Shown here: piece after piece, positions 1-64,000 of the stretch
How the letters are laid out: the number at the start of each line of letters is the position of its first letter
Position numbering within the stretch: the first letter of the stretch is position 1
Source of the DNA: Streptomyces sp. NBC_00582
Lineage (GTDB): Bacteria; Actinomycetota; Actinomycetes; Streptomycetales; Streptomycetaceae
Reading direction: 5' to 3'
DNA: 64,000 bases
NCBI RefSeq assembly: GCF_036345155.1
Contig: NZ_CP107772.1
Location: 6,138,001-6,202,000 of the forward strand
Notes under the pieces: generated by a model
Databases searched by the model: none
What the model saw: only the letters and a program-made list of their open reading frames with translations
Told to the model about the DNA's origin: nothing
Translations under genes and position numbers: made by a program

Positions 1-341
1 TTCCTGGACCCGCACATCCCCTACGTGGTGGGCGCCCACGCCGAGCTGGTCGTGGACCGGCTGCTGGCCGGCACCGGGCTGCGCCGCAGCGACATCGCCC
101 ACTGGCTGGTGCACTCCGGCGGCAAGAAGGTCATCGACGCCGTCGTGGTCAACCTCGGGCTGACCCGGCACGACGTCCGGCACACCGTCGGGGTGCTCCG
201 TGACTACGGCAACGTGTCGAGCGGCTCGTTCCTGTTCTCGTACGAACGACTCCTGGACGAGGGAGTCGCCCGGCCCGGTGAGTACGGCGTGCTGATGACC
301 ATGGGGCCCGGCTCCACGATCGAAACGGCACTGGTCCAGTG

Positions 342-345
<4 letters not shown>
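1..345 (+). CDS. dpgA: DpgA, type III polyketide synthase (3' end only)
   Basis: C-terminal 114 residues of a chalcone-synthase-fold type III PKS; the start and the catalytic Cys lie left of the window. Visible are the family His/Asn region (HWLVHSGGKKVIDA, then GNVSSGS) and the closing GPGSTIE motif, all as in DpgA. DpgA condenses four malonyl-CoA to the C8 chain that becomes 3,5-dihydroxyphenylacetyl-CoA with help from DpgB. Identification rests on these motifs plus the dpgB and dpgC genes that follow with stop-start overlaps. Family assignment is firm; product identity follows from the gene set. Confidence 0.92.
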
Positions 346-2309
<1,964 letters not shown>

Positions 2310-2311
<2 letters not shown>

Positions 2312-2366
2312 GGGGTGTTTCGAAAGTCCTGTGCGGGTGCTGTGCGGGACTTTCAAAACACCCCCT
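2310..2366 (+). terminator. Long hairpin after dpgC
   Basis: A 20-nt arm beginning AGGGGGTGTTTC at the dpgC stop pairs with an arm at 2347-2366 ending ACACCCCCT, with one mismatch and a 17-nt loop. It most likely ends the dpg transcript before cysD. Such extended palindromes also occur as dispersed repeats in Streptomyces, so a repeat origin cannot be excluded. Confidence 0.7.
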
Positions 2367-2486
2367 GGGCCCGGCCCGGCGAGGGTGCCGACGGATCCGT
2401 GTGAGCAGGGCCGAGGAGAGGCCGCGTGAAGAAGCGGCGAGCCCAGTCGTGACCAAGCCCAGACCAGTGGAGAGAGAGGGCATCGC

Positions 2487-3422
2487 ATGGTGTTGTCGAC
2501 CGCCGTGGCCGAGGAGGTGGGGCGGGTCCGTGCCCTGACGCATCTCGACGCCCTGGAGTCCGAGGCGGTGCACATCGTCCGTGAGGTGGCGGGGGAGTTC
2601 GAGCGGCCGGTGCTGCTGTTCTCCGGCGGCAAGGACTCGATCGTCATGCTGCATCTGGCGTTGAAGGCGTTCACCCCGGCGCCGCTGCCGTTCGGGCTGC
2701 TGCACGTGGACACCGGGCACAACTTCCCCGAGGTCATCGAATGCCGGGACCGGGTCGTCGCCGAGCACGGGCTGCGGCTGCACGTCGCGTCCGTGCAGGA
2801 CCACATCGACCGCGGGGAGCTGCGCGAGCGTCCCGACGGCACCCGCAACCCGCTGCAGACCGTGCCGCTCACCCACACCATCCGCGCGCAGCGGTTCGAC
2901 GCCGTGTTCGGCGGCGGGCGGCGGGACGAGGAGAAGGCCCGGGCCAAGGAGCGGGTGTTCAGCCTGCGGGACGAGTTCTCGCAGTGGGACCCGCGCCGGC
3001 AGCGGCCCGAGCTGTGGAACCTGTACAACGGCCGCCACGCACCCGGCGAGCACGTCCGGGTCTTCCCGCTCTCCGACTGGACCGAACTGGACGTGTGGCA
3101 GTACATCGCCCGCGAGGGCATCGACCTGCCGGAGATCTACTTCGCGCACCGCCGCGAGGTGTTCCGGCGGGACGGGATGTGGCTGACGGCCGGCGAGTGG
3201 GGCGGCCCGAGGGACACCGAGACCGTCGAGAAACGGCAGGTCAGGTACCGCACCGTGGGGGACATGTCCTGCACCGGAGCGGTCGACTCCGACGCCGACA
3301 CCATCGAGAAGGTGATCTCCGAGATCGCCGCCTCCCGGCTCACCGAGCGGGGGGCGACACGGGCCGACGACAAGCTGTCCGAGGCCGCGATGGAGGACCG
3401 TAAACGCGAAGGGTACTTCTGA
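2487..3422 (+). CDS. cysD: Sulfate adenylyltransferase subunit 2
   Basis: PP-loop ATP pyrophosphatase of 311 residues, the catalytic small subunit of ATP sulfurylase. It makes adenosine 5'-phosphosulfate from ATP and sulfate in the cytoplasm, driven by the CysN GTPase. The PP-loop SGGKDS is near residue 46; the LLHVDTGHNFPE and GGRRDEEKARAKER segments and the C-terminal DRKREGYF are typical. The ATG is preceded by GGAGAGAGAGGG. Two nucleotides separate it from cysN. Within a biosynthetic cluster that also encodes a sulfotransferase, its likely role is to raise the supply of activated sulfate, not general cysteine synthesis. Confidence 0.95.
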   Translation: MVLSTAVAEEVGRVRALTHLDALESEAVHIVREVAGEFERPVLLFSGGKDSIVMLHLALKAFTPAPLPFGLLHVDTGHNFPEVIECRDRVVAEHGLRLHVASVQDHIDRGELRERPDGTRNPLQTVPLTHTIRAQRFDAVFGGGRRDEEKARAKERVFSLRDEFSQWDPRRQRPELWNLYNGRHAPGEHVRVFPLSDWTELDVWQYIAREGIDLPEIYFAHRREVFRRDGMWLTAGEWGGPRDTETVEKRQVRYRTVGDMSCTGAVDSDADTIEKVISEIAASRLTERGATRADDKLSEAAMEDRKREGYF

Positions 3423-3424
3423 CG

Positions 3425-4774
3425 ATGACCAGCACCACGGAACACCCGGCGGCGACCACGCTGCTGCGCTTCGCCACCGCGGGCTCCGTCGACGACGGCA
3501 AGTCGACGCTGGTGGGCCGGCTGCTCCACGACGCGAAGTCGGTGCCGGCCGACCAGCTCGAGGCCGTCGAGCACGCCTCCCGGAGCAGGGGCCAGGACGC
3601 CCCCGACCTGGCGCTGCTCACGGACGGGCTGCGGGCCGAGCGGGAGCAGGGCATCACGATCGACGTCGCCCACCGCTACTTCGCCACGTCCCGGCGGCGG
3701 TTCATCCTCGCGGACACCCCCGGGCATGTGCAGTACACCCGCAACATGGTCACCGGCGCCTCGACCGCCGAGCTGACGGTCGTCCTCGTCGACGCCCGCA
3801 ACGGCGTCGTCGAGCAGACCCGCCGCCACGCCGCGGTCGCCGCGCTGCTGCGGGTGCCGCACGTCGTGCTGGCGGTGAACAAGATGGACCTCGTGGGCTA
3901 CGCGGAGGAGACCTTCGCCGCGATCGCCGACGAGTTCACCGCGTACGCCACGAAGCTGGGCCTGCCCGAGGTCACCGCGATCCCCGTCTCGGCGCTGCGG
4001 GGCGACAACGTCGTGGAGCCCGGCCCGCACATGGACTGGTACGGCGGCCCCACGGTGCTGGAGCATCTGGAGACCGTCCCGGTCGGCCCCGAGCCGGCCG
4101 GCCGCCCGGCGCGCTTCCCGGTGCAGTACGTCATCCGCCCGCAGACCTCCGAGCACCCCGACTACCGCGGTTACGCCGGCCAGATCGCCGCCGGCACGTT
4201 CCACGTCGGCCAGGACGTCACCGTCCTGCCGTCGGGCCGGACGACCACCGTCACCGGCATCGACCTGCTCGGCGTCGGTGTCGGCGCCGCCCGCGCCCCG
4301 CAGTCGGTGACGCTGCGTCTGGCCGACCAACTGGACGTGTCCCGCGGCGATCTGATCGCCCCGACCGGCTGTGCGCCGGCCGTCACCAGGGACATCGAGG
4401 CCACCGTCTGCCATGTCGCCGACCGCCCGCTGACGGCCGGTCACCGGGTGCTGATCAAGCACGGCACCCGCACGGTCAAGGCGATCGTCGAGGACATCGC
4501 GTCCCGGCTCTCGCTGGACGACCTGACCCGGTGCCCGGTGCCCGGTCCGCTCGTCGCCAACGACATCGGGCAGGTGGTGATCCGCACCGCCGAGCCGCTG
4601 CCCGTCGACGGCTACGCCGACTCCCGCCGTACCGGCTCGTTCCTGCTCATCGACCCGGCCGACGGGACCACGCTCACCGCGGGGATGGCCGGGCACGCCT
4701 TCACCGGCGCCGCCTTCGCCGGGCAGGCCGGTGACGGGGCGCCGGCGGAGGACGACGCGGGCTGGGACTTCTGA
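3425..4774 (+). CDS. cysN: Sulfate adenylyltransferase subunit 1 (GTPase)
   Basis: GTPase subunit of ATP sulfurylase, 449 residues, EF-Tu-like. The G1 loop GSVDDGKST is near residue 21, the DTPGHVQYTRNM G3 region near 98, and the NKMD G4 motif near 152, followed by beta-barrel domains. The length matches a stand-alone CysN; the C-terminal APS kinase (CysC) domain of CysNC fusions is absent and no cysC is in the window. PAPS for the downstream sulfotransferase therefore needs an APS kinase encoded elsewhere. Co-transcribed with cysD. Confidence 0.95.
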   Translation: MTSTTEHPAATTLLRFATAGSVDDGKSTLVGRLLHDAKSVPADQLEAVEHASRSRGQDAPDLALLTDGLRAEREQGITIDVAHRYFATSRRRFILADTPGHVQYTRNMVTGASTAELTVVLVDARNGVVEQTRRHAAVAALLRVPHVVLAVNKMDLVGYAEETFAAIADEFTAYATKLGLPEVTAIPVSALRGDNVVEPGPHMDWYGGPTVLEHLETVPVGPEPAGRPARFPVQYVIRPQTSEHPDYRGYAGQIAAGTFHVGQDVTVLPSGRTTTVTGIDLLGVGVGAARAPQSVTLRLADQLDVSRGDLIAPTGCAPAVTRDIEATVCHVADRPLTAGHRVLIKHGTRTVKAIVEDIASRLSLDDLTRCPVPGPLVANDIGQVVIRTAEPLPVDGYADSRRTGSFLLIDPADGTTLTAGMAGHAFTGAAFAGQAGDGAPAEDDAGWDF

Positions 4775-4817
4775 CGGCGGCTCCCGCCGCTCAACCCCTC
4801 GGCTTCGCCGGGGGGTT
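4775..4817. terminator. Convergent terminator region between cysN and the amidinohydrolase gene
   Basis: Two small hairpins stand between converging genes: CGGCGG-CTC-CCGCCG at 4775-4789, and AACCCC...GGGGTT at 4793-4817, which overlaps the 3' end of the minus-strand gene. They probably act from both sides. Confidence 0.5.
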
Positions 4818-5600
4818 GTCCAGTGTGAGGGCGGTGCAGCGGATGCCGCCGCCGCCCTTCGCCAGTTCGGTGGTGCCGAGTTCGACCACCGCGAGACCGC
4901 GGTCGCGCAGTGCGGCGGCCAGACGCGGCACGCCCCGGGCCATGGTCACCGTGGTTCCGTCGCTGACGAGGTTCAGCGCGAACCGCGCCGCCTCCTCGGG
5001 GGACACCTCGATCAGCTCGATCCCGAGCCCGCGCAGGGTCCGCACGCTCGGCGCGTCGAGGGCCTCGGGGCAGTACGCGAGCGTGTCCGCGTCGACGACC
5101 CCGACGGCCAGGTCGAGGTCGTACCAGCGCGGCGACACCGTGCGCAGCGGCACCACCTCGCAGTCCAGTTCCCGGGCGAGCACCGGGAGCATCCGTTCGT
5201 CGGTGCGCTGGCCCCACCCCGTCAGCAGCAGATCGCCGCAGGACAGCGCGTCGCCCTGGCCGCTGAACGCGTGGGGCGCCTCGACGACCTCGAACCCCCG
5301 GCCGGTCAGCCACTCCTCGACGTAGGGGATCTCGGCCTTCCGCTGGGGCGGCGGGCAGCCCAGGACGGCGCGCCCGCCGCGGACCACGGCGGTGTTGGCG
5401 GTGAAGACCATGTCCGGGCACTGGGGAGCGGACGGCAGGGTCTCGACGGTGCGGCCGGCGGCGAGATGCGCGGTCACGATGGCCCGGTGCTCGGCGAGCG
5501 TCGCCTCGGTGTCGGGCTGGACCGCGGTGTCCATATAGGGGTTGATCTCGTAGTCGACCCGGAAGTGGCGCGCGTCGGAGACGAGGAGTTCGCTGTTCAC
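4791..5600 (-). CDS. Amidinohydrolase-family protein (DDAH-like), atypical active site
   Basis: 269-residue guanidino-modifying superfamily protein, closest in outline to dimethylargininase. It carries the CPDMVFTANTAVV substrate-loop motif (residues 61-73) and GGGGIRC with the nucleophilic Cys255. Two positions differ from the usual pattern. The catalytic His of the YHLD motif is Asp161 (WYDLD), and the FEG(x)GD acid position is Ser113 (FSGQGDAL). It is the last gene of the operon that makes and activates piperazate. A role in converting arginine or a guanidino intermediate, perhaps supplying ornithine, is an inference only. Amidino transfer seems less likely from its length. Confidence 0.7.
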   Translation of the reverse strand: MNSELLVSDARHFRVDYEINPYMDTAVQPDTEATLAEHRAIVTAHLAAGRTVETLPSAPQCPDMVFTANTAVVRGGRAVLGCPPPQRKAEIPYVEEWLTGRGFEVVEAPHAFSGQGDALSCGDLLLTGWGQRTDERMLPVLARELDCEVVPLRTVSPRWYDLDLAVGVVDADTLAYCPEALDAPSVRTLRGLGIELIEVSPEEAARFALNLVSDGTTVTMARGVPRLAAALRDRGLAVVELGTTELAKGGGGIRCTALTLDNPPAKPRG

Positions 5601-5628
5601 AGTGGTTTCCCTGGGCTCGTCGGACCGG

Positions 5629-6900
5629 TCACGGCAGCGGGACGGACGGCGTGCCCGGGCGGGCGGCCCCGTCGAGTCCGTGGTGGATCACGACCGTTCG
5701 CCTCGGGGCCCGTTTTTCGGCGGGGACCACCGTCACCGGCAGCGAGCGCAGGCCGTTGACCACCCATGTGGACTGCCAGCCGGGCGGACCCGCGAGCGCC
5801 AGGGAGGCGTCGGCGCGGGTGAGTTCCTCCAGCAGCGTCCGCAGCAGCACCCGGACCAGGGCTGCACCGAGGCAGAAGTGCATGCCGGCGCCGAGGGTCA
5901 GATGCGGGTTGGGACGGCGGTCCAGGAGCAGTGCGTCGGGGCGGGCGAAGACGGCGCCGTCGCGGTTGGCGGCGGCGATCCACACCGCGACCGCGTCACC
6001 GGCCCGGATCGTGGTGCCCGCGAGGTCGGTGTCGCACACCGCGGTACGCATCAGATGCGTGGCCGGAGCGGTCCAGCGCAGCAGCTCCTCCACGGCGGTG
6101 TCGGCACCGACCCGTCCCGCGCGCAGCGCCTCCCAGGCCGCCGGGTGCTCCAGCAGGGCCAGCAGGCTGCCGCTCGCGGCGTGCCCGGCCGTCTGGCTCG
6201 CGGCCACCACGATGTTGTCGCACGTGAGCACGATCTCCTCGTCCGACAGCGGCAGACCGCCGGCGCGGGCCGCCAGCAGCGTGCCGATCAGGTCCGGGCC
6301 GGCCTGTCCCCGCCGGGCGCCGAGCGCCTTCAGGTAGTACGTCATCACCTCGTGGTGGCCGGCGGCCGCGTCGTCCGCGTCCTCCACGGAGCGGCCCGTG
6401 GCGTGCAGGACCATCGGCACATCCTCGGGAGGGATGCCCAGCATCTCGGCCTGGACCAGGAGGGGGAACCTCGCGGCGACCTCGGTGACGAAGTCGCCGC
6501 CGCCCCGCTCCCGCAGCTCCGCCAGCAGGGAGCCCGCCACCTCGCGGGCCAGCGCGCCCAGCTGCCGCACGGCCTTCGGCGTGAACAGCCGGGCGACGGC
6601 CCTGCGCAGATCGGTGTGCCGGGGCGGATCGGTGAGGACCGGCATCTTGCCGGCGCCGGGGTAGGGAGCGGAGTTGTCGTCCGCGCGCAGCGTGGTGCCG
6701 CGGGTGGAGGTGAAGACCTTCCAGTCGGTCAGCACCTGTCGGCCGGCCTCGTGCCCCACCACGGCCCAGAACCGCGAGCCGGTCCTCGCCACCCGGTGGT
6801 GCACGGGACCGGCCTCCCGCATGGTCCGCCACACCTCGTACGGGTATCCGTACGCGTACAGCGACGAATCCAACAGGTCGACCGTGGACGGCACAGACAA
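5629..6900 (-). CDS. Cytochrome P450, NRPS-tailoring type
   Basis: About 423-residue soluble bacterial P450. The heme-ligand loop LTLGAGMHFCLGAAL and the ETLR-region LRWTAPATHLMR are clear. The I-helix reads VVAASQTAGHA, so the usual acid of the acid-alcohol pair (AGxET/AGxDT) is Gln while the Thr is kept. It starts at TTG 6900 with AGGGGG 5-10 nt upstream, or at GTG 6894. It lies directly after a free PCP gene and in the piperazate operon, so an amino acid bound to that PCP, for example piperazate, is a plausible substrate. The reaction cannot be read from sequence. Confidence 0.88.
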   Translation of the reverse strand: MSVPSTVDLLDSSLYAYGYPYEVWRTMREAGPVHHRVARTGSRFWAVVGHEAGRQVLTDWKVFTSTRGTTLRADDNSAPYPGAGKMPVLTDPPRHTDLRRAVARLFTPKAVRQLGALAREVAGSLLAELRERGGGDFVTEVAARFPLLVQAEMLGIPPEDVPMVLHATGRSVEDADDAAAGHHEVMTYYLKALGARRGQAGPDLIGTLLAARAGGLPLSDEEIVLTCDNIVVAASQTAGHAASGSLLALLEHPAAWEALRAGRVGADTAVEELLRWTAPATHLMRTAVCDTDLAGTTIRAGDAVAVWIAAANRDGAVFARPDALLLDRRPNPHLTLGAGMHFCLGAALVRVLLRTLLEELTRADASLALAGPPGWQSTWVVNGLRSLPVTVVPAEKRAPRRTVVIHHGLDGAARPGTPSVPLP

Positions 6901-6958
6901 GGATGCCCCCTGCTCCTCGATGCCCGGATGTTCCGGATACGCAGATGTCTCGGGTGAT

Positions 6959-7174
6959 TCAGATGGCCGCGACGAAGTCCGCGAACCGGGAGTTGTCGAA
7001 CAGCACCTTCACCGGCGTCGGGGTCCCGTGCCGGTCGTCGAGCATCGCGACGATGCGCAGCGCGGCGAACGACGTGCCGCCCGCGTCGAAGAAGTCGGTG
7101 TCGTCGGCCACGTCGGCCCCGAGCACCTCCCGCCAGATCGTCCGGACCGCGCTTTGCAGTTCCTCGCCCGTCAT
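6959..7174 (-). CDS. Free-standing peptidyl carrier protein
   Basis: 71-residue carrier protein with the phosphopantetheine-site motif DFFDAGGTSFAAL. The ATG overlaps the stop of the preceding thioesterase-like gene (ATGA). Thr follows the double Gly, a tolerated variant of GGxS. It is one of two discrete PCPs in this operon and, sitting next to the P450, is a likely platform for oxidation of a tethered amino acid. No adenylation domain is fused to it, so loading must be in trans, perhaps by the neighbouring KtzT-A protein. Confidence 0.88.
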   Translation of the reverse strand: MTGEELQSAVRTIWREVLGADVADDTDFFDAGGTSFAALRIVAMLDDRHGTPTPVKVLFDNSRFADFVAAI

Positions 7175-7929
7175 GTCCGGTGCCTCCTCGTAGTCGCGGA
7201 CAGGAACGACACGACGCCGGTCCTGGTCGATGCGTGGGCCGTGAGCCCGGCGCGGTCGCTGTCGACGCGCAGGGTGGTCAGCTCCCCGTCGGGGAGCCAG
7301 TCGCGGTGGTCGGGGTGGTCGCGGGAGAGAACCTGGAGCATCGGCCCGACGGGTTCCCTGGGCAGCGCGCCCCGCGCCGCCAGCAGATAGGCGAGATACG
7401 ACACGTGCTGCCGGGCGAAGTGCGCGACCGGTCCGGCGATCGTGTCGTCGCCGAGCCCCTGCGCCCGCAGGGCCGTCCGCGCGCGCCGCGTGAGGTCCTC
7501 GCGTACGGCCGCCAGGAACGGCTCGGGTGCGGCGGGCAGCTCCCCGACCGGTACCGGCGGCTCGTCGGCCCCCGGCACCTGGGCGACGGCGTCGGCGTAG
7601 GCGCGGGCGACGTCGTCGTCGGTGGTCGGCATCGGATCGAGGAGGACCAGGGGGCGCGGCCGCCCGGACCGGCGGGCGAGACGGACCGCGATCGCCGACG
7701 CGGCGCAGTACGCCAGGAGGGGACCGGGGCCGTCGTCGAGAAGGGCCGCGTACGCGGGGCCGGTGCCCGCGGCCGGCAGCGGGTCGGTCAGCAGCGGGAC
7801 CATGCCGTCGAGCCCCAGCGCGGTGACCGGGGCCTCCGGCCGGCGCCCCGGATAGTCCAGGACCAGCACCGTCTCCCGTGGCTCCCGCGCGTCCGGTCCG
7901 GCCACGGCGTGCTCGACGTGAGCCGTCAC
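7171..7929 (-). CDS. Thioesterase-like alpha/beta-hydrolase with Cys at the nucleophile position
   Basis: 252 residues from a GTG that overlaps the stop of the upstream PCP gene. The sequence aligns loosely with NRPS thioesterases. The segment LLAYCAASAIAVRLA lines up without gaps on the LFGHSMGALLAFEVA nucleophile elbow of the canonical thioesterase at 12955-13710, placing Cys75 where Ser is expected and replacing the flanking glycines by alanine. A downstream PLVLLDPM strand is also typical. It lies between two free PCP genes, so it probably acts on, or edits, PCP-bound residues. Catalytic competence is uncertain because the elbow is so altered. Confidence 0.6.
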   Translation of the reverse strand: MTAHVEHAVAGPDAREPRETVLVLDYPGRRPEAPVTALGLDGMVPLLTDPLPAAGTGPAYAALLDDGPGPLLAYCAASAIAVRLARRSGRPRPLVLLDPMPTTDDDVARAYADAVAQVPGADEPPVPVGELPAAPEPFLAAVREDLTRRARTALRAQGLGDDTIAGPVAHFARQHVSYLAYLLAARGALPREPVGPMLQVLSRDHPDHRDWLPDGELTTLRVDSDRAGLTAHASTRTGVVSFLSATTRRHRT

Positions 7930-8219
7930 CGCTCGTCCACGAGCCGCGCCACCCGGTCCGCGAAGTCCGCCAGCACCGGGTGGTCGATGAGGAGTTGGAC
8001 GGTGATGTCCAGCCCCCACTCGCGGCGCACCGTCGCGGTGGCCAGCGCGGCCTGGAAGGAGTCGCCGCCGCCGGAGAAGAAGTGGTGGTCGGCCGCGGTG
8101 ACCCGGGTGCCGAGCGCGGCCGACCAGAGCTCGGCGATGCGCGGCCCGTACGGCCCGGTGGCCCCGGCCGGGGCGGGCCCGCCCGTGGTGGTGGCGCCGG
8201 CGAGCGGTTCGGCCGTCAT
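7926..8219 (-). CDS. Free-standing peptidyl carrier protein, probable partner of the KtzT-A protein
   Basis: 97-residue carrier protein with an Ala/Gly/Pro-rich leader of about 25 residues, then the carrier fold with the site HFFSGGGDSFQAAL. The ATG overlaps the stop of the upstream adenylation gene by the ATGA pattern, so the two are translationally coupled. The obvious reading is that it receives the amino acid activated by the preceding adenylation domain, which lacks its own PCP. It would then deliver that residue to a PCP-lacking or trans-loaded site of the main assembly line. Confidence 0.9.
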   Translation of the reverse strand: MTAEPLAGATTTGGPAPAGATGPYGPRIAELWSAALGTRVTAADHHFFSGGGDSFQAALATATVRREWGLDITVQLLIDHPVLADFADRVARLVDER

Positions 8220-10408
8220 CGGTCGGCTCCGGTCGCCAGGGACTCGGCGACCGAGTCACGGTCGATCTTGCCGCTCGGGGTCCGCGGCAGCCCGGGCAGC
8301 ACGGTCACCGACGCGGGCACCGACGCCTCCGGCAGCAGCTCGGCCAGCGCCGCGCGCAGGTCGCCGGGTTCGGTGACGTCCGGGTGCAGGGTGACGGCGG
8401 CGCGCAGCTGACGCGAGCCGGGGACCGGCTCCAGGGCCACACAGACCGCGGTGGCGACACCGGGCTGCTGCATCAGACAGGCCTCGATCTCCAGCAGGTT
8501 GACCCGGATGCCGCGGATCTTGACGTCGTGGTCCAGCCGGCTGAGGAAGTACACGAGGCCGTCCTCGACGCGCACCAGGTCACCGGTGCGGAAGGCCTCG
8601 GTGTGTCCCCGCGGGGTCGGCTCGACGGTGACGAACCGTTCGGCGTTCAGCTCCGGCCGTCCGAGGTAGCCGAGGGACATCGGGGCGCCCGCGACGAGCA
8701 GTTCGCCGGTGGTGGGGTCCTCCGGGTCGGCGGGGTCCACCAGCAGCTCACAGCCCGGCAGCGGCCGGCCGATGGGCGGCAGCAACGGCCACACGGCGGG
8801 GTCGGCGGGCAGGACGTACGAGCTGACCATCGCGGACTCGCTCTGTCCGTAGTGGTTGCCGAGCCGGGCCCCGGGCAGCGCCTCGAACAGCGCCCGGATC
8901 GGCGGCGTGCACAGCAGTTGCTCGCCCGCCGTGTTCACCTCGCGCAGGGCCAGACCGAGCTCGCCGTCCCGGGCCGACGCCGCCACCGCCAGCATGTGGA
9001 GGGCGACGTAGGGCAGGAACAGGCGCTCGACGCGATGGTCGGCCAGCCAGGTCAGGAAGGTGAAGGGATCGCGCCGCAGCGTCTCGGGGACGACGACGAG
9101 GGTGCCGCCGCCGCACAGCGTGCCGAGGATCTCCTGGAAGCACACGTCGAAGTTCAGGGGCGCGAACTGCGCGGTCCGCAGGTCGGGCCGGACGGAGTCG
9201 GTGCGCTGCCAGGTCACCATGTTGTCCAGGCAGCTGTGCTGGATCGTCACGCCCTTGGGCACACCGGTCGATCCGGAGGTGTAGATGACGTACACCGGCA
9301 GGTCCGGCCGGCAGGCGACCGGCCGGAAGTCGTCGGCGCCGGCTCCGCGGGGGTCCTCGATGGCGAGGGTCATGACCTCGTCGGCGATCGCCGGCCGGGG
9401 GCCGTCGTGCAGCAGGAGGCTCGCGCCGCTGTCGCGCAGCATGAACGTGAGCCGGTTCACCGGGTACGACGCGTCCAGCGGCACATAGGTCGCGCCGACC
9501 GCGATCGTGGCGAGCAGCGCCGCGACGGTGCGCGCGCCGCGCCCGCCGGTCACCGCGACCCGGCTGCCGGGGGCGCTGCCGTGCCGGGTGAGGGTCCCAG
9601 CGAGTTCGGCGACCCAGGACCACAGCTCCGCGTACGTCAGCCGGGTCTCCCCGTCGACGAGGGCGAGCGCGTCGGGCCGCTCGGCCACGGTGCGGACCAG
9701 CCCGTCCAGCAGGCACTCCGGTTGTGCGGACCCGCCCCACAGGGTGGGGCGCCGCGTCGACTCGGGCTGCTGCGTCCGTCCCGTCCGGCACATGTGGACC
9801 CCCAGTGCCCGACGGGTCGGATCACCGTCGTCGAGCATGCTCTTGGCGACCCGGGCGCGGATCGCGGGCTTCTTCTCCTGGCTGAGCTTGAACATCGCCT
9901 GCCCGGACGTGACGTCGAAGCGGAAGGCGCCGACGCCGCCGATGATGCTGCGGAAGTAGTCGACCGACCCGCCGGACTCCCAGCCCCGGCCGAACCGCTG
10001 CTCGAACAGCTCGGCCGTGCGCCGGACCACCGCCAGGGTCTCCTCGCCCTCGGGCAGCGGCACCACCTCACCGGTCAGTTCGGCGGTGACGAAGTTCCAG
10101 GTGGGAGCCGCCACCTGGGTGTCGTACAGGGCGGGGGTGACATAGCCGCTCGGGCCGCTGAAGACGAGGCTCGCGGGCGTGCCGCCGGTCAGCGCCCGCC
10201 AGTGCGGGTTGGCCCGGTTGAGGTGGCCGAGGAGCGAGAAGCCGGCGAACGTCCCCGGATCCTCGGCGCCCGGCGGATGACTGATCGGCAGCAGGGTCGT
10301 GTACGGCGTGGTGGGCCCGTTGCTCACCAGCATGGCCATCGGATGTTGCCGGATGATCTGGTGCAGCTCGGCGGGATCCGTGACCCGGTAGATCGGGGGA
10401 ACGAACAT
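8216..10408 (-). CDS. Fusion of PaiB/KtzT-like piperazate synthase and NRPS adenylation domain
   Basis: 730-residue two-domain protein. Residues 1 to about 215 form a PaiB-type split-barrel domain matching the heme-dependent piperazate synthase KtzT in its landmarks: start MFVPPIYR, GHLNRANPHW (62-71, where the family His ligand is expected), APTWNF, and GAFRF...MFKLSQEKKPAIR. Residues from about 245 form a complete adenylation domain (YVIYTSGSTGVPKG, NHYGQSES, RTGD, PSGKIDRD). The specificity positions read roughly D-V-Q-F-N-A-H-M-V, close to proline-type codes (DVQxxAHxV), which suits a cyclic imino acid. The ATG has CGGAGAGA upstream. An ornithine N-hydroxylase gene lies 14 nt upstream. 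KtzT closes N5-hydroxyornithine to L-piperazate, so this protein probably both makes and activates piperazate. I know of no characterised fusion of this kind. Confidence 0.85.
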   Translation of the reverse strand: MFVPPIYRVTDPAELHQIIRQHPMAMLVSNGPTTPYTTLLPISHPPGAEDPGTFAGFSLLGHLNRANPHWRALTGGTPASLVFSGPSGYVTPALYDTQVAAPTWNFVTAELTGEVVPLPEGEETLAVVRRTAELFEQRFGRGWESGGSVDYFRSIIGGVGAFRFDVTSGQAMFKLSQEKKPAIRARVAKSMLDDGDPTRRALGVHMCRTGRTQQPESTRRPTLWGGSAQPECLLDGLVRTVAERPDALALVDGETRLTYAELWSWVAELAGTLTRHGSAPGSRVAVTGGRGARTVAALLATIAVGATYVPLDASYPVNRLTFMLRDSGASLLLHDGPRPAIADEVMTLAIEDPRGAGADDFRPVACRPDLPVYVIYTSGSTGVPKGVTIQHSCLDNMVTWQRTDSVRPDLRTAQFAPLNFDVCFQEILGTLCGGGTLVVVPETLRRDPFTFLTWLADHRVERLFLPYVALHMLAVAASARDGELGLALREVNTAGEQLLCTPPIRALFEALPGARLGNHYGQSESAMVSSYVLPADPAVWPLLPPIGRPLPGCELLVDPADPEDPTTGELLVAGAPMSLGYLGRPELNAERFVTVEPTPRGHTEAFRTGDLVRVEDGLVYFLSRLDHDVKIRGIRVNLLEIEACLMQQPGVATAVCVALEPVPGSRQLRAAVTLHPDVTEPGDLRAALAELLPEASVPASVTVLPGLPRTPSGKIDRDSVAESLATGADR

Positions 10409-10422
10409 GGTGTCTCTCCGGA

Positions 10423-11700
10423 TCAGGTCTGGCGGATTATCGATGTCGCGATCTCGCCCGCCCGGACGGCGGTGTTGGAGAGCAGCCCCGCGCTCAGGCC
10501 GTGGCTGCCCTCGGTGCCGGCGCCGTGCAGATAGATGCCGCAGCGCAGCACCGACGAGGTGCGGACCCGGTAGTCGCGGTCCAGGTACAGACCGCCGCTC
10601 TCGTCCTTCTTGCACTCGTCGGCCAGGTCGCCGAGCAGCGGCAGGGGATCGGCGGGCCGGTAGCCGGTGGCGTAGACGACCCCGTCCACCACCAGTCGCG
10701 TCACCTCACCGGTGACCAGCGACTCCACCTCCACCTCGACGCCGTCGGCGGTCTCCGTGCAGGCACGCACCCGTGACACGCGGTGGACGTGCAGCCGTGG
10801 CCGGCCCTGCACCTCCTCGAGGTAGACGCGCCGGAACAGCTCCTGGCTCAGATCCAGGTCGACGACCGCGTAGTTGGTGTTGCCGTGGTACCCGAGCAGC
10901 GCCTCCTTGGTCTGCTCCGGGGCGTGGAAGAAGTCGTCGACGGCGGCCGGGTCGAAGATGCCGTTCGCGAAGGGGCTGTCGTCGGCGACGCTGTAGCCGT
11001 AGCGGGCGTGGACGGTGTGCACGGCCGCGTCGCCGTGGGTGCGGTGCAGGTAGTCGGCGCACTCGGCGGCGCTCTGCCCCGCGCCGACGACCAGGTACCG
11101 CCCGTGCCGGGGGGTGCCGAGGCCGTGGGTGAGCAGCTGCGAGCTGTGCCGGATCCGCGCCGAGGGGGTGACGCCCGGCGGCAGGTGGGGGGTCATCCCC
11201 GTGCCGAGCACGACGTTGCGTGCCCGCTGGACCTGCCGGGCGCCGTCCGCGTCCCGCGTGACGACCTCGACGAGGTCGACGTGACCGTCCGGGCCCTGCA
11301 CCGGGCGGATGCCCTCGACCGTCGAGCCGTAGGAGACGTGCGCGTCGAACTGCGCCGCCGACCAGCCCAGGTAGTCGTGGAACTCGACACGGTACGGGTA
11401 CAGCATCTTGCTGTTGATGAACGCCGGCATCCTGCCGTGGGCGTGCAGATAGGCGAGGAACGTGTGGCGGCTGCCGGGATTGCGCATCGTCGCGAGGTCC
11501 TTGAGGAACGAGACCTGCATCGTGGCGCCCTCGATCAGCATGCCGGTGTGCCAGCCGAAGCTCGCCTGCCGCTCGTGGAAGGCCATGGTGGTCGGTGCGT
11601 CGGACTCCTCGAGGGCGATCGCCAGGGCGAGGTTCGCGGGTCCGAACCCGACCCCCGCGACATCCACGGTACGGGTGTTCGGCAGAGCGGCGGCTGTCAC
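10423..11700 (-). CDS. L-ornithine N5-monooxygenase-like flavoenzyme (KtzI type)
   Basis: 425-residue class B N-hydroxylating monooxygenase with FAD motif GVGFGPANLALAIAL near the N-terminus, NADPH motif VVGAGQSAAECADYL mid-protein, and C-terminal ATGYRP. It starts at GTG 11700. It is the first gene of the minus-strand operon, 14 nt before the KtzT-A fusion. That gene order supports ornithine as substrate and N5-hydroxyornithine as product, the precursor of piperazate. The substrate itself cannot be proved from sequence, since lysine- and ornithine-specific members share these motifs. Confidence 0.9.
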   Translation of the reverse strand: MTAAALPNTRTVDVAGVGFGPANLALAIALEESDAPTTMAFHERQASFGWHTGMLIEGATMQVSFLKDLATMRNPGSRHTFLAYLHAHGRMPAFINSKMLYPYRVEFHDYLGWSAAQFDAHVSYGSTVEGIRPVQGPDGHVDLVEVVTRDADGARQVQRARNVVLGTGMTPHLPPGVTPSARIRHSSQLLTHGLGTPRHGRYLVVGAGQSAAECADYLHRTHGDAAVHTVHARYGYSVADDSPFANGIFDPAAVDDFFHAPEQTKEALLGYHGNTNYAVVDLDLSQELFRRVYLEEVQGRPRLHVHRVSRVRACTETADGVEVEVESLVTGEVTRLVVDGVVYATGYRPADPLPLLGDLADECKKDESGGLYLDRDYRVRTSSVLRCGIYLHGAGTEGSHGLSAGLLSNTAVRAGEIATSIIRQT

Positions 11701-11877
11701 GGTGGGATCACTTCCAGTCGCGTCCGGTCCGGTTTCGTCGCGGGATCGTATCCACAGCGCCGCCGCTCAGTGAAGGTACGCATGCGCGGCGTGAACACCC
11801 GTGCCGCAGCGGGACGGACCTCGTTACCGTCGGGCTGATTCGCCCTCAACACCCTTACGGATCAGGGAGGTTGTCTC
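11701..11877. promoter_or_regulatory. Divergent intergenic region
   Basis: 177 nt between the divergently transcribed N-hydroxylase and KAS III genes. It must hold promoters for both. I see a good ribosome binding site (AGGGAGG, 11864-11870) before the KAS III GTG but no convincing -35/-10 pair or operator palindrome. Confidence 0.5.
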
Positions 11878-12876
11878 GTGCGTTGGAGCGATGTGTACGT
11901 GCGGTCCTGTGCGGTGGCGCTGGGGGAGGGGGAGCCGGTGGAGGCCGCGGTGGCGGCCGGACGGTACGACCCGGCGGTCCGTGAGGCACACGGGTACGAG
12001 TCGATCGCGGTCGCGGGTGACACCTGCGCCGCGGACCTGGCCGTGGACGCCGCGCGCGTCGCGATCGCCCGGTCCGGCGTCGACCCGGCCGCCATCGGCG
12101 TGTTCGTCCACGCGTACGTCGACGAGCAGGGCCCGCAGGGCGTCTCGGAGCCGGCCACCTACGTCCAGGGCATGGCCCACGACGGCCGGGCCCGGGCTCT
12201 GGGGCTGCGGCAGGGCTGCAACGGTGCGATCGCCTCGCTGGAGGTCGGCGCGCTGTACGCGTCCGCGGGCACGACGGCCGTGCTGACCTCGGCGGCCAGG
12301 TACGCGGGGGAGAACGACCGGTACCGCGACGACCAGGGCGGGGTGCCCGCGGACGGCGCGACCGCGATGGTCCTGGACCGCGGGGACGGCGTCGCACGGC
12401 TCCTCGCCACCGAGATCGTCGGTGACGGCCGGTACAGCGCGCTGAGCGCACTCGACCCCGACGCCTTCGGCAGCCGTGAGGAGTTCCGCCGGGCGCAGCG
12501 CCGGCGCGTCATGTCGATGATGCGGACGATGACCGAGGCCAGGGGCGACTGCGTGCGGGCCGCGCTCGCCGACGCCGGGGTCCGGGCGGGTGACGTGACG
12601 CACTGGCTCCTGCCGTACACCGGGCGGTTCCTGATCGACCGCGAGTTCTGCGCCGAGTTCGGGATCGACGACAAACGCACGACCTGGGACCTGGGACGCA
12701 CGGTCGGTCATCTGCTCAGCGGCGGTGACTCGGTCGTCGGACTCACCCATCTGCTGCAGACGGGCGGCGCGGCGCCCGGGGACCGGGTCGTGCTGCTGGG
12801 CGACTCCACCGGATTCGCCTTCGGCTGCGCCGTGCTGGAGATCCTCACGGAGCCCGCGTGGCAGGCCGGCGCCTGA
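11878..12876 (+). CDS. KAS III-like acyltransferase, divergent active site
   Basis: 332-residue thiolase-fold protein of the ketoacyl synthase III family. Cys114 is in GLRQGCNGAIASLEVG, the nucleophile position. The catalytic His segment of KAS III is replaced by HWLLPYTGR, and the usual Asn position reads TVGHLLSGGD, so the Cys-His-Asn triad is not intact. Relatives with altered triads, such as CerJ and the A33853 enzyme BomK, transfer acyl groups to O or N and do not extend fatty acids. It is the only plus-strand gene in this stretch and sits opposite the piperazate operon. The GTG start has AGGGAGG 7 nt upstream. Acyl transfer onto an amine or hydroxylamine is a reasonable guess. Confidence 0.8.
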   Translation: MRWSDVYVRSCAVALGEGEPVEAAVAAGRYDPAVREAHGYESIAVAGDTCAADLAVDAARVAIARSGVDPAAIGVFVHAYVDEQGPQGVSEPATYVQGMAHDGRARALGLRQGCNGAIASLEVGALYASAGTTAVLTSAARYAGENDRYRDDQGGVPADGATAMVLDRGDGVARLLATEIVGDGRYSALSALDPDAFGSREEFRRAQRRRVMSMMRTMTEARGDCVRAALADAGVRAGDVTHWLLPYTGRFLIDREFCAEFGIDDKRTTWDLGRTVGHLLSGGDSVVGLTHLLQTGGAAPGDRVVLLGDSTGFAFGCAVLEILTEPAWQAGA

Positions 12877-12902
12877 CGCCGGGAAGACCCGCTGACAAAC
12901 GG

Positions 12903-12937
12903 CCGGGCTGCCGCCCACAGTGTGAGCGGCAGCCCGG
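12903..12937. terminator. Bidirectional terminator
   Basis: Perfect 12-bp stem CCGGGCTGCCGC / GCGGCAGCCCGG with an 11-nt loop between converging genes. Confidence 0.8.
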
Positions 12938-12954
12938 TACGCGTGCGGGGGCGG

Positions 12955-13710
12955 TCACCCCGCAGGGGTCGGCAGGTGCGCCCGGAGCCGCTCCGTGACC
13001 ACCGTGCGCACCCCGTCCCAGTGGTCGTCGAGATAGAAGTGCCCGCCGGGAAAGACCCGCAGGTCGAACGGGCCGGTGGTGTGGGCCGCCCACGCGGCCG
13101 CGTCGTCGACCGGCACGAAGCCGTCGGCGTCGCCGGTCAGGGACACCACCGGGCACGCCACCGTACGGCCGTCGTACCGGTAGGACTCCAGCGTCCGGTA
13201 GTCCGCGCGCAGCGCGGACAGTACGAGCGCCCGCATGTCCGCGTGGTCCAGCAGCCGTGCGTCGGTGCCGTCCAGCGCGGCGAGTTCCGTGATCAGCTCC
13301 TCGTCGGTCGCCGCGGGCGAGTGCCCGGGAAGCGGCCGGCCCGGCGACCGCGCCCCCGACGCGAACAGCGCCAGCGGCCCGGCCCCCTCGGCCTCCAGCC
13401 GCTTGGCCACCTCGAACGCCAGCAGCGCGCCCATGCTGTGCCCGAACAGCGCCACCGGCCGGTCCCGTGCGCCCCGCAGCGCGGCGAGGGTGCGCTCGGT
13501 CAGCTCCGCGAAGTCGGCGACGCCCGGCTCGTTGACGCGGCCCTGCCGGCCGGGATACTGCACGGCCAGCACCTCGGCCACGGGGAACAGCGCCGCCATC
13601 GGCCGGTAGTAGCTCGCGGACCCACCGGCGTGCGGGAAGCACACCACCTGCACCGGCGCCTCGGGCGCCGCCCGGTGACGGCGGATCCACTCACTGTGTC
13701 CGTCGGTCAT
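12955..13710 (-). CDS. Type II thioesterase
   Basis: 251-residue alpha/beta-hydrolase of the editing thioesterase family (GrsT/RifR type). It clears misprimed or stalled acyl groups from carrier proteins. Features are FPHAGGSASYYRPM near residue 25, the canonical nucleophile elbow GHSMGA (Ser92), and a late Asp/His pair (GDADGF, GGHFYL). It lies 18 nt after the MFS gene as the last gene of its operon. The canonical Ser contrasts with the two other thioesterase homologues in the window, which carry Cys. Confidence 0.93.
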   Translation of the reverse strand: MTDGHSEWIRRHRAAPEAPVQVVCFPHAGGSASYYRPMAALFPVAEVLAVQYPGRQGRVNEPGVADFAELTERTLAALRGARDRPVALFGHSMGALLAFEVAKRLEAEGAGPLALFASGARSPGRPLPGHSPAATDEELITELAALDGTDARLLDHADMRALVLSALRADYRTLESYRYDGRTVACPVVSLTGDADGFVPVDDAAAWAAHTTGPFDLRVFPGGHFYLDDHWDGVRTVVTERLRAHLPTPAG

Positions 13711-13728
13711 GACTCCTCGTTCGTCGTC

Positions 13729-15015
13729 TCACACATGGGCGGGCTGCTTCGGGACCGGTCCGGTGATACGGCCGTCGGGGGCGCGCCGGACCGCGCGGAT
13801 GCCGGGCACCAGCGGGGTGAGGGAGCACGGGACGACGATCATCACGGCGGCGATCAGCAGTGTCTCGGCCTGCCCGGCCTGCGACGCCAGCGGCCCCACC
13901 AGGGCGAGGCCGGCCGGCGCGGCCACCGTGGAGATCAACCAGTCGTACGACTCGACCCGCGACATCACCTCTTCGGGGATGAGCTGTTGCATCGACGCCT
14001 GCCACAGCGCGTCCAGGAACAGGGTCGCCGCACCGCTGAGGAACGCCGCGCCCACCACGACCCACAGGGGCATGGGCACCGCGAGCGCCAGCAGCGGCAC
14101 CGCGGTCAGGACCAGCGCGAGGTTGCCGACGATCAGCGGCCTGCTCGGCTCCAGCCGCAGCGCGACGAACCCGCCCGTGAGGGCGCCGGCCGCGAAACCC
14201 GAGACGATGACGCCCCAGGCGGACGGCCCGCCGAGCGAGGTGTCCGCGATCGCCGGGCCGAGCACGTAGTACGCCGCGACCGCCAGGTTCTGCAGCATGT
14301 GCACGATCATGTTGAGCCACAGCCACCGGCGGATCGACAACTCGCGCCAGCCGGTGCCCAGATCGCGCCAGAACGTCTCGGGCGCCGGGATGGTGCGCGG
14401 GGCCAGCCGCAGCATCCCCAGCGACACGGCGCTGACGATGAACGTGACGGCGTCCAGGGCCAGCACCAGTCCCGGCCCCCACAACGCGATCACCACACCG
14501 GCCAGCGCCGGGCTCAGCACCGTGGAGGCGCTGATGCAGAACGTCATCAGCGCGTTGCCGCGCTGGAGCTGCTCCGGCGGCATGATCTCCGCCATCAGGC
14601 CCCGGGAGGCCGGGCCGAAGAACGCCTGGGCGCCGCCGAAGATCGCGGCTCCGGCGGCCAGGTGCCACACCTGGGCCGAACCGTCCAGCAGGAGGACGGC
14701 CAGCACGAGCTGGGCGGCCGCGCGGATCAGATCGGACGTCAGCATCAGGACCTGACGCCGCATCCGGTCCGCCCACACGCCGCCGGCCAGCGTGAACAGG
14801 ACCTGCGTCAGGACCTGAGCGGTCATCACCAGACCGATGTCGGTGACCGAGCCGTCCACCGCCAGCACGGCGAAGATCAGCGCCACCTTGGTCATCCCGC
14901 CGCCGGCGGCCGACACGGCCTGCCCGGTCCACAGGATGCGGAACTCCCGTATCGAGAACGGCGCCAGCGCCTCCGACAGGGCGCGCCGCCTGCTGCGGTT
15001 CCTCTCCTTCGGCAT
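13729..15015 (-). CDS. MFS exporter (EntS/MFS_3 type)
   Basis: 428-residue integral membrane protein with about 12 hydrophobic helices. It has the MFS loop-2/3 signature as GGVWADRMRRQ near residue 83 and a short basic N-terminus (MPKERNRSRRR). The family includes siderophore and macrolide exporters; it is the only transporter gene seen in the window, so it is the prime candidate for product export. The ATG has GGGGGAG upstream and overlaps the stop of a 39-codon ORF (TGATG), implying translational coupling to it. Confidence 0.92.
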   Translation of the reverse strand: MPKERNRSRRRALSEALAPFSIREFRILWTGQAVSAAGGGMTKVALIFAVLAVDGSVTDIGLVMTAQVLTQVLFTLAGGVWADRMRRQVLMLTSDLIRAAAQLVLAVLLLDGSAQVWHLAAGAAIFGGAQAFFGPASRGLMAEIMPPEQLQRGNALMTFCISASTVLSPALAGVVIALWGPGLVLALDAVTFIVSAVSLGMLRLAPRTIPAPETFWRDLGTGWRELSIRRWLWLNMIVHMLQNLAVAAYYVLGPAIADTSLGGPSAWGVIVSGFAAGALTGGFVALRLEPSRPLIVGNLALVLTAVPLLALAVPMPLWVVVGAAFLSGAATLFLDALWQASMQQLIPEEVMSRVESYDWLISTVAAPAGLALVGPLASQAGQAETLLIAAVMIVVPCSLTPLVPGIRAVRRAPDGRITGPVPKQPAHV

Positions 15016-15134
15016 CAGCGTGCTCCCCCTCGTGCCGGGGCGGGGGAGGGAACGCGAGGCTGGTCGCTGTACTGCGGGGTCACGGGCAGATTCCTGTCTC
15101 GGATCACGGGGGGACTGAACAGCGTGGCGCTCAT
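15015..15134 (-). CDS. Putative 39-residue small protein, coupled to both neighbours
   Basis: Short ORF beginning MSATLFSPPVIRDRN and ending RVPSPAPARGGAR. Its ATG overlaps the aminotransferase stop (ATGA) and its TGA overlaps the MFS start (TGATG). AGGAG lies 7 nt upstream, complement of 15142-15146. This placement is strong support for translation. The peptide is Pro/Arg/Ser-rich with no Cys, no membrane segment and no domain I recognise. It could be a coupling leader, a small accessory protein or a vestige. Function unknown. Confidence 0.6.
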   Translation of the reverse strand: MSATLFSPPVIRDRNLPVTPQYSDQPRVPSPAPARGGAR

Positions 15135-16393
15135 GATCGTGCTCCTGCGGCCCGCCCGAGCACCACACGGACGGACGTCTCGAGGATCTCGAGCCCCTCG
15201 GACAGTTCCGCGTCGGACACCGTCAGCGGCGGCAGCAGCTTGACGACCTCGTCCTGCGGACCGGCGGTCTCCACCAGCAGGCCCCGCGCGAACGCCTCGT
15301 CGGCCACCGCGTCGGCCGCCCCCGCGCCGACCACCAGACCCTGCAGAAGTCCGCGGCCCCGGGTGGACAGACCCGCCTCGGGGTGGGCGTTGACGATGTC
15401 CTGCAGGGCGTTGCGGACCCACTCGCCGCGGGCGCGCGTCGACTTCTCCAGCGCGTCGTCCCGCCAGTAGGCGGCGAGCGCCGCCGTGGCGGTGACGAAC
15501 GCCGGGTTCACCCCGCGGAACGTGCCGCTGTGGGCGCCCGGCCGCCAGACGTCGAGGTCGGGGCGGACCAGGGTGAGCGCGAGCGGCAGGCCGTAGCCGC
15601 CGATGGACTTCGACAGGCAGATCAGGTCGGGCACGATGCCCGCGTCCTCGAAGCTGAAGAACGGGCCGGTCCGTCCGCAGCCCGCCTGGATGTCGTCGAC
15701 GATCAGCAGGATCTCGTGGCGCCGGCACAGGTCCGCGAGCGCCCGCAGCCACTCGGTGCTCGCCACGTTCACGCCGCCCTCGGCCTGCACGGTCTCCACG
15801 ATCACCGCGGCCGGCCGGTCCAGCCCGCTGCCCGGGTTGGCCAGCAGCCGCGCCAGGTGCTCCGGGTGGGGGTGCCCGTCGTGGCCGTCGAACGGCACCG
15901 GGGTCGCACCCGTGAGCGGCACACCGGCGGAGCGGCGGTGCAGGGGGTTGCCGGTGACCGCGAGCGCGCCGAGCGTCGCGCCGTGGAAGGAGTTGGTGAA
16001 GTGCACGACCTCGCTGCGGCCGGTGACCGTGCGGGCCAGCTTCAGGGCCGCCTCGACGGCGTTGGCGCCGCCCGGACCCGGGAAGATCACCTTGTGGTCC
16101 AGGCCCCGGGGCTGCAGCAGCACCTCGACGAGCGTCTCCAGCAGGGCGTGCCGCGCGGTGGTGAACATGTCGAGCGCGTGGGTGACGCCGTCGTTGGCGA
16201 CGTAGTCCAGCAGCGCCCGCTTGAGCACCGGGTTGTTGTGCCCGTAGTTCAGCGAGCCGGCCCCGGCGAAGAAGTCCAGCCAGCTACGGCCCTCCTCGGA
16301 GTGCAGGCGGCTGCCGGTGGCGCGGGAGAAGACGACCGGCCAGCGCCTGCTGTAGGACCGCACGCCCGACTCGTGCTGGTCGAAGATGCTCAT
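15131..16393 (-). CDS. Class III aminotransferase, EctB-like (L-2,4-diaminobutyrate synthesis)
   Basis: 420-residue PLP fold-type I aminotransferase. Close agreement with EctB runs along its length: SIFDQHESGVRSYSR at the N-terminus, FFAGAGSLNYGHNNP, DGVTHALDMFTT, FHGATLGALAVTGN, the VDDIQAGCGRTG segment, and SKSIGGYGLPL with the PLP Lys. EctB converts aspartate semialdehyde and glutamate to L-2,4-diaminobutyrate (Dab). No ectA or ectC is near, so Dab would serve as an NRPS building block, not for ectoine. This agrees with two adenylation domains in the cluster that have acidic, diamino-acid-type pockets. Confidence 0.9.
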   Translation of the reverse strand: MSIFDQHESGVRSYSRRWPVVFSRATGSRLHSEEGRSWLDFFAGAGSLNYGHNNPVLKRALLDYVANDGVTHALDMFTTARHALLETLVEVLLQPRGLDHKVIFPGPGGANAVEAALKLARTVTGRSEVVHFTNSFHGATLGALAVTGNPLHRRSAGVPLTGATPVPFDGHDGHPHPEHLARLLANPGSGLDRPAAVIVETVQAEGGVNVASTEWLRALADLCRRHEILLIVDDIQAGCGRTGPFFSFEDAGIVPDLICLSKSIGGYGLPLALTLVRPDLDVWRPGAHSGTFRGVNPAFVTATAALAAYWRDDALEKSTRARGEWVRNALQDIVNAHPEAGLSTRGRGLLQGLVVGAGAADAVADEAFARGLLVETAGPQDEVVKLLPPLTVSDAELSEGLEILETSVRVVLGRAAGARS

Positions 16394-16459
16394 GGAAGCC
16401 CCTTCCCTGTCGGAGGAGTAGCGCGGCCGAAGCCCGGCCTTCGCTACGAGATGCGTGCG

Positions 16460-17365
16460 CTACGAGATGTAGGAGTAGTAGGAGCGCAGTCCCGGCAGCA
16501 GCAGGCCGCGTGGCAGGCCGGCGACGACCCCGAGCGCGAACAGCAGGTTGTACCGCAGGTTCTTCAGCGGCATGCCCTCGCGCACCGCGGCGACGCCGCG
16601 CAGTGCGCTCGCGCGGTCGTGCCAGTCGATGTTGAACGAGATCGACGCGCCGGGCGAGGTGACCTTGTGCAGCGTCCCGGGCGGCATGTAGAAGACGTCC
16701 CCCGCTTCGACGTCGCACGTCAGCACCGTCGCGTCGGCGAAGAGCGGGTACCGGTCGAGATCCGGCGCCTCCGGATCCACCGCGGCCCAACGCCAGTTGT
16801 ACGTGTAGCACTTGTCGCGCTCGGCGTCGGCCACCATGACGAACCGCTTGGAGCCCTTGATCTGGAAGAACAGGTTGTGGGTGAGCAGGGTGTCGAAGTG
16901 CAGCGGGGTCACCGCGTGCGAGGGCCCCACGAAGAACTGCGTGAACGTCCACCACCGGTCGCGGAAGAACGCCGGGAAGTAGTCGGCGGGGAACGGCTCC
17001 AGGTCGCGGCGCAGCGCCGGGATCGTCGACAGCAGCGGCACGTCGTGCAGGTAGCCGGGCGGATCGCCGGCGTCGTCCCCCCGGGCGACCGCGGCGTCCC
17101 ACGCGGCGAGGTCACGGGCGTAGTCGGCGAGGCGGACGACCGCGGTGCGGCCCGCGGAGACGGTGCCGACCTTGACGCGGACCCGCTGCTCGGGCGCCAC
17201 CTCGGCGAGACGGGCGGCCGACCAGGTGGACACCGCGGGCATGTGCGCGGCCGCGCCCCGCATCACCACCGGCCTGCGCCCCAGGTACACGGCGCGGAAC
17301 TCCTCGGGGCTCAGCTCGGTCCGCACGTCCACGGGGACCGGTTGGGCCGTCGTTGTCACTGACAT
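16460..17365 (-). CDS. JmjC/cupin_8-type Fe(II)/2-oxoglutarate-dependent oxygenase
   Basis: 301-residue cupin-like protein. The metal facial triad is visible as His156-x-Asp158 (TPLHFDTLLTHNLFFQ) and His233 (MPPGTLHKVTS), with KGSKRF typical of the family near residue 170. Members hydroxylate amino acid or peptide side chains. As first gene of the operon that makes Dab it is a candidate hydroxylase for a free or carrier-bound amino acid of this pathway. The ATG is preceded by GAGGAGA. Substrate unknown. Confidence 0.82.
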   Translation of the reverse strand: MSVTTTAQPVPVDVRTELSPEEFRAVYLGRRPVVMRGAAAHMPAVSTWSAARLAEVAPEQRVRVKVGTVSAGRTAVVRLADYARDLAAWDAAVARGDDAGDPPGYLHDVPLLSTIPALRRDLEPFPADYFPAFFRDRWWTFTQFFVGPSHAVTPLHFDTLLTHNLFFQIKGSKRFVMVADAERDKCYTYNWRWAAVDPEAPDLDRYPLFADATVLTCDVEAGDVFYMPPGTLHKVTSPGASISFNIDWHDRASALRGVAAVREGMPLKNLRYNLLFALGVVAGLPRGLLLPGLRSYYSYIS

Positions 17366-17741
17366 CTCTCCTCACGTCTTCCGCGTCTGCTGCTGTCCAA
17401 GTGGAGCGCGGCGTCGGTCGAACAGGGTGCGGTGACCACTCCGGGAACAGCTCGTCGTCTTCCGGACGACGGGACTTATGGGAGCCCTTGTGTCGCGGTC
17501 CGAGGATTCCCAGGTGTGGCCATATGGTCAAGGGAGATTGCGGCGTCCGCAGTTGACCACCGGCGTTCCGTGTTTCTTGACACTCGGAAACGGCCTGACC
17601 TAGCTTCTAGCCCAGCCGAACAGCGGAGAATGCATTTCCTGACCACCCGGACGGGCGGCAGTTGAATATCCGCGGCCCACTCTGCCGATAGTGCATCCCG
17701 CCGCTCTCCGATCGGGAACGACTGTAGGAGACTCTGATCTG
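17366..17741. other. 376-nt divergent intergenic region
   Basis: Non-coding stretch between the divergent cupin and mbtH genes, visibly richer in A/T than its surroundings. It holds the probable mbtH promoter listed separately and must also drive the minus-strand cupin operon. I see no small ORF with a convincing ribosome binding site and no extended palindrome. Confidence 0.6.
17577..17606 (+). promoter_or_regulatory. Probable vegetative promoter of the mbtH-NRPS operon
   Basis: TTGACA (17577-17582), an 18-nt spacer and TAGCTT (17601-17606), close to the HrdB-type consensus. It lies about 130 nt upstream of the mbtH start and is the best promoter-like sequence I found in the window. Confidence 0.6.
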
Positions 17742-18119
17742 ATGTTCGACGACGAGAACGCCCAGTACCTCGTGGTGATAAACGGCGAGGAACAGTACTC
17801 GATCTGGCCGGCCGTCCGTGAAGTGCCGTCCGGATGGACGGCCTTGGGCGGCCCCCGCCCCCGCCAGGAATGCCTCGACCACATCGAACGGGAATGGACC
17901 GACATGCGCCCGAAGAGTGTGCGTGACGCCCTCGAAAATGCCGGATCTCTCATCGCACAAGGAAGTCGAATGGTTCTCTCGCAGCTGGTGGACGCCGATG
18001 AACTGAAGGCCATGTCCCCGGAGGAGCTCCGTAATATGCTGGCCAGCCTCGACGACGACCTGATCTACGGCGAGGACGGCGAGGTCATCGAGCACACCCC
18101 GGGTTCTGAAACGGCCTAG
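17742..18119 (+). CDS. MbtH-like NRPS chaperone with C-terminal extension
   Basis: 125 residues, of which the first 65 or so are a standard MbtH-like domain (NGEEQYSIWP, GW, CLDHIEREWTDMRPKS). MbtH proteins bind and activate adenylation domains. The family is usually about 70 residues; here an acidic helical tail of about 55 residues (ALENAGSLIAQGSRM onward, ending in EHTPGSETA) follows. The ATG has TAGGAG upstream. It is first in the main NRPS operon and likely serves the adenylation domains in trans as well. The tail has no domain I recognise. Confidence 0.93.
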   Translation: MFDDENAQYLVVINGEEQYSIWPAVREVPSGWTALGGPRPRQECLDHIEREWTDMRPKSVRDALENAGSLIAQGSRMVLSQLVDADELKAMSPEELRNMLASLDDDLIYGEDGEVIEHTPGSETA

Positions 18120-18142
18120 TCGGTTTCTCTGGGAAAAGTGAA

Positions 18143-19756
18143 ATGACGTCTGCTGCCCAGAATTCCGTGTCCGCCGTCGTCGAGTATGTCTTCCGGCGGT
18201 ATCCACAGGTCGCCCGGCGGGCGGGCCGGCACGATCTCGACGGCCGGCTGCCCGACGTCGTACCCGACTCCCCGTCCGAGGTGGACGGTCTGCTCACCGC
18301 GGTCCGCGCCCCGCTCGACGCGCTGCCCGAGGACGCGGACCCGGAGCTGCGGGCGGACCTCGGCACGGCCCTGCGGGTCCTCACCGACGAACGGTTCCGC
18401 ATCGTCGGGCTCGGCCGGCCCCACCGCGGGCCCGACCTGTGGCTCGCCGAGACCGACGTCCACAGCTATCTGCGCGGCGCGTACGCCCCCCTGGACGAGC
18501 GGGTCGCGGCCCTGACGCGGCACCTGGCCCAGGTGCCGGACTTCCTCGCCGCCGCGGCGGGGACACTCGGCCGCTCGTTGCCGGCGGGCGAACGCATCAG
18601 CGGCGTCGAGAACGCCAGGGCCCGCGCGGTGTCGGTTCCGCGCCTCGTGGACCGGCTCCTCGCGCGGCGGCCCGATCTGGCCGACGGCTCCCTGCGGGAA
18701 CTGGCCGGCTCGGCGGGCGCCGCGTTCGCCGGCTTCGCGGACGCGGTCGCGGCCACCGCGCCGGCCCGCGCGGTGTACGGCCCCGACCGGCTCGCCGCCC
18801 ACCTCGAGGCGGCCGAGGGGGTCGACACCCCGGTGGAGGAGCTGCTCGCCGAGACCGAGGCGGAGGTACGGCACCTGGTGGCCCGGCTCGACACGCTCGC
18901 CGCACGACTGGGCGTGCGCGGCCGGCAGGAGACGTACGACCTGATGAGCGCATGTCTCCCGGCAGGATCGGTGGTCACCGCGCTGTCGGACGTCATCGAG
19001 CGGCAACGGGAGTTCTGGGCCGGGCAGGACGTCGTCACCCTCACCAGCCGGCACGGTCTCGACATCCGGCCCGCCCGCGACGCGTCGACCTCGGCGGCGG
19101 TCGTCTTCGACCACGCCGGAGCGCTCGAGGCGGTCCCGCAGCCGCATGTGCTGCACGTCCCCGAGCCGGGCGACCCCGCCCTGCTGCGCGACTACCTCAA
19201 CGAGCCGATGCTCGAGATGATCGCCGTGCACGAGGTCGTCCTCGGCCACTATCTGCACCACGAGGCCACCCCCGAGCACGCCGGTGTGATCCGCAGGTGT
19301 GTGCCGTGGTTCCCCGGGACCACCGAGGGCTGGGCCCACTACACCGAGGAACTGGCGATCGAGCGTGGCCTCGCCGAGGGCCGCCCGCTCGTGGAGGTCG
19401 CCGCCCTGCGCCATGCGCTGGAGGCCGCCACCCGCCTGCTGGTGTTCCTCTCCGTCCACTCCGGCCGGAGCGGGTTCGGCGCCGCCGCCGCCGAGGCCGC
19501 CACCCTGTGCGCGTGGTCGCCCGAGCGCGCGGGCCGCGAGGTGCTGGCCGTGGCCGCCCACCCCGCCGGTGCCATGTACACGCTCGGCAAGCTGCACATC
19601 CGTCGGTGGCGCGAGTCGGCCGGCGCGACCGCGTCGGCCGCCGGTCTCAAGGCCTTCCACGACCGGCTGCTGCGCTGTGGCGGCGCGCCCCTGTCCACCG
19701 TACGGCGCTACTCCCTCGACGGCCGGCTCGTTCCGACCGCATCCACCACGACGTGA
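18143..19756 (+). CDS. DUF885 family protein, putative metallohydrolase (first copy)
   Basis: 537-residue protein of the DUF885 family. The zinc-site-like motif HEVVLGHYLHHE (about residues 360-371) and TTEGWAHYTEEL about 40 residues later match the HExxxGH...EGW pattern of the family, which has a peptidase-like fold. No signal peptide or membrane segment is seen. It stands between mbtH and the FGE-like gene, 24 nt after mbtH. A second paralogue is at 44164-45876. Function in this pathway is unknown; hydrolysis or rearrangement of a peptide intermediate are guesses. Confidence 0.8.
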   Translation: MTSAAQNSVSAVVEYVFRRYPQVARRAGRHDLDGRLPDVVPDSPSEVDGLLTAVRAPLDALPEDADPELRADLGTALRVLTDERFRIVGLGRPHRGPDLWLAETDVHSYLRGAYAPLDERVAALTRHLAQVPDFLAAAAGTLGRSLPAGERISGVENARARAVSVPRLVDRLLARRPDLADGSLRELAGSAGAAFAGFADAVAATAPARAVYGPDRLAAHLEAAEGVDTPVEELLAETEAEVRHLVARLDTLAARLGVRGRQETYDLMSACLPAGSVVTALSDVIERQREFWAGQDVVTLTSRHGLDIRPARDASTSAAVVFDHAGALEAVPQPHVLHVPEPGDPALLRDYLNEPMLEMIAVHEVVLGHYLHHEATPEHAGVIRRCVPWFPGTTEGWAHYTEELAIERGLAEGRPLVEVAALRHALEAATRLLVFLSVHSGRSGFGAAAAEAATLCAWSPERAGREVLAVAAHPAGAMYTLGKLHIRRWRESAGATASAAGLKAFHDRLLRCGGAPLSTVRRYSLDGRLVPTASTTT

Positions 19757-19775
19757 CACGACGTAAGGAGAATCC

Positions 19776-20621
19776 GTGACCGAGGTGACGGCCGAACTGA
19801 TCCCCGCCGAGGCGTTCCCCGCGGACCACTGGGTCACCGTCCCCGGCGGCCCCTTCACCATGGGCTCCGACGAACTGCGCAAGGACGGCAAGCGCCGGGC
19901 GGCCTCGCCCGAACACCAGGTCGACGTGGCCGAGTTCCGCATGGCCCGGTACCCGGTCACCGTCGCGGACTTCCGCCGCTTCGTGGCGGCGACCGGCCAT
20001 GTGACCGACGCGGAGAAGAAGGGCAGGAGCTGGGTCTGGATCGGCGACCCCGCCGTCGTCGTCCCCGACCAGGACTACCTGTGGAAGGAGATCGACGGCG
20101 CGACCTGGCGCACCCCGCGCGGCGAGGGCTCCACCGTGGAGGGCAAGGACGACCACCCGGTCACCCACGTCAGCTACTACGACTGCCTCGCCTACTGCGA
20201 GTGGTCCGGCACCCGGCTGCCCACCGAGGCCGAGTGGGAGAAGGCCGCCCGCGGCACCGACGGCCGCGCCTACCCGTGGGGCAACGAGGAGCCCACCGCG
20301 CAGCACTGCAACCACACCATGAACGTCGCCGACACCACCGCCGTCGACGCCTACCCGCAGGCGACCGGCCCGTACGGCAACGCGGACCTGACCGGCAACG
20401 TCTGGGAGATCACCTCCAGCCGCTTCCACCACTACCCGTACGACGAGAACAAGCCGGGGCGGGTCATCAAGACCCCGGCGGGCTCGATCGAGCTCGGCGT
20501 GATCCGCGGCGGCTCCTTCTACAACAACTGTGACCCCCGTGGCTGCCTGGCGTGGGTGCGGATCTACAACCTGCCCGACTACAGCTGCTACGACATGGGC
20601 TTCCGTGTCTGCGCACGCTGA
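19776..20621 (+). CDS. FGE-sulfatase (SUMF1/PvdO-like) domain protein
   Basis: 281 residues, a single formylglycine-generating-enzyme fold: VPGGPFTMGSDE at the start, RLPTEAEWEKAARG, YPWGNE, GNVWEITSS, VIRGGSFYNN, GFRVCAR at the end. True aerobic FGE needs two Cys five residues apart; here the segment is GCLAWVR, keeping the first and lacking the second. No sulfatase gene is present. Pyoverdine clusters use a relative (PvdO) for peptide oxidation, and EgtB enzymes share the fold, so an oxidative tailoring role is more likely than formylglycine formation. The GTG start has AAGGAG upstream; the gene overlaps sbnA. Confidence 0.82.
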   Translation: MTEVTAELIPAEAFPADHWVTVPGGPFTMGSDELRKDGKRRAASPEHQVDVAEFRMARYPVTVADFRRFVAATGHVTDAEKKGRSWVWIGDPAVVVPDQDYLWKEIDGATWRTPRGEGSTVEGKDDHPVTHVSYYDCLAYCEWSGTRLPTEAEWEKAARGTDGRAYPWGNEEPTAQHCNHTMNVADTTAVDAYPQATGPYGNADLTGNVWEITSSRFHHYPYDENKPGRVIKTPAGSIELGVIRGGSFYNNCDPRGCLAWVRIYNLPDYSCYDMGFRVCAR

Positions 20622-21606
20622 CCCAGGACGGATCGACCGGCAGCTGCTCGACCGCGTGGACGCGCTCCTGGGCGATCTGCCCAGGACCCGCGTCGTGCGA
20701 CTGCCGCACCCCGGCATCCGGCTCTACGCCAAGATGGAGTCGGAGAACCGGACGGGCAGTGCGAAGGACCGGGCCGCGATCTGGATCCTCCGGGAGGCGG
20801 TCCGGCGCGGCGAGATCACCCGGAGCACCACGGTGGTCGAGTCGTCCTCCGGGAACTTCGCCCTCGCCCTCGCCTCGTTCCTGCACGAGCTGGACGTGCC
20901 GTTCGTGCCGGTGCTCGACCCGAACGTGAACGCGGCCACCGAGCGGACGCTGCGGAGGCTGTGCGCACGGGTGGAGAAGGTCACGGAGCCGGACGGCACC
21001 GGCGGCTATCTGATGAGCCGGCTCGCCCGGGTCGCCGAGCTCCGCGCGCGGCTCCCGGACGTGTACTGGCCGAACCAGTACACCAACCCGGACGGCGCGC
21101 GCGGCCACTACGACCTGACGGCGCGTGAACTGCTCGACGACCTCGGCCGGATCGACTACCTCTTCGTGGGGGTCGGCACCGGCGCGACGATCAACGGGCT
21201 CTCGCGCCGGCTCGGCGAGGAACACCCCGACGCCGCCGTGGTCGCCGTGGACGTCGAGGGCTCGGCGATCTTCGGCGCCCCGCCGGCCCGCCGGCGCATC
21301 CCGGGCATCGGCTCCAGCATCCGGCCGCCGCTCATCGACGACGCCTGGATCAGGAAGGTCGTCGTGCTGTCCGAGCGGGACGAGGTGGCCGGCTGCCGGG
21401 CCCTGCTGCGCGACCACGGCATCTACGCGGGCGGCTCCACCGGCTGCGTCTACGCCGCGATCACCCGCCACTTCGACGGACACACGGGCCCCGAGCCGGT
21501 GGTGGCGTTCCTGTGCGCCGACAGCGGCACCCCCTACGCCGACACGGTCTACGCGGACGACTGGGTCGCCCACCACCTCACACCGGTCGCAACCGAGGGA
21601 GCATGA
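20605..21606 (+). CDS. sbnA: SbnA-like PLP synthase (L-2,3-diaminopropionate pathway)
   Basis: 333-residue cysteine-synthase-family enzyme. SbnA joins O-phospho-L-serine and glutamate to N-(1-amino-1-carboxy-2-ethyl)glutamate, which SbnB converts to L-Dap. Motifs are ENRTGSAKDRAA with the PLP Lys, SSSGNFALALASF, the GVGTGATINGLSR phosphate loop and a C-terminal GGSTG. The GTG at 20605 lies inside the end of the FGE-like gene, consistent with coupling, and gives a length close to SbnA (about 326). Its partner sbnB is at 42908-43930, still within the same cluster. Confidence 0.88.
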   Translation: MSAHADPGRIDRQLLDRVDALLGDLPRTRVVRLPHPGIRLYAKMESENRTGSAKDRAAIWILREAVRRGEITRSTTVVESSSGNFALALASFLHELDVPFVPVLDPNVNAATERTLRRLCARVEKVTEPDGTGGYLMSRLARVAELRARLPDVYWPNQYTNPDGARGHYDLTARELLDDLGRIDYLFVGVGTGATINGLSRRLGEEHPDAAVVAVDVEGSAIFGAPPARRRIPGIGSSIRPPLIDDAWIRKVVVLSERDEVAGCRALLRDHGIYAGGSTGCVYAAITRHFDGHTGPEPVVAFLCADSGTPYADTVYADDWVAHHLTPVATEGA

Positions 21607-22793
21607 GCGTGACGACGAGCGTCTGGACGCCGCCGCCTGCCGACGAGGCGGAGCTGACCGAGTGGCTGCGCGCCCGCGACCCCGTCACCCGCGCCCCGGG
21701 TGCCGGAGGCTGGCACGTCTTCGGCTACCCGGAGGTCAAGGAGGTGCTCGCCGACCACGGGGCGTTCTCCAACGCCGTGGTGCGGCCGGTGCCCGACGAC
21801 TCGCCGATGCGTCTGTACCGCACGGGCAACCTCACCTGGATGGACCCGCCCCGGCACCGGAACCTGCGGGGCCTGGTGAGCCAGGCCTTCACCCCCCGCT
21901 GGGTCGCCGGCCTGGAACCGATGATCCGCGAGACGGTCGCGACGTTCCTCGACGGTCTGCGCGGCCGGGCCGAGGCGGACTTCGTACGGGAGTTCGCCTC
22001 ACCGGTCGTGGCCACGGTCATCGCCCGGATGCTCGGCATCCCCGGCAAGGGGCAGCAGCTCTTCCAGGAGTGGTCCCGCAGCCTCCTGGCGCTCGCCGAC
22101 CCGAGCGCCGAGGGCAACGGCCTGCAGCAGGTGCTCACCCGCACCCAGATCGCCGAGGCCTATCTGCACCGGTTCGTCGCCAGGCGGCGCGCCGCCCCCA
22201 CCGACGACCTCACCAGCAAGCTCATCGCCGCAGAGATCGACGGGGAGCGCCTCGGCGACGACGAGATAGCCGGGCTGATCGCGCTGCTGATGTCGACCGG
22301 GCAGGCCGCGACCATCACCCTGGTGAACGCGATGATCGTCCTCGGCCGGCACCCGGAGGCCGTCGCCGAGCTGCGGGCCCGGCCCGAACTCCTCGACCCG
22401 GCCATCGACGAGGTCATGCGATACCGCTCGGAGACCACCCGGGTGGAACGCAGGACGGTCCGGGACGTCGTGATCGGCGGGCACGAGATCCCGGCCGGGC
22501 AGTCGGTGTCCGTGTGGATCGCGGCCGCCAACCGCGACCCCCGGGTCTTCGACGACCCGCACGTGTTCGACGTCGGGCGCGCCCGCAACCCGCACATCGC
22601 CTTCGGCCACGGCATCCACTACTGCCTGGGAGCCCCGCTGGCCCGCCTGGAGATCCGCATCGCCTTGCGTGAACTGCTCGACTCCACCCTGGACTTCGCG
22701 ATCGACCCGGCCGGCACCCGTCTGCTCGACCCGCGGCTCATGTTCGGCGCGAGTGAGGCGACCGTCCGGTTCACATGGAAGGAAAAGCAATGA
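21603..22793 (+). CDS. Cytochrome P450 lacking the I-helix acid-alcohol pair
   Basis: 396-residue P450 with heme loop IAFGHGIHYCLGAPLARLE and the usual C-terminal region. In the I-helix the sequence LLMSTGQAATITLV replaces the AG(H)ETT motif: the acid is Ala and the first Thr is Ala. Enzymes without this pair often catalyse atypical reactions such as coupling, dehydration or peroxide-driven chemistry. The ATG overlaps the sbnA stop and the stop overlaps the first NRPS gene, so it is embedded in the operon. Substrate unknown. Confidence 0.88.
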   Translation: MSVTTSVWTPPPADEAELTEWLRARDPVTRAPGAGGWHVFGYPEVKEVLADHGAFSNAVVRPVPDDSPMRLYRTGNLTWMDPPRHRNLRGLVSQAFTPRWVAGLEPMIRETVATFLDGLRGRAEADFVREFASPVVATVIARMLGIPGKGQQLFQEWSRSLLALADPSAEGNGLQQVLTRTQIAEAYLHRFVARRRAAPTDDLTSKLIAAEIDGERLGDDEIAGLIALLMSTGQAATITLVNAMIVLGRHPEAVAELRARPELLDPAIDEVMRYRSETTRVERRTVRDVVIGGHEIPAGQSVSVWIAAANRDPRVFDDPHVFDVGRARNPHIAFGHGIHYCLGAPLARLEIRIALRELLDSTLDFAIDPAGTRLLDPRLMFGASEATVRFTWKEKQ

Positions 22794-25700
22794 CCGGGTT
22801 CGTCCCGGGCGGGCTGATCGCACGGCTCGCCGCCCACGCGCAGGACTCCTCCGAGAAGCCGGCGCTGTCGGTCGCCACGGTCGGCGGCGGCCCGCGGGTC
22901 GATCTGACCTACGGGCAGCTCTGGAGCCGGTCGCTGGCCATGGCCCGCGCCCTCACCGAGCGGGTGCGGCCCGGCTCCCGTGTGCTGCTGCTGTTCCCGA
23001 CCGCGCCGGAGTTCGCCCCCGCCTTCCTCGGCTGCCTCGCCGCCGGCGTGATCGCCGTGCCCGTGCCGCTGCCGATCGACGAGGGCTCCCGGCGCCGGGT
23101 GCTCAACGTGGCCCGGGACTGCGAGGTGTCGCTCGTGGTGTCCCTGTCCTTCGTACGGGACCTGGCCGCGGGAAGGGAGGACCCGGAGCTGCGCGCGTTC
23201 GCCGCGGCCCACGACTGGCTGCTCGCCGACCTCGTCGAGCCCGCCGCCGCCGACGACGGTACGGGCCTGCCGCTCGCGGCCGCCGACGACGTCGCCTTCC
23301 TCCAGTACACCTCCGGCTCCACCAGCGCGCCCCGCGGAGTCGTCGTGACCCACGGTGCGCTGATGCACAACGAGGCCGCCATCCAGCGGTCGTTCGGTGT
23401 CACCGCGGACTCCACGATCGTGAGCTGGCTGCCGCTCCACCACGACATGGGTCTCATCGGCGCGATGCTTCAGCCCCTGCACACCGGTGCCCGGGGCGTC
23501 CTCCTCGACCCGCTGTCCTTCATCCGGCGCCCGGCGAGCTGGCTGGAGACCATCGCCGCCGAGGGCGCCGACATCAGCGGCGGCCCGAACTTCGCCTACG
23601 ACCTGTGCGTGCGCAAGGTGACCGAGGAGGAGAAGGCCGGACTCGACCTGTCCCGCTGGCGCGTCGCGTTCAACGGGGCGGCCCAGGTCTACCCGCGCAC
23701 CCTGCGCGCGTTCACCGAGGCCTTCCGCACCACCGGCTTCCGGTCCGAGGCGCATCTGCCCTGCTACGGCCTCGCCGAGGCGACCCTGCTCGTCACGACC
23801 GGCGCCACCGCCGCGTCCGGGACGCCCGCCTCCCGGACCTTCGAAGACGGCCGGGAACTGACCGCCTACCGGCTGCCCGACCACGCCGAGGTCCGGGTGC
23901 TCGACCGGGACGACGACACCGAACTCGACGCCGGGCGGATCGGCGAGATCGCCGTCGCCGGCGACAGCAACGGCGTCGGCTACTGGGGCGGCCGGCCCTT
24001 CGGCACGTTCCTGCGCACCGGCGACCTCGGCTTCCGCGACGGCGACGAACTGTTCGTGGTGGGCCGCGCCAAGGACCTCGTCGTCCAGCGCGGCCGCAAC
24101 GTCTACCCCGAGGACCTGGAGGCCGACGCCGGCACCTGCCACCCGGAGGTCCGGCCCGGCCGGTGCGCCGTCTTCGGCGTCGACCACGAGGACGACGAAG
24201 CCGTCGTGGTGTGCCAGGAAGTGGGCGCCCACACCCCCGCCGAGCGGTACCCCGAGATCGCCGCCCGCGTACGGGCCACGCTCGCGCGCGTCCACGGTGT
24301 CACCGCCCGCACCGTCCTGATCGTGCCGCCCGGCACCATCACCAAGACCTCCAGCGGCAAGGTCCAGCGCTACGCGGCCCGCCACCGCCACCTCGACGGC
24401 GCCCTGCCCGTCCTGCTCGACGACACCCTCGACGGGCGCACCTCCTCGCTCCCGCACCTGCTGACCGGCCACTCCCTGACGGACGCCCTGCGCCTGCACA
24501 TCGGAGCCCTGCTCGGCCTGCCCGAGCCGCCTTCGGCCGACGCCTCCCTCGCCGACCTCGGCGCCGACTCGCTGACCGCGGTGCGACTGCGCCACCACCT
24601 GGAGGAGGCCCTCGGCGTCGAACTGGCGCCCACCGCGGCCCTGCGGGCGGAATCGATCGCCTCCCTCGCCGCCGCGGCCACCGCCGCCGCCGCGGCCGCC
24701 CCCACCGCGCCCGCCGCCCCCACGGACGGCTATCCCCTCAACCCCGCCCAGCGCGCCCTGTGGTTCCTGCACCGGGCCGTGCCCGACAGCGGCGACTACA
24801 ACGTGACGCGCGCGTTCCGGGTCACCGGGACCGTCGACCCCGACGCCTTCCACGCCGCACTGCGCGCCGTGGCCGCCCGCCACCCGAGTCTGCGGCTCGC
24901 GCTCACCACGCGCGACGGCGCCCCGCACGCCGAGGTGCGCGAGGCGACCGCCCCCGACCTCGAGGTCACCGACGGACGCGCCTGGCCCGCCGAACGGGTG
25001 ACCGACTGGTACCGCGACCTCGCGACCCGCCCCTTCGACCTCGCCTCCGGCACCCCGCTGCGGGCCGCCCTGCTGCGCCGCGGGACGGACTGGCTGTTCG
25101 CGCTGTCCCTGCACCACATCGTGTGCGACGTGTCGTCCTTCGCGATCGTCGTGGCCGACCTGGCCGCCGCCCTGCGCGGCGAGCACACCGCACCCCGCCC
25201 GGTGCCCGCGCCGGCCGCGCCCCGCGACCACGCCGACTTCTGGCGGACCGCGCTCGACGGCGAACTGCCCACCCTCACCCTGCCCGACCTCGGCCGGCCC
25301 GACGCCGGCGCGCCCCGCGAGTCCCTGGCCTTCCAGGTGCCCGGCGCCCCGCTCGCCGGGTACGCCCGCGCCCACGGACTGACCCTGCACAACCTGCTGC
25401 TCGCGGCCTACCAGGTGCTGCTGCACCGACTGTCGGGCCAGCCCGACCTGATCGTCGGCGTGCCCACCGCGGGCCGCGGCGACCGCTCCCTGGCCGACTG
25501 GGTCGGCTACCTCGTCAACGTGGTGCCGGTGCGCTCCTCCTACCGGCCCGAGGTGCCGTTCGCCGCGTTCGCCGCCGCCACCCACCGCCACGTCCTCGAC
25601 GTCCTCGACCACGCGGACACACCGCTGTCGGACATCGTGCGGCTGGTCAACCCCGACCGCGCCACCGCGACGGCCACCATCTTCCAGGCCATGTTCACCT

Positions 25701-28700
25701 GCTACACGGCCTCCCTGCCCGGCGCGGCCGCCGTCGTGACCGGGGACGAGCGCGCCGAGCTGCCGGCGGGCGCGGTCACCCTGCACGGTCACGCGGTCCC
25801 CGACCACACCACCCAGTCCGACCTCGGCCTGAACGTGGCGATCCGCGAGGACCTGCTGGACTTCCAGCTCCAGTACGACTCCGCCCGCGTCTCCCGCGAC
25901 CAGGCCGAGCTGGTGGCCCGCACCCTTGCGGTGCTGCTCGCCGGGATCGGCGCCGGAGCGCAGGGCCCGCTGCCGCTGCTCGCCGAGGACGAGGCCGCCG
26001 CGCTGATCGCCCGGGGGATCGGCCCCCAGGTGCCGCGCCCGGAGAACTACCTCGACTCCTTCGAACGCCAGGTCGACCGCGCGCCCGACGCCATCGCCGT
26101 CGACGACGGCCGGGTCCGGCTGACCTACGCCGAGCTGGACGCCCGCGCCAACCACGTGGCCGAACGGCTGCGCGCCGCCGGCGTGAGCACGGACCGTACC
26201 GTCGTGATGAGCGCGGACCGGTCCGCCGACTACCTGGTGGCGCTGGTGGGCCTGCACAAGGCCGACGGCGCCTATGTGCCCATCAGCCCCCGCGAGGCGC
26301 CCCGGCGCGCCGAGACGATGATCGACGCGGTCGAACCGGCCGCGATCATCGCCGGCCCCTCCGGACGCCATCTCTTCGGCGACCGCGAGGTGTTGGACCT
26401 CGCCGAGCTGGTCTCGGGCGCCACCGCCGTCCGCCCGCCGCGGCTCTGCCCCGACCACGCCACCTCGACGATCATCCACACCTCCGGCTCCACCGGCGTC
26501 CCCAAGGCCGCCGTCTCCACGAACCACGGCGTCACCAACCACATGTGGCAGATGGCCGAGCACTTCGGGCTCACCGAGCGCGACTGCGTGGCCCAGACCG
26601 CCCCGGTCTCCTTCGACATCTCCGTCTGGCAGCTCCTGACCCCGCTGATGCTCGGCGGCCGGGTACGGATCGTGCCCGAGCCGGACTCGCAGTCGCCCGC
26701 GAGCCTGCTGAAGGCCGTCGTCGACGGCGGCGTCACCATGCTGGAGCTGGTGCCGTCCAACATCGTGGCGCTGCTCGACGCCGGCTTCGCCGCGACCCCG
26801 GGCGCGCTGCGGGTGATGCTGTCCACGGGCGAGACCCTCACCCACGACGTGCTGCGGCGCTGGGTACGGGAGCTGCCCGGCATCCCCGTGCACAACGCCT
26901 ACGGCCCCGCCGAGTGCACCGACGACGTCACCGCGGGGCTGTGCGCGAGCGGCCCCGGGGCGCCGATGACCACCGCGGTCGGCCGGCCGCTCGCCAACAC
27001 CACCGTGCACGTCCTCGACGAGCACCTGCGGCCGGTGCCGCCCGGCGTGATCGGCCTGCTGCACGTCGGCGGCGGCGCGGTCGGCCGCGGCTACCGGGGC
27101 AACCCGCGGCGGACCGCCGAGATGTTCGTGCCGGACCCCTACGCGGTCACCCCCGGCGGGCGGCTCTACCGCACCGGCGACCTCGGCCGCGTCGACGCCG
27201 CCGGCGACCTGGAGTTCCTGGGGCGCGCCGACACCCAGATCAAGATCCGCGGCCAGCGCATCGAGGTCGGCGAGGTCGAGGCCGCGCTGCGCCGCTGCCC
27301 CGGAGTCGTCGAGGCCGCGGTGAAGGTCCACCACGGGCCGACGGGCGCCTCCCTCGTCGGGTACGTGTCCCGTCCCGGAGGGCCCGAGGGACCGGCGGCG
27401 GTGCTCGGCCTCGACGAGGACGAGCGGTTCCGCGCCGTCCTCGCCGAGCTGCTGCCCCGGCACATGATCCCGACGATCATCGCCGAACTCGGCCGGCTGC
27501 CCCGGTCCAAGAACGGCAAGGTCGACCACCGGTCGCTGTCGTTCACGGCGCCGACGGCCGGCCGCACCACGGCCGACCTGGACGACCCGCTCGCCACGAC
27601 GGTCCGGACCCTGTGGGCGGACCTGCTGGAGCGCGACACGGTCGGCTGGGACGACAGCTTCTTCCAGCTCGGCGGCCACTCCCTGCTCGCGCTCGCCATG
27701 ATCGACCGCGTCAACGCGCTGCTCGACGTACGGCTGGTGGTCGACGTCGTGTTCGCCCACCCGCGGCTGCGCGACTTCGTCGCCGCCGTGCGCACGGCCG
27801 ATCCGGCGACCGCCGACCGGCTGCCCGACCGCGCCCCCGCCGACCCGTCCCGGCCGGTCCCCGCCAGCGCCGCACAGCAGCGCTTCTGGTTCCTGCGCGA
27901 GATCGACCCCGACTCCCCGACGTACAACATGCCCGGCGTGCTGCGGCTGCGCGGCGACCTGGACGAAGAGGCGCTGGAGGCGGCGCTGCGCGAGACCCTG
28001 GCCGCGCACCCGGTGCTGCTGGCCCGGTTCGCCACCGACGGCGGCGAACTCACCTGGACGGCCCGCCCGGTCGAGGAGTTCGACCTCGCCCGCCTGGACC
28101 TGCGCGGCCCGGTCGCCGAGCTGGGCGACGCGGTCTTCGACCGGCTGGTCGAGGACGAGGCCGCGGTCGTCACCGACCTGACCCGGGAACTGCCGCTGCG
28201 CGCGCTGCTGGCCCGGCTCGGGGAACGGGACTGGGGCCTGTTCGTCACCATCGACCACATCGTGTGCGACGGCTGGTCCGTCTCGGTGTTCCTGCACGAA
28301 CTGGCCGACCGCTACAACCGGCGCACGCCCCCCGCGGCCGGCTACGGGTTCGCGGACTACTGCCACGACGAACGGGCCTGGCGCGAGGGGCGCGACCGGG
28401 GCGAGACGGCGGCGCTGTGGCGGGACGTGGTGGGCCGCCCGGCCCGATGGTCCCCGCTGCCCGACCGGGCCGTACCGGCCGCGCCGCATGAGGAGGCGTC
28501 GGCCAAGCACACCGACGTGTACGACGTCGGCCTCACCGCGGCGGTGCGCGACCTCGCCGGCCGCACCGGCACCACCCCCTACCTGGTGTTCGCGACCGCG
28601 CTGGCCGCGCTCACCCACGGCGGGGCGGCCGGACCCGAGCAGATCGTGCTCGGCACGCTCATCGCCCAGCGGGACCGGCCCGAGTGGCGGCGGGTCGTCG

Positions 28701-29173
28701 GGCCGCTGCTCAACGTCTCCGTGCTGGCCGTGGACCTGTCCCCGGCCGACGCGCCGGCCGAGGCGCTGGCCGCCGTCCGCGCGGGTGCCCTGCGGGCCTA
28801 CCGGTCCGCGAACGTGCCCTTCCAGGAACTGGCGCCGCTGCTCACCCCGGCCGCCGGCGGGGACGGGTCGCCGTTCGACGTGATGCTCGTGATGCAGCCG
28901 CCGTCCCGGCCCGTCGCACTGGACGGGCTGGAGGTGGAGAGCACCGACCTGGACACCGCCGCGGCGCCCTACCCGCTGCTCGTCGACATCGAGGAGCGCG
29001 GCGACGGCTACCGGGTGACGTACCGCTACCGGACCGGCCGGTTCGACGCGGTGGGCGTCGGGGAGCTGGCCCGCCGGATGCGCGCCACGGTGCGGGCGCT
29101 GGCCGCCGGCGACGCCGTGTCCCTGGCCGAACTGCTTCCCGTCAGCGATGTGGTGGAGAGGACCCGATCATGA
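22790..29173 (+). CDS. NRPS 1: FAAL-ACP-C-A-PCP-C
   Basis: 2127 residues. Fatty acyl-AMP ligase about 1-530 (QYTSGSTSAPRGVVVTH, WLPLHHDMGLIG, GGPNFAYDLCV); ACP about 563-630 (GADSLTAV); C about 648-1057 (HHIVCDVSS); A about 1083-1580 (HTSGSTGVPKA, HNAYGPAECTDD, RTGD, KNGKVDHR); PCP about 1598-1667 (GGHSLLAL); C about 1687-2127 (DHIVCDGWS, first His changed to Asp). The FAAL loads a free fatty acid, so the peptide begins N-acylated. The A-domain specificity positions read D-I-W-E-L-T-A-D-D, an acidic pocket suited to a diamino acid such as Dab. Starts inside the P450 stop (ATGA) and overlaps NRPS 2. Confidence 0.93.
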   Translation: MTGFVPGGLIARLAAHAQDSSEKPALSVATVGGGPRVDLTYGQLWSRSLAMARALTERVRPGSRVLLLFPTAPEFAPAFLGCLAAGVIAVPVPLPIDEGSRRRVLNVARDCEVSLVVSLSFVRDLAAGREDPELRAFAAAHDWLLADLVEPAAADDGTGLPLAAADDVAFLQYTSGSTSAPRGVVVTHGALMHNEAAIQRSFGVTADSTIVSWLPLHHDMGLIGAMLQPLHTGARGVLLDPLSFIRRPASWLETIAAEGADISGGPNFAYDLCVRKVTEEEKAGLDLSRWRVAFNGAAQVYPRTLRAFTEAFRTTGFRSEAHLPCYGLAEATLLVTTGATAASGTPASRTFEDGRELTAYRLPDHAEVRVLDRDDDTELDAGRIGEIAVAGDSNGVGYWGGRPFGTFLRTGDLGFRDGDELFVVGRAKDLVVQRGRNVYPEDLEADAGTCHPEVRPGRCAVFGVDHEDDEAVVVCQEVGAHTPAERYPEIAARVRATLARVHGVTARTVLIVPPGTITKTSSGKVQRYAARHRHLDGALPVLLDDTLDGRTSSLPHLLTGHSLTDALRLHIGALLGLPEPPSADASLADLGADSLTAVRLRHHLEEALGVELAPTAALRAESIASLAAAATAAAAAAPTAPAAPTDGYPLNPAQRALWFLHRAVPDSGDYNVTRAFRVTGTVDPDAFHAALRAVAARHPSLRLALTTRDGAPHAEVREATAPDLEVTDGRAWPAERVTDWYRDLATRPFDLASGTPLRAALLRRGTDWLFALSLHHIVCDVSSFAIVVADLAAALRGEHTAPRPVPAPAAPRDHADFWRTALDGELPTLTLPDLGRPDAGAPRESLAFQVPGAPLAGYARAHGLTLHNLLLAAYQVLLHRLSGQPDLIVGVPTAGRGDRSLADWVGYLVNVVPVRSSYRPEVPFAAFAAATHRHVLDVLDHADTPLSDIVRLVNPDRATATATIFQAMFTCYTASLPGAAAVVTGDERAELPAGAVTLHGHAVPDHTTQSDLGLNVAIREDLLDFQLQYDSARVSRDQAELVARTLAVLLAGIGAGAQGPLPLLAEDEAAALIARGIGPQVPRPENYLDSFERQVDRAPDAIAVDDGRVRLTYAELDARANHVAERLRAAGVSTDRTVVMSADRSADYLVALVGLHKADGAYVPISPREAPRRAETMIDAVEPAAIIAGPSGRHLFGDREVLDLAELVSGATAVRPPRLCPDHATSTIIHTSGSTGVPKAAVSTNHGVTNHMWQMAEHFGLTERDCVAQTAPVSFDISVWQLLTPLMLGGRVRIVPEPDSQSPASLLKAVVDGGVTMLELVPSNIVALLDAGFAATPGALRVMLSTGETLTHDVLRRWVRELPGIPVHNAYGPAECTDDVTAGLCASGPGAPMTTAVGRPLANTTVHVLDEHLRPVPPGVIGLLHVGGGAVGRGYRGNPRRTAEMFVPDPYAVTPGGRLYRTGDLGRVDAAGDLEFLGRADTQIKIRGQRIEVGEVEAALRRCPGVVEAAVKVHHGPTGASLVGYVSRPGGPEGPAAVLGLDEDERFRAVLAELLPRHMIPTIIAELGRLPRSKNGKVDHRSLSFTAPTAGRTTADLDDPLATTVRTLWADLLERDTVGWDDSFFQLGGHSLLALAMIDRVNALLDVRLVVDVVFAHPRLRDFVAAVRTADPATADRLPDRAPADPSRPVPASAAQQRFWFLREIDPDSPTYNMPGVLRLRGDLDEEALEAALRETLAAHPVLLARFATDGGELTWTARPVEEFDLARLDLRGPVAELGDAVFDRLVEDEAAVVTDLTRELPLRALLARLGERDWGLFVTIDHIVCDGWSVSVFLHELADRYNRRTPPAAGYGFADYCHDERAWREGRDRGETAALWRDVVGRPARWSPLPDRAVPAAPHEEASAKHTDVYDVGLTAAVRDLAGRTGTTPYLVFATALAALTHGGAAGPEQIVLGTLIAQRDRPEWRRVVGPLLNVSVLAVDLSPADAPAEALAAVRAGALRAYRSANVPFQELAPLLTPAAGGDGSPFDVMLVMQPPSRPVALDGLEVESTDLDTAAAPYPLLVDIEERGDGYRVTYRYRTGRFDAVGVGELARRMRATVRALAAGDAVSLAELLPVSDVVERTRS

Positions 29174-32100
29174 CCGAGCCGATCGTGAGCCCCGTGCTGA
29201 CCCGGTTCTCCGCGTACCGGCGGGAGCACCCGGACGCGCCCGCGGTGACCGCCGACGGCGTCACGCACTCGTACGCGGAACTCGACGTCCTGGCCCGCCG
29301 GCACGCCGGCCGGCTGCGGGCGGCCGGCGCCGGCCCGGAGAGCGTGGTGGCGCTGGTCGCCGACCGCGGCCCCGGCTACGTCGCCCTCGTGCTCGGTGTG
29401 CTCCTCGCGGGCGCGGCCTTCGTCCCGGTGGAACCGGGCGTTCCGGTGCGGCGCGCCCGCCGGATGTGCGCCGACGCCGGCGTGCGGGTCCTGCTGGTCG
29501 AGCCGGCGCACGAGGAGTTCGCCACCCGGGTCGTGGCCGGGCTGGACCCGGTGCCGGGCGTGCTCGTCGCCGACGCGGAGCCTGCGCGGCGGCCGACGCC
29601 GGACCCGGCCCCGGACGCGGACGCGGTGCCGGACCGGTTGCGCGACGGGCTCGCGTACGTGATCTTCACGTCCGGGTCCACGGGGACGCCCAAGGGCGCG
29701 ATGGTCGCCGACGGCGGCATGGACAACCACATGGCGGCCAAGATCGCGGACCTGGGGCTCGGCCCCGCCGACGTCATCGGCCTCACCGCGCCGCTGTCCT
29801 TCGACATCTCGGTGTGGCAGACGCTCACCGCGCTCGCCGTCGGCGCCCGGACCGCGGTGGCCTCGCCCCACAACATCTCCGAACCCGCCGAACTGGTGGC
29901 GTGGGTCCGCCGGCACGGGGTGACCGTGCTGGAGATCGTCCCGTCCTTCCTCGCCGTCCTCACCGCGCAGCTCGACGACGACCTGCGGGCCGGGCTGTCG
30001 TCGCTGCGGTACCTCGTCGCCACCGGGGAGGCGCTGCCCGGGGCGGTCGCCCGGCGCTGGTACGAGCACCTCCCGGACGTCCCGATCGTCAACGCCTACG
30101 GTCCGACCGAGTGCTCCGACGACGTCACCCACCATGTGGTGACCGCGGCCGAGAGCGCCGCCCGGCCCTGGCCCTCGATCGGGCGGGAGATACTCCACAC
30201 CCGGCTGTACGTCGTGGACGCCGAGGGCCGTGAGGTGCCGGCCGGGACCGAGGGCGAACTGCTCGTCGGCGGGGCCGGCGTCGGGCGCGGCTATATCGGC
30301 GACCCCGTGCGCACCGCGCTCACCTTCGTCCCGGACGGCCTGTCGGGGACGCCCGGCGCCCGGCTCTACCGCACCGCCGACCGGGTGAGCCGCGCCGCCG
30401 ACGGCACCGTCGACTTCCACGGCCGCCGCGACCGCCAGGTCAAGATCCGGGGCCACCGGGTCGAGCTGGGCGATGTGGAGGCCGAGCTGCTGCGGGTGCC
30501 CGGGGTGCGGGCGGCCGCCTGCGTTTTCACCGGCGGCCGGCTGCGGGCGTTCGTCACCCTCGACGCCCCGACCGACGTGACCACCGCCGTACGCGCCACC
30601 GCCCCGCGCTACCTGGTCCCCCACGAGATCACCGTCCTCGACCGCCTCCCGACCAACACCTCCGGGAAGACGGACCACCGAGCCCTGAGCACCATGTCCA
30701 CGGAGGCGACACCCCCGCCCCTCACCCCGGGTGCCGGCTCGGCTCCCGCGTCGACGCCCGCGGCCGACCGCGCACCGGATGCCGGCTCGGCCTCATCTTC
30801 GACGCCCGCCGCCGACCGCTCCCCGGATGCCGGGCCCGCCCTCGCGCCGGACCGCGCGGCGACCACCGCCCCCGACCCCGCCCGGGCCACCGTCCCCGAC
30901 TCGGCTTCGGCCGCCGCCGCGGGCCGGGCTCCGGTCACCGCCCTCGACCCCGTTTCGGTCGCTGCCCCGGGCTGGGCTCCGGCCGCCTCGGCCGACCCGG
31001 CTTCGGTCGCCGCCCTGGGCTGGGCTCCGGCCGCCTCGGCCAACTCGGCTTCGGTCGCTGCCCCGGGCTGGGCTCCGGCCACCTCGGCCAGCCCGGCTTC
31101 GGTCGCCGCCCTGGACCGGGCTCCGGCCACCGTCCCCGACCCGGCTTCGGCCGCCTCGGCCGACCCGGCTTCGGCCGCCGCCCCGGGCCGGGCTCCGGGC
31201 ACCTCGGCCGACCCCGGCCCGGGTGCCGCACCCGGCCTGGACCGCACCCCGGTCACCGCGTCCGTCCCCTCCCCGTCCGGCCGCTCCGCCCCCGTGCCGG
31301 TTCAGCCCCTCGGGATCGGGGCCGTGTGCGAGCTCGTGGGGGAGGTGCTCGGGGTGGGGGGCGTGGGGGCGGACGACGACTTCTTCGGGGCCGGGGGCGA
31401 CTCGTTGCTGGCGATGACCCTGGTCGCCGGTGCCCGGGTGCGGTTCGGGGCGCCGGGCACCTCCCTGCGGGCGTTCCTGGGCCGCCCGACCCCGCGGGGG
31501 CTCCTCGCCGCGATCGAGGAGGCGGAGCCCGTGGCCGCCGCCGGGGAACCGCGCGCGGCGGGCGCCCTGTCGTCCGGGCAGGAGCGGCTGTGGTTCTTCG
31601 AGCAGCTCCACCGCCGTAAGGCGCCCAACCTGCTGATCCTCGCGCTCGACCTGTACGGCCCCCTCGACGAGGACGCCCTGCGCCACGCGCTCGCGGCCGT
31701 CGTCGCCCGGCACGAACCGCTGCGCACCGTCTTCACCCAGGAACGCGGCGTCCCGAAGGCCGTCGTACGGCCCACGGCCGAACTCGCCCTGGACCAGGGC
31801 GCCTCACGAGAGGTCGAGATCTCCGCCCGTACCCCCGAACCCCCGCTCGCGAAGGTGCGGTGGGAGCGCGTCGCCGACGACCACCACGTGCTCACCGTCG
31901 CCCTGCACCACCTGGTCGCCGACGGCTGGTCCCTGGAGGTGCTCAAGCGCGACATCGCCGAGCACTACGAACGGGCCCGCGCGGGCGACACCACGGTGAC
32001 GGCGCCGCGCTCCTCGTACTCCCACTACGTGGCCGCCGAACAGGAGTGGCTCGCGGGCCCGGACGCCGAGGAGTGCACCCGCTACTGGACCGGGCAACTG

Positions 32101-32814
32101 GCCGGCACCCCCGGCGCGATCGACCTGCCGCTCGACCGCCCCCGCCCGGCCCGACCCGCGTTCGTGACCGACCACGTGGTCACCCACCTCACGGCGGAGG
32201 AGACCAAGGCCCTCGCCGAGACCGCCCGGGCCGCCGGCGCGACCCCGTTCATGGCGGTCCTCGCCGCCTCGTACGTCGTCCTGCGCGAGGTGACCGCCAC
32301 CGACGACCTGGTGCTCGGCATCGACTCGGTGAACCGCTCGTGGCCCGGCAGCGAGGAACTGATCGGCACGTTCGTCAACCAGCTCCCGGTCCGGCTCGCG
32401 CCCGGCTCCGCCCCGTCCTTCGGCGACCTGCTCGACCTGGCCCGGCGGCAGGTGCTCGGCGCGCAGGAACACGACCGGCTCCCGTTCCACAAACTGGTCG
32501 CGGCGGTGAACCCGCCCCGCGTGGCGGGCAGGTTCCCGCTGTTCCAGGTGAAGGTCACCCATCAGGGCGCCTGGCGCACCGCGACCCGGCTCGGGGACCT
32601 GCGCGTCGAGCCGCGCGAGCTCGCGGACCCCGTGATGGACCTCGACCTGACGATCGACGTCTCCGGCGAGACCGACCGGCTGCGGCTGGAGGTCCTGTTC
32701 TGGCCGGAGACCCTCGACCGGGCGACCGTCGCGACCTGGACGCGGGCGCTGGCCGACGTGCTGCGCGCCGGCGCGGCCGACCCCGACGCGCTACCGACTT
32801 TCGGCGAAAGGTGA
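29170..32814 (+). CDS. NRPS 2: A-PCP-C with a long repetitive linker
   Basis: 1214 residues. A about 1-505 (FTSGSTGTPKGAM, NAYGPTECSDD, RTADR, TSGKTDHR); low-complexity Ala/Pro/Ser linker about 506-715 containing six tandem 16-residue repeats; PCP about 717-784 (GAGGDSLLAM); C about 798-1214 (HHLVADGWS). It begins with A because the preceding protein ends with C, so the module is split across two polypeptides. Specificity positions read D-I-W-E-V-T-A-D-D, nearly the same as NRPS 1, suggesting the same diamino acid twice in a row. The start overlaps the NRPS 1 stop and its stop overlaps the free PCP gene. Confidence 0.92.
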   Translation: MTEPIVSPVLTRFSAYRREHPDAPAVTADGVTHSYAELDVLARRHAGRLRAAGAGPESVVALVADRGPGYVALVLGVLLAGAAFVPVEPGVPVRRARRMCADAGVRVLLVEPAHEEFATRVVAGLDPVPGVLVADAEPARRPTPDPAPDADAVPDRLRDGLAYVIFTSGSTGTPKGAMVADGGMDNHMAAKIADLGLGPADVIGLTAPLSFDISVWQTLTALAVGARTAVASPHNISEPAELVAWVRRHGVTVLEIVPSFLAVLTAQLDDDLRAGLSSLRYLVATGEALPGAVARRWYEHLPDVPIVNAYGPTECSDDVTHHVVTAAESAARPWPSIGREILHTRLYVVDAEGREVPAGTEGELLVGGAGVGRGYIGDPVRTALTFVPDGLSGTPGARLYRTADRVSRAADGTVDFHGRRDRQVKIRGHRVELGDVEAELLRVPGVRAAACVFTGGRLRAFVTLDAPTDVTTAVRATAPRYLVPHEITVLDRLPTNTSGKTDHRALSTMSTEATPPPLTPGAGSAPASTPAADRAPDAGSASSSTPAADRSPDAGPALAPDRAATTAPDPARATVPDSASAAAAGRAPVTALDPVSVAAPGWAPAASADPASVAALGWAPAASANSASVAAPGWAPATSASPASVAALDRAPATVPDPASAASADPASAAAPGRAPGTSADPGPGAAPGLDRTPVTASVPSPSGRSAPVPVQPLGIGAVCELVGEVLGVGGVGADDDFFGAGGDSLLAMTLVAGARVRFGAPGTSLRAFLGRPTPRGLLAAIEEAEPVAAAGEPRAAGALSSGQERLWFFEQLHRRKAPNLLILALDLYGPLDEDALRHALAAVVARHEPLRTVFTQERGVPKAVVRPTAELALDQGASREVEISARTPEPPLAKVRWERVADDHHVLTVALHHLVADGWSLEVLKRDIAEHYERARAGDTTVTAPRSSYSHYVAAEQEWLAGPDAEECTRYWTGQLAGTPGAIDLPLDRPRPARPAFVTDHVVTHLTAEETKALAETARAAGATPFMAVLAASYVVLREVTATDDLVLGIDSVNRSWPGSEELIGTFVNQLPVRLAPGSAPSFGDLLDLARRQVLGAQEHDRLPFHKLVAAVNPPRVAGRFPLFQVKVTHQGAWRTATRLGDLRVEPRELADPVMDLDLTIDVSGETDRLRLEVLFWPETLDRATVATWTRALADVLRAGAADPDALPTFGER
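30898..31209 (+). repeat. 48-bp in-frame tandem repeat in the NRPS 2 linker
   Basis: Units begin at 30898, 30946, 30994, 31042, 31090 and 31162, with a 24-bp half unit at 31138. Each unit encodes about DPASVAALGWAPAASA (residues about 577-680). The high DNA identity between units suggests recent expansion by slippage or unequal exchange. Confidence 0.9.
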
Positions 32815-33086
32815 TGAAGGTGTTGTCGACACAGGATCAGGTCGCCGAGGTCTGGCGCGAACTGCTGGACGTGGACGCGGTCGCAGTCGACCAGGACTTC
32901 TTCGAACTGGGCGGGCACTCGATGCTGGCCGTGCAGGTGCTCTACCGGCTCACCGAGGTGACCGGCGTCGACATGGCGCTGGAGGACTTCTTCGAGCTGG
33001 GCACCGTCGAGGAGGTCGCCGCCGAGGTGGACCGACTGCGGGCCGGCCGCCCGGTCGCCGAGCCGGTCTTCGAGGGGGAGCTGTGA
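32814..33086 (+). CDS. Free-standing PCP inside the NRPS operon
   Basis: 90-residue carrier protein, MKVLSTQDQ at the start and phosphopantetheine site FFELGGHSMLAV. The ATG overlaps the NRPS 2 stop (TGATG); a GTG 3 nt earlier is possible. Its stop overlaps the NRPS 3 start. It sits between the terminal C domain of NRPS 2 and the docking domain plus C domain of NRPS 3, exactly where a C-A-PCP module would be expected, but no A domain is present. It must be loaded in trans, for example by the KtzT-A protein or the A-PCP protein at 49556. Confidence 0.92.
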   Translation: MKVLSTQDQVAEVWRELLDVDAVAVDQDFFELGGHSMLAVQVLYRLTEVTGVDMALEDFFELGTVEEVAAEVDRLRAGRPVAEPVFEGEL

Positions 33087-36000
33087 GCGCGCGGGAGGTG
33101 CTGCGCCGCCTGGACGACCTCGGCGTCACCCTGACCCTCGCCGACGGCCGCCTCCGCTACCGCAGCCGGGCCGGGGAACTGCCGTCCGAGCTGCTGGCGG
33201 AGATGAAGGAGCACCGGGAGAACCTCGTCGGCCTCGTCGGCCGGCGCGAGCGGCTGACCTGGCCCCCGGCACCCGGCGGGGACACCGGACCGCTGACCGC
33301 CGCACAGCGCTCCCTGTGGGCCACGTCGTACTTCGCCGAGGACGGCACCTACAACCTGTGCGGGGCGCTGCGCCTGCGCGGCCCGCTCCAGAGGGACGCG
33401 TTCGTCACGGCCCTGCGGGACCTGCACGCCCGGCACCCGTCGCTGCGCACCGTCTTCCCGGTGACGGACGGCGAGCCCCGGCAGCGCATCCTGCCGACGG
33501 CGGAGCCCCCGCTGACCCTGGCCGACGCGGCCGACCTCGACAGCTGCCTGGCCGAGTGCGCCCGTCTCACCGACCGGCCGCTGGCCCTGGACACGGCCCC
33601 GCCGGTGCTGATGCGCCTGTTCCGGCTCGCGCCGCGGGACCACGTCTTCTTCTTCGTCCTGCACCATGTGATCGCCGACGGTTCGTCGTTCGGCCCGCTC
33701 CTGGACGACCTGGCCCGCTGCTACGCCGCCCGGGTCGCGGGGTACGAGCCGCCGCCGCTCGGCGCCGCCGTCCCCGTGGTCGACTACGCCCGCTGGGAGG
33801 CCGACCGCATCGCCCACGCCGATCGCGCCGCCGCCCGCCGCTACTGGCGGGACCGGTTCGACGAGGCGTCGCTGGGCGCGCTCCCGCTGCCCCCGCCGCT
33901 CGACGGCGCCGACGGCGGGCGGGGCCACGCCCACCGCGTGGTCGTCCCCGCCGGCACCACCGCGGCCGTGCGGCGGATCGCCGAGCGGACCCGCACCGGT
34001 GTCTTCACCGTCGTCACCACCGCGGTCGCCGTCGCGCTGTCCCGCTACACCGGGCGCGAGGACCTGGTGGTCGGCATGCCCGTCTCCCGCCGCGACCGCA
34101 CCGGCCTGGAGCGGGTCGTCGGCCTGCTGCTCGACACCGTGCCGGTCCGCCTCGACGCGGGCCCCGCCCCCTTCGCCGACCTGGTGCGCCGTACCCGCTC
34201 GGCGGTCCTCGGCGCCGTCCGGCACGCGCCCGTGCCCGAGGACGTCGCGGCCGCCCGCGCCGCGTTCAACGTCATCGTCACCGACCTCGGGGTCACGCTG
34301 CCCGCCCCCCACTTCCCGGGGCTGGCGATCGAGCACGTCGAGGTGGCGCAGGTCGGCGCCAAGTACGACCTGAACTTCCTGGTCCGCGACGAGGGCGACA
34401 CGCTCGCCCTGTACGTCGAGGCGGACCGCCGGGCCGTGGCCGACGCGGACGTGGAGGCCGTCGCCGGCACCGTCCTCGCCGTGCTGACGGAGGCCGGGGC
34501 CGACCCGGCCGCCCCGGTCACCACGCTCGCCGCGGGAGCGTTCGGGGTGGCCGCCCCGGGCGCGGTCGCCGCGCCCGACCGGGTGCCCCGCGCCGACGAG
34601 TCGCTGACCGGCCGCCTCGCGGTGACGGCCCGCACGCGCGCGGACGCCGTCGCCGTCACCGCGCCCGAGGGCGTCCTGACGTACCGGGAGCTGTGGAGGC
34701 GGGTCGGGGCGACCGCGGGAGCCCTGCGCGCCCGGGGGATCGGCGCGGGGGACGTCGTGGCCGTCTCGCTGCCGCGCGGTCTCGACCTCGTCGTGGCCGT
34801 CCTCGGGGTGATGGCCTCGGGCGCGGCTAGCCTGGTGCTGCACGAGTCCTGGCCGACGGCGCGCGTGACCGGCATCCTCACCGACTCGGGCGCCCGGCTC
34901 ACCGTCACCGACGACGACACGGTGCCGGGGGAGCGGGTCGGCCTCGCCGCACTCGTGGACGCCCCGGTGAAGGCGCCGCTCACCCCCGTGCCGGCGCACG
35001 CCGCCGCCTACGTGATCTACACGTCCGGTTCCACCGGCCGGCCCAAGGGCGTGCGGGTCACCCACCACAACGTGCTGAGCCTGCTCGACGCGACCGCCGG
35101 CGGTTACGGCCTCGGCCCCGACGACGTGTGGACCCTCTTCCACGCCTGCTCGTTCGACGTGTCGATGTACGAGATGTTCGGCTGTCTGCTGCACGGCGGC
35201 CGGCTCGTCGTGGTGCCGCGGCTGACCACGTGGGAGCCGGAGGAGTTCGCCGAGCTGTGCGCCCGCGAGCGGGTGACCGTCCTCAGCCAGACCCCGTCCG
35301 CGCTGACCGTGATGCTGCCCGCGCTCGCCGCGCGGCCGGACGCCACCGCGCACCTGCGGTACGTGCTGTTCGCGGGCGAGGCCCTGGACCGGCGGCTCGT
35401 CGAGCGCTGGTACGAGGAGGTCGGGCACCGCACCCAGCTCGTCAACATGTACGGGATCACCGAGACGACCGTGCACGCCTCCTGGCGCCTGCTGCGGCCC
35501 GAGGACACCCGCACCGCGGAGTCCGACATCGGCACCCCGCTGCCGGGCACCGCGCTGCACGTGCTGCGCGACGACGGCACCCCGGTCGCCGACCGCTGCG
35601 TCGGCGAGATCTACGTCGGCGGCCCCCAGGTCAGCGACGGCTACCTCGGCCGGCCGCGCGAGACCGCGCTGCGGTTCCTGCCGGACCCCTTCAGCGGGAC
35701 ACCCGGCGCCCGGATGTACCGCTCCGGCGACCTCGCCCGGCGCAACGGCACGACCCTCGCCTACCTGGGCCGTCGCGACCAGCAGGTGCAGGTCAACGGC
35801 TTCCGGGTGGAACTCGCCGAGATCGAGGCGGCGTTCTCCGCCCGCCCCGGCGTCGCCGCGGCCGGCGCGGCGGTCACCGCGGACGACAGCGGCGCCCACC
35901 TCGTGGCCGTCGTCGTCCCCGAGGCCGGCGCCACGCCCGAACCGGCCGGACTGCTCGCCGCGGTGCGCTCCACGCTGCCCCGTTACATGGTGCCGCGCAC

Positions 36001-39000
36001 CGTCGTGATGGTGGACGACCTGCCGCTGACCACCAACGGAAAGCTCGACCGCGCCGCCGTGGTCGCCTCCGCTGCCGGCGGTACGCCGGTACGGCCGGCG
36101 CCGGCCGCACCGGCCGCGGCCCCGTCCGGCGCACGCGAGACCCTGCTGCTCGAGGTGTTCCGCGAGGTGCTCGGGGACCCCGCCACCGACACGGGCACCG
36201 ACTTCTTCCAGGCCGGCGGGGACTCGATGCGCGCGATCCGCGTGGTGGGTCTCGCCAAGGACCGGGGCCTCGGCCTGACCGTGCAGGACGTGTACGCCGC
36301 GCCGACGGTCGCCGCCCTCGCGCCGCGGGCGACCGGGGCGGACGCCGACCGTGCCGTCCGCGAGCCGTTCGCGGGGCTGCCGGCCGGTGTCGCCTTCCCG
36401 CCGGACGTCGTCGACGCCTACCCGATGACCGCCCTGCAGTCCGGGATGATGTACCACCAGGAGATGGCGCCGGACGCCCGCGTCTACCACATCATGCTGA
36501 GCTACCGGGTGCGCGGCGTGCTGGACCCGGTCGCGTTCCGGGCGGCCGCGCAGGCCGTCACCGACGCCCATCCGGTGCTGCGCACCAGCTTCGACCTGGC
36601 GAACGCGCTCGGACCGGTGCAGCGGGTGCACACCGGTGTCGCCGTGCCGGTCGCCTTCGAGGACCTCACCGGGCTCGACGCCGACGCGCAGGCGGAACGG
36701 ATCCGGCAGGTCGTCGCGCACGAGACCGCCGAGGACTTCGACCTGTCCCGGCCGGCCCCCTTCCGGCTGGTGGCGCTCACCACGTCCGCGACCGACTACC
36801 AGCTCGTCTTCACCCACCACCACGCCATCCTCGACGGCTGGTCGGTGAACGTCTTCTTCGAGGACCTGCACGCCCGGTACCGCGAGCTGCTCGACACGGG
36901 CACGGCGGCGGCACCGCGGCCGCTCCCGCGCACCTCCTTCGGCGACTACGTCGCGCTGGAACGGGCGGCGCTCGCCGACGAGGAGCAGGGGACGTTCTGG
37001 TCGGGACGCACCGCACGACCGGCCCGGCTGATCGCGCCGGAGCGGTCGGGCGCGCCCGTGATGCGGCAGTTCCACGTGGACCTCACGGGCCGGCTCGGTG
37101 CCCTGCGGGAGGCCGCCGCCCGGCTGGGCGTGCCGGTGAAGGCGCTGCTGTGCGCCGCGCATCTGCGGGTCGTGTCCTGGCTGACCGGCTCCGACGAGGT
37201 GGCCACCAGCATGGTGTTCGCCTGCCGCCCCGAGGACTCCGACGCCGACCGTGTGCTCGGGCTCTTCCTCAACCAGCTCCCCCTGCGGGTCGCGCTGGGC
37301 GAGCGGTCCTGGGCGGAGCTGGCGGTGCGGGTGCACCAGGAGGAACAGGAGATGATGCGGCACCGCTGGTACCCGAGCGCGGCGATCCAGGCCGGGCACG
37401 GCGCGGCGCCCCTGTTCGACTCGGGATTCAACTTCACGGACTACCACACCACCCGTCGTATGGTCGGGGACGGCGGTCTGGAGCTGCTGGACGCGCAGGA
37501 ACTGGAGTCCACGCACTACGCCTACAGCTCGGCCTTCACCGTCGACGTCCGCACCCACGAGCTGCGGCTGCTGATGGAGTACGACGCGGCGGCGCTGCCC
37601 GAGAGCACCATGGCGCTGGCGGCGGAGGCGCACCGCAGGGCGCTCGCCGCGATCGTCGAGGACGCCGGGCGCCCCTTGCGCGCCACCCCCCTGCCCGGCA
37701 TGGCCGACCTGGCCCGCCTGCTGACGTCCCCCCGGCCCGCCGCGCCCGCCGTACCACCGTCCGCCCCGGCCCCGCGGACGCCCGCCGCGCCTCCCGTACG
37801 ACCCTCCGCGCCCGCCCCGGCCCCGGGATCCGCCGGCGTGGACCTGGAGGCGAGTGTCCGCGAGGTCTGGACCGAGGTGCTCGGCATCACCGACGTCGAC
37901 GCGGCGACCCCGTTCTTCGACGTCGGCGGTGACTCGCTCACCGCGATGCAGGTGGTCAGCCGGCTCCGGGCCCGCCACGGCGCCCTGTCGATGCGCGCCT
38001 TCATGGCGGCGCCCACCGTCGCGGGCCTGGCGGACGCCCTCGCCGGGGCCACCGCGCCGACGCCCCGGACGGCCGTGACACCGGTCGCCGTGGCGCCCGT
38101 CGCGTCCGGGACGGCGACCCGCCACCCGCTCTCCCCGGCCCAGCGCCAGATGTGGGAGATCGCCGGCCGGCTGCCCGGCGTCGGGCTGTTCGGCATGGCG
38201 GGCGCGCTGCGCGCCGACGGCCCGCTGGAGATCCCCCTCCTGGAACGGACCTTCGCCGAACTCGCGGCCCGGCACGAGGCGCTGCGCACCCGCGTGGAGG
38301 CCTCCGGTGACGGCCCCGTCCAGGTGGTCGAACCGCACGTCACGATCACCGTCGACGTCGAGGACCTCACCGCCCACGAGCACCCGGACCGCCACTGCGA
38401 GCGGCTCATGGCCGCCGCCTCGCGGGAGGCGCTGCCCCTCGACCGGGCACCGCTCCTGCGGGTCGTCGTGTACCGCCTGGCCGCCGACCGGCACGTGATC
38501 TTCCTGAACGTCCATCACCTCGTGTGCGACGGCGGTTCGCTGACGCTGCTGCTGTCCGACGCCTCCCGCATCTACCGCGAGATCGCCGCCGACGGCGCCC
38601 CGGCGCCCCGGCCGCTTCCGCGCGGCAGCGGCTGGCTCGCCGACGACCGGACCACGTGGCTCACCACCGACGAGGCGGCGCGGCAGCGGGCGTACTGGCT
38701 CGACCGGCTCACCCCGCCCTGGCGCGCGCTCGCCGACACCCCGGGCAGCCGGTTCGCCGAGCTCGGCACGGCGTCGTTCGCCCAGCGGCTGCGGTCGACG
38801 GTGACCAGGGCGACGCTCTCCGCCGACGACAGGAGCGCGGTGCGGGCGGCGGCGCGCCGGCACGGCATGACCGACTTCATGCTGGTGCTCGCCGCGTACG
38901 CGGCGACCCTGCGGGCGTGGAGCGGCCAGGACGACATCCGGATCGCCACCATGCTCGCCAACCGCGTCGAGCCGGGCCTGGACGAGGTCGTGGGGCTCGT

Positions 39001-39442
39001 CGCCAACACGGTCGTGCTGCGCATGCGGCTCGGCGACACCGATCCGGTCGCGATCAGCCGGCAGGCGCGCGAGGTCTGTGTCGCCGCCTTCGAGAACCAG
39101 GAACTGCCCTTCGAGGACGTGCTCGCCGGGATCCGCGACCGGTACCCCGACACGGGCCCCGTGTTCGAGGCGATGCTCGTCGCGCAGGAGGAGACCGCCA
39201 CCGTCACCCCCGACGAGGGCCTCGTGTTCGCGCCGTACCGGTCCGCGCGCGACGTGCTCGGCGCCCAGGTCGTCGCCACCGCCTCCGACTTCGTCCTCGG
39301 CATCGCGCCGACCGGCGGCGAGCTGCTGTTCGAGCTGCGGTACCGGCCGGCGACGACGCCGAAGGAGCTGGCCGCCGAGCTGCTCGCCGCGATCACCACC
39401 GCCGTACGGACCACCGCCGCAGCCCTCCTGGAGACGCCGTGA
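33083..39442 (+). CDS. NRPS 3: docking-C-A-PCP-C-PCP-C
   Basis: 2119 residues. TubC-type docking domain about 1-55 (SAREVLRRLDDLGVTLTL); C about 70-500 (HHVIADGSS); A about 506-993 (IYTSGSTGRPKGV, NMYGITETTVH, RSGD, TNGKLDR); PCP about 1015-1085 (GGDSMRAI); C about 1111-1535 (HHHAILDGWS); PCP about 1590-1652 (GGDSLTAM); C about 1681-2119 (HHLVCDGGS). A positions read D-V-Y-S-L-A-M-V-H, which I cannot assign. The second PCP has no A domain and must be loaded in trans. The protein ends in a C domain without thioesterase or reductase, so release probably needs a further amine or carrier-bound residue, or a separate thioesterase. Overlaps the acylase gene (GTGA). Confidence 0.93.
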   Translation: MSAREVLRRLDDLGVTLTLADGRLRYRSRAGELPSELLAEMKEHRENLVGLVGRRERLTWPPAPGGDTGPLTAAQRSLWATSYFAEDGTYNLCGALRLRGPLQRDAFVTALRDLHARHPSLRTVFPVTDGEPRQRILPTAEPPLTLADAADLDSCLAECARLTDRPLALDTAPPVLMRLFRLAPRDHVFFFVLHHVIADGSSFGPLLDDLARCYAARVAGYEPPPLGAAVPVVDYARWEADRIAHADRAAARRYWRDRFDEASLGALPLPPPLDGADGGRGHAHRVVVPAGTTAAVRRIAERTRTGVFTVVTTAVAVALSRYTGREDLVVGMPVSRRDRTGLERVVGLLLDTVPVRLDAGPAPFADLVRRTRSAVLGAVRHAPVPEDVAAARAAFNVIVTDLGVTLPAPHFPGLAIEHVEVAQVGAKYDLNFLVRDEGDTLALYVEADRRAVADADVEAVAGTVLAVLTEAGADPAAPVTTLAAGAFGVAAPGAVAAPDRVPRADESLTGRLAVTARTRADAVAVTAPEGVLTYRELWRRVGATAGALRARGIGAGDVVAVSLPRGLDLVVAVLGVMASGAASLVLHESWPTARVTGILTDSGARLTVTDDDTVPGERVGLAALVDAPVKAPLTPVPAHAAAYVIYTSGSTGRPKGVRVTHHNVLSLLDATAGGYGLGPDDVWTLFHACSFDVSMYEMFGCLLHGGRLVVVPRLTTWEPEEFAELCARERVTVLSQTPSALTVMLPALAARPDATAHLRYVLFAGEALDRRLVERWYEEVGHRTQLVNMYGITETTVHASWRLLRPEDTRTAESDIGTPLPGTALHVLRDDGTPVADRCVGEIYVGGPQVSDGYLGRPRETALRFLPDPFSGTPGARMYRSGDLARRNGTTLAYLGRRDQQVQVNGFRVELAEIEAAFSARPGVAAAGAAVTADDSGAHLVAVVVPEAGATPEPAGLLAAVRSTLPRYMVPRTVVMVDDLPLTTNGKLDRAAVVASAAGGTPVRPAPAAPAAAPSGARETLLLEVFREVLGDPATDTGTDFFQAGGDSMRAIRVVGLAKDRGLGLTVQDVYAAPTVAALAPRATGADADRAVREPFAGLPAGVAFPPDVVDAYPMTALQSGMMYHQEMAPDARVYHIMLSYRVRGVLDPVAFRAAAQAVTDAHPVLRTSFDLANALGPVQRVHTGVAVPVAFEDLTGLDADAQAERIRQVVAHETAEDFDLSRPAPFRLVALTTSATDYQLVFTHHHAILDGWSVNVFFEDLHARYRELLDTGTAAAPRPLPRTSFGDYVALERAALADEEQGTFWSGRTARPARLIAPERSGAPVMRQFHVDLTGRLGALREAAARLGVPVKALLCAAHLRVVSWLTGSDEVATSMVFACRPEDSDADRVLGLFLNQLPLRVALGERSWAELAVRVHQEEQEMMRHRWYPSAAIQAGHGAAPLFDSGFNFTDYHTTRRMVGDGGLELLDAQELESTHYAYSSAFTVDVRTHELRLLMEYDAAALPESTMALAAEAHRRALAAIVEDAGRPLRATPLPGMADLARLLTSPRPAAPAVPPSAPAPRTPAAPPVRPSAPAPAPGSAGVDLEASVREVWTEVLGITDVDAATPFFDVGGDSLTAMQVVSRLRARHGALSMRAFMAAPTVAGLADALAGATAPTPRTAVTPVAVAPVASGTATRHPLSPAQRQMWEIAGRLPGVGLFGMAGALRADGPLEIPLLERTFAELAARHEALRTRVEASGDGPVQVVEPHVTITVDVEDLTAHEHPDRHCERLMAAASREALPLDRAPLLRVVVYRLAADRHVIFLNVHHLVCDGGSLTLLLSDASRIYREIAADGAPAPRPLPRGSGWLADDRTTWLTTDEAARQRAYWLDRLTPPWRALADTPGSRFAELGTASFAQRLRSTVTRATLSADDRSAVRAAARRHGMTDFMLVLAAYAATLRAWSGQDDIRIATMLANRVEPGLDEVVGLVANTVVLRMRLGDTDPVAISRQAREVCVAAFENQELPFEDVLAGIRDRYPDTGPVFEAMLVAQEETATVTPDEGLVFAPYRSARDVLGAQVVATASDFVLGIAPTGGELLFELRYRPATTPKELAAELLAAITTAVRTTAAALLETP

Positions 39443-41769
39443 CCACCTGCCCGGCCCACCGTCCGCGCCTGCGCCGTCTGTGGCTGCTGCCGACAGCCCG
39501 GGTCGTGGGCACCGCGGGCGCGGCCACCGTCCTGCTCGCGGCCGCCGCGCTCGCGTGGCCGTGGGTGTCGGCGGCCGTCCTCGCCGCGGGCGCCGCCGGC
39601 ATCGCCGCCCATGTGCACCGCAACTGCGGCCGGGTCGCAGTTGAGCGACGGATGCTGCGCGCCCTGTGGGAGTCGGCGCCCCGCTGCCCCGGCGACGTCG
39701 AGGTGCCCACGCTGACCGCGCCGGTGCGGGCCGAGTGCGGCGCCGACGGCGTCACCCGGATCACCGCGGAGACGTACCACGACGCGGTCCGCGCGCTCGG
39801 CTACACCATGGGCCGCGACCGCGGCTTCCAGCTGGACCTCGTACGCCGCACCGGAAGCGGCCGGCTCGCGGAGGTGTGGGGCCGCACCGCCCTTCCGCTG
39901 GACACCGTGTACCGCGGGCTCGGGCTCGCCACGGCGGCCCGGGCCGCGGCCGAGGAACTCGCCGGGCCGGAGCGGGAGCTGCTGACCGCGTTCGCCGAGG
40001 GGGTGAACGCCGCCTTCGCGCACGGGACCCCGTTCGAGTGCCGGTTCCTGTCCTACGAGCCGCAGCCGTGGCGCGTCGAGGACAGCGTGCTCACCGCGCT
40101 CGTGCTGTCCCACTCGCTGTCCTGGAACGAGGAGGCCAAGCGGGCGGAGGCGGTCGTGCGCCGCGCGCTGCCCGCGCCCGTCGCCGACTTCCTCCTGCCC
40201 GGCGGCGGGATCACGGCCCCGCCCGCCGGCCTGGCGCGCCATCGCGGCGCGACGGGGGCCCCCGACCTCGTCGCCCTCGACGGCGCCGTCCCCGGCTCCA
40301 ACTGCTGGATCGCCACCGGGGACGAGCCGCTGCTCGCCTGCGACCTGCACCTGGCGTTCGGTGTACCCAACGTCCTCTACGAGGTCGACGTCGCCTGGCC
40401 CGGCACCCGGCTGCGCGGCCTGACGAGCCCCGGTCTGCCGGTCGTGCTGACCGGCACCAACGGGCGGATCGCCTGGGGGGTCACCAACCTCACCGCCGAC
40501 GTGCTCGACCTCGTCCCCGCCGACGGGGACGGCCTGCGCACCAGGACGGAACAGATCCGCATCCGCGGCCGCGGGCCGGTCACCGTGGACGTCACCACCG
40601 ACGGCACGATGCCCGTCTCGTCGGCCCCGCTGTGCGGCGAGAGGATCGCCGTCCGCTGGACGGGACACGACCCGCGCGCCGCCGACCTGCGGTTCCACCG
40701 CCTCGCCCACGCCCGCGACGTCGACGGGGCCATGGCGGTCCTCGACGACGCGCACGGCGTCGCCCTCAACGTCCTCGTCACCGACCGGGAGCGGATGGCG
40801 CACCTGGCGACAGGGCTGCTGCCGCGCCGTCCGGCCGGCACCGCGCGCACCGCGCCCGCCGACGGCCACCTCACCGGCTCACAGCGCCCCCGGGCCGTGG
40901 ATCCCGCCGACGGCATCCTCGTCTCCGCCAACGACGCGGCCCTGTCCGAGGCCGAGTTCCGGATCGGCCTCGATCTGGACCCCGGCCACCGGGCCCGCCG
41001 CATCCGCGACGTCCTCGGCGCGTCCGCACGCCACGACGCGGCCGGCATGCACGCCCTGCAGCACGACATCGCCGCCGACCTGTATCTGCCCTACCGCGAC
41101 CTGGCGGTCGCCGCGCTCGAGCCCACCGACCCCGTGCGCGCCCTGCTGGAGAAGTGGGACGGAACCGCCTCGACGGACTCCCGTGCCTTCGGTGTCCTCG
41201 TACGACTGCGCGGCATCCTCGCCCGGCGGGTCCTCGCCCCGTACGTCGCCGTCTGCCGCGAGCACGAGCCCGCGTTCCGCTTCCCCTTCCGCGACCTCGA
41301 CCGGCCGCTGCTCGCGATCCTCGGGGCCCGCGACCGCGCGCTGCTGCCGGCCGGCACCACCGACGTCGACGGCTTCGTGGCGGACTGTGTGCGCTCCGCG
41401 CTGCGCGAACGCCCGAAGAAATGGGGCCGGCTGAACCGGGTCGGCCTGCGGCATCCGCTGGCCGCCCTGGCGCCGTGGGCGGATCCCGTGCTCGGCATCC
41501 GCGCCCGTCCGCAGGCCGGGATGCTGCACAGCGTCCGTACCGCCGTTCCGGGGTTCGGCGCGGCCGGCCGGGTCGTGGTCACGGTGGACGACCTCGTCAC
41601 CGCCGAGCTGCCCGCGGGCCAGTCCGGGCACCCGCTGAGCCCGCACTACGCGGACCGGCACGCCCGCTGGGCGAGCCCGGCCCCCCTGCGGCCACGGTCC
41701 CGCCGGGCCGGCTGCGGCCATGTGCTGCGCCCCTCGGCGCCCCGGGACGGAGCCCTGACGGACCGCTGA
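39439..41769 (+). CDS. Membrane-anchored penicillin-acylase-type amidase (S45/Ntn hydrolase)
   Basis: 776 residues from a GTG inside the NRPS 3 stop. An N-terminal basic stretch is followed by a hydrophobic segment at about residues 20-55, probably one or two membrane helices that place the enzyme outside. The alpha-chain region is residues 70-286; the beta chain would start at Ser287 in VPGSNCWIATG, the autocatalytic nucleophile motif, followed by LAFGVPNVLYEVDVAWPG. In pyoverdine biosynthesis PvdQ of this family removes the fatty acyl tail in the periplasm. With a FAAL-initiated assembly line directly upstream, deacylation of the exported acyl-peptide is the natural inference. Confidence 0.87.
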   Translation: MTTCPAHRPRLRRLWLLPTARVVGTAGAATVLLAAAALAWPWVSAAVLAAGAAGIAAHVHRNCGRVAVERRMLRALWESAPRCPGDVEVPTLTAPVRAECGADGVTRITAETYHDAVRALGYTMGRDRGFQLDLVRRTGSGRLAEVWGRTALPLDTVYRGLGLATAARAAAEELAGPERELLTAFAEGVNAAFAHGTPFECRFLSYEPQPWRVEDSVLTALVLSHSLSWNEEAKRAEAVVRRALPAPVADFLLPGGGITAPPAGLARHRGATGAPDLVALDGAVPGSNCWIATGDEPLLACDLHLAFGVPNVLYEVDVAWPGTRLRGLTSPGLPVVLTGTNGRIAWGVTNLTADVLDLVPADGDGLRTRTEQIRIRGRGPVTVDVTTDGTMPVSSAPLCGERIAVRWTGHDPRAADLRFHRLAHARDVDGAMAVLDDAHGVALNVLVTDRERMAHLATGLLPRRPAGTARTAPADGHLTGSQRPRAVDPADGILVSANDAALSEAEFRIGLDLDPGHRARRIRDVLGASARHDAAGMHALQHDIAADLYLPYRDLAVAALEPTDPVRALLEKWDGTASTDSRAFGVLVRLRGILARRVLAPYVAVCREHEPAFRFPFRDLDRPLLAILGARDRALLPAGTTDVDGFVADCVRSALRERPKKWGRLNRVGLRHPLAALAPWADPVLGIRARPQAGMLHSVRTAVPGFGAAGRVVVTVDDLVTAELPAGQSGHPLSPHYADRHARWASPAPLRPRSRRAGCGHVLRPSAPRDGALTDR

Positions 41770-41787
41770 CGGACCGCTGACGGACCC
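41755..41787 (+). repeat. Three direct copies of an 11-bp unit at the acylase 3' end
   Basis: CTGACGGACCG repeated at 41755, 41766 and 41777 (the last slightly changed) across the stop codon. Each copy offers a TGA in a different frame. Probably slippage. Confidence 0.8.
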
Positions 41788-41834
41788 GGCGGCGCGGGGG
41801 ACCACGGCGGCGCGGCGGGCGGGCGGCCCGGCTC

Positions 41835-41999
41835 AGGGCCCTTCTGACGGATCTCCGCGGCGTCGCGACGCCCGGCACGCCCGCTCGCCGCACGGCGCGA
41901 AGGGCCAGGTGGCTCCGCCACATGACCCTCCACGCCGCACGCCGATCGCGCGCACCGAACGCCGCTCCTTCACCCACGGAGATCCGTCAGAAGGGCCCT
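41835..41999. repeat. 165-bp element with perfect 23-bp terminal inverted repeats
   Basis: The arm at 41835-41857 (starts AGGGCCCTTCTGACG) is the exact reverse complement of 41977-41999 (ends CAGAAGGGCCCT). It fills most of the gap between the converging acylase and thioesterase genes, and its right end overlaps the thioesterase stop codon. The interior has small hairpins (GTGGC-TCC-GCCAC) but no ORF of note. It could be a MITE-like element or a dispersed Streptomyces repeat acting as a terminator. Confidence 0.7.
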
Positions 42000-42783
42000 A
42001 ACCGACGGTCTGCTCCCACCGCGCCGGGGTCTCGGCCACCGCGCCGAAGTCGCGGCGGATCTCGGCGAGCAGCGCCGGGGGCGCGGAGAGGAACGCGAAG
42101 TGGTCGCCGTCCAGTTCGACGAACCGGGAGTCGGCCGAGGTGTCCCGCCAGCCGCCCATGAGCCCCGAGGGGATCTCGGTGTCCTCGGACCAGCCGAGCG
42201 CGGTGACGCCCGCGGGGAGGGTGATCCGGCCGGGGGAGTACCGCTTGTTCGCCTCCAGGTCGTTGACGAGGACCTGGAGGCCCATCTCGACGAGGGGGCC
42301 GCTCGGCTGTCCGCCGAGCCGGGTGATGATGTGTCCGAGCTCGGCGCGCAGCCCGTCCCGGTCCAGTTCGAGCAGCCGCCCGTACGGCCCGTCGTGCGGC
42401 GCCACCTGCCCCGAGACGAAGACCCTCGTGGGCAGCGGGAGGCCGGCCGCGGCCAGGTGCCGGGTCACCTCGACGCCGGGGAGCGCCCCGCCGCAGTGCC
42501 CGAATAACGCGAAGGGCCTGTCCAGGTACGGCCGCAGGTACGCGACGAGATCCCGCGCCATGGTCTCGTACGTCCCGTAGTGCGGTTCGGCGATGCGGTT
42601 CTGCCGGGCGGGCGGCTGGATCAGACAGACGTCGATCGCGCCGATCCGGCGCGGCCACGCCTGGTACATCGAGGCGCCGCACCCGGAGTAGGGGAACAGG
42701 AAGAGACGGGCCGGCGCGTCGGGGTCGGGGCGGCGCAGGAGCCAGCGCGGGGGCTTCTTCGGACGAGGCTGCGGAGTGGTCAT
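41998..42783 (-). CDS. Type II thioesterase homologue with Cys nucleophile and a TTA codon
   Basis: 261-residue alpha/beta-hydrolase of the NRPS thioesterase family (FLFPYSGCGASMYQAW, DHFAFL near the end). The nucleophile elbow is GHCGGA, with Cys97 in place of Ser. Cys-type thioesterases occur where a more reactive thioester is useful, and sulfazecin's beta-lactam-forming domain is a known example. Leu93 is encoded by the rare TTA codon, so translation may depend on BldA tRNA. It is divergent from sbnB across 124 nt in which I see no clear promoter. It could be an editing enzyme or the missing release enzyme. Confidence 0.85.
   Translation of the reverse strand: MTTPQPRPKKPPRWLLRRPDPDAPARLFLFPYSGCGASMYQAWPRRIGAIDVCLIQPPARQNRIAEPHYGTYETMARDLVAYLRPYLDRPFALFGHCGGALPGVEVTRHLAAAGLPLPTRVFVSGQVAPHDGPYGRLLELDRDGLRAELGHIITRLGGQPSGPLVEMGLQVLVNDLEANKRYSPGRITLPAGVTALGWSEDTEIPSGLMGGWRDTSADSRFVELDGDHFAFLSAPPALLAEIRRDFGAVAETPARWEQTVG
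42505..42507 (-). promoter_or_regulatory. TTA leucine codon in the thioesterase gene (BldA-dependent)
   Basis: In-frame TTA (GCG TTA TTC) encoding Leu93, four residues before the active-site Cys. It is the only in-frame TTA I found by eye in the window. In Streptomyces TTA is read by the developmentally controlled bldA tRNA. Confidence 0.85.
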
Positions 42784-42907
42784 GCGGGCGACCGTAGAGG
42801 AGGCCGTCCGAGCGCTTCAAGGAAGCAGTTCCCCGAGCAATCGCCTTGTCCCACCACGGAGTTCACGCCATCTCACACCGAATCCATCACGAGAAGAGGA
42901 AGTGCCC

Positions 42908-43930
42908 ATGCACGCTCTGTCCCGGCCGCTGAGGTACCTCGACGGTGCGACCGTCGCGTCGCTGTGCGCGCGGATCGACCCCCTGGAAGCGGTCACCGAG
43001 GCGTTCCTCGCGGTCCGCGCCCACCGTTCCGGAGTGGCGACGGAGGCGGCGTTGCGCTGGACCGCCCCGGACGGGGCCGCGGCCCGCAGCCTCGTTCTGC
43101 CCGCCTGGCACGAGGGGGTGTACGGATGCAAGATCATCAACGCCAGTCTGGGCAACGCGGAACGCGGACTGCCCCGCGCCGCCGGTCTGATCCTGCTGTA
43201 CGACGAGGAGACGGCCGAGCCGGTCTGCATCATGGAGGGCGCGTACATCAGCGCCCTGCGCACCGCGGCGGTCTCGGTGGCTGCGCTGCGGGCGGTGCGC
43301 CCGCTGTCCACGGTGGACCGGGTGGCGCTGCTCGGGTGCGGTGTCCAGGCGCGGACGCATCTGGGACTGCTGGCGGCCCACGGCGCGGTGAAGTCGGTGA
43401 TCGTCCACGACCTGTCGCCCTCCCGGTGCCGGGCCTTCGCCGACGACCTGCGCGAGTCGCTGCCGGAGATCGACGTCGAGATCGCCGCGGACGCCGGGGC
43501 GGCGGTCCGCTCGGCCCCGGTCGCGCTGGCCACCACGACGACCACGACCTCGTACGTCCCCCTGGCCTGGCTGCCGGAGGGCTCCGTCTTCCTCAACGTG
43601 TCCCTGGACGATGCCGCCGAGGACGTGCTCCTGGGCGCCGACCATCTGTTCGTCGACGACTGGCACCTGGTCAGCGAGGACGACACCCGGCTCCTGGGCC
43701 GGCTGGCCCGCGCCGGCCGGGCCACCGGCCCCGGCGTCGAGGCCCCGGGAGCCCGCCAGGTGGACGCGGACCTCGCCACGCTCCTGTCCGGCGCCTATCC
43801 GCGCCCGATCTCCTCCACCGACCGTACGGTGATCAACCCGTTCGGCATGGGCGTCCACGACGTGGCCCTCGCGACCCGCGTCCACGCCCTCGCCCGCGAC
43901 ACGGAGGCCGGCGTCTTCCTGCCCCGCTGA
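42908..43930 (+). CDS. sbnB: SbnB-like dehydrogenase (ornithine cyclodeaminase family)
   Basis: 340-residue member of the ornithine cyclodeaminase/mu-crystallin family. SbnB oxidatively hydrolyses the SbnA product to L-2,3-diaminopropionate and 2-oxoglutarate using NAD. The substrate-side motif CKIINASLGNAERGLPR is near residue 76 and the dinucleotide loop ALLGCGVQARTHLG near 140. The ATG has GAGAAGAGGAAG upstream. A true cyclodeaminase making proline from ornithine is the alternative, but the presence of sbnA in the cluster favours Dap synthesis. A GC-rich hairpin follows. Confidence 0.85.
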   Translation: MHALSRPLRYLDGATVASLCARIDPLEAVTEAFLAVRAHRSGVATEAALRWTAPDGAAARSLVLPAWHEGVYGCKIINASLGNAERGLPRAAGLILLYDEETAEPVCIMEGAYISALRTAAVSVAALRAVRPLSTVDRVALLGCGVQARTHLGLLAAHGAVKSVIVHDLSPSRCRAFADDLRESLPEIDVEIAADAGAAVRSAPVALATTTTTTSYVPLAWLPEGSVFLNVSLDDAAEDVLLGADHLFVDDWHLVSEDDTRLLGRLARAGRATGPGVEAPGARQVDADLATLLSGAYPRPISSTDRTVINPFGMGVHDVALATRVHALARDTEAGVFLPR

Positions 43931-43983
43931 CCCCCGCCGCCAAGTCGCCCGGCAGGGAGGCGAGTTGCCCCCTCCGGCGGGGG
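43931..43983 (+). terminator. Possible terminator after sbnB
   Basis: Nine-bp stem CCCCCGCCG / CGGCGGGGG with a long loop of about 35 nt directly after the stop. The rest of the gap to 44163 includes an A/T-richer patch near 44010-44045 that may hold the promoter of the next operon, but I cannot fix its boxes. Confidence 0.4.
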
Positions 43984-44163
43984 CTCTGCGCCCGGTCGGC
44001 GTTCAATCGGCCGTTGATTGACCCGTAAAACCCGTCACGCCATGATCTGTGCCTCGGCGGTGCGCTGCACCGCGTTCCGTAAGTCCGGTGAGTGCTCCAC
44101 GGCGTGACGCCGTGCCCCCGGACGGCGCCATCGGCTCAATCGACCCAGGGTGAGGTGGAAACA

Positions 44164-45876
44164 GTGGGCGACGACATGTCTGCCGGCTCCCGCGCGGTGC
44201 GCGAGGTGGCCGACGCCTACGTCACGGGGCTCGCCGGGGTGGACCCGGGGATCGCCACCTATCTGGGCGCCCCGGTGGGCCGGGAGGAGATGCCCGACCT
44301 GTCGCCCGAGGGCCGTGCCCGGATGGACGACCTGTCCCGCGCGACGCTCCGCGACCTGGACCGGGCCGAGCAGGCCGGAGGGCCCCTGGCCGCCGTGGAG
44401 CGACGGTGCGGGCGGCTGTTGCGCGAGCGGCTGGGGGCCGACCTGGCCGTCAGCGCCGACGACGAGTACCTGCGGGAGATCGTCAACGTCTTCGGTCTGC
44501 AGCAACGTGCCCAGGACATCTTCCAGTTGATGCCGACGGCCACCGCCGACGACTGGGCGGCGGTGGCCCGCCGGATGAACCGGGTGTCCTGGATGCTCGA
44601 CGGCTTCCGGGAGTCCCTGACCCGCGCGCTGCAGAAGGACGGGTTCGTCGCGGCGCCGCGACAGGTCCGCGTCGTCGCCGACCAGCTCGACGCGTGGATC
44701 CGCGACCACGACGGCCGGGGCTGGCACGCCGGCTTCTGCGCGGACGCCGACGTACCGGCGCCGCTACGGGCCGAACTCGACGGGGCGGCGGGCCGGGCCG
44801 TCGCCGCGCTGGCCGGGCTGCGGGACTGGCTGCGCGCCGACTACCTCCCGGACGCCGAGGCACAGCCCGACGGCGTGGGCGTCGACCGGTACCGCACCTG
44901 GGCCCGGTTCTGGACGGGCGCCGACCTCGATCTGCACGAGACGTACGCGTGGGCCTGGGGCGAGTACCGAAGGATCCGGGCCGAGATGCGCGCCGAGGCC
45001 GAGGCCGTGCTGCCCGGGGCCACCCCGCGCGAGGCGATGCGCCACCTCGATCTGCACGGCGAGGCGGTGGACGGGGTGGAGGAGGTCCGGCTGCGGCTGC
45101 AGAGCTGGATGGACGAGGCGCTCGACGCACTCGACGGCACCCACTTCGAACTGGCGCCGCCGGTACGGGTCGTGGAGGCCGCGATCGCCCCGGCCGGCAC
45201 GGGCTCGGCGGCGTACTACACCCCGCCGAGCGTGGACTTCTCGCGCCCCGGCCGGACCTGGCTGCCGACCCAGGGCCGCACCCGGTTCCCGCTGTGGAGC
45301 CTGCGCAGCGTCTGGTTCCACGAGGGCGTGCCGGGCCACCATCTGCAACTGGCCCAGTGGCGGCACCTCAAGGACCGGTTGTCGACGTACCAGGCCGGCC
45401 TCGGCGCCGTCGACGCCTGCACCGAGGGCTGGGCGATGTACGCGGAGCGGCTGATGGACGAGCTCGGTCATCTGCGCACCCCCGGCGAGCGCCTCGGCTT
45501 CCTCGACTGGCAGATGCTGCGCGCCGTACGGGTCCTGATCGACATCGGCGCCCATCTCACCCTCGACCTCCCGAAGGACTCCCCGGTCGGCGCGGGCCTG
45601 GCCTGGACGCCGGAGCTCGCGAAGGAGTTCCTCGCCGTCCACAGCGGGCAGTCGGCCGCGTTCGTGGACAGCGAGATCGGACGCTATCTGGGCCTGCCCG
45701 GGCAGGCGATCGCCTACAAGCTGGGGGAGCGGGCCTGGCTGGACGGCCGGTCCGCGGCCCGCGCGGCGCACGCGGCGCGCGGCGAGCGGCTGGACCTGAA
45801 GTCCTGGCACACGGCCGCGTTGTCGCTCGGCCCGCTCGGACTCGACGACCTCCAGGACGAACTGTCCCGGCTGTAG
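44164..45876 (+). CDS. DUF885 family protein, putative metallohydrolase (second copy)
   Basis: 570-residue DUF885 protein with the canonical motif FHEGVPGHHLQLAQ (HExxxGHH, about residues 385-398) and CTEGWAMYAERLM about 35 residues later. The GTG start at 44164 is chosen because AGGTGG stands 7 nt upstream; ATG 44176 is the alternative. It resembles the better-preserved members of the family, whereas the copy at 18143 is more divergent. Two paralogues in one NRPS cluster suggest an unrecognised pathway step, though the reaction is unknown. Confidence 0.82.
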   Translation: MGDDMSAGSRAVREVADAYVTGLAGVDPGIATYLGAPVGREEMPDLSPEGRARMDDLSRATLRDLDRAEQAGGPLAAVERRCGRLLRERLGADLAVSADDEYLREIVNVFGLQQRAQDIFQLMPTATADDWAAVARRMNRVSWMLDGFRESLTRALQKDGFVAAPRQVRVVADQLDAWIRDHDGRGWHAGFCADADVPAPLRAELDGAAGRAVAALAGLRDWLRADYLPDAEAQPDGVGVDRYRTWARFWTGADLDLHETYAWAWGEYRRIRAEMRAEAEAVLPGATPREAMRHLDLHGEAVDGVEEVRLRLQSWMDEALDALDGTHFELAPPVRVVEAAIAPAGTGSAAYYTPPSVDFSRPGRTWLPTQGRTRFPLWSLRSVWFHEGVPGHHLQLAQWRHLKDRLSTYQAGLGAVDACTEGWAMYAERLMDELGHLRTPGERLGFLDWQMLRAVRVLIDIGAHLTLDLPKDSPVGAGLAWTPELAKEFLAVHSGQSAAFVDSEIGRYLGLPGQAIAYKLGERAWLDGRSAARAAHAARGERLDLKSWHTAALSLGPLGLDDLQDELSRL

Positions 45877-45928
45877 CCACACGCAGACCACCACTCCCCA
45901 CCCGCACCGGGACGGAAAGGAAGCACTC

Positions 45929-45973
45929 GTGAGCAACGGGCCGACGGAGGCGGACGGCAGGTCGCTGCCATGA
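45929..45973 (+). CDS. 14-residue upstream ORF (leader) coupled to the PLP lyase gene
   Basis: GTG at 45929 preceded by GGAAAGGAAG encodes VSNGPTEADGRSLP and ends with TGA overlapping the ATG of the next gene (ATGA). The strong ribosome binding site belongs to this mini-ORF, and the downstream gene has only a weak one (GGCAGG). The likely role is translational coupling. The peptide itself has no recognisable feature. Confidence 0.45.
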   Translation: MSNGPTEADGRSLP

Positions 45974-47268
45974 CGCACGCACGGTTCACGACCCTGGCCG
46001 TCAGCGGGTCCTACGACCACGCGGAGGCGGCCCGGCACCTCGGGTCCCTGAGCGAGCCCGCCCATCTGGCGACCGCGCAGAGCTTCCCGTCGATGGAGGC
46101 CATGCTCGCCGCCACCGCGGAGGACGGCGACGGCTGGGTGTACGCCCGCCGCGGCAACCCGACGGTCCGCCTCCTGGAGCAGACCGTGGCGGCCCTGGAG
46201 GGCTACCGGGTCGACGCCGAGGTGAGCGCCGCCCTCACCGCGACCGGGATGGGCGCGATCACCCTCGCCACGATGCCGCTGCTGTCCGCGGCCGCCGGGC
46301 CCAAGCCCAACATCGTGGCCTCACCGCAGTGTTACGGCTCCACCACCATGGTCTTCGACAAGCGGTACGGGGAGGAACGGGACGTCGACGTGCGCTGGGT
46401 CGGCGACCCGCTGTCCGTCGAGGACTGGGCCGGCCTCGTCGACGACGGGACCCGGTTCCTCTACGCGGAGGTCCCGTCGAACCCGACGGTGCAGCTCGTC
46501 GACATCCCGGCGCTGGCGGCGCTGGCCCGGCAGGCCCGGATCCCGCTCATCGTCGACGCGACCCTCGCGACCCCGGCGCTGCTGCGCCCGCTGGCCCTCG
46601 GCGCGGACGTCGTGGTGCACTCGCTCACCAAGGCGGCCGGCGCCAGCGGCCGGAGCATGGGCGGGGCGGTGATCGCCCGGCACGGCCTGGGGCTGCGCGG
46701 GCAGCCCGAGGAGCTCTCCGCCGACTACGCGGGCCACTTGCGCCGCGGGTCCCTGCGGGACATGGGCGCGGTCCTCAGCCCGTTCAACGCCTGGACCATC
46801 CTCGCCGACATCCGGGAACTGCGCGGCCGGGTGGACACCATGTCCCGCACCGCGCACGGGGTGGCCGAGTACCTCGCCCGGCATCCGGGCGTCGTCGAGG
46901 TCTTCTACCCGGGGCTGGAGAGCCACCGGTCCCACCACATCGCCCGGCGGGACATGTGGCTGGTCGACAGCGAGCTGGACGGGGGAGAGGCGGAGAACCG
47001 GTTCGGATTCCTCGTCTGCTTCCGCCCGGCCGGCGGTGTCCGGGCCGCGCACGAGGTGATGGACCGCCTCGGGCTCGTCTGGCGGGCGAACAACCTCGGC
47101 CAGGTCAGGAGCACGGCGACGATTCCCGGGGCCACCACGCACAAGCAGGCCGCGGACGCCGATCCCGCCCGGGCCCCGGTACCGCCCGACATGGTCAGGC
47201 TGAGCATCGGGATCGAGCACCTGGACGACATCGTCGGCGACCTCGACCAGGCGCTGCGGGGGCGGTGA
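45970..47268 (+). CDS. Cystathionine gamma-lyase/synthase-family PLP enzyme
   Basis: 432-residue PLP fold-type I enzyme. The family pattern is clear: YARRGNPTVRLLEQTVAALEG, an S-P-Q-C-YGST loop, AEVPSNPTVQLVDI, and HSLTKAAGASGRSMGG with the PLP Lys, then RHPGVVEVFYPGL. Members catalyse beta- or gamma-elimination and replacement on activated homoserine or cysteine derivatives; relatives in natural product pathways form C-C or C-N bonds. It is followed by a sulfotransferase gene, so a sulfated or other activated amino acid could be the substrate. That link is speculation. Confidence 0.85.
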   Translation: MTHARFTTLAVSGSYDHAEAARHLGSLSEPAHLATAQSFPSMEAMLAATAEDGDGWVYARRGNPTVRLLEQTVAALEGYRVDAEVSAALTATGMGAITLATMPLLSAAAGPKPNIVASPQCYGSTTMVFDKRYGEERDVDVRWVGDPLSVEDWAGLVDDGTRFLYAEVPSNPTVQLVDIPALAALARQARIPLIVDATLATPALLRPLALGADVVVHSLTKAAGASGRSMGGAVIARHGLGLRGQPEELSADYAGHLRRGSLRDMGAVLSPFNAWTILADIRELRGRVDTMSRTAHGVAEYLARHPGVVEVFYPGLESHRSHHIARRDMWLVDSELDGGEAENRFGFLVCFRPAGGVRAAHEVMDRLGLVWRANNLGQVRSTATIPGATTHKQAADADPARAPVPPDMVRLSIGIEHLDDIVGDLDQALRGR

Positions 47269-47338
47269 GACACCCGTGGGACCTGCGCCGACATCCATGG
47301 CGTCGGCCGTGGCCGAGCCGAACCAGCAGGAGGAGACA

Positions 47339-48205
47339 GTGGAATTGGAAGCCGCGTCGATCCAGGTGTACACACACCGGCTGGCGCTGATATCGCCGCC
47401 CCGCACCGGGTCGACCGCCGTGGCGCGCCTGCTGTGGCAGCACCCGTCCGTGACGCACCACTGCCATGAGCCCTACGAGGCCTGCTACTGGGGCGACCAG
47501 GGACCGGAATCGGTCAAGAGCGTGCTGTCCCACCCCATGGAGGTCGCGTCGGGCGAGCGGGTCGCCCTGTCCGAGGTGCCGCGCGGCGGCGGCCTGCTGA
47601 TGAAGGAGATGAGCTTCCAGCTCAGCGACGCCCAGTTCACGCAGTTCGTCGGGCTCGCCACGGCTCCGCCCGTCTTCGTGATCTGCGACCCCCGGCTGTC
47701 GACGACGTCCCGGCTGCGGATCGTGCGGGAGCTCAACGGCGCGCGGACCTTCCCGCCCTTCGAGAGCGGATGGCAGTCGCTGCGCGAGCAGGTGGAGCTG
47801 TGCCGGGCGCGGGACCTGCCGTACGTGCTGGTCGACTCCGACGACCTGCGGGCCGATCCGGCCGGGGTCACGGCCGCCCTGATCGCGGCGATCGGACTGC
47901 CGTCGGTCGACGGACTGGAGAACTGGTCGCCCCGACCGGGCCTGCGACTGGTCTCGCCCGAGGTGGGCGCGCTGATGAGCGACGCCCGCAAGGAGGACGA
48001 CCCGTTCTACCGCAAGGTCCTCGGCAGCAGCGGGATCCAGCCCCGGGGCGAGGTCCGCTGGGAGCGGGAGGAGGCGGCGATCGCCGCCGCGGGTCTCACC
48101 GACGACGTGGCGAAGTGGCGGCACTGGTACGAGGAGATGCGGGCGGACCCGGCACTGATCACCGGCCGGCGCGCGCAACGAGAGAGCAATGCTGACGCGC
48201 GATGA
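47339..48205 (+). CDS. Sulfotransferase family protein (PAPS-dependent)
   Basis: 288 residues. The N-terminal strand-loop LALISPPRTGSTAVARLL holds the 5'-phosphosulfate binding loop (PPRTGST). Further family features are the substrate-side HEPYEA and a C-terminal region with conserved basic residues. GTG 47339 is chosen as start because of the consensus AGGAGGAG just upstream; a longer reading from GTG 47276 lacks one. The donor would be PAPS, which connects this gene with cysD/cysN at the cluster's other end. The target could be an amine, hydroxylamine, hydroxyl or phenol of the product. Overall similarity to characterised sulfotransferases seems distant. Confidence 0.78.
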   Translation: MELEAASIQVYTHRLALISPPRTGSTAVARLLWQHPSVTHHCHEPYEACYWGDQGPESVKSVLSHPMEVASGERVALSEVPRGGGLLMKEMSFQLSDAQFTQFVGLATAPPVFVICDPRLSTTSRLRIVRELNGARTFPPFESGWQSLREQVELCRARDLPYVLVDSDDLRADPAGVTAALIAAIGLPSVDGLENWSPRPGLRLVSPEVGALMSDARKEDDPFYRKVLGSSGIQPRGEVRWEREEAAIAAAGLTDDVAKWRHWYEEMRADPALITGRRAQRESNADAR

Positions 48206-48223
48206 CGAATGCCGAGGTGCTGC

Positions 48224-49534
48224 ATGACTGATCGAACCACCGCCCGGGCGACCGCGCCGGCCTCCGAACCCGTGGATGTGCTCGGCGTCGGGTTCGGACC
48301 CGCGAACCTGTCGCTCGCCATCGCCCTGCAGGAGGACCTCCCGCAGTCGAACGCCTTCTTCCTGGAGGCCGCACACCACCCCGTGTGGCAGGGGGGACTG
48401 CTGCTGGACGGTTCCAACATGCAGAACCACCCCAACCGCGATCTCGTCACCCTGCGCAACCCGCGCAGTCGCTACAGCTTCCTCAACTACCTCTTCGAGC
48501 AGGGCCGGCTCATCGAGCACCTGAACCTGCCCCTGGAGTTCCCGCTGCGCAAGGAGTACGCGCAGTACATCGACTGGGCCACCCGGCAGTTCCGGCCGCA
48601 GGTCGCCTTCGGCGCGCGGGCGACGGACGTCGCCGTGGCCGAGGTCGACGGCACCCCGGAGTACGTGGTGACCTGCGCGGACGGCACACGGCACCGGGCC
48701 CGCTCGCTGGTGGTGGGCACCGGACGCACCCCGTTCGTCCCCGCGCCCTTCGCCGGGCTGGACACCCCGCGGGTGTGCCATCTCACCCGGTATCTGCACA
48801 CCGTGCGAGGGCTCGACCGGCCCCCGAGGTCGATCGCCGTCATCGGCGGCAGCCAGAGCGCCGTCGAGATCGTCCTCGATCTCGCGCACCGCTTCCCGCA
48901 GGCCCGCGTCGTCTCCTACGTGCGGAAGTTCGGGCTGCGGCTCAAGGACACCAGCCCGTTCAGCGAGGAGGGCTTCTTCCCCTCGTTCACGGACTACTAC
49001 TACCGCGCGAGCCGGGCGAGCAAGAACGAGCTCGACGCTTACATGCGCCCCACCAACTACTCGTCGACCGACGCCGACGTCCTGCACCACCTGTACGCGC
49101 TGATGTACGAGCAGCGCCTGGACGGCGACCAGCGGGTGTTCGTCCGCGGCAACAGCGAGGTGCGGACCGCGCAGGCGGACGGCACGGGCGTGCGCCTGGA
49201 GGTGGAGGAGGTCCACACCGGGGAGGTGTCGACGGACCACGCGGACCTGGTGATCCTCGCGACCGGGTTCCGCGACCTCGGACCGGACCGGCACCAGGAG
49301 GCGTACCCGGCGCTGCTCGCCGGTGTGATCGACCGGTTCCGGTTCGACGACGACGGCTATCTGGCCGTCGAGCCGGACTACCAGCTGCGGCCCCGAGCCG
49401 ACGGCACGCCACCGCTGTTCCTCAACGGGCTGTGCGAGTCGAGCCATGGCATCGGCGACGCGGGATCGTTCAGCCTGCTGTCGCTGCGGGCCGCGACGAT
49501 TCTCGACGGCCTGCGCAAGCAGGGCATCGCGTGA
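48224..49534 (+). CDS. Second lysine/ornithine N-monooxygenase-like flavoenzyme
   Basis: 436 residues, same family as the enzyme at 10423-11700 but clearly not a recent duplicate. The FAD motif is GVGFGPANLSLAIAL near residue 20, the NADPH motif VIGGSQSAVEIVLDL mid-protein, and ATGFRD near the end. It hydroxylates a side-chain amino group of a free diamino acid (Lys, Orn, Dab or Dap type). Since the first copy is committed by context to piperazate, this one may N-hydroxylate Dap, Dab or Orn for a hydroxamate or for N-O-sulfation. It lies 21 nt before the A-PCP gene. Confidence 0.9.
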   Translation: MTDRTTARATAPASEPVDVLGVGFGPANLSLAIALQEDLPQSNAFFLEAAHHPVWQGGLLLDGSNMQNHPNRDLVTLRNPRSRYSFLNYLFEQGRLIEHLNLPLEFPLRKEYAQYIDWATRQFRPQVAFGARATDVAVAEVDGTPEYVVTCADGTRHRARSLVVGTGRTPFVPAPFAGLDTPRVCHLTRYLHTVRGLDRPPRSIAVIGGSQSAVEIVLDLAHRFPQARVVSYVRKFGLRLKDTSPFSEEGFFPSFTDYYYRASRASKNELDAYMRPTNYSSTDADVLHHLYALMYEQRLDGDQRVFVRGNSEVRTAQADGTGVRLEVEEVHTGEVSTDHADLVILATGFRDLGPDRHQEAYPALLAGVIDRFRFDDDGYLAVEPDYQLRPRADGTPPLFLNGLCESSHGIGDAGSFSLLSLRAATILDGLRKQGIA

Positions 49535-49555
49535 CCACGACAAGGCGGACACCCC

Positions 49556-51391
49556 ATGACCATTGACGACTGGCGGAACGCGACCATCACCGACCTGTTC
49601 GACGCAACGGTGCGCCGTCGCCCCGAGGCGACCGCCCTGCGCTTCGACGGCGTCGACATGAGCTACGCGGAGCTCGACCGGCGGGCCGAGCTGCTGGCCC
49701 GGCACCTGCGCGCGCTCGGCGTGGGCACGGAGAGCGTGGTCGGCCTGTTCGTCGAGCGCTCGTTCGAGATGATCGTCGCGCTCGTCGGCATCCTGAAGGC
49801 GGGCGGCGCCTATCTGCCCGTGCACCAGAACGAACCACCGGAGCGGTTCCGTTACATGCTGGAGCAGGCGGACGCCCGGGTCCTGCTGACCCACGACCGG
49901 CTGAGCGACCGGGTGCCCGAGATCGACGGCACCGTGGTCAACCTCGACCACCCGTGGGAGACGGACCCCGTCGAGGGGCCGATCGCACCCGGCACCGGTC
50001 CCGACAACCTCGCCTACATCTGCTACACCTCCGGCTCGACCGGGATGCCCAAGGGCGTGGGCGTGCGCCACCGCGGTGTGGTCCGTCTGGTGCAGGACGG
50101 CGACTACGCCTCACTGACCTCGGACGAGACGTTCCTGCAGTTCTGCTCGCTGCGCTTCGACCCGTCCGCCTTCGAGATCTGGGGATCGCTGCTCAACGGG
50201 GCCAAGCTGGTCGTGTATCCGCCGGGCACGGTGGCGATGCACGAACTGGCCGCGTTCCTGGAGCGGGAGCGGATCACCACGCTGTGGCTGACCACCGGCC
50301 TGTTCCACCGGCTGGTCGACGACCATCTCGACAGCATGGCCGGGCTGCGCCAGATGCTCGGCGGCGGGGAGCCGCTGTCCCCCCTGCACATGAACACGCT
50401 GCGCCGGGCCTACCCGGAGCTGCTGGTGGTCAACGGCTACGGCCCCACCGAGGACACCTGCTTCACCTCCTGCCATGTGCTGACCGAGGAGGTCGGCGAC
50501 AGCGTGCCGATCGGCCGCGCGGTCACCGACACCCGGCTGTACGTCCTGGACGAGAGGCTGGAGCCCGTCCCCGAGGGCGAGTGGGGTCTGCTCTACACCG
50601 CCGGCAGCGGTGTGGCCCGCGGCTATGTGGGGCGTCCCGCGCTCACCGCCGAGCGGTTCGTCCCCGATCCGTTCGTCCCCGGCGAGCGGATGTACAGCAT
50701 CGGTGACGTGGTCCGGCTGGGGGCCGACGGCGCCCTGGAGTTCCGCGGCCGGGCCGACGACCAGGTCAAGGTCGACGGCTACCGGATCGAGCCCGGTGAG
50801 GTCGCGGCCGCCCTGTCGGGACTGCCGGAGCTGAAGGAGGCCGTCGTACTGGCCCGCGACGACGTCATGCCGGGACGGAAGGTCCTCGTCGCGTACGTCG
50901 TGCCGGACGAACCCTCCGAGGGGCTGGTGGCGAGGCTGCGGCTCGCCCTGCACCACAAGCTGCCCCGGTACATGCACCCGTCGGTCGTCGTCGTCATGGA
51001 CGCGTTCCCGCTGACGCTGGGCTCCAAGACGGACCGGCGGGCGCTGCCGGCCCCTGCGCACCTGCCGCGGACCGTGGATACTCCCTACATGACTCCACGC
51101 ACCCCCGTAGAGGAACTGCTGGCGGACCTGCTGGCCGACGCGCTCGCCCTGCAGGAGGTCGGTGTCGACGACGAGTTCTTCGAGATGGGCGGCAACTCCC
51201 TGCTGGCCATGGACGTCCTCGCCCGCGTCCGGACCCTGCTGCACGTGGACCTGCCGGCGGCCGAGTTCTTCGAGGCCGCCACCGTGGCCGGCATGGCGGA
51301 TCTGATCGAGCGTCACGCCCCGGGCGCCGCGGCCCTGGTGGGGGCCGGCGCCCCGTCGTCCCCCGTGCGGGTGGGCGCGTCCCTTGGCTGA
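49556..51391 (+). CDS. Stand-alone NRPS A-PCP didomain
   Basis: 611 residues. A about 1-505 (CYTSGSTGMPKGVGV, GYGPTEDTCFTS, SIGD, LGSKTDRR); PCP about 515-590 (FFEMGGNSLLAM); no C domain. Specificity positions read D-P-F-W-L-G-G-C-F, resembling the valine/aliphatic pattern (DAFWLGGTF), though an unusual residue is possible. As a free loading unit it can prime a residue in trans, feed one of the A-less PCPs of the main line, or hold a residue for modification by nearby enzymes such as the N-hydroxylase or sulfotransferase. Last gene of region A. Confidence 0.9.
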   Translation: MTIDDWRNATITDLFDATVRRRPEATALRFDGVDMSYAELDRRAELLARHLRALGVGTESVVGLFVERSFEMIVALVGILKAGGAYLPVHQNEPPERFRYMLEQADARVLLTHDRLSDRVPEIDGTVVNLDHPWETDPVEGPIAPGTGPDNLAYICYTSGSTGMPKGVGVRHRGVVRLVQDGDYASLTSDETFLQFCSLRFDPSAFEIWGSLLNGAKLVVYPPGTVAMHELAAFLERERITTLWLTTGLFHRLVDDHLDSMAGLRQMLGGGEPLSPLHMNTLRRAYPELLVVNGYGPTEDTCFTSCHVLTEEVGDSVPIGRAVTDTRLYVLDERLEPVPEGEWGLLYTAGSGVARGYVGRPALTAERFVPDPFVPGERMYSIGDVVRLGADGALEFRGRADDQVKVDGYRIEPGEVAAALSGLPELKEAVVLARDDVMPGRKVLVAYVVPDEPSEGLVARLRLALHHKLPRYMHPSVVVVMDAFPLTLGSKTDRRALPAPAHLPRTVDTPYMTPRTPVEELLADLLADALALQEVGVDDEFFEMGGNSLLAMDVLARVRTLLHVDLPAAEFFEAATVAGMADLIERHAPGAAALVGAGAPSSPVRVGASLG

Positions 51392-51392
51392 C

Positions 51393-51998
51393 ATGGACTC
51401 CTTCCGGAACGCGGCCGTGGCGTGGGCGGCGGGTGGCTCCGGCGACCCGGCGTACGAACTGGCCTCGCTGCTGCCCGTCCGGGGAGCGGTCCTGCTGGAG
51501 GGGCCGAGCGATGTCGCCGCGGTCGAGGCGCTGGCGGCGGCCCACGGCCGGGACCTGGCGGCGGAGGGGGTCTGTGTGCTGTCGATGGGCGGCGCGATGA
51601 ACGTGGCCCGCTTCGTCGACCGCCTCGGGCCGGACGGTCTCGACCTGCGTCTGACGGGTCTGTGCGACGAGCGCGAACGCGGCTACTACGCCCGCGGCTG
51701 GCTGCGGGCCGGGCTGCCGCCGGACTTCTTCGTGTGCGAGGCGGACCTGGAGGACGAGCTCATCCGCGCCCTGGGCGTGGAACGGGTGGCGGAACTCATC
51801 CGCGAGGAGGGCGACCTGCGGCCGCTGCAGACCTTCCTGTCCCAGCCGGCGCAGCAGGGCCGCAGCCGGGAGCGGCAGTTGCGGCGGTTCCTCGGCACCA
51901 AGAAGGGCCGCAAGATCCACTACGGCCGGGTGCTGGTCGAGGCGCTGCCGCCCGACCGGGTGCCCGCGCCGCTGCGGGACCTGCTCGACCTCGTCTGA
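51393..51998 (+). CDS. TOPRIM-domain protein (OLD-nuclease-like C-terminal domain)
   Basis: 201 residues. The segment GAVLLEGPSDVAAVEAL (ExxSD, the TOPRIM nucleotide/metal motif), CVLSMGGAMNVARFV and LCDERERG (acidic pair position) resemble the TOPRIM domain found after ATPases of the OLD endonuclease family; no ATPase domain is fused here. ATG 51393 is taken; TTG 51384 overlapping the A-PCP stop is possible. Such genes are common in Streptomyces chromosomes, so it probably does not belong to the pathway and marks the cluster boundary. Confidence 0.6.
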   Translation: MDSFRNAAVAWAAGGSGDPAYELASLLPVRGAVLLEGPSDVAAVEALAAAHGRDLAAEGVCVLSMGGAMNVARFVDRLGPDGLDLRLTGLCDERERGYYARGWLRAGLPPDFFVCEADLEDELIRALGVERVAELIREEGDLRPLQTFLSQPAQQGRSRERQLRRFLGTKKGRKIHYGRVLVEALPPDRVPAPLRDLLDLV

Positions 51999-52012
51999 CC
52001 CCCGGTACGGCA

Positions 52013-52050
52013 CGGCGGGCGGCCGGTCACTCGTGACCGGCCGCCCGCCG
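52013..52050. terminator. Strong bidirectional terminator
   Basis: Perfect 17-bp stem (CGGCGGGCGGCCGGTCA and its complement) with a 4-nt loop CTCG between converging genes. Confidence 0.9.
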
Positions 52051-52076
52051 TCGTGCGTCCGCCCGGGGGCGTCGCC

Positions 52077-52475
52077 TCAACGGGCCGCGAGGACCTCCAG
52101 ATAGTGCCGGTTGCGCATGATCCCGAGGACGTTGCCGAACGGGTCCACGACCGAGCCGCCCACGAAGCCGTCGCCGAACTCGCGGAGGGGCTCGTGGAGC
52201 GTGGCGCCCAGGGCGAGGAGACGGTTCAGGGCCGCCTCGGCGTCGTCCACGTGCCAGTACGTCACCGCACCGCCCGCCGTGTCCGTGTGCCTGCCCAGGT
52301 CCGTCACGAACTTGCTGTCCAGCAGCCCGAGTTCGTGCTGGTAGTCGCCGATGCGGAACTCGGCGTACCCGGGGCGCTCGAAGTACGGCTCCACACCGAG
52401 GAGTTCGGTGTACCAGCGCTTGGCCGCCTCCAGGTCGGCGGCGTGGAAGCGGACGGTGGTGAGGCCTCGCAGCAT
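52077..52475 (-). CDS. VOC/glyoxalase-family protein
   Basis: 132 residues from an ATG with GGGAG upstream. One vicinal-oxygen-chelate unit: LTTVRFHAADLEAAKRWYTE at the N-terminus, YFERPGYAEFRIGD, TYWHVDDAEAAL, and DPFGNVLGIM near the end, with His and Glu/Asp positions of the usual metal site. Members include lyases, dioxygenases and resistance proteins. The DPFGNVLG ending is typical of housekeeping relatives. Its position between two clusters gives no role; I treat it as a flanking gene. Confidence 0.8.
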   Translation of the reverse strand: MLRGLTTVRFHAADLEAAKRWYTELLGVEPYFERPGYAEFRIGDYQHELGLLDSKFVTDLGRHTDTAGGAVTYWHVDDAEAALNRLLALGATLHEPLREFGDGFVGGSVVDPFGNVLGIMRNRHYLEVLAAR

Positions 52476-52698
52476 GGGAGCTCCCGGGAACGGCGGTGGG
52501 GGGATCGGTGCGTACGACAGGACAGTAGGGCCCATCTAGGTCAGGTCGTGTCCTAGTGGGGCGGGTCGCGCGTCCTGGGTAGGCAGTTCGAGAAGGAAGG
52601 GTGATCGGGGCGGTCCTGACCGGGGGCTGTTACCTCCGTAATGTTTTTGGAGGTAACAGCCCCCGCTGTCTCACAGCCTCACCGGGAGGGACCACCCG
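52476..52698. other. Intergenic region upstream of the salicylate synthase gene
   Basis: 223 nt between the divergent glyoxalase-like and salicylate synthase genes. It contains the long palindrome at 52621-52665, a GGGAGGGA ribosome binding site before 52699, and a weak CTAGG...CCTAG repeat near 52536-52556. No ORF seen. Confidence 0.6.
52621..52665. promoter_or_regulatory. Perfect palindrome (operator or hairpin) upstream of salicylate synthase
   Basis: Arms of 17 bp (CGGGGGCTGTTACCTCC / GGAGGTAACAGCCCCCG) flank an 11-nt spacer GTAATGTTTTT, ending 33 nt before the start codon. The core GTTTTTGGAGGTAACAG recurs with two changes upstream of the KAS III gene at 62582, which suggests a shared operator. 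An RNA hairpin (attenuator) is the alternative. Confidence 0.65.
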
Positions 52699-54045
52699 AT
52701 GATCACCCTTGCCTCGCGCCACTACTACGAGACCCAACTGCCGCTGTCCGAGGACCCGTTGCTGATCGCGGCGAGGCTCGCCGACTCAGGGCTGCACGAG
52801 TCCTACGTCGTCTACGAGAACGGGGGGAGCTGGGCCTACGCGGGCGGGGTGCGCGCCGAGCTGACCCTCGACCGGGACGGGGCCCGCCTGACGCAGGACG
52901 GGCTGCCCGCGGCCGAACTGCCCTGGAGCGCCGAGCCGCTGAAGCTGGTCTCCGAGCTGCTCTCCCGGGTCGAGGTGCCGTACTGGCGCGCCTACGGCTG
53001 GGCCGCCTTCGAGCTGTCGTACGCCAAGGACGGCGACCGCCGGCACCTCGGGGACCAGCGGCTGATGCACCTGATCGTGCCGCGCGCCGAGGTGCGCTTC
53101 GGCGAGGGCCACGCCCTGCTGCGCGCCGCCGACCAGGAGACCCTCGACGCGCTCGTCACCACCGTCCTCGACCCCGCCCGGGCCCCCGGCGGGCGGCCCG
53201 CGCCGCTCGACGTGTACGCCACCGACGGGACCCGCTACCGGGCCTCCGTGCGCGGCGCGGTCGACGACATCAACGCCGGCGAACTGCACAAGGTCATCCT
53301 GTCCAGGGTCGTGGAGGTCCCCGGCGAGACCGATCTCGTCGCCACCTACGTCGCCGGGCGGCGCGGGAACAACCCGGCGCGGTCCTTCATGCTCGACCTC
53401 GGCGGCACCGAGGCCATCGGGTTCAGCCCGGAGATCGTCGTCCAGGTCTCCGAGGACGGGCGGGTCGTCAGCCAGCCTCTCGCCGGGACCCGGGCCCTCA
53501 CCGAGGACATCGTCGTCAACGAGAGCCTGCGCGCCGACCTCTTCGGCTCCCCCAAGGAGGTCTACGAGCACGCCATCTCCGTCAAGGTCGGCGCCGACGA
53601 GCTGGTCGACGTGTGCGTCGAGGGGTCGGTGGAAGTACCGGAGTTCATGGCGGTGCGCGAGCGCGGAAGCGTCCAGCACCTCGCCTCGCGGGTGGCCGGG
53701 CGGCTCGCTCCCGGCCGCGAGGCCTGGGACGCCTTCGGGGCCGTCTTCCCCGCCGTCACCGCCTCCGGGGTGCCCAAGGCGGCGGCCTACGACTCCATCC
53801 GCCGCTACGAGACCGAGACGCGCGGGCTCTACAGCGGCGCCGTGCTCACCGTCGACCACTCCGGCGCGATGGACGCGGCCCTGGTGCTGCGCAGCGCCTA
53901 CCGGCAGGGCGGCCGCACCTGGCTGCGGGCCGGCGCCGGCATCGTCGGACACTCCACGCCCGAGCGGGAGTTCGAGGAGACCTGCGAGAAGCTCGACAGC
54001 GTCGCCCGGTTCCTGGTGCCGGCCCGGCCCGAGGACGGGTCATGA
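52699..54045 (+). CDS. Salicylate synthase (MbtI/Irp9 type)
   Basis: 448-residue chorismate-utilising enzyme. Motifs are AGELHKVILSRVVEV (general-base Lys region), GGTEAIGFSPEIVV, SQPLAGTRAL, DLFGSPKEVYEHAISVK and SVQHLASRVAGRL, as in salicylate synthases, which convert chorismate through isochorismate to salicylate plus pyruvate. A pure isochorismate synthase cannot be excluded by eye, but no isochorismate pyruvate lyase is present and the downstream logic calls for salicylate. The stop overlaps the next gene (ATGA). First gene of region B. Confidence 0.85.
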   Translation: MITLASRHYYETQLPLSEDPLLIAARLADSGLHESYVVYENGGSWAYAGGVRAELTLDRDGARLTQDGLPAAELPWSAEPLKLVSELLSRVEVPYWRAYGWAAFELSYAKDGDRRHLGDQRLMHLIVPRAEVRFGEGHALLRAADQETLDALVTTVLDPARAPGGRPAPLDVYATDGTRYRASVRGAVDDINAGELHKVILSRVVEVPGETDLVATYVAGRRGNNPARSFMLDLGGTEAIGFSPEIVVQVSEDGRVVSQPLAGTRALTEDIVVNESLRADLFGSPKEVYEHAISVKVGADELVDVCVEGSVEVPEFMAVRERGSVQHLASRVAGRLAPGREAWDAFGAVFPAVTASGVPKAAAYDSIRRYETETRGLYSGAVLTVDHSGAMDAALVLRSAYRQGGRTWLRAGAGIVGHSTPEREFEETCEKLDSVARFLVPARPEDGS

Positions 54046-55139
54046 GGGTTCCCGGAGACGTCCATCTGACCGGCCTGGCGAGCTGGCTGCCGGAGCCCGT
54101 CACCACCCAGGAGGCCGTGGACCGCGGCTGGTACGCGTTCGCCGACCGCGAGGGCTCCGGCATGCGGGCCGTGCGGGTCGCGGGCGAGGTGCCCGCGCCG
54201 GAGATGGCCGTACGGGCCGGGCGGACCGCACTGCGCCGGGCGGCCGCGTCCCACGGGCTCACCGCGGACGACTACGGGGCGCTGCTGCACGCCGCCACCT
54301 ACCACCAGGGGCCCGACGGGTGGTCCGCGCCGCACTACGTGCTGCGGCACACCCTCGACCGGCCGCTCACCGCCACCCAGATCGGGCCCGGCTGCCTCGG
54401 CATGCTCGCCGCGCTGGAACTGGCCGCGCACCGGCTGGCCGCCGACCCGTCCAGGGACGCGGTCCTGATCACCTCCGCCGACAACTTCTCGGCACCCGTC
54501 GTCGACCGCTGGAACTCCTCCAGGCTGTTCCTGCTCGCCGACGGCGCGGCGGCCGCCGTGGTCTCCCGGCGCGGCGGGTTCGCCCGGCTGCTGGCGATCG
54601 GCTCCGCCTCCGCCCCCGCGCTGGAGGAGCTGCACCGCGCCGGCGAACAGCTCTTCCCGCCCGGCATCACCGTCGGCCGCTCCCTCAACTTCGAGGACCG
54701 CGCCGCCCATCTGCGGCGGCAGTGGGAGCAGGGGACCGCCGCGCCCGCCGTGCACTTCGGGGACGTCGTCGCCGACACCGTCGACCGGGTCCTGGAAGAG
54801 GCCGGCAGCGGGCTGGAGAAGGTGGCCCGGATCTGTCACACCGGCTACGCCCGGGGCGCCCTGCACAGCATCTACCTCGCCCCGCTGGACATCGAACCCG
54901 CGCTCGGAACCTGGGAGTTCACCCGCGACATCGGGCATGTCGGCGCGGCCGACCCGTTCCTCGGCCTGGAGCACCTGTGGAGCCGGGGCGAGGTCGGGCC
55001 GGGCGACCAGGTGGTGCTGCTCGCCGCCGGACCCGGCATGGAGGTCGCCTGCGCGGTCGTGGAGATCACCGCCGGACCGGACGGCCCCGCCTCATCACCC
55101 ACACCGTCACCGACATCGTCCGAGGAGGACCACCGATGA
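54042..55139 (+). CDS. KAS III-like acyltransferase (BomK-like candidate)
   Basis: 365 residues, thiolase fold. Nucleophile Cys118 is in QIGPGCLGML. The second catalytic segment reads RICHTGYARG, where a His is present, and the third reads DIGHVGAADPF in place of the usual Asn motif. In the A33853 benzoxazole pathway a KAS III homologue, BomK, is reported to form the amide between the aryl acid and 3-hydroxyanthranilate; this protein is placed next to the aryl ligase and carrier protein and could do the same. The ATG overlaps the salicylate synthase stop. A Ser/Pro/Thr-rich tail ends the protein. Confidence 0.8.
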   Translation: MRVPGDVHLTGLASWLPEPVTTQEAVDRGWYAFADREGSGMRAVRVAGEVPAPEMAVRAGRTALRRAAASHGLTADDYGALLHAATYHQGPDGWSAPHYVLRHTLDRPLTATQIGPGCLGMLAALELAAHRLAADPSRDAVLITSADNFSAPVVDRWNSSRLFLLADGAAAAVVSRRGGFARLLAIGSASAPALEELHRAGEQLFPPGITVGRSLNFEDRAAHLRRQWEQGTAAPAVHFGDVVADTVDRVLEEAGSGLEKVARICHTGYARGALHSIYLAPLDIEPALGTWEFTRDIGHVGAADPFLGLEHLWSRGEVGPGDQVVLLAAGPGMEVACAVVEITAGPDGPASSPTPSPTSSEEDHR

Positions 55140-57130
55140 TGCTCGAAGGGTGCACGCCCTGGCCCGAGGAGACCGCCCGGCGCTACCGCCGCGAGGGACT
55201 GTGGCGGGGCGTCGACCTCGGCGCGCTGCCCCGCGCCTGGGCCGAGGCCCACGGCACCGCCACGGCCCTCGTCGCAGGGACGCGGCGCATCAGCTACGCC
55301 GAACTCGCCGACCGGGTCGACCGCAGGGCCGCCGGGTTCGTCCGCGAGGGGGTGCGGCCGGGCGACCGGATCGTGCTCCAGCTGCCCAACGTCCCCGAGT
55401 TCGTCGAGGTCGCCTTCGCCCTGTTCCGGGCCGGCGCCAAGCCCGTGTTCTCCCTCACCTCGCACCGGGCGCAGGAGGTCCGGCACCTGTGCGAGCTGTC
55501 GGGGGCGTCGGGCTATGTGGTGCCGGGCGTCTTCCGGGGCTTCGACCACACCGCCCTCGGGCGCCGGCTCGCCGCCGAACTTCCCTCGCTGCGGCGGGTG
55601 TTCGTCATGGACGGTACGTCCGTCGCCGACGCCGACGACCTCGTCGTACCCCTGGAACGGGTGACCGCGGATCCGCTGCCGCTGCCCGCCAACGACCCTG
55701 CCGACGTGGCGTTCTTCCTGCTGTCGGGCGGCACGACCGCGCTGCCGAAGCTCATTCCGCGCACCCACGACGACTACGCCTACCAGACCCGCACGGTGGC
55801 GGAGCAGTCCGGGCTCGGGCCGGGGTCGGTGTACCTGGCCGCGCTGCCGGTCGAGTTCAACTTCACCTGGGGCTGCCCCGGCGTCGTCGGGACGCTGTCG
55901 TCCGGGGGGACCGTCGTGCTCGCGCCCGATCCGACCGCCGACGACTGCTTCCGGCTGATCGAGACCGAGCGCGTCACCCTCACCTCCGTCGTGCCGACCG
56001 TGGCGCGGCTCTGGCTGGAGGAGGCCGCGTGGACGGACGCCGACCTGTCCAGCCTGCGGGTGCTCCAGATCGGCGGCGCCCGGCTCGAACCGGAGCTGGC
56101 CGCGCGGATCACCCCGGAGCTCGGCTGCCGGCTCCAGCAGGTGTTCGGGATGGCCGAGGGGCTGCTCACCATGTCCCGCCCGGACGACGACCCGCACGCC
56201 GTGCTGCACACCCAGGGCCGGCCAGTGTCGGACGCCGACGAGGTGCGGATCGCCGACCCGGCGACCGGTGCGCCGGTGCCCGTGGGACAGCCCGGCGAAC
56301 TGCTCACCCGGGGGCCGTACACCCTGCGCGGCTACTACCGGGCGCCCGAGCACAACGCCCGCGCCTTCACCGAGGACGGCTACTACCGCACCGGTGACCT
56401 GGCCAGTGTCACCCCCGAGGGACGGCTGGTCGTGGAGGGGCGGATCAAGGACGTGGTCATCCGGGGCGGCGACAAGATCGCCGCCGGTGAGGTCGAGGCC
56501 CATCTCCTGGCCGTGCCCGGGATCGCCGCCGCGGCCGTGGTGCCGGTGCCCGACGAGTTCCTCGGCGAGCGGATCTACGCCTTCCTGGTGGGCCGGGGCG
56601 AGGACCGGCCGGGGCTCGGCGTGCTCAAGGCGGCCCTGCAGGGGCGCGGGCTCGCCGACTTCAAGCTGCCGGACCGCGTCGAGTACGTCGCGGACCTGCC
56701 GCTCACACCGCTCGGAAAGATCGACAAGAAGGTCCTCTCGGCCGCTGCCGCCGACCCGGCACACTCCCGCGCCTGGAGCGCCGCCCAGGACAGCCCGAAA
56801 ACCCCGGACACCCCCGGGAGTCCCGGGACTCCCGGCCCTTCCCGGGCGCCCGACTCCTCCGGCTCCTCCGGCCCCTTCGACTCCTCCGGCTCCTCAGACG
56901 CCCCCGGCACCTCCGGCTCCTCAGACACCTCCGGCGCCCCGGCCACCTCAGGTACCCCTGGCACAACCGAGACCCCCGTCGGCATCCCCGGTACCCCCGG
57001 TACCCCCGGCACCCCCGGCACCCCTGGCACCCCCGTCGGCATCCCCGGCACCGCCGGCGCCCCCGGCGCCCGAGCCGGCCGGACCGCCGCTCGGATTTCC
57101 GTCGCCGCCGCCCCGACACCCACGAGGTGA
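55136..57130 (+). CDS. Aryl-AMP ligase (DhbE-like) with a Gly/Pro/Thr-rich tail
   Basis: 664 residues. Residues 1 to about 535 are an aryl-acid adenylating enzyme: LLSGGTTALPKLIPRTH (P-loop), ALPVEFNFTWGC (aryl pocket; DhbE has HNYPLS here), YRTGDLAS, RIKDVVIRGGDKIAAGEVE, LTPLGKIDKK. It should activate salicylate, or 3-hydroxyanthranilate, for the free carrier protein encoded next. A low-complexity tail of about 120 residues follows, rich in Pro, Gly, Ser and Thr with collagen-like PGTPGTPGTPG repeats, not seen in the family. The ATG has AGGAGG 8 nt upstream and overlaps the KAS III stop. Confidence 0.87.
   Translation: MMLEGCTPWPEETARRYRREGLWRGVDLGALPRAWAEAHGTATALVAGTRRISYAELADRVDRRAAGFVREGVRPGDRIVLQLPNVPEFVEVAFALFRAGAKPVFSLTSHRAQEVRHLCELSGASGYVVPGVFRGFDHTALGRRLAAELPSLRRVFVMDGTSVADADDLVVPLERVTADPLPLPANDPADVAFFLLSGGTTALPKLIPRTHDDYAYQTRTVAEQSGLGPGSVYLAALPVEFNFTWGCPGVVGTLSSGGTVVLAPDPTADDCFRLIETERVTLTSVVPTVARLWLEEAAWTDADLSSLRVLQIGGARLEPELAARITPELGCRLQQVFGMAEGLLTMSRPDDDPHAVLHTQGRPVSDADEVRIADPATGAPVPVGQPGELLTRGPYTLRGYYRAPEHNARAFTEDGYYRTGDLASVTPEGRLVVEGRIKDVVIRGGDKIAAGEVEAHLLAVPGIAAAAVVPVPDEFLGERIYAFLVGRGEDRPGLGVLKAALQGRGLADFKLPDRVEYVADLPLTPLGKIDKKVLSAAAADPAHSRAWSAAQDSPKTPDTPGSPGTPGPSRAPDSSGSSGPFDSSGSSDAPGTSGSSDTSGAPATSGTPGTTETPVGIPGTPGTPGTPGTPGTPVGIPGTAGAPGARAGRTAARISVAAAPTPTR
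56960..57075 (+). repeat. Short PGT-coding repeats in the ligase tail
   Basis: Runs of the 9-bp unit CCCGGCACC and variants, in frame, encoding Pro-Gly-Thr triplets interrupted by two copies of the coding for PVGIPG. Typical of replication-slippage expansion in GC-rich DNA. Confidence 0.75.
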
Positions 57131-57136
57131 ATCGTC

Positions 57137-57475
57137 ATGACCGTGTCCACCACGCCCACGACACCCACCACCACCGGCACGCCCGTCGCCAACCCCTCCC
57201 GCACGCGTGCCGCCCGCCGTACCACCCCCCTCTCCGCCGACGAGCTGCGCCGCGACGTGGCGACGGCGATCGGGCTGGCGCCCGAGGCGGTCGAGGGCGA
57301 CGCCCACCTGGTGCACCTCGGGCTCGGCTCCCTGGAGACGATGCTGCTGGTGACCCGCTGGCGCCGGCAGGGCGTCCCCGTCGACTTCGCCGCCCTGACC
57401 GCCGCCCCGACCCTGGACGCCTGGTACCGCCACCTCGGCGAGGCCTGGGCCGCGCGGGACGCGGGGGTGGCGTGA
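57137..57475 (+). CDS. Free aryl carrier protein
   Basis: 112 residues. A Thr/Pro-rich leader of about 35 residues precedes a compact carrier fold with the phosphopantetheine site LVHLGLGSLETML. In siderophore pathways the aryl carrier domain is normally fused to the isochorismatase; here it is separate, as in benzoxazole pathways. It lies 6 nt after the aryl-AMP ligase and overlaps the amidohydrolase start (TGATG). Confidence 0.88.
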   Translation: MTVSTTPTTPTTTGTPVANPSRTRAARRTTPLSADELRRDVATAIGLAPEAVEGDAHLVHLGLGSLETMLLVTRWRRQGVPVDFAALTAAPTLDAWYRHLGEAWAARDAGVA

Positions 57476-59006
57476 TGGGCGCCCTGCTGATCAGCGGCGG
57501 GGTGCTCTACCCCGCCGACGCCGCCGACCGGGTCGTCCCGGACGGCGCGGTCCTCGCCGTGGACGGCGTGATCGTCGCGGCCGGGCCGCGCGCCGAGGTC
57601 GAGGCGGCCGTCGAACCCCACCACCGCGAGGGACTGCGGACCGTCGACGCCCGCGACCGGATGATCCTGCCCGGCTTCGTCAACGCCCACTGGCACGAGA
57701 TGTTCGCGATGCGCTTCCCCTTCAAGGGCGCGCTGCGCACCGCCTCGGACCGCGACGACAAGCCCGTCTTCATGGCGCTCGGCGGTGACGTGCCGCAGAT
57801 CTCCGTGGTCTTCGACGCCTTCCACGACCACGTCGACCGCCTCACCCCCGACGAGGCCCTCGCCATCGCCCGCTACTCGATGTGGACCCAGCTCCGCTCC
57901 GGCGTCACCACCCTCGGCGACGTCGGCTCCCTGAACAAACCGCAGGCCCTCGCCCGGGCCGCCCGTGACCTCGGGATGCGGCTGACGGTGAGCACCTGGG
58001 CCGCCGACACGGTCTGCGCCCCCGGCGACAGCCGCTTCCGCCGCACCCGTGACACCGACCTCGAACTCCAGCGGATCGAGGAGCTCCTCGACGCCTGCGA
58101 GGCCGACCCGGACGGGCTCGTACGGGCCTGGCCGACCTCCGTCTACGGCACCAACATGAGCGACGAACTCGCCGCCGGGTTCGCCGAACTGACGGCCCGC
58201 TACGACGTCCCCTTCGCCACCCATGTCGGCGCGCTGCGCAACGAGGCCGACGTGATGCTCGCCTACTACGGGTCCACCCCGGTGCGGCGGTTCGCGGACG
58301 CCGGGCTGCTGTCGAAGCGGTTCATGGCGGTGCACTGCGGTTTCGCCGACCCCGGCGAGCGGGCGCTGCTCATCGACGCGGGCGCGCACATCAGCCACTC
58401 GCCCGCGAAGTACGGTCAGGCCGGCGAGTCCACGGTCTCCGAGACCCGGGCCATCCCCGAGTTCCGGCGGGCCGGGCTGGACGTGTCGGTCTCCACCGAC
58501 GGGGCCGCGGTACCGCTCGGCGGGATGCCGGAGGCGATGCGGGCGGTGTGGCAGATCTACAACGAGATGTACGCCGACCCGACCGAGGTGCTGCCCACCG
58601 ACGCCCTGGCGATGGCCACCCGGCTGCCCGCCCGCGGCCTGGACCAGGCGGACCGCATCGGCAGCCTGGAGCCCGGCAAACAGGCCGACCTGCTGCTCGT
58701 CCCCGCCGCCGACTGGCGCTATCTGCTCAACCCGCGCCCCCTGGAGGGCTTCCTGGCGCTCGGCGGGTCGATGGACGTGGAGACGGTGATCGTCGGCGGC
58801 CGGGTCCTGATCGAGGACGGCCGCTCCACCGCCCTGGACGAGGACGCCCTGGAGGCGGAGTACCTGGAGGCCCTGTCCTCCTTCACCGTGCGCTGCCTGG
58901 GCGTGGACGCCGACGCCGTCGCGGCGGGTCTGCGCCGCCGTACCGAGACGGTCGACCGGCGCCGCCGGGCGGCCGCCGCACACCACACCGGATGGAGGGG
59001 ACAGTC

Positions 59007-59010
<4 letters not shown>
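57475..59010 (+). CDS. Metal-dependent amidohydrolase, candidate benzoxazole cyclase (BomN/NatAM-like)
   Basis: 511-residue amidohydrolase-superfamily enzyme of the AtzA/TrzN branch. Metal-site motifs are GFVNAHWHEM (HxH), ATHVGAL, MAVHCGFAD and VSTDGAA, all intact, with the composite beta-sandwich formed by the N- and C-terminal regions (GSLEPGKQADLLLV). In A33853 and nataxazole biosynthesis an amidohydrolase is reported to close the benzoxazole ring from the ester/amide precursor. Position between the carrier protein and the 3-hydroxyanthranilate genes supports that assignment over a catabolic chlorohydrolase or deaminase. Confidence 0.83.
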
Positions 59011-59816
<806 letters not shown>

Positions 59817-59862
59817 TTCCCGACCTCTCTCCCAACCCTCTTTCCACACACCGGAGTTGACC

Positions 59863-60528
59863 ATGGCGATCCCCCTCATCGACCCGTATCCCATGCCCAC
59901 CGAGGACGAACTCCCGCACAACACCGCCCCCTGGACGGTGGACCCGGCGCGAGCGGTGCTGCTCGTCCACGACCTGCAGAACTACTTCCTCAGCCCCTTC
60001 GGCCACGGCGGCCCCGACGCCGGCGGGCGGCAGCCGCTGACCGATCTCCTCGACCACACCGAGGCGCTGCGCGGGGCGTTCGCCGACGCCGGCGCGCCCG
60101 TCGTCTACACCGCCCAGCCCGGCGGGATGACGGACGCCCAGCGCGGCCTGCTCAAGGACTTCTGGGGCGCCGGGATGAGCGCCGACGCCGAGCACCGCGC
60201 CATCCCGGAGCGGATCGCCCCCGCGCCCGGCGACGAGGTGTTCACCAAGTGGCGGCCCAGCGCCTTCTGCCGCACCGATCTGCTGGGCCTGCTGCGCCGC
60301 ACCGGCCGCGACCAGCTGGTGATCTGCGGGGTGTACGCCCATGTCGGCATCCTGATGACCGCGCACGAGGGCTTCTCGCACGACATCCAGACCTTCGTGG
60401 TCGGCGACGCGATCGCCGACTTCTCGGCCGCCCGCCACCGGGAGACCCTCGACTACGTCGCCACCCGCTGCTCGGTGACCCTGCCGACGCGGGCCGTGCT
60501 CGCGGCGATGGACGGGGGCCGGCCATGA
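59863..60528 (+). CDS. phzD: Isochorismatase-family hydrolase, PhzD-like
   Basis: 221 residues, single domain with no fused carrier protein. Motifs are VHDLQNYFL with the catalytic Asp, FTKWRPSAF with the Lys, and ICGVYAHVG. PhzD hydrolyses 2-amino-2-deoxyisochorismate to dihydro-3-hydroxyanthranilate plus pyruvate. Start ATG 59863 has CCGGAG upstream. Coupled to phzE by ATGA. Isochorismatase action on isochorismate (DhbB) is the alternative, less likely given its partner. Confidence 0.88.
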   Translation: MAIPLIDPYPMPTEDELPHNTAPWTVDPARAVLLVHDLQNYFLSPFGHGGPDAGGRQPLTDLLDHTEALRGAFADAGAPVVYTAQPGGMTDAQRGLLKDFWGAGMSADAEHRAIPERIAPAPGDEVFTKWRPSAFCRTDLLGLLRRTGRDQLVICGVYAHVGILMTAHEGFSHDIQTFVVGDAIADFSAARHRETLDYVATRCSVTLPTRAVLAAMDGGRP

Positions 60529-62501
60529 GCGTGCACCCGGTCCTCGAGCGCGTCCTCGGCGCCGACCCGCCCCCCTTCGCCCTGCTGCACCGGCCCGACG
60601 CCACCGGGCCCGACCGGATCGACGTCCTCATCGGGCGGGTCGCCGTGCACGAGCTGATCGCCGACATCCCGCTGACCGCCGACACGGAGACGACCGGGGA
60701 CCTCGCCGGGGACGCGGCCGGTGAGCGGCACGAGGTGCTGGCGCTGCTGCCGTACCGCCAGATCCGCGAGCGCGGGTTCGCCTGCCCCGACGACGGGGCG
60801 CCGCTGATCGCCCTCGCGGTGGACGAGCAGGCGGTGCTGCCCCTCACGGAGGTCCTCGAGCGGCTGCCCGATCTGCCGATCGCCATGGACGAGGGCCGCT
60901 TCGACGCCGACGACGAGGAGTACGCGGCCCGGGTCCGCCGGGTCCTCGCCGAGGAGATCGGGCGGGGCGCGGGCGCCAACTTCGTCCTCAGGCGTACGTT
61001 CACGGCGCGCATCGAGGGCTGGTCGGCGCGGACCGCGCTGTCGTTCTTCCGGCGGCTGGCGGGCCGCAGCCCGGGCAGCCACTGGTCGTTCGTGGTGCAC
61101 ACCGGGGACCGCACGTTCGTCGGGGCCTCCCCGGAGCGGCATGTGAGCCTGGACGCCGGCCGGATCGTCATGAACCCGATCAGCGGGACGTACCGCTATC
61201 CGGCGGGCGGCCCGGACCCGGCCGAGGTGCTCTCCTTCCTCGCCGACCCGAAGGAGGCCAATGAGCTGTACATGGTCCTCGACGAGGAGCTGAAGATGAC
61301 CGGCCGGGTCTGCGACCTGGGCGGACGGGTCACGGGGCCGTTCCTGAAGGAGATGGACCGGCTCGCCCACACCGAGTACCTGATCGAGGGGCACAGTTCC
61401 CTGGACGTCCGGGAGATCCTGCGCGAGACGCTGCTCGCGCCGACCGTCACCGGCGGCCCGCTGGAGAGCGCCTGCGAGGTGATCAGCCGTCACGAGCCGG
61501 AGGGGCGGGGGCACTACGCCGGGGTCGCGGCGCTGATCGGGCGGGACGCGGCGGGGGAGCGGCGGATGGACTCCGCGATCCTCATCCGCACCGCCGAGAT
61601 CGACACGGCGGGCCGGGTGCGGATCCCGGTGGGAGCCACGCTGGTGCGCGACTCCGACCCGGTGGCCGAGGCCGCGGAGACCCGGGCCAAGGCGGCCGGT
61701 CTGATCGAGGCGCTGCGGGCGCCGGCGGGCGCTCCCGCGGGGGCGCCGGGGGAGCGGCAAAGTCCGCTGTCGGCGGATCCGCGGGTGCGGGCCGCGCTGG
61801 CCGAGCGCAACGGGCCGCTCGCGGGGTTCTGGTTCCGGGACCCGGGCGAGCGGGTGCGGCCGGACGCGGCGCTGGCGGGGCGCCGGGTGCTGGTGATCGA
61901 CGCCGAGGACACCTTCACCCACATGGCACGTCATCTGCTCCAGGCGCGCGGTCTGCGCATCGACGTACGCCGGCACGACGAGGACTTCCGGCTCGGCGCG
62001 TACGACCTGGTGATCGTGGGGCCGGGGCCCGGTGACCCCCGGGACACCGCCGACCCGAAGATCGCCCGGATGCGCGCGGTGACCGCCGAACTGCTGCGGC
62101 GCGGGATCCCGTTCCTCTCCGTCTGCCTGGGCCACCAGGTGCTCAGCACCCTGCTGGGGCTGCCGCTGGTCCGCCGGGAGGTGCCCAGCCAGGGCGTGCA
62201 GCGGGTGGTGGACTGCTTCGGGCGCCGTGAACCGGTGGGCTTCTACAACACGTTCGCCGCCCACAGCGCGGCCGAGCTGCTCGACTGCCCCGGCCGCGAG
62301 GGCCTGGTGCGGGTGTTCCGGGAGGCGGACGGCGAGGTGCACGCGCTGCGCGGGCCCGGCTTCGCCTCGGTCCAGTTCCATCCCGCGTCGGTGCTGACGC
62401 GACGCGGCCCCGAACTGCTCGCGGAGCTGCTCACGGACCTGCTCGGAGAGGTAACGGGCCCTTATCGGGAGGCCGTTGTCCGGGCTGCGATACCGGCATA
62501 G
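60525..62501 (+). CDS. phzE: 2-amino-2-deoxyisochorismate synthase, PhzE-like
   Basis: 658-residue fusion of a chorismate-amination domain (residues 1 to about 430; GASPERHVSL, PISGTYRYP, DEELKMTGRVCD, TVTGGPLESACE) and a class I glutamine amidotransferase domain (about 450-658). The amidotransferase Cys534 (SVCLGHQV) and His619 (QFHPAS) are present, but the third triad residue, normally Glu in HPES, is Ala621. It makes ADIC from chorismate for the phzD-like enzyme. Anthranilate synthase activity is less likely with PhzD adjacent. No phzA, B, F or G is present, so phenazines are not the product. Confidence 0.88.
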   Translation: MSVHPVLERVLGADPPPFALLHRPDATGPDRIDVLIGRVAVHELIADIPLTADTETTGDLAGDAAGERHEVLALLPYRQIRERGFACPDDGAPLIALAVDEQAVLPLTEVLERLPDLPIAMDEGRFDADDEEYAARVRRVLAEEIGRGAGANFVLRRTFTARIEGWSARTALSFFRRLAGRSPGSHWSFVVHTGDRTFVGASPERHVSLDAGRIVMNPISGTYRYPAGGPDPAEVLSFLADPKEANELYMVLDEELKMTGRVCDLGGRVTGPFLKEMDRLAHTEYLIEGHSSLDVREILRETLLAPTVTGGPLESACEVISRHEPEGRGHYAGVAALIGRDAAGERRMDSAILIRTAEIDTAGRVRIPVGATLVRDSDPVAEAAETRAKAAGLIEALRAPAGAPAGAPGERQSPLSADPRVRAALAERNGPLAGFWFRDPGERVRPDAALAGRRVLVIDAEDTFTHMARHLLQARGLRIDVRRHDEDFRLGAYDLVIVGPGPGDPRDTADPKIARMRAVTAELLRRGIPFLSVCLGHQVLSTLLGLPLVRREVPSQGVQRVVDCFGRREPVGFYNTFAAHSAAELLDCPGREGLVRVFREADGEVHALRGPGFASVQFHPASVLTRRGPELLAELLTDLLGEVTGPYREAVVRAAIPA

Positions 62502-62526
62502 CGTTTTTGGTGGTAGCAGAGCCCGG
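62480..62526. promoter_or_regulatory. Second copy of the palindromic motif
   Basis: Imperfect arms CCGGGCTGCGATACC and GGTGGTAGCAGAGCCCGG flank GGCATAGCGTTTTT. The core GTTTTTGGTGGTAGCAG (62503-62519) differs from that at 52643-52659 in two positions. The left arm lies in the end of phzE, the right arm in the 80-nt gap before the KAS III gene. Confidence 0.55.
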
Positions 62527-62581
62527 TCGGTTCCGGCCCGGCCGCACCCTGTCTCGTCGCCCCTTTGGAAGGAACCGTCCG

Positions 62582-63604
62582 ATGCGCTTCGACAACATCT
62601 GGATCGCCGGCACCGGAGGCACCCTCGGCGCGTTCGAGCCGGTGGCCGACGCGGTCGCCGACGGCCGGTACTCGGCCGAGGCCGCCGAGAGCACCGGCAT
62701 GGTCAGCTACGCACGGGCCACCCAGGCACCGCCCGAGATGGCGGTCACCGCCGGCCGGCAGGCCGTCAAGGAGGCGCTGGAGAAGGGCGCGCGCGTCGAC
62801 AGCGACACCGTGCTGCTGCACAGCCACGGCCACTTCCAGGGCATCGACCTGTGGCCCGCCGCCTGCTGGATCGCCCGGGAACTCCTCGGCGAGCACGTCG
62901 ACTCCACACCCACGACCGTGGGTGCCTGGTCCAACGGCTCCCTGGCCGCCCTCGACGTCGCCGCCTCCACGCTGATCGCCCGCCCCGACGTGCCGTCCGC
63001 GCTGATCACCCTCGCCGACCGCTTCGCGCCCCCCACCGACCGCTTCCACACCTCCCCCGGCATGGTCTTCGGCGACGGCGCCGCCGCCGGGGTCGTCACC
63101 CGGGACACCGGACGGCTGCGGCTGCGCTCACTGGTGAGCCGTACCGACACCGTGCTGGAGGGCCTCTCCCGGGGCGCCGAGCCGTTCCGCACCGCCCCCG
63201 AGGGACAGCCCGACATGCGGCGCAGGACACGGGAGTTCCTCGCCTCCGGCGAGGTCTCGCTGCGCGACGTGCACACCCGGGTCGCCGACTGCACCCGGCA
63301 GGTCGTGGCCCGCGCCCTGGACGAGGCCGGCGTCGACGCCGACGGGATCGACTGGTTCCTCACCCCGTTCGTCGGCCGGACCCTCTACCGCGAGAGCTTC
63401 GTACGCCCCCTCGGCATCACCCCGCGCAACACCGTCCACGAACTCGGTCTGACCATCGGCCACCTCGGGCCCTGCGACCAGATGTACGGCCTCGACCACC
63501 TGCTCAGGAACGACCTGCTCGGCCCCGGCGACCGCATCCTCGTGATCGGCACCGGCATGGGCTTCACCTTCTCGGCGGCGGTCCTGACGGCCGACGGCGT
63601 CTGA
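62582..63604 (+). CDS. KAS III-like protein with Ser replacing the active-site Cys
   Basis: 340 residues. It resembles the KAS III-like protein at 11878 in layout, but the nucleophile segment reads VGAWSNGSLAAL, with Ser117 at the Cys position. The His segment reads WFLTPFVGRTLY and the Asn segment LTIGHLGPCDQ, so none of the Cys-His-Asn triad is standard. Ser-bearing KAS III proteins such as DpsC exist and can still transfer acyl groups. It may be an acyltransferase or a non-catalytic partner of the enzyme at 54042. Good ribosome binding site GGAAGGA. Confidence 0.78.
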   Translation: MRFDNIWIAGTGGTLGAFEPVADAVADGRYSAEAAESTGMVSYARATQAPPEMAVTAGRQAVKEALEKGARVDSDTVLLHSHGHFQGIDLWPAACWIARELLGEHVDSTPTTVGAWSNGSLAALDVAASTLIARPDVPSALITLADRFAPPTDRFHTSPGMVFGDGAAAGVVTRDTGRLRLRSLVSRTDTVLEGLSRGAEPFRTAPEGQPDMRRRTREFLASGEVSLRDVHTRVADCTRQVVARALDEAGVDADGIDWFLTPFVGRTLYRESFVRPLGITPRNTVHELGLTIGHLGPCDQMYGLDHLLRNDLLGPGDRILVIGTGMGFTFSAAVLTADGV

Positions 63605-63645
63605 GCGTCCCCCCGCCCCGCCTCTCACAGAAACGGATCCCGACC

Positions 63646-64000
63646 ATGACTCCCTTTCGTGCCGCGAGCCTCGCCCCCGCTCTGCCCGCCGCCGCGGCGT
63701 CCGGTGCCGCCGCGACGCTGCCCAGCCCGGACGCGCTGCGCGCACAGATCCCGCTGTCCGGCCTCGCGAAGAAGACCACCGCCCTGGCCCGCCGGGACAT
63801 CACCCGCGTCCTGAACGGCCAGGACGACCGCGTGGTCGTCATCACCGGCCCCTGTTCGGTGCACGACCCCGACGCCGCCCTCGGCTACGCGGAGCGGCTG
63901 TCCGCGCTGGCCGCCGAGAGCCGCGAGCAGCTCATCGTCGTCATGCGGGTGTACGTCGAGAAGCCGCGCACCCGGCTCGGCTGGAAGGGGCTGCTCAGCG
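63646..64000 (+). CDS. Class I DAHP synthase (N-terminal part, cut by window edge)
   Basis: First 118 residues of 3-deoxy-7-phosphoheptulonate synthase of the AroF/G/H type: ITGPCSVHDPDAALGYAERL and VMRVYVEKPRTRLGWKGLL are diagnostic. It supplies the shikimate pathway with erythrose 4-phosphate plus PEP condensation product, here to raise chorismate for salicylate and ADIC. Streptomyces primary metabolism normally uses the unrelated class II enzyme, so a class I copy in the cluster may be less feedback-controlled. ATG 63646; continues past 64000. Confidence 0.9.
   Translation, partial: MTPFRAASLAPALPAAAASGAAATLPSPDALRAQIPLSGLAKKTTALARRDITRVLNGQDDRVVVITGPCSVHDPDAALGYAERLSALAAESREQLIVVMRVYVEKPRTRLGWKGLLS

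What the first reader, a model, noticed from the sequence alone, without database searches (positions are those of the whole stretch)
8216..10408. Piperazate synthase fused to its own adenylation domain
One open frame joins a PaiB/KtzT-type domain to an NRPS adenylation domain whose pocket (about D-V-Q-F-N-A-H-M-V) resembles proline codes. An ornithine N-hydroxylase gene lies immediately upstream and a free PCP immediately downstream. The three genes form a compact make-activate-tether cassette for piperazate, with the N-N bond-forming enzyme physically linked to the gatekeeping domain. KtzT is normally free-standing and often mis-annotated as the PaiB regulator, so automated annotation would call this a transcriptional regulator fused to an NRPS.
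Basis: partly seen in the sequence, partly recalled or inferred. Interest (0 to 1): 0.88.

Follow-up and report, generated by a model that had tools for sequence, protein, structure and literature searches.

The report
Piperazate maker fused to its activator
A Streptomyces gene joins, in one protein, the enzyme thought to build the rare nitrogen-nitrogen amino acid piperazate and the enzyme domain thought to activate it for peptide assembly, a variation on a known pathway that could hand a reactive building block straight to its user.

Summary
The fusion is real. It lies on the minus strand (8216-10408, 730 aa). Residues 1-~208 are a piperazate synthase (PZS) domain: best solved relative SbPZS (E 1.9e-66; PaiB 6.7e-16), active-site positions kept (one Asp is Glu, as in most PZSs), and on the PZS side of a tree that separates PaiB-like proteins. 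Residues ~226-722 are an adenylation (A) domain with code DVQFNAHMVK, not the published piperazate code DVFxVAxYAK. The fusion occurs in 14 of 120 listed homologues (one is the window's own), in four named actinobacterial genera, but in only 3 of 392 Streptomyces genomes. In 80 PZS loci it is fused in 2, and an unfused A of the same clade follows KtzI-PZS in 6. 12 of 13 genomes with this A clade have PZS, against 57 of 392 overall. The exception, G274, keeps the cluster but lacks KtzI, PZS and a DDAH-like gene there, and its pocket has M changed to V. Best reading: ornithine to hydroxyornithine to piperazate to piperazyl-AMP to PCP. Substrate and channelling are untested. Hydroxylase-PZS fusions are published; I found no PZS-A fusion in the papers I could search. 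New variant of a known kind.

The parts
8216..10408 (-). PZS-A fusion gene, 730 aa, ATG start at 10408
   Evidence: 14-nt gap to the upstream gene, with a GGAGAG stretch before the ATG
9785..10408 (-). piperazate synthase domain (aa 1-208); heme-ligand His62 at codon 10223-10225
9734..9784 (-). linker (about aa 209-225; variable, one relative, P0007, is about 60 residues longer, in this region)
8219..9733 (-). NRPS adenylation domain (aa 226-730), code DVQFNAHMVK, Lys714 at the Lys517 position
10423..11700 (-). KtzI-like L-ornithine N5-hydroxylase (Lys_Orn_oxgnase, 336.4 bits)
   Evidence: next to PZS in fused and unfused loci
7926..8219 (-). free PCP 1 (FFSGGGDS), overlaps the fused gene by 4 nt
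7171..7929 (-). 252-aa NcmC-like alpha/beta-hydrolase with invariant Cys75 (aminoacyl shuttle or cyclase), overlaps both PCP genes by 4 nt
   Evidence: no Pfam, NCBIfam or single-sequence PDB match
6959..7174 (-). free PCP 2 (FFDAGGTS)
5629..6900 (-). cytochrome P450, candidate tailoring enzyme (role inferred from position only)
4791..5600 (-). DDAH / arginine-dihydrolase-like enzyme (below both NCBIfam cutoffs), candidate supplier of ornithine or citrulline from arginine
   Evidence: absent with KtzI and PZS in the fetched G274 region; homologues in 23 of 80 PZS loci, but not in the fused locus L043
28684..33086 (+). NRPS2 (A-PCP-C; ORF bounds, true start probably near 29170) followed by a separate PCP with no A domain of its own: one possible acceptor of a trans-loaded residue
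33083..39442 (+). NRPS3, C-A-PCP-C-PCP-C; the second PCP has no cis A domain

Best explanation
The gene encodes a bifunctional enzyme of an NRPS cluster. Its N-terminal heme domain cyclises N5-hydroxy-L-ornithine, made by the KtzI-like enzyme encoded 14 nt upstream, to L-piperazate. Its C-terminal A domain then adenylates piperazate and loads it on the free PCP encoded directly downstream. The loaded residue is probably tailored and moved in trans (P450, Cys-hydrolase-like protein, second PCP) to a carrier position of the main NRPS that lacks its own A domain. A DDAH-like enzyme may feed ornithine from arginine. Shown by sequence: the fusion, the domain identities, the gene order, recurrence, conserved active-site positions, absence of the supply genes as a set in the G274 region. 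Inferred: PZS activity, piperazate as the A-domain substrate, order of transfer, any channelling, the role of the DDAH-like enzyme.
For: PZS domain: solved-structure hits SbPZS 227.5 bits, KtzT 184.4, PipS 182.5, LnzB 144.1, NohD 132.1, PaiB 62.2; in a 102-row tree the PaiB-like rows lie on the other side of a branch (support 93, not starred; the program warns of long branches) and the window lies with SbPZS and other PZSs. Tyr7, Thr38, His62, Asn64, Asn67, Tyr95, Thr103, Tyr151, Lys174 and Gln177 are kept in 15 of 15 fused rows, Met172 in 14, Glu178 and Lys179 in 12 each with substitutions of which Asp178 and Gln179 also occur in unfused PZSs, Gly178 (2 rows) not (roles from PMC13274692, and KtzT H65 from PMC11705231). 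It is the only PF04299 match in its genome. A domain: of 80 PZS loci it is fused in 2 (L042, L043), and in 6 (L044, L046, L048, L056, L062, L069) a separate A gene of the same clade and code starts 44-108 nt after PZS behind KtzI-PZS on the same strand. 12 of 13 Streptomyces genomes with the A clade have a PZS-domain match, against 57 of 392 overall (Fisher p 3.5e-10; without the three fused genomes 9 of 10 against 54 of 389, p 9e-8). None of the other A domains read in the window carries a published piperazate code or a proline-like code. G274: same cluster, but KtzI, PZS and the DDAH-like gene are missing from the 40 kb fetched, no PZS match in the genome at E 1e-15, code DVQFNAHVVK; the relatives P0011-P0014, which lack the PZS part, all have V too.
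Against: The code is not a published piperazate code (PMC9866976, PMC10888640). Discrete A proteins in piperazate clusters can activate other residues: ArtC prefers Val (PMC5031334). P0015 lacks the PZS part yet keeps the M code; whether the genomes of P0011-P0015 hold PZS elsewhere was not checked. In four of the 12 co-occurring genomes A and PZS are far apart or on different contigs (G351 1.36 Mb, G388 53 kb, G187, G123). Residue 39, His in 74 and Arg in 6 of 80 unfused PZS rows, is Leu in this protein and in five of its fused relatives. NohD, named N-hydroxylamine dehydratase in PDB, has the PZS-type residue at most compared positions. The fused locus L043 shows no DDAH-like gene within its 20.6 kb. 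Genomes are related, so the p-values overstate independence. The cluster may run past the left edge of the window, so an unseen A domain cannot be excluded (G274 has a further NRPS-like stretch there).
Confidence: 0.7

Rival explanations
1. The A domain activates proline (or a substituted proline) and the fused PZS makes piperazate for another position of the peptide; the fusion is only a co-expression device.
For: The pocket has Val236 and Gln239, common in proline A domains (PMC12283262, passage); G274-type relatives carry the A domain without PZS; P0015 keeps the M code without the PZS part.
Against: None of the other A domains read in the window has a published piperazate code; the A clade tracks PZS across genomes; absence of the PZS part goes with a pocket change in 4 of 5 close relatives (P0011-P0015).
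Confidence: 0.19
2. The PZS domain acts on N4-hydroxy-2,4-diaminobutyrate and makes 5-azaproline, which would suit a proline-like pocket.
For: KtzT is slightly active on that substrate and yields 5-azaproline (PMC11705231, passage); the cluster has an EctB-type diaminobutyrate transaminase above its cutoff and a second N-hydroxylase-like gene.
Against: The G274 region keeps the EctB gene (88% identical) but lacks KtzI, PZS and the DDAH-like gene, which points to an arginine/ornithine route.
Confidence: 0.05
3. A PaiB-like FMN or heme regulator fused to an A domain, or a NohD-like dehydratase with no N-N bond formed.
For: Pfam names the domain FMN_bind_2; NohD is 41% identical.
Against: 30-34% identity to six PaiB-like proteins, which have Ala at Asn64 and Lys at Met172; tree position; adjacent ornithine hydroxylase. 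Asn105 is as in KtzT, not Asp as in NohD, though LnzB and eight other unfused rows also have Asp.
Confidence: 0.06

Closest known systems
KtzT / SbPZS / PipS piperazate synthases
   Same: Family, heme His and active-site residues, adjacent ornithine hydroxylase
   Different: Those are single-domain proteins, SbPZS and KtzT dimers (PMC13274692, PMC11705231, passages); here the C-terminus continues into an A domain, and residue 39 is Leu
Hydroxylase-PZS didomain enzymes (Hu et al. 2019, seen only as cited in PMC11705231; the paper itself is not held)
   Same: A natural PZS fusion that shortens the same pathway
   Different: There PZS is joined to the step before it (N-hydroxylation), here to the step after it (adenylation)
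Discrete A proteins MfnK (marformycin) and MatJ (matlystatin), passages of PMC5719088
   Same: Separate A protein proposed to activate piperazate; the matlystatin cluster also has KtzI- and KtzT-like genes
   Different: Not described as fused. Their sequences were not at hand, so membership in this A clade is untested
In-line piperazate A domains (HmtL-A1, KtzH-A1, ArtF-A1, ArtG-A2)
   Same: Piperazate activation (proposed here)
   Different: Code DVFxVAxYAK or near it, in large NRPS modules; here DVQFNAHMVK
NcmC Dieckmann cyclase (for the neighbouring 252-aa protein)
   Different: Arg where the NcmC His region aligns; no tetramate-type substrate identified

Membership tests
Piperazate synthase (KtzT family) | Heme-ligand His (KtzT H65, SbPZS H61) | tested here: met
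   His62, 15 of 15 fused rows; but also 6 of 6 PaiB-like rows, so not diagnostic
Piperazate synthase (KtzT family) | KLSQ flanked by Met and Glu, and other residues that separate PZS from PaiB | tested here: met
   MFKLSQE; Asn64 and Met172 as in PZS, Ala and Lys in 6 of 6 PaiB-like (motif from PMC10888640, passage)
Piperazate synthase (KtzT family) | Groups with proven PZSs, not with PaiB | tested here: met
   102-row tree, branch support 93
Piperazate synthase (KtzT family) | Partner N-hydroxylase gene | tested here: met
   10423-11700, 14 nt upstream
Piperazate synthase (KtzT family) | Heme binding, dimer, conversion of N5-hydroxyornithine | not testable with these tools
   needs protein
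NRPS adenylation domain | AMP-binding domains with Asp235 and Lys517 | tested here: met
   Asp421, Lys714; PF00501 and PF13193 over cutoff; TIGR01733 just under its cutoff, 313.7 against 317.4
Published piperazate A-domain code (DVFxVAxYAK) | Ten-residue code | tested here: not met
   DVQFNAHMVK
PaiB regulators | PaiB-type residues and grouping | tested here: not met
NcmC-type Dieckmann cyclase (252-aa neighbour) | Cys-Asp-His triad (NcmC triad recalled; C89S variant named in PDB) | tested here: inconclusive
   Cys75 and Asp98 in 34 of 34 rows; Arg226 (31 of 34) near where the NcmC His-His aligns; His232 in 28 of 34

The most novel reading that the evidence does not exclude
A channelling enzyme: the PZS dimer brings two A domains beside its active sites, so that the hydrazine amino acid is adenylated as it forms and never accumulates free. 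The A clade carries a third, proline-derived piperazate code, and loss of the supply genes switches the same assembly line to proline, a natural product swap.
Probability: 0.25. Interest if true: 0.72.

Novelty: new variant of a known kind. Interest (0 to 1): 0.5.

Why it matters
If right, it adds a code by which genome mining can find piperazate clusters that the DVFxVAxYAK rule misses, gives a ready-made protein for feeding piperazate to engineered NRPSs, and offers a natural pair (this cluster and G274) to test how an A pocket moves between piperazate and proline. Source names of the fused homologues ('AMP-binding protein', 'amino acid adenylation domain-containing protein') hide the PZS half.

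Tried and rejected
Plus-strand reading of 8216-10408: not the gene. Single-sequence structure of the fused protein: mean pLDDT 34.9, not used. One versus two origins of the fusion: unresolved; holding the Streptomyces and rare-actinomycete fused groups together is not rejected (A tree, 71 rows = P0002-P0071 plus one outgroup, p-AU 0.58; PZS tree cut to 48 of 102 rows, p-AU 0.38). A first A-tree test (p 5e-55) is void because P0015, which lies inside the Streptomyces clade, was left out of the group. Not finished: whether P0011-P0015 form one clade, and the PZS test on all 102 rows. Looking for a named MfnK or MatJ among homologues of the A clade showed none in the 120 listed of 248. A class-level draw of 394 genomes showed no full-length fusion other than the window's own (two candidates scored per genome). 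Alignment A2 held one row with wrong coordinates (L033) and was replaced by A3, one of whose 34 rows (P0143) is a copy of the window's protein. Sequence search of the 252-aa protein alone against PDB found nothing. SyrC/CmaE-type shuttling by that protein was considered; SyrC is taken from a passage of PMC10609185, CmaE from recall; neither sequence was compared.

Full report
Observation. The frame named in the finding is real but lies on the minus strand. It encodes 730 residues from an ATG at 10408 to a stop at 8216-8218. Pfam splits it into FMN_bind_2 (1-167), AMP-binding (239-582) and AMP-binding_C (640-714). The upstream gene is a Lys/Orn N-hydroxylase ending 14 nt before; downstream PCP1, a 252-aa protein and PCP2 follow with 4-nt overlaps, then a P450 and a DDAH-like gene. 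The fused frame is kept in two other genomes, G262 and G212, inside the same gene order. In the window's genome the fused protein is the only PF04299 match.

N-terminal domain. Against solved structures it matches SbPZS (9qlk, 1.9e-66), KtzT, PipS, LnzB and NohD well above PaiB (6.7e-16) (the names of 9qlk, 9jn5, 9ebm and 9kea are from PMC13274692, passages). At 15 of 16 compared positions the window has a residue that also occurs in unfused PZSs. The exception is residue 39: Leu here and in 6 of 15 fused rows in all, His in 74 and Arg in 6 of 80 unfused rows. The heme His is also in 6 of 6 PaiB-like rows, and PMC13274692 says PaiB binds heme, so the His test proposed in the finding cannot decide; Asn64, Met172 and the tree do. 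The tree had 102 rows: 15 fused, 78 unfused loci, PipS, LnzB, NohD and six PaiB-like; L042 was left out as the same genome record as G212. SbPZS and KtzT are represented by the loci of Streptomyces sp. B93 (L045) and Kutzneria sp. 744 (L104).

A domain. The ten-residue code is DVQFNAHMVK. Among the 120 listed homologues 85 have it, 22 DVQFNGHMVK, 4 DVQFNAHVVK and 9 other near variants; 14 of 120 are fused, one of them (P0002) listed as the window's own protein. Published piperazate codes are DVFSVAAYAK, DVFSVASYAK, DVFTVAAYAK and DVFSVGPYAK (PMC9866976 and PMC10888640, passages). Proline codes often share Val236 and Gln239 (PMC12283262, passage).

Association. A scan of genome contigs with the PZS domain kept the best 80 of 156 loci. 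The A clade lies in 11 of 80 of these roughly 20-kb loci: fused in L042 and L043, in a separate gene 44-108 nt behind KtzI-PZS in L044, L046, L048, L056, L062 and L069 (in-frame stops checked), elsewhere in L049, L059 and L099 (at most four A matches per locus were listed). Another 11 of 80 show DVF...YAK-type codes; single positions there are unsure because of alignment gaps. In 392 Streptomyces genomes 57 have a PZS-domain match at E 1e-15; 8 of the 62 matches are far weaker and PaiB-like, leaving 50 genomes with a strong match. 13 have the A clade at 1e-110, and 12 of the 13 have both. In 8 of these 12 the two lie fused or within 13 kb; in G388 53 kb apart, in G351 1.36 Mb, in G187 and G123 on different contigs. 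Fused are 3 of 392: G000, G262, G212; two further long frames (G276, G362) have no A match within 1.5 kb. The other matches have frames too short for the fusion.

A natural gene loss. G274 has no PZS match at E 1e-15. Its cluster matches the window's at 65-89% from NRPS2 through KAS3 to the dpg-like genes. In the 40 kb fetched, KtzI and PZS are missing between KAS3 and the A gene, and the DDAH-like gene is missing after the P450; its A code is DVQFNAHVVK. P0011 still begins like KtzI and carries what look like the last residues of PZS before the A domain (by eye). P0011-P0014 form a clade (99) whose place inside the fused Streptomyces clade (100) has support 83. This suggests that the fused state came first. 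P0015, beside P0010 (85), looks like a second loss without the code change. DDAH-like genes occur in 23 of 80 PZS loci (no background was measured), though not in the fused locus L043; an amidinotransferase has been proposed to supply ornithine in the diperamycin cluster (PMC10888640, section read).

Novelty. Searches for 'piperazate synthase' with 'fused' and 'adenylation domain' (0 papers), with 'fusion' (2 papers, listing only), and for two of piperazic acid, adenylation domain and PaiB (26 papers, 10 listed) showed no PZS-A fusion. The library is partial: Hu et al. 2019, Morgan et al. 2019, Wei et al. 2022 and Stephan et al. 2023 are not held, so a description there is possible. The review PMC11705231 (passages) reports hydroxylase-PZS fusions. 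Hence a new variant of a known kind: same chemistry, new joining, and a code not listed for piperazate in what I could read.

Noticed in passing
15131-16393 (-), 20530-21606 (+), 42776-43930 (+): EctB (599.5 bits, cutoff 552.2) and SbnA (356.8, cutoff 349.95) pass their cutoffs, SbnB-like does not (191.4, cutoff 326.9): the cluster probably makes 2,4-diaminobutyrate and 2,3-diaminopropionate.
   Followed up: partly
48209-49534 (+): A second Lys/Orn N-hydroxylase-like gene beside an A-PCP protein (49556-51391, code DPFWLGGFTK).
   Followed up: no
L042 near 12516; L043 near 12420: An extra A-containing NRPS stretch lies between PCP1 and the 252-aa gene in S. albiflavescens (32% match); a weaker match (25%) in S. 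atratus. It is absent in the window.
   Followed up: no
18143-19756 and 44092-45876 (+); 38524-41769 (+): Two DUF885 proteins and a penicillin-amidase-like protein in the cluster, conserved in G262 and G212.
   Followed up: no
2487-4774 (+) and 47276-48205 (+): PAPS-reductase-fold and EF-Tu-like GTPase genes (CysD/CysN type, recalled) and a weak sulfotransferase match (below cutoff) hint at a sulfated product.
   Followed up: no
19776-20621 (+): FGE-sulfatase domain protein nearest to EgtB but far below its cutoff (127.7, cutoff 360).
   Followed up: no
L066: A PZS on a contig labelled Candidatus Melainabacteria branches within actinobacterial PZSs (end branch 0.04), so the bin is probably contaminated.
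   Followed up: no
unfused PZS rows: 9 of 80 unfused PZS-like rows have His in place of Tyr151 and 9 of 80 have Asp for Asn105; such subgroups may do other chemistry.
   Followed up: no
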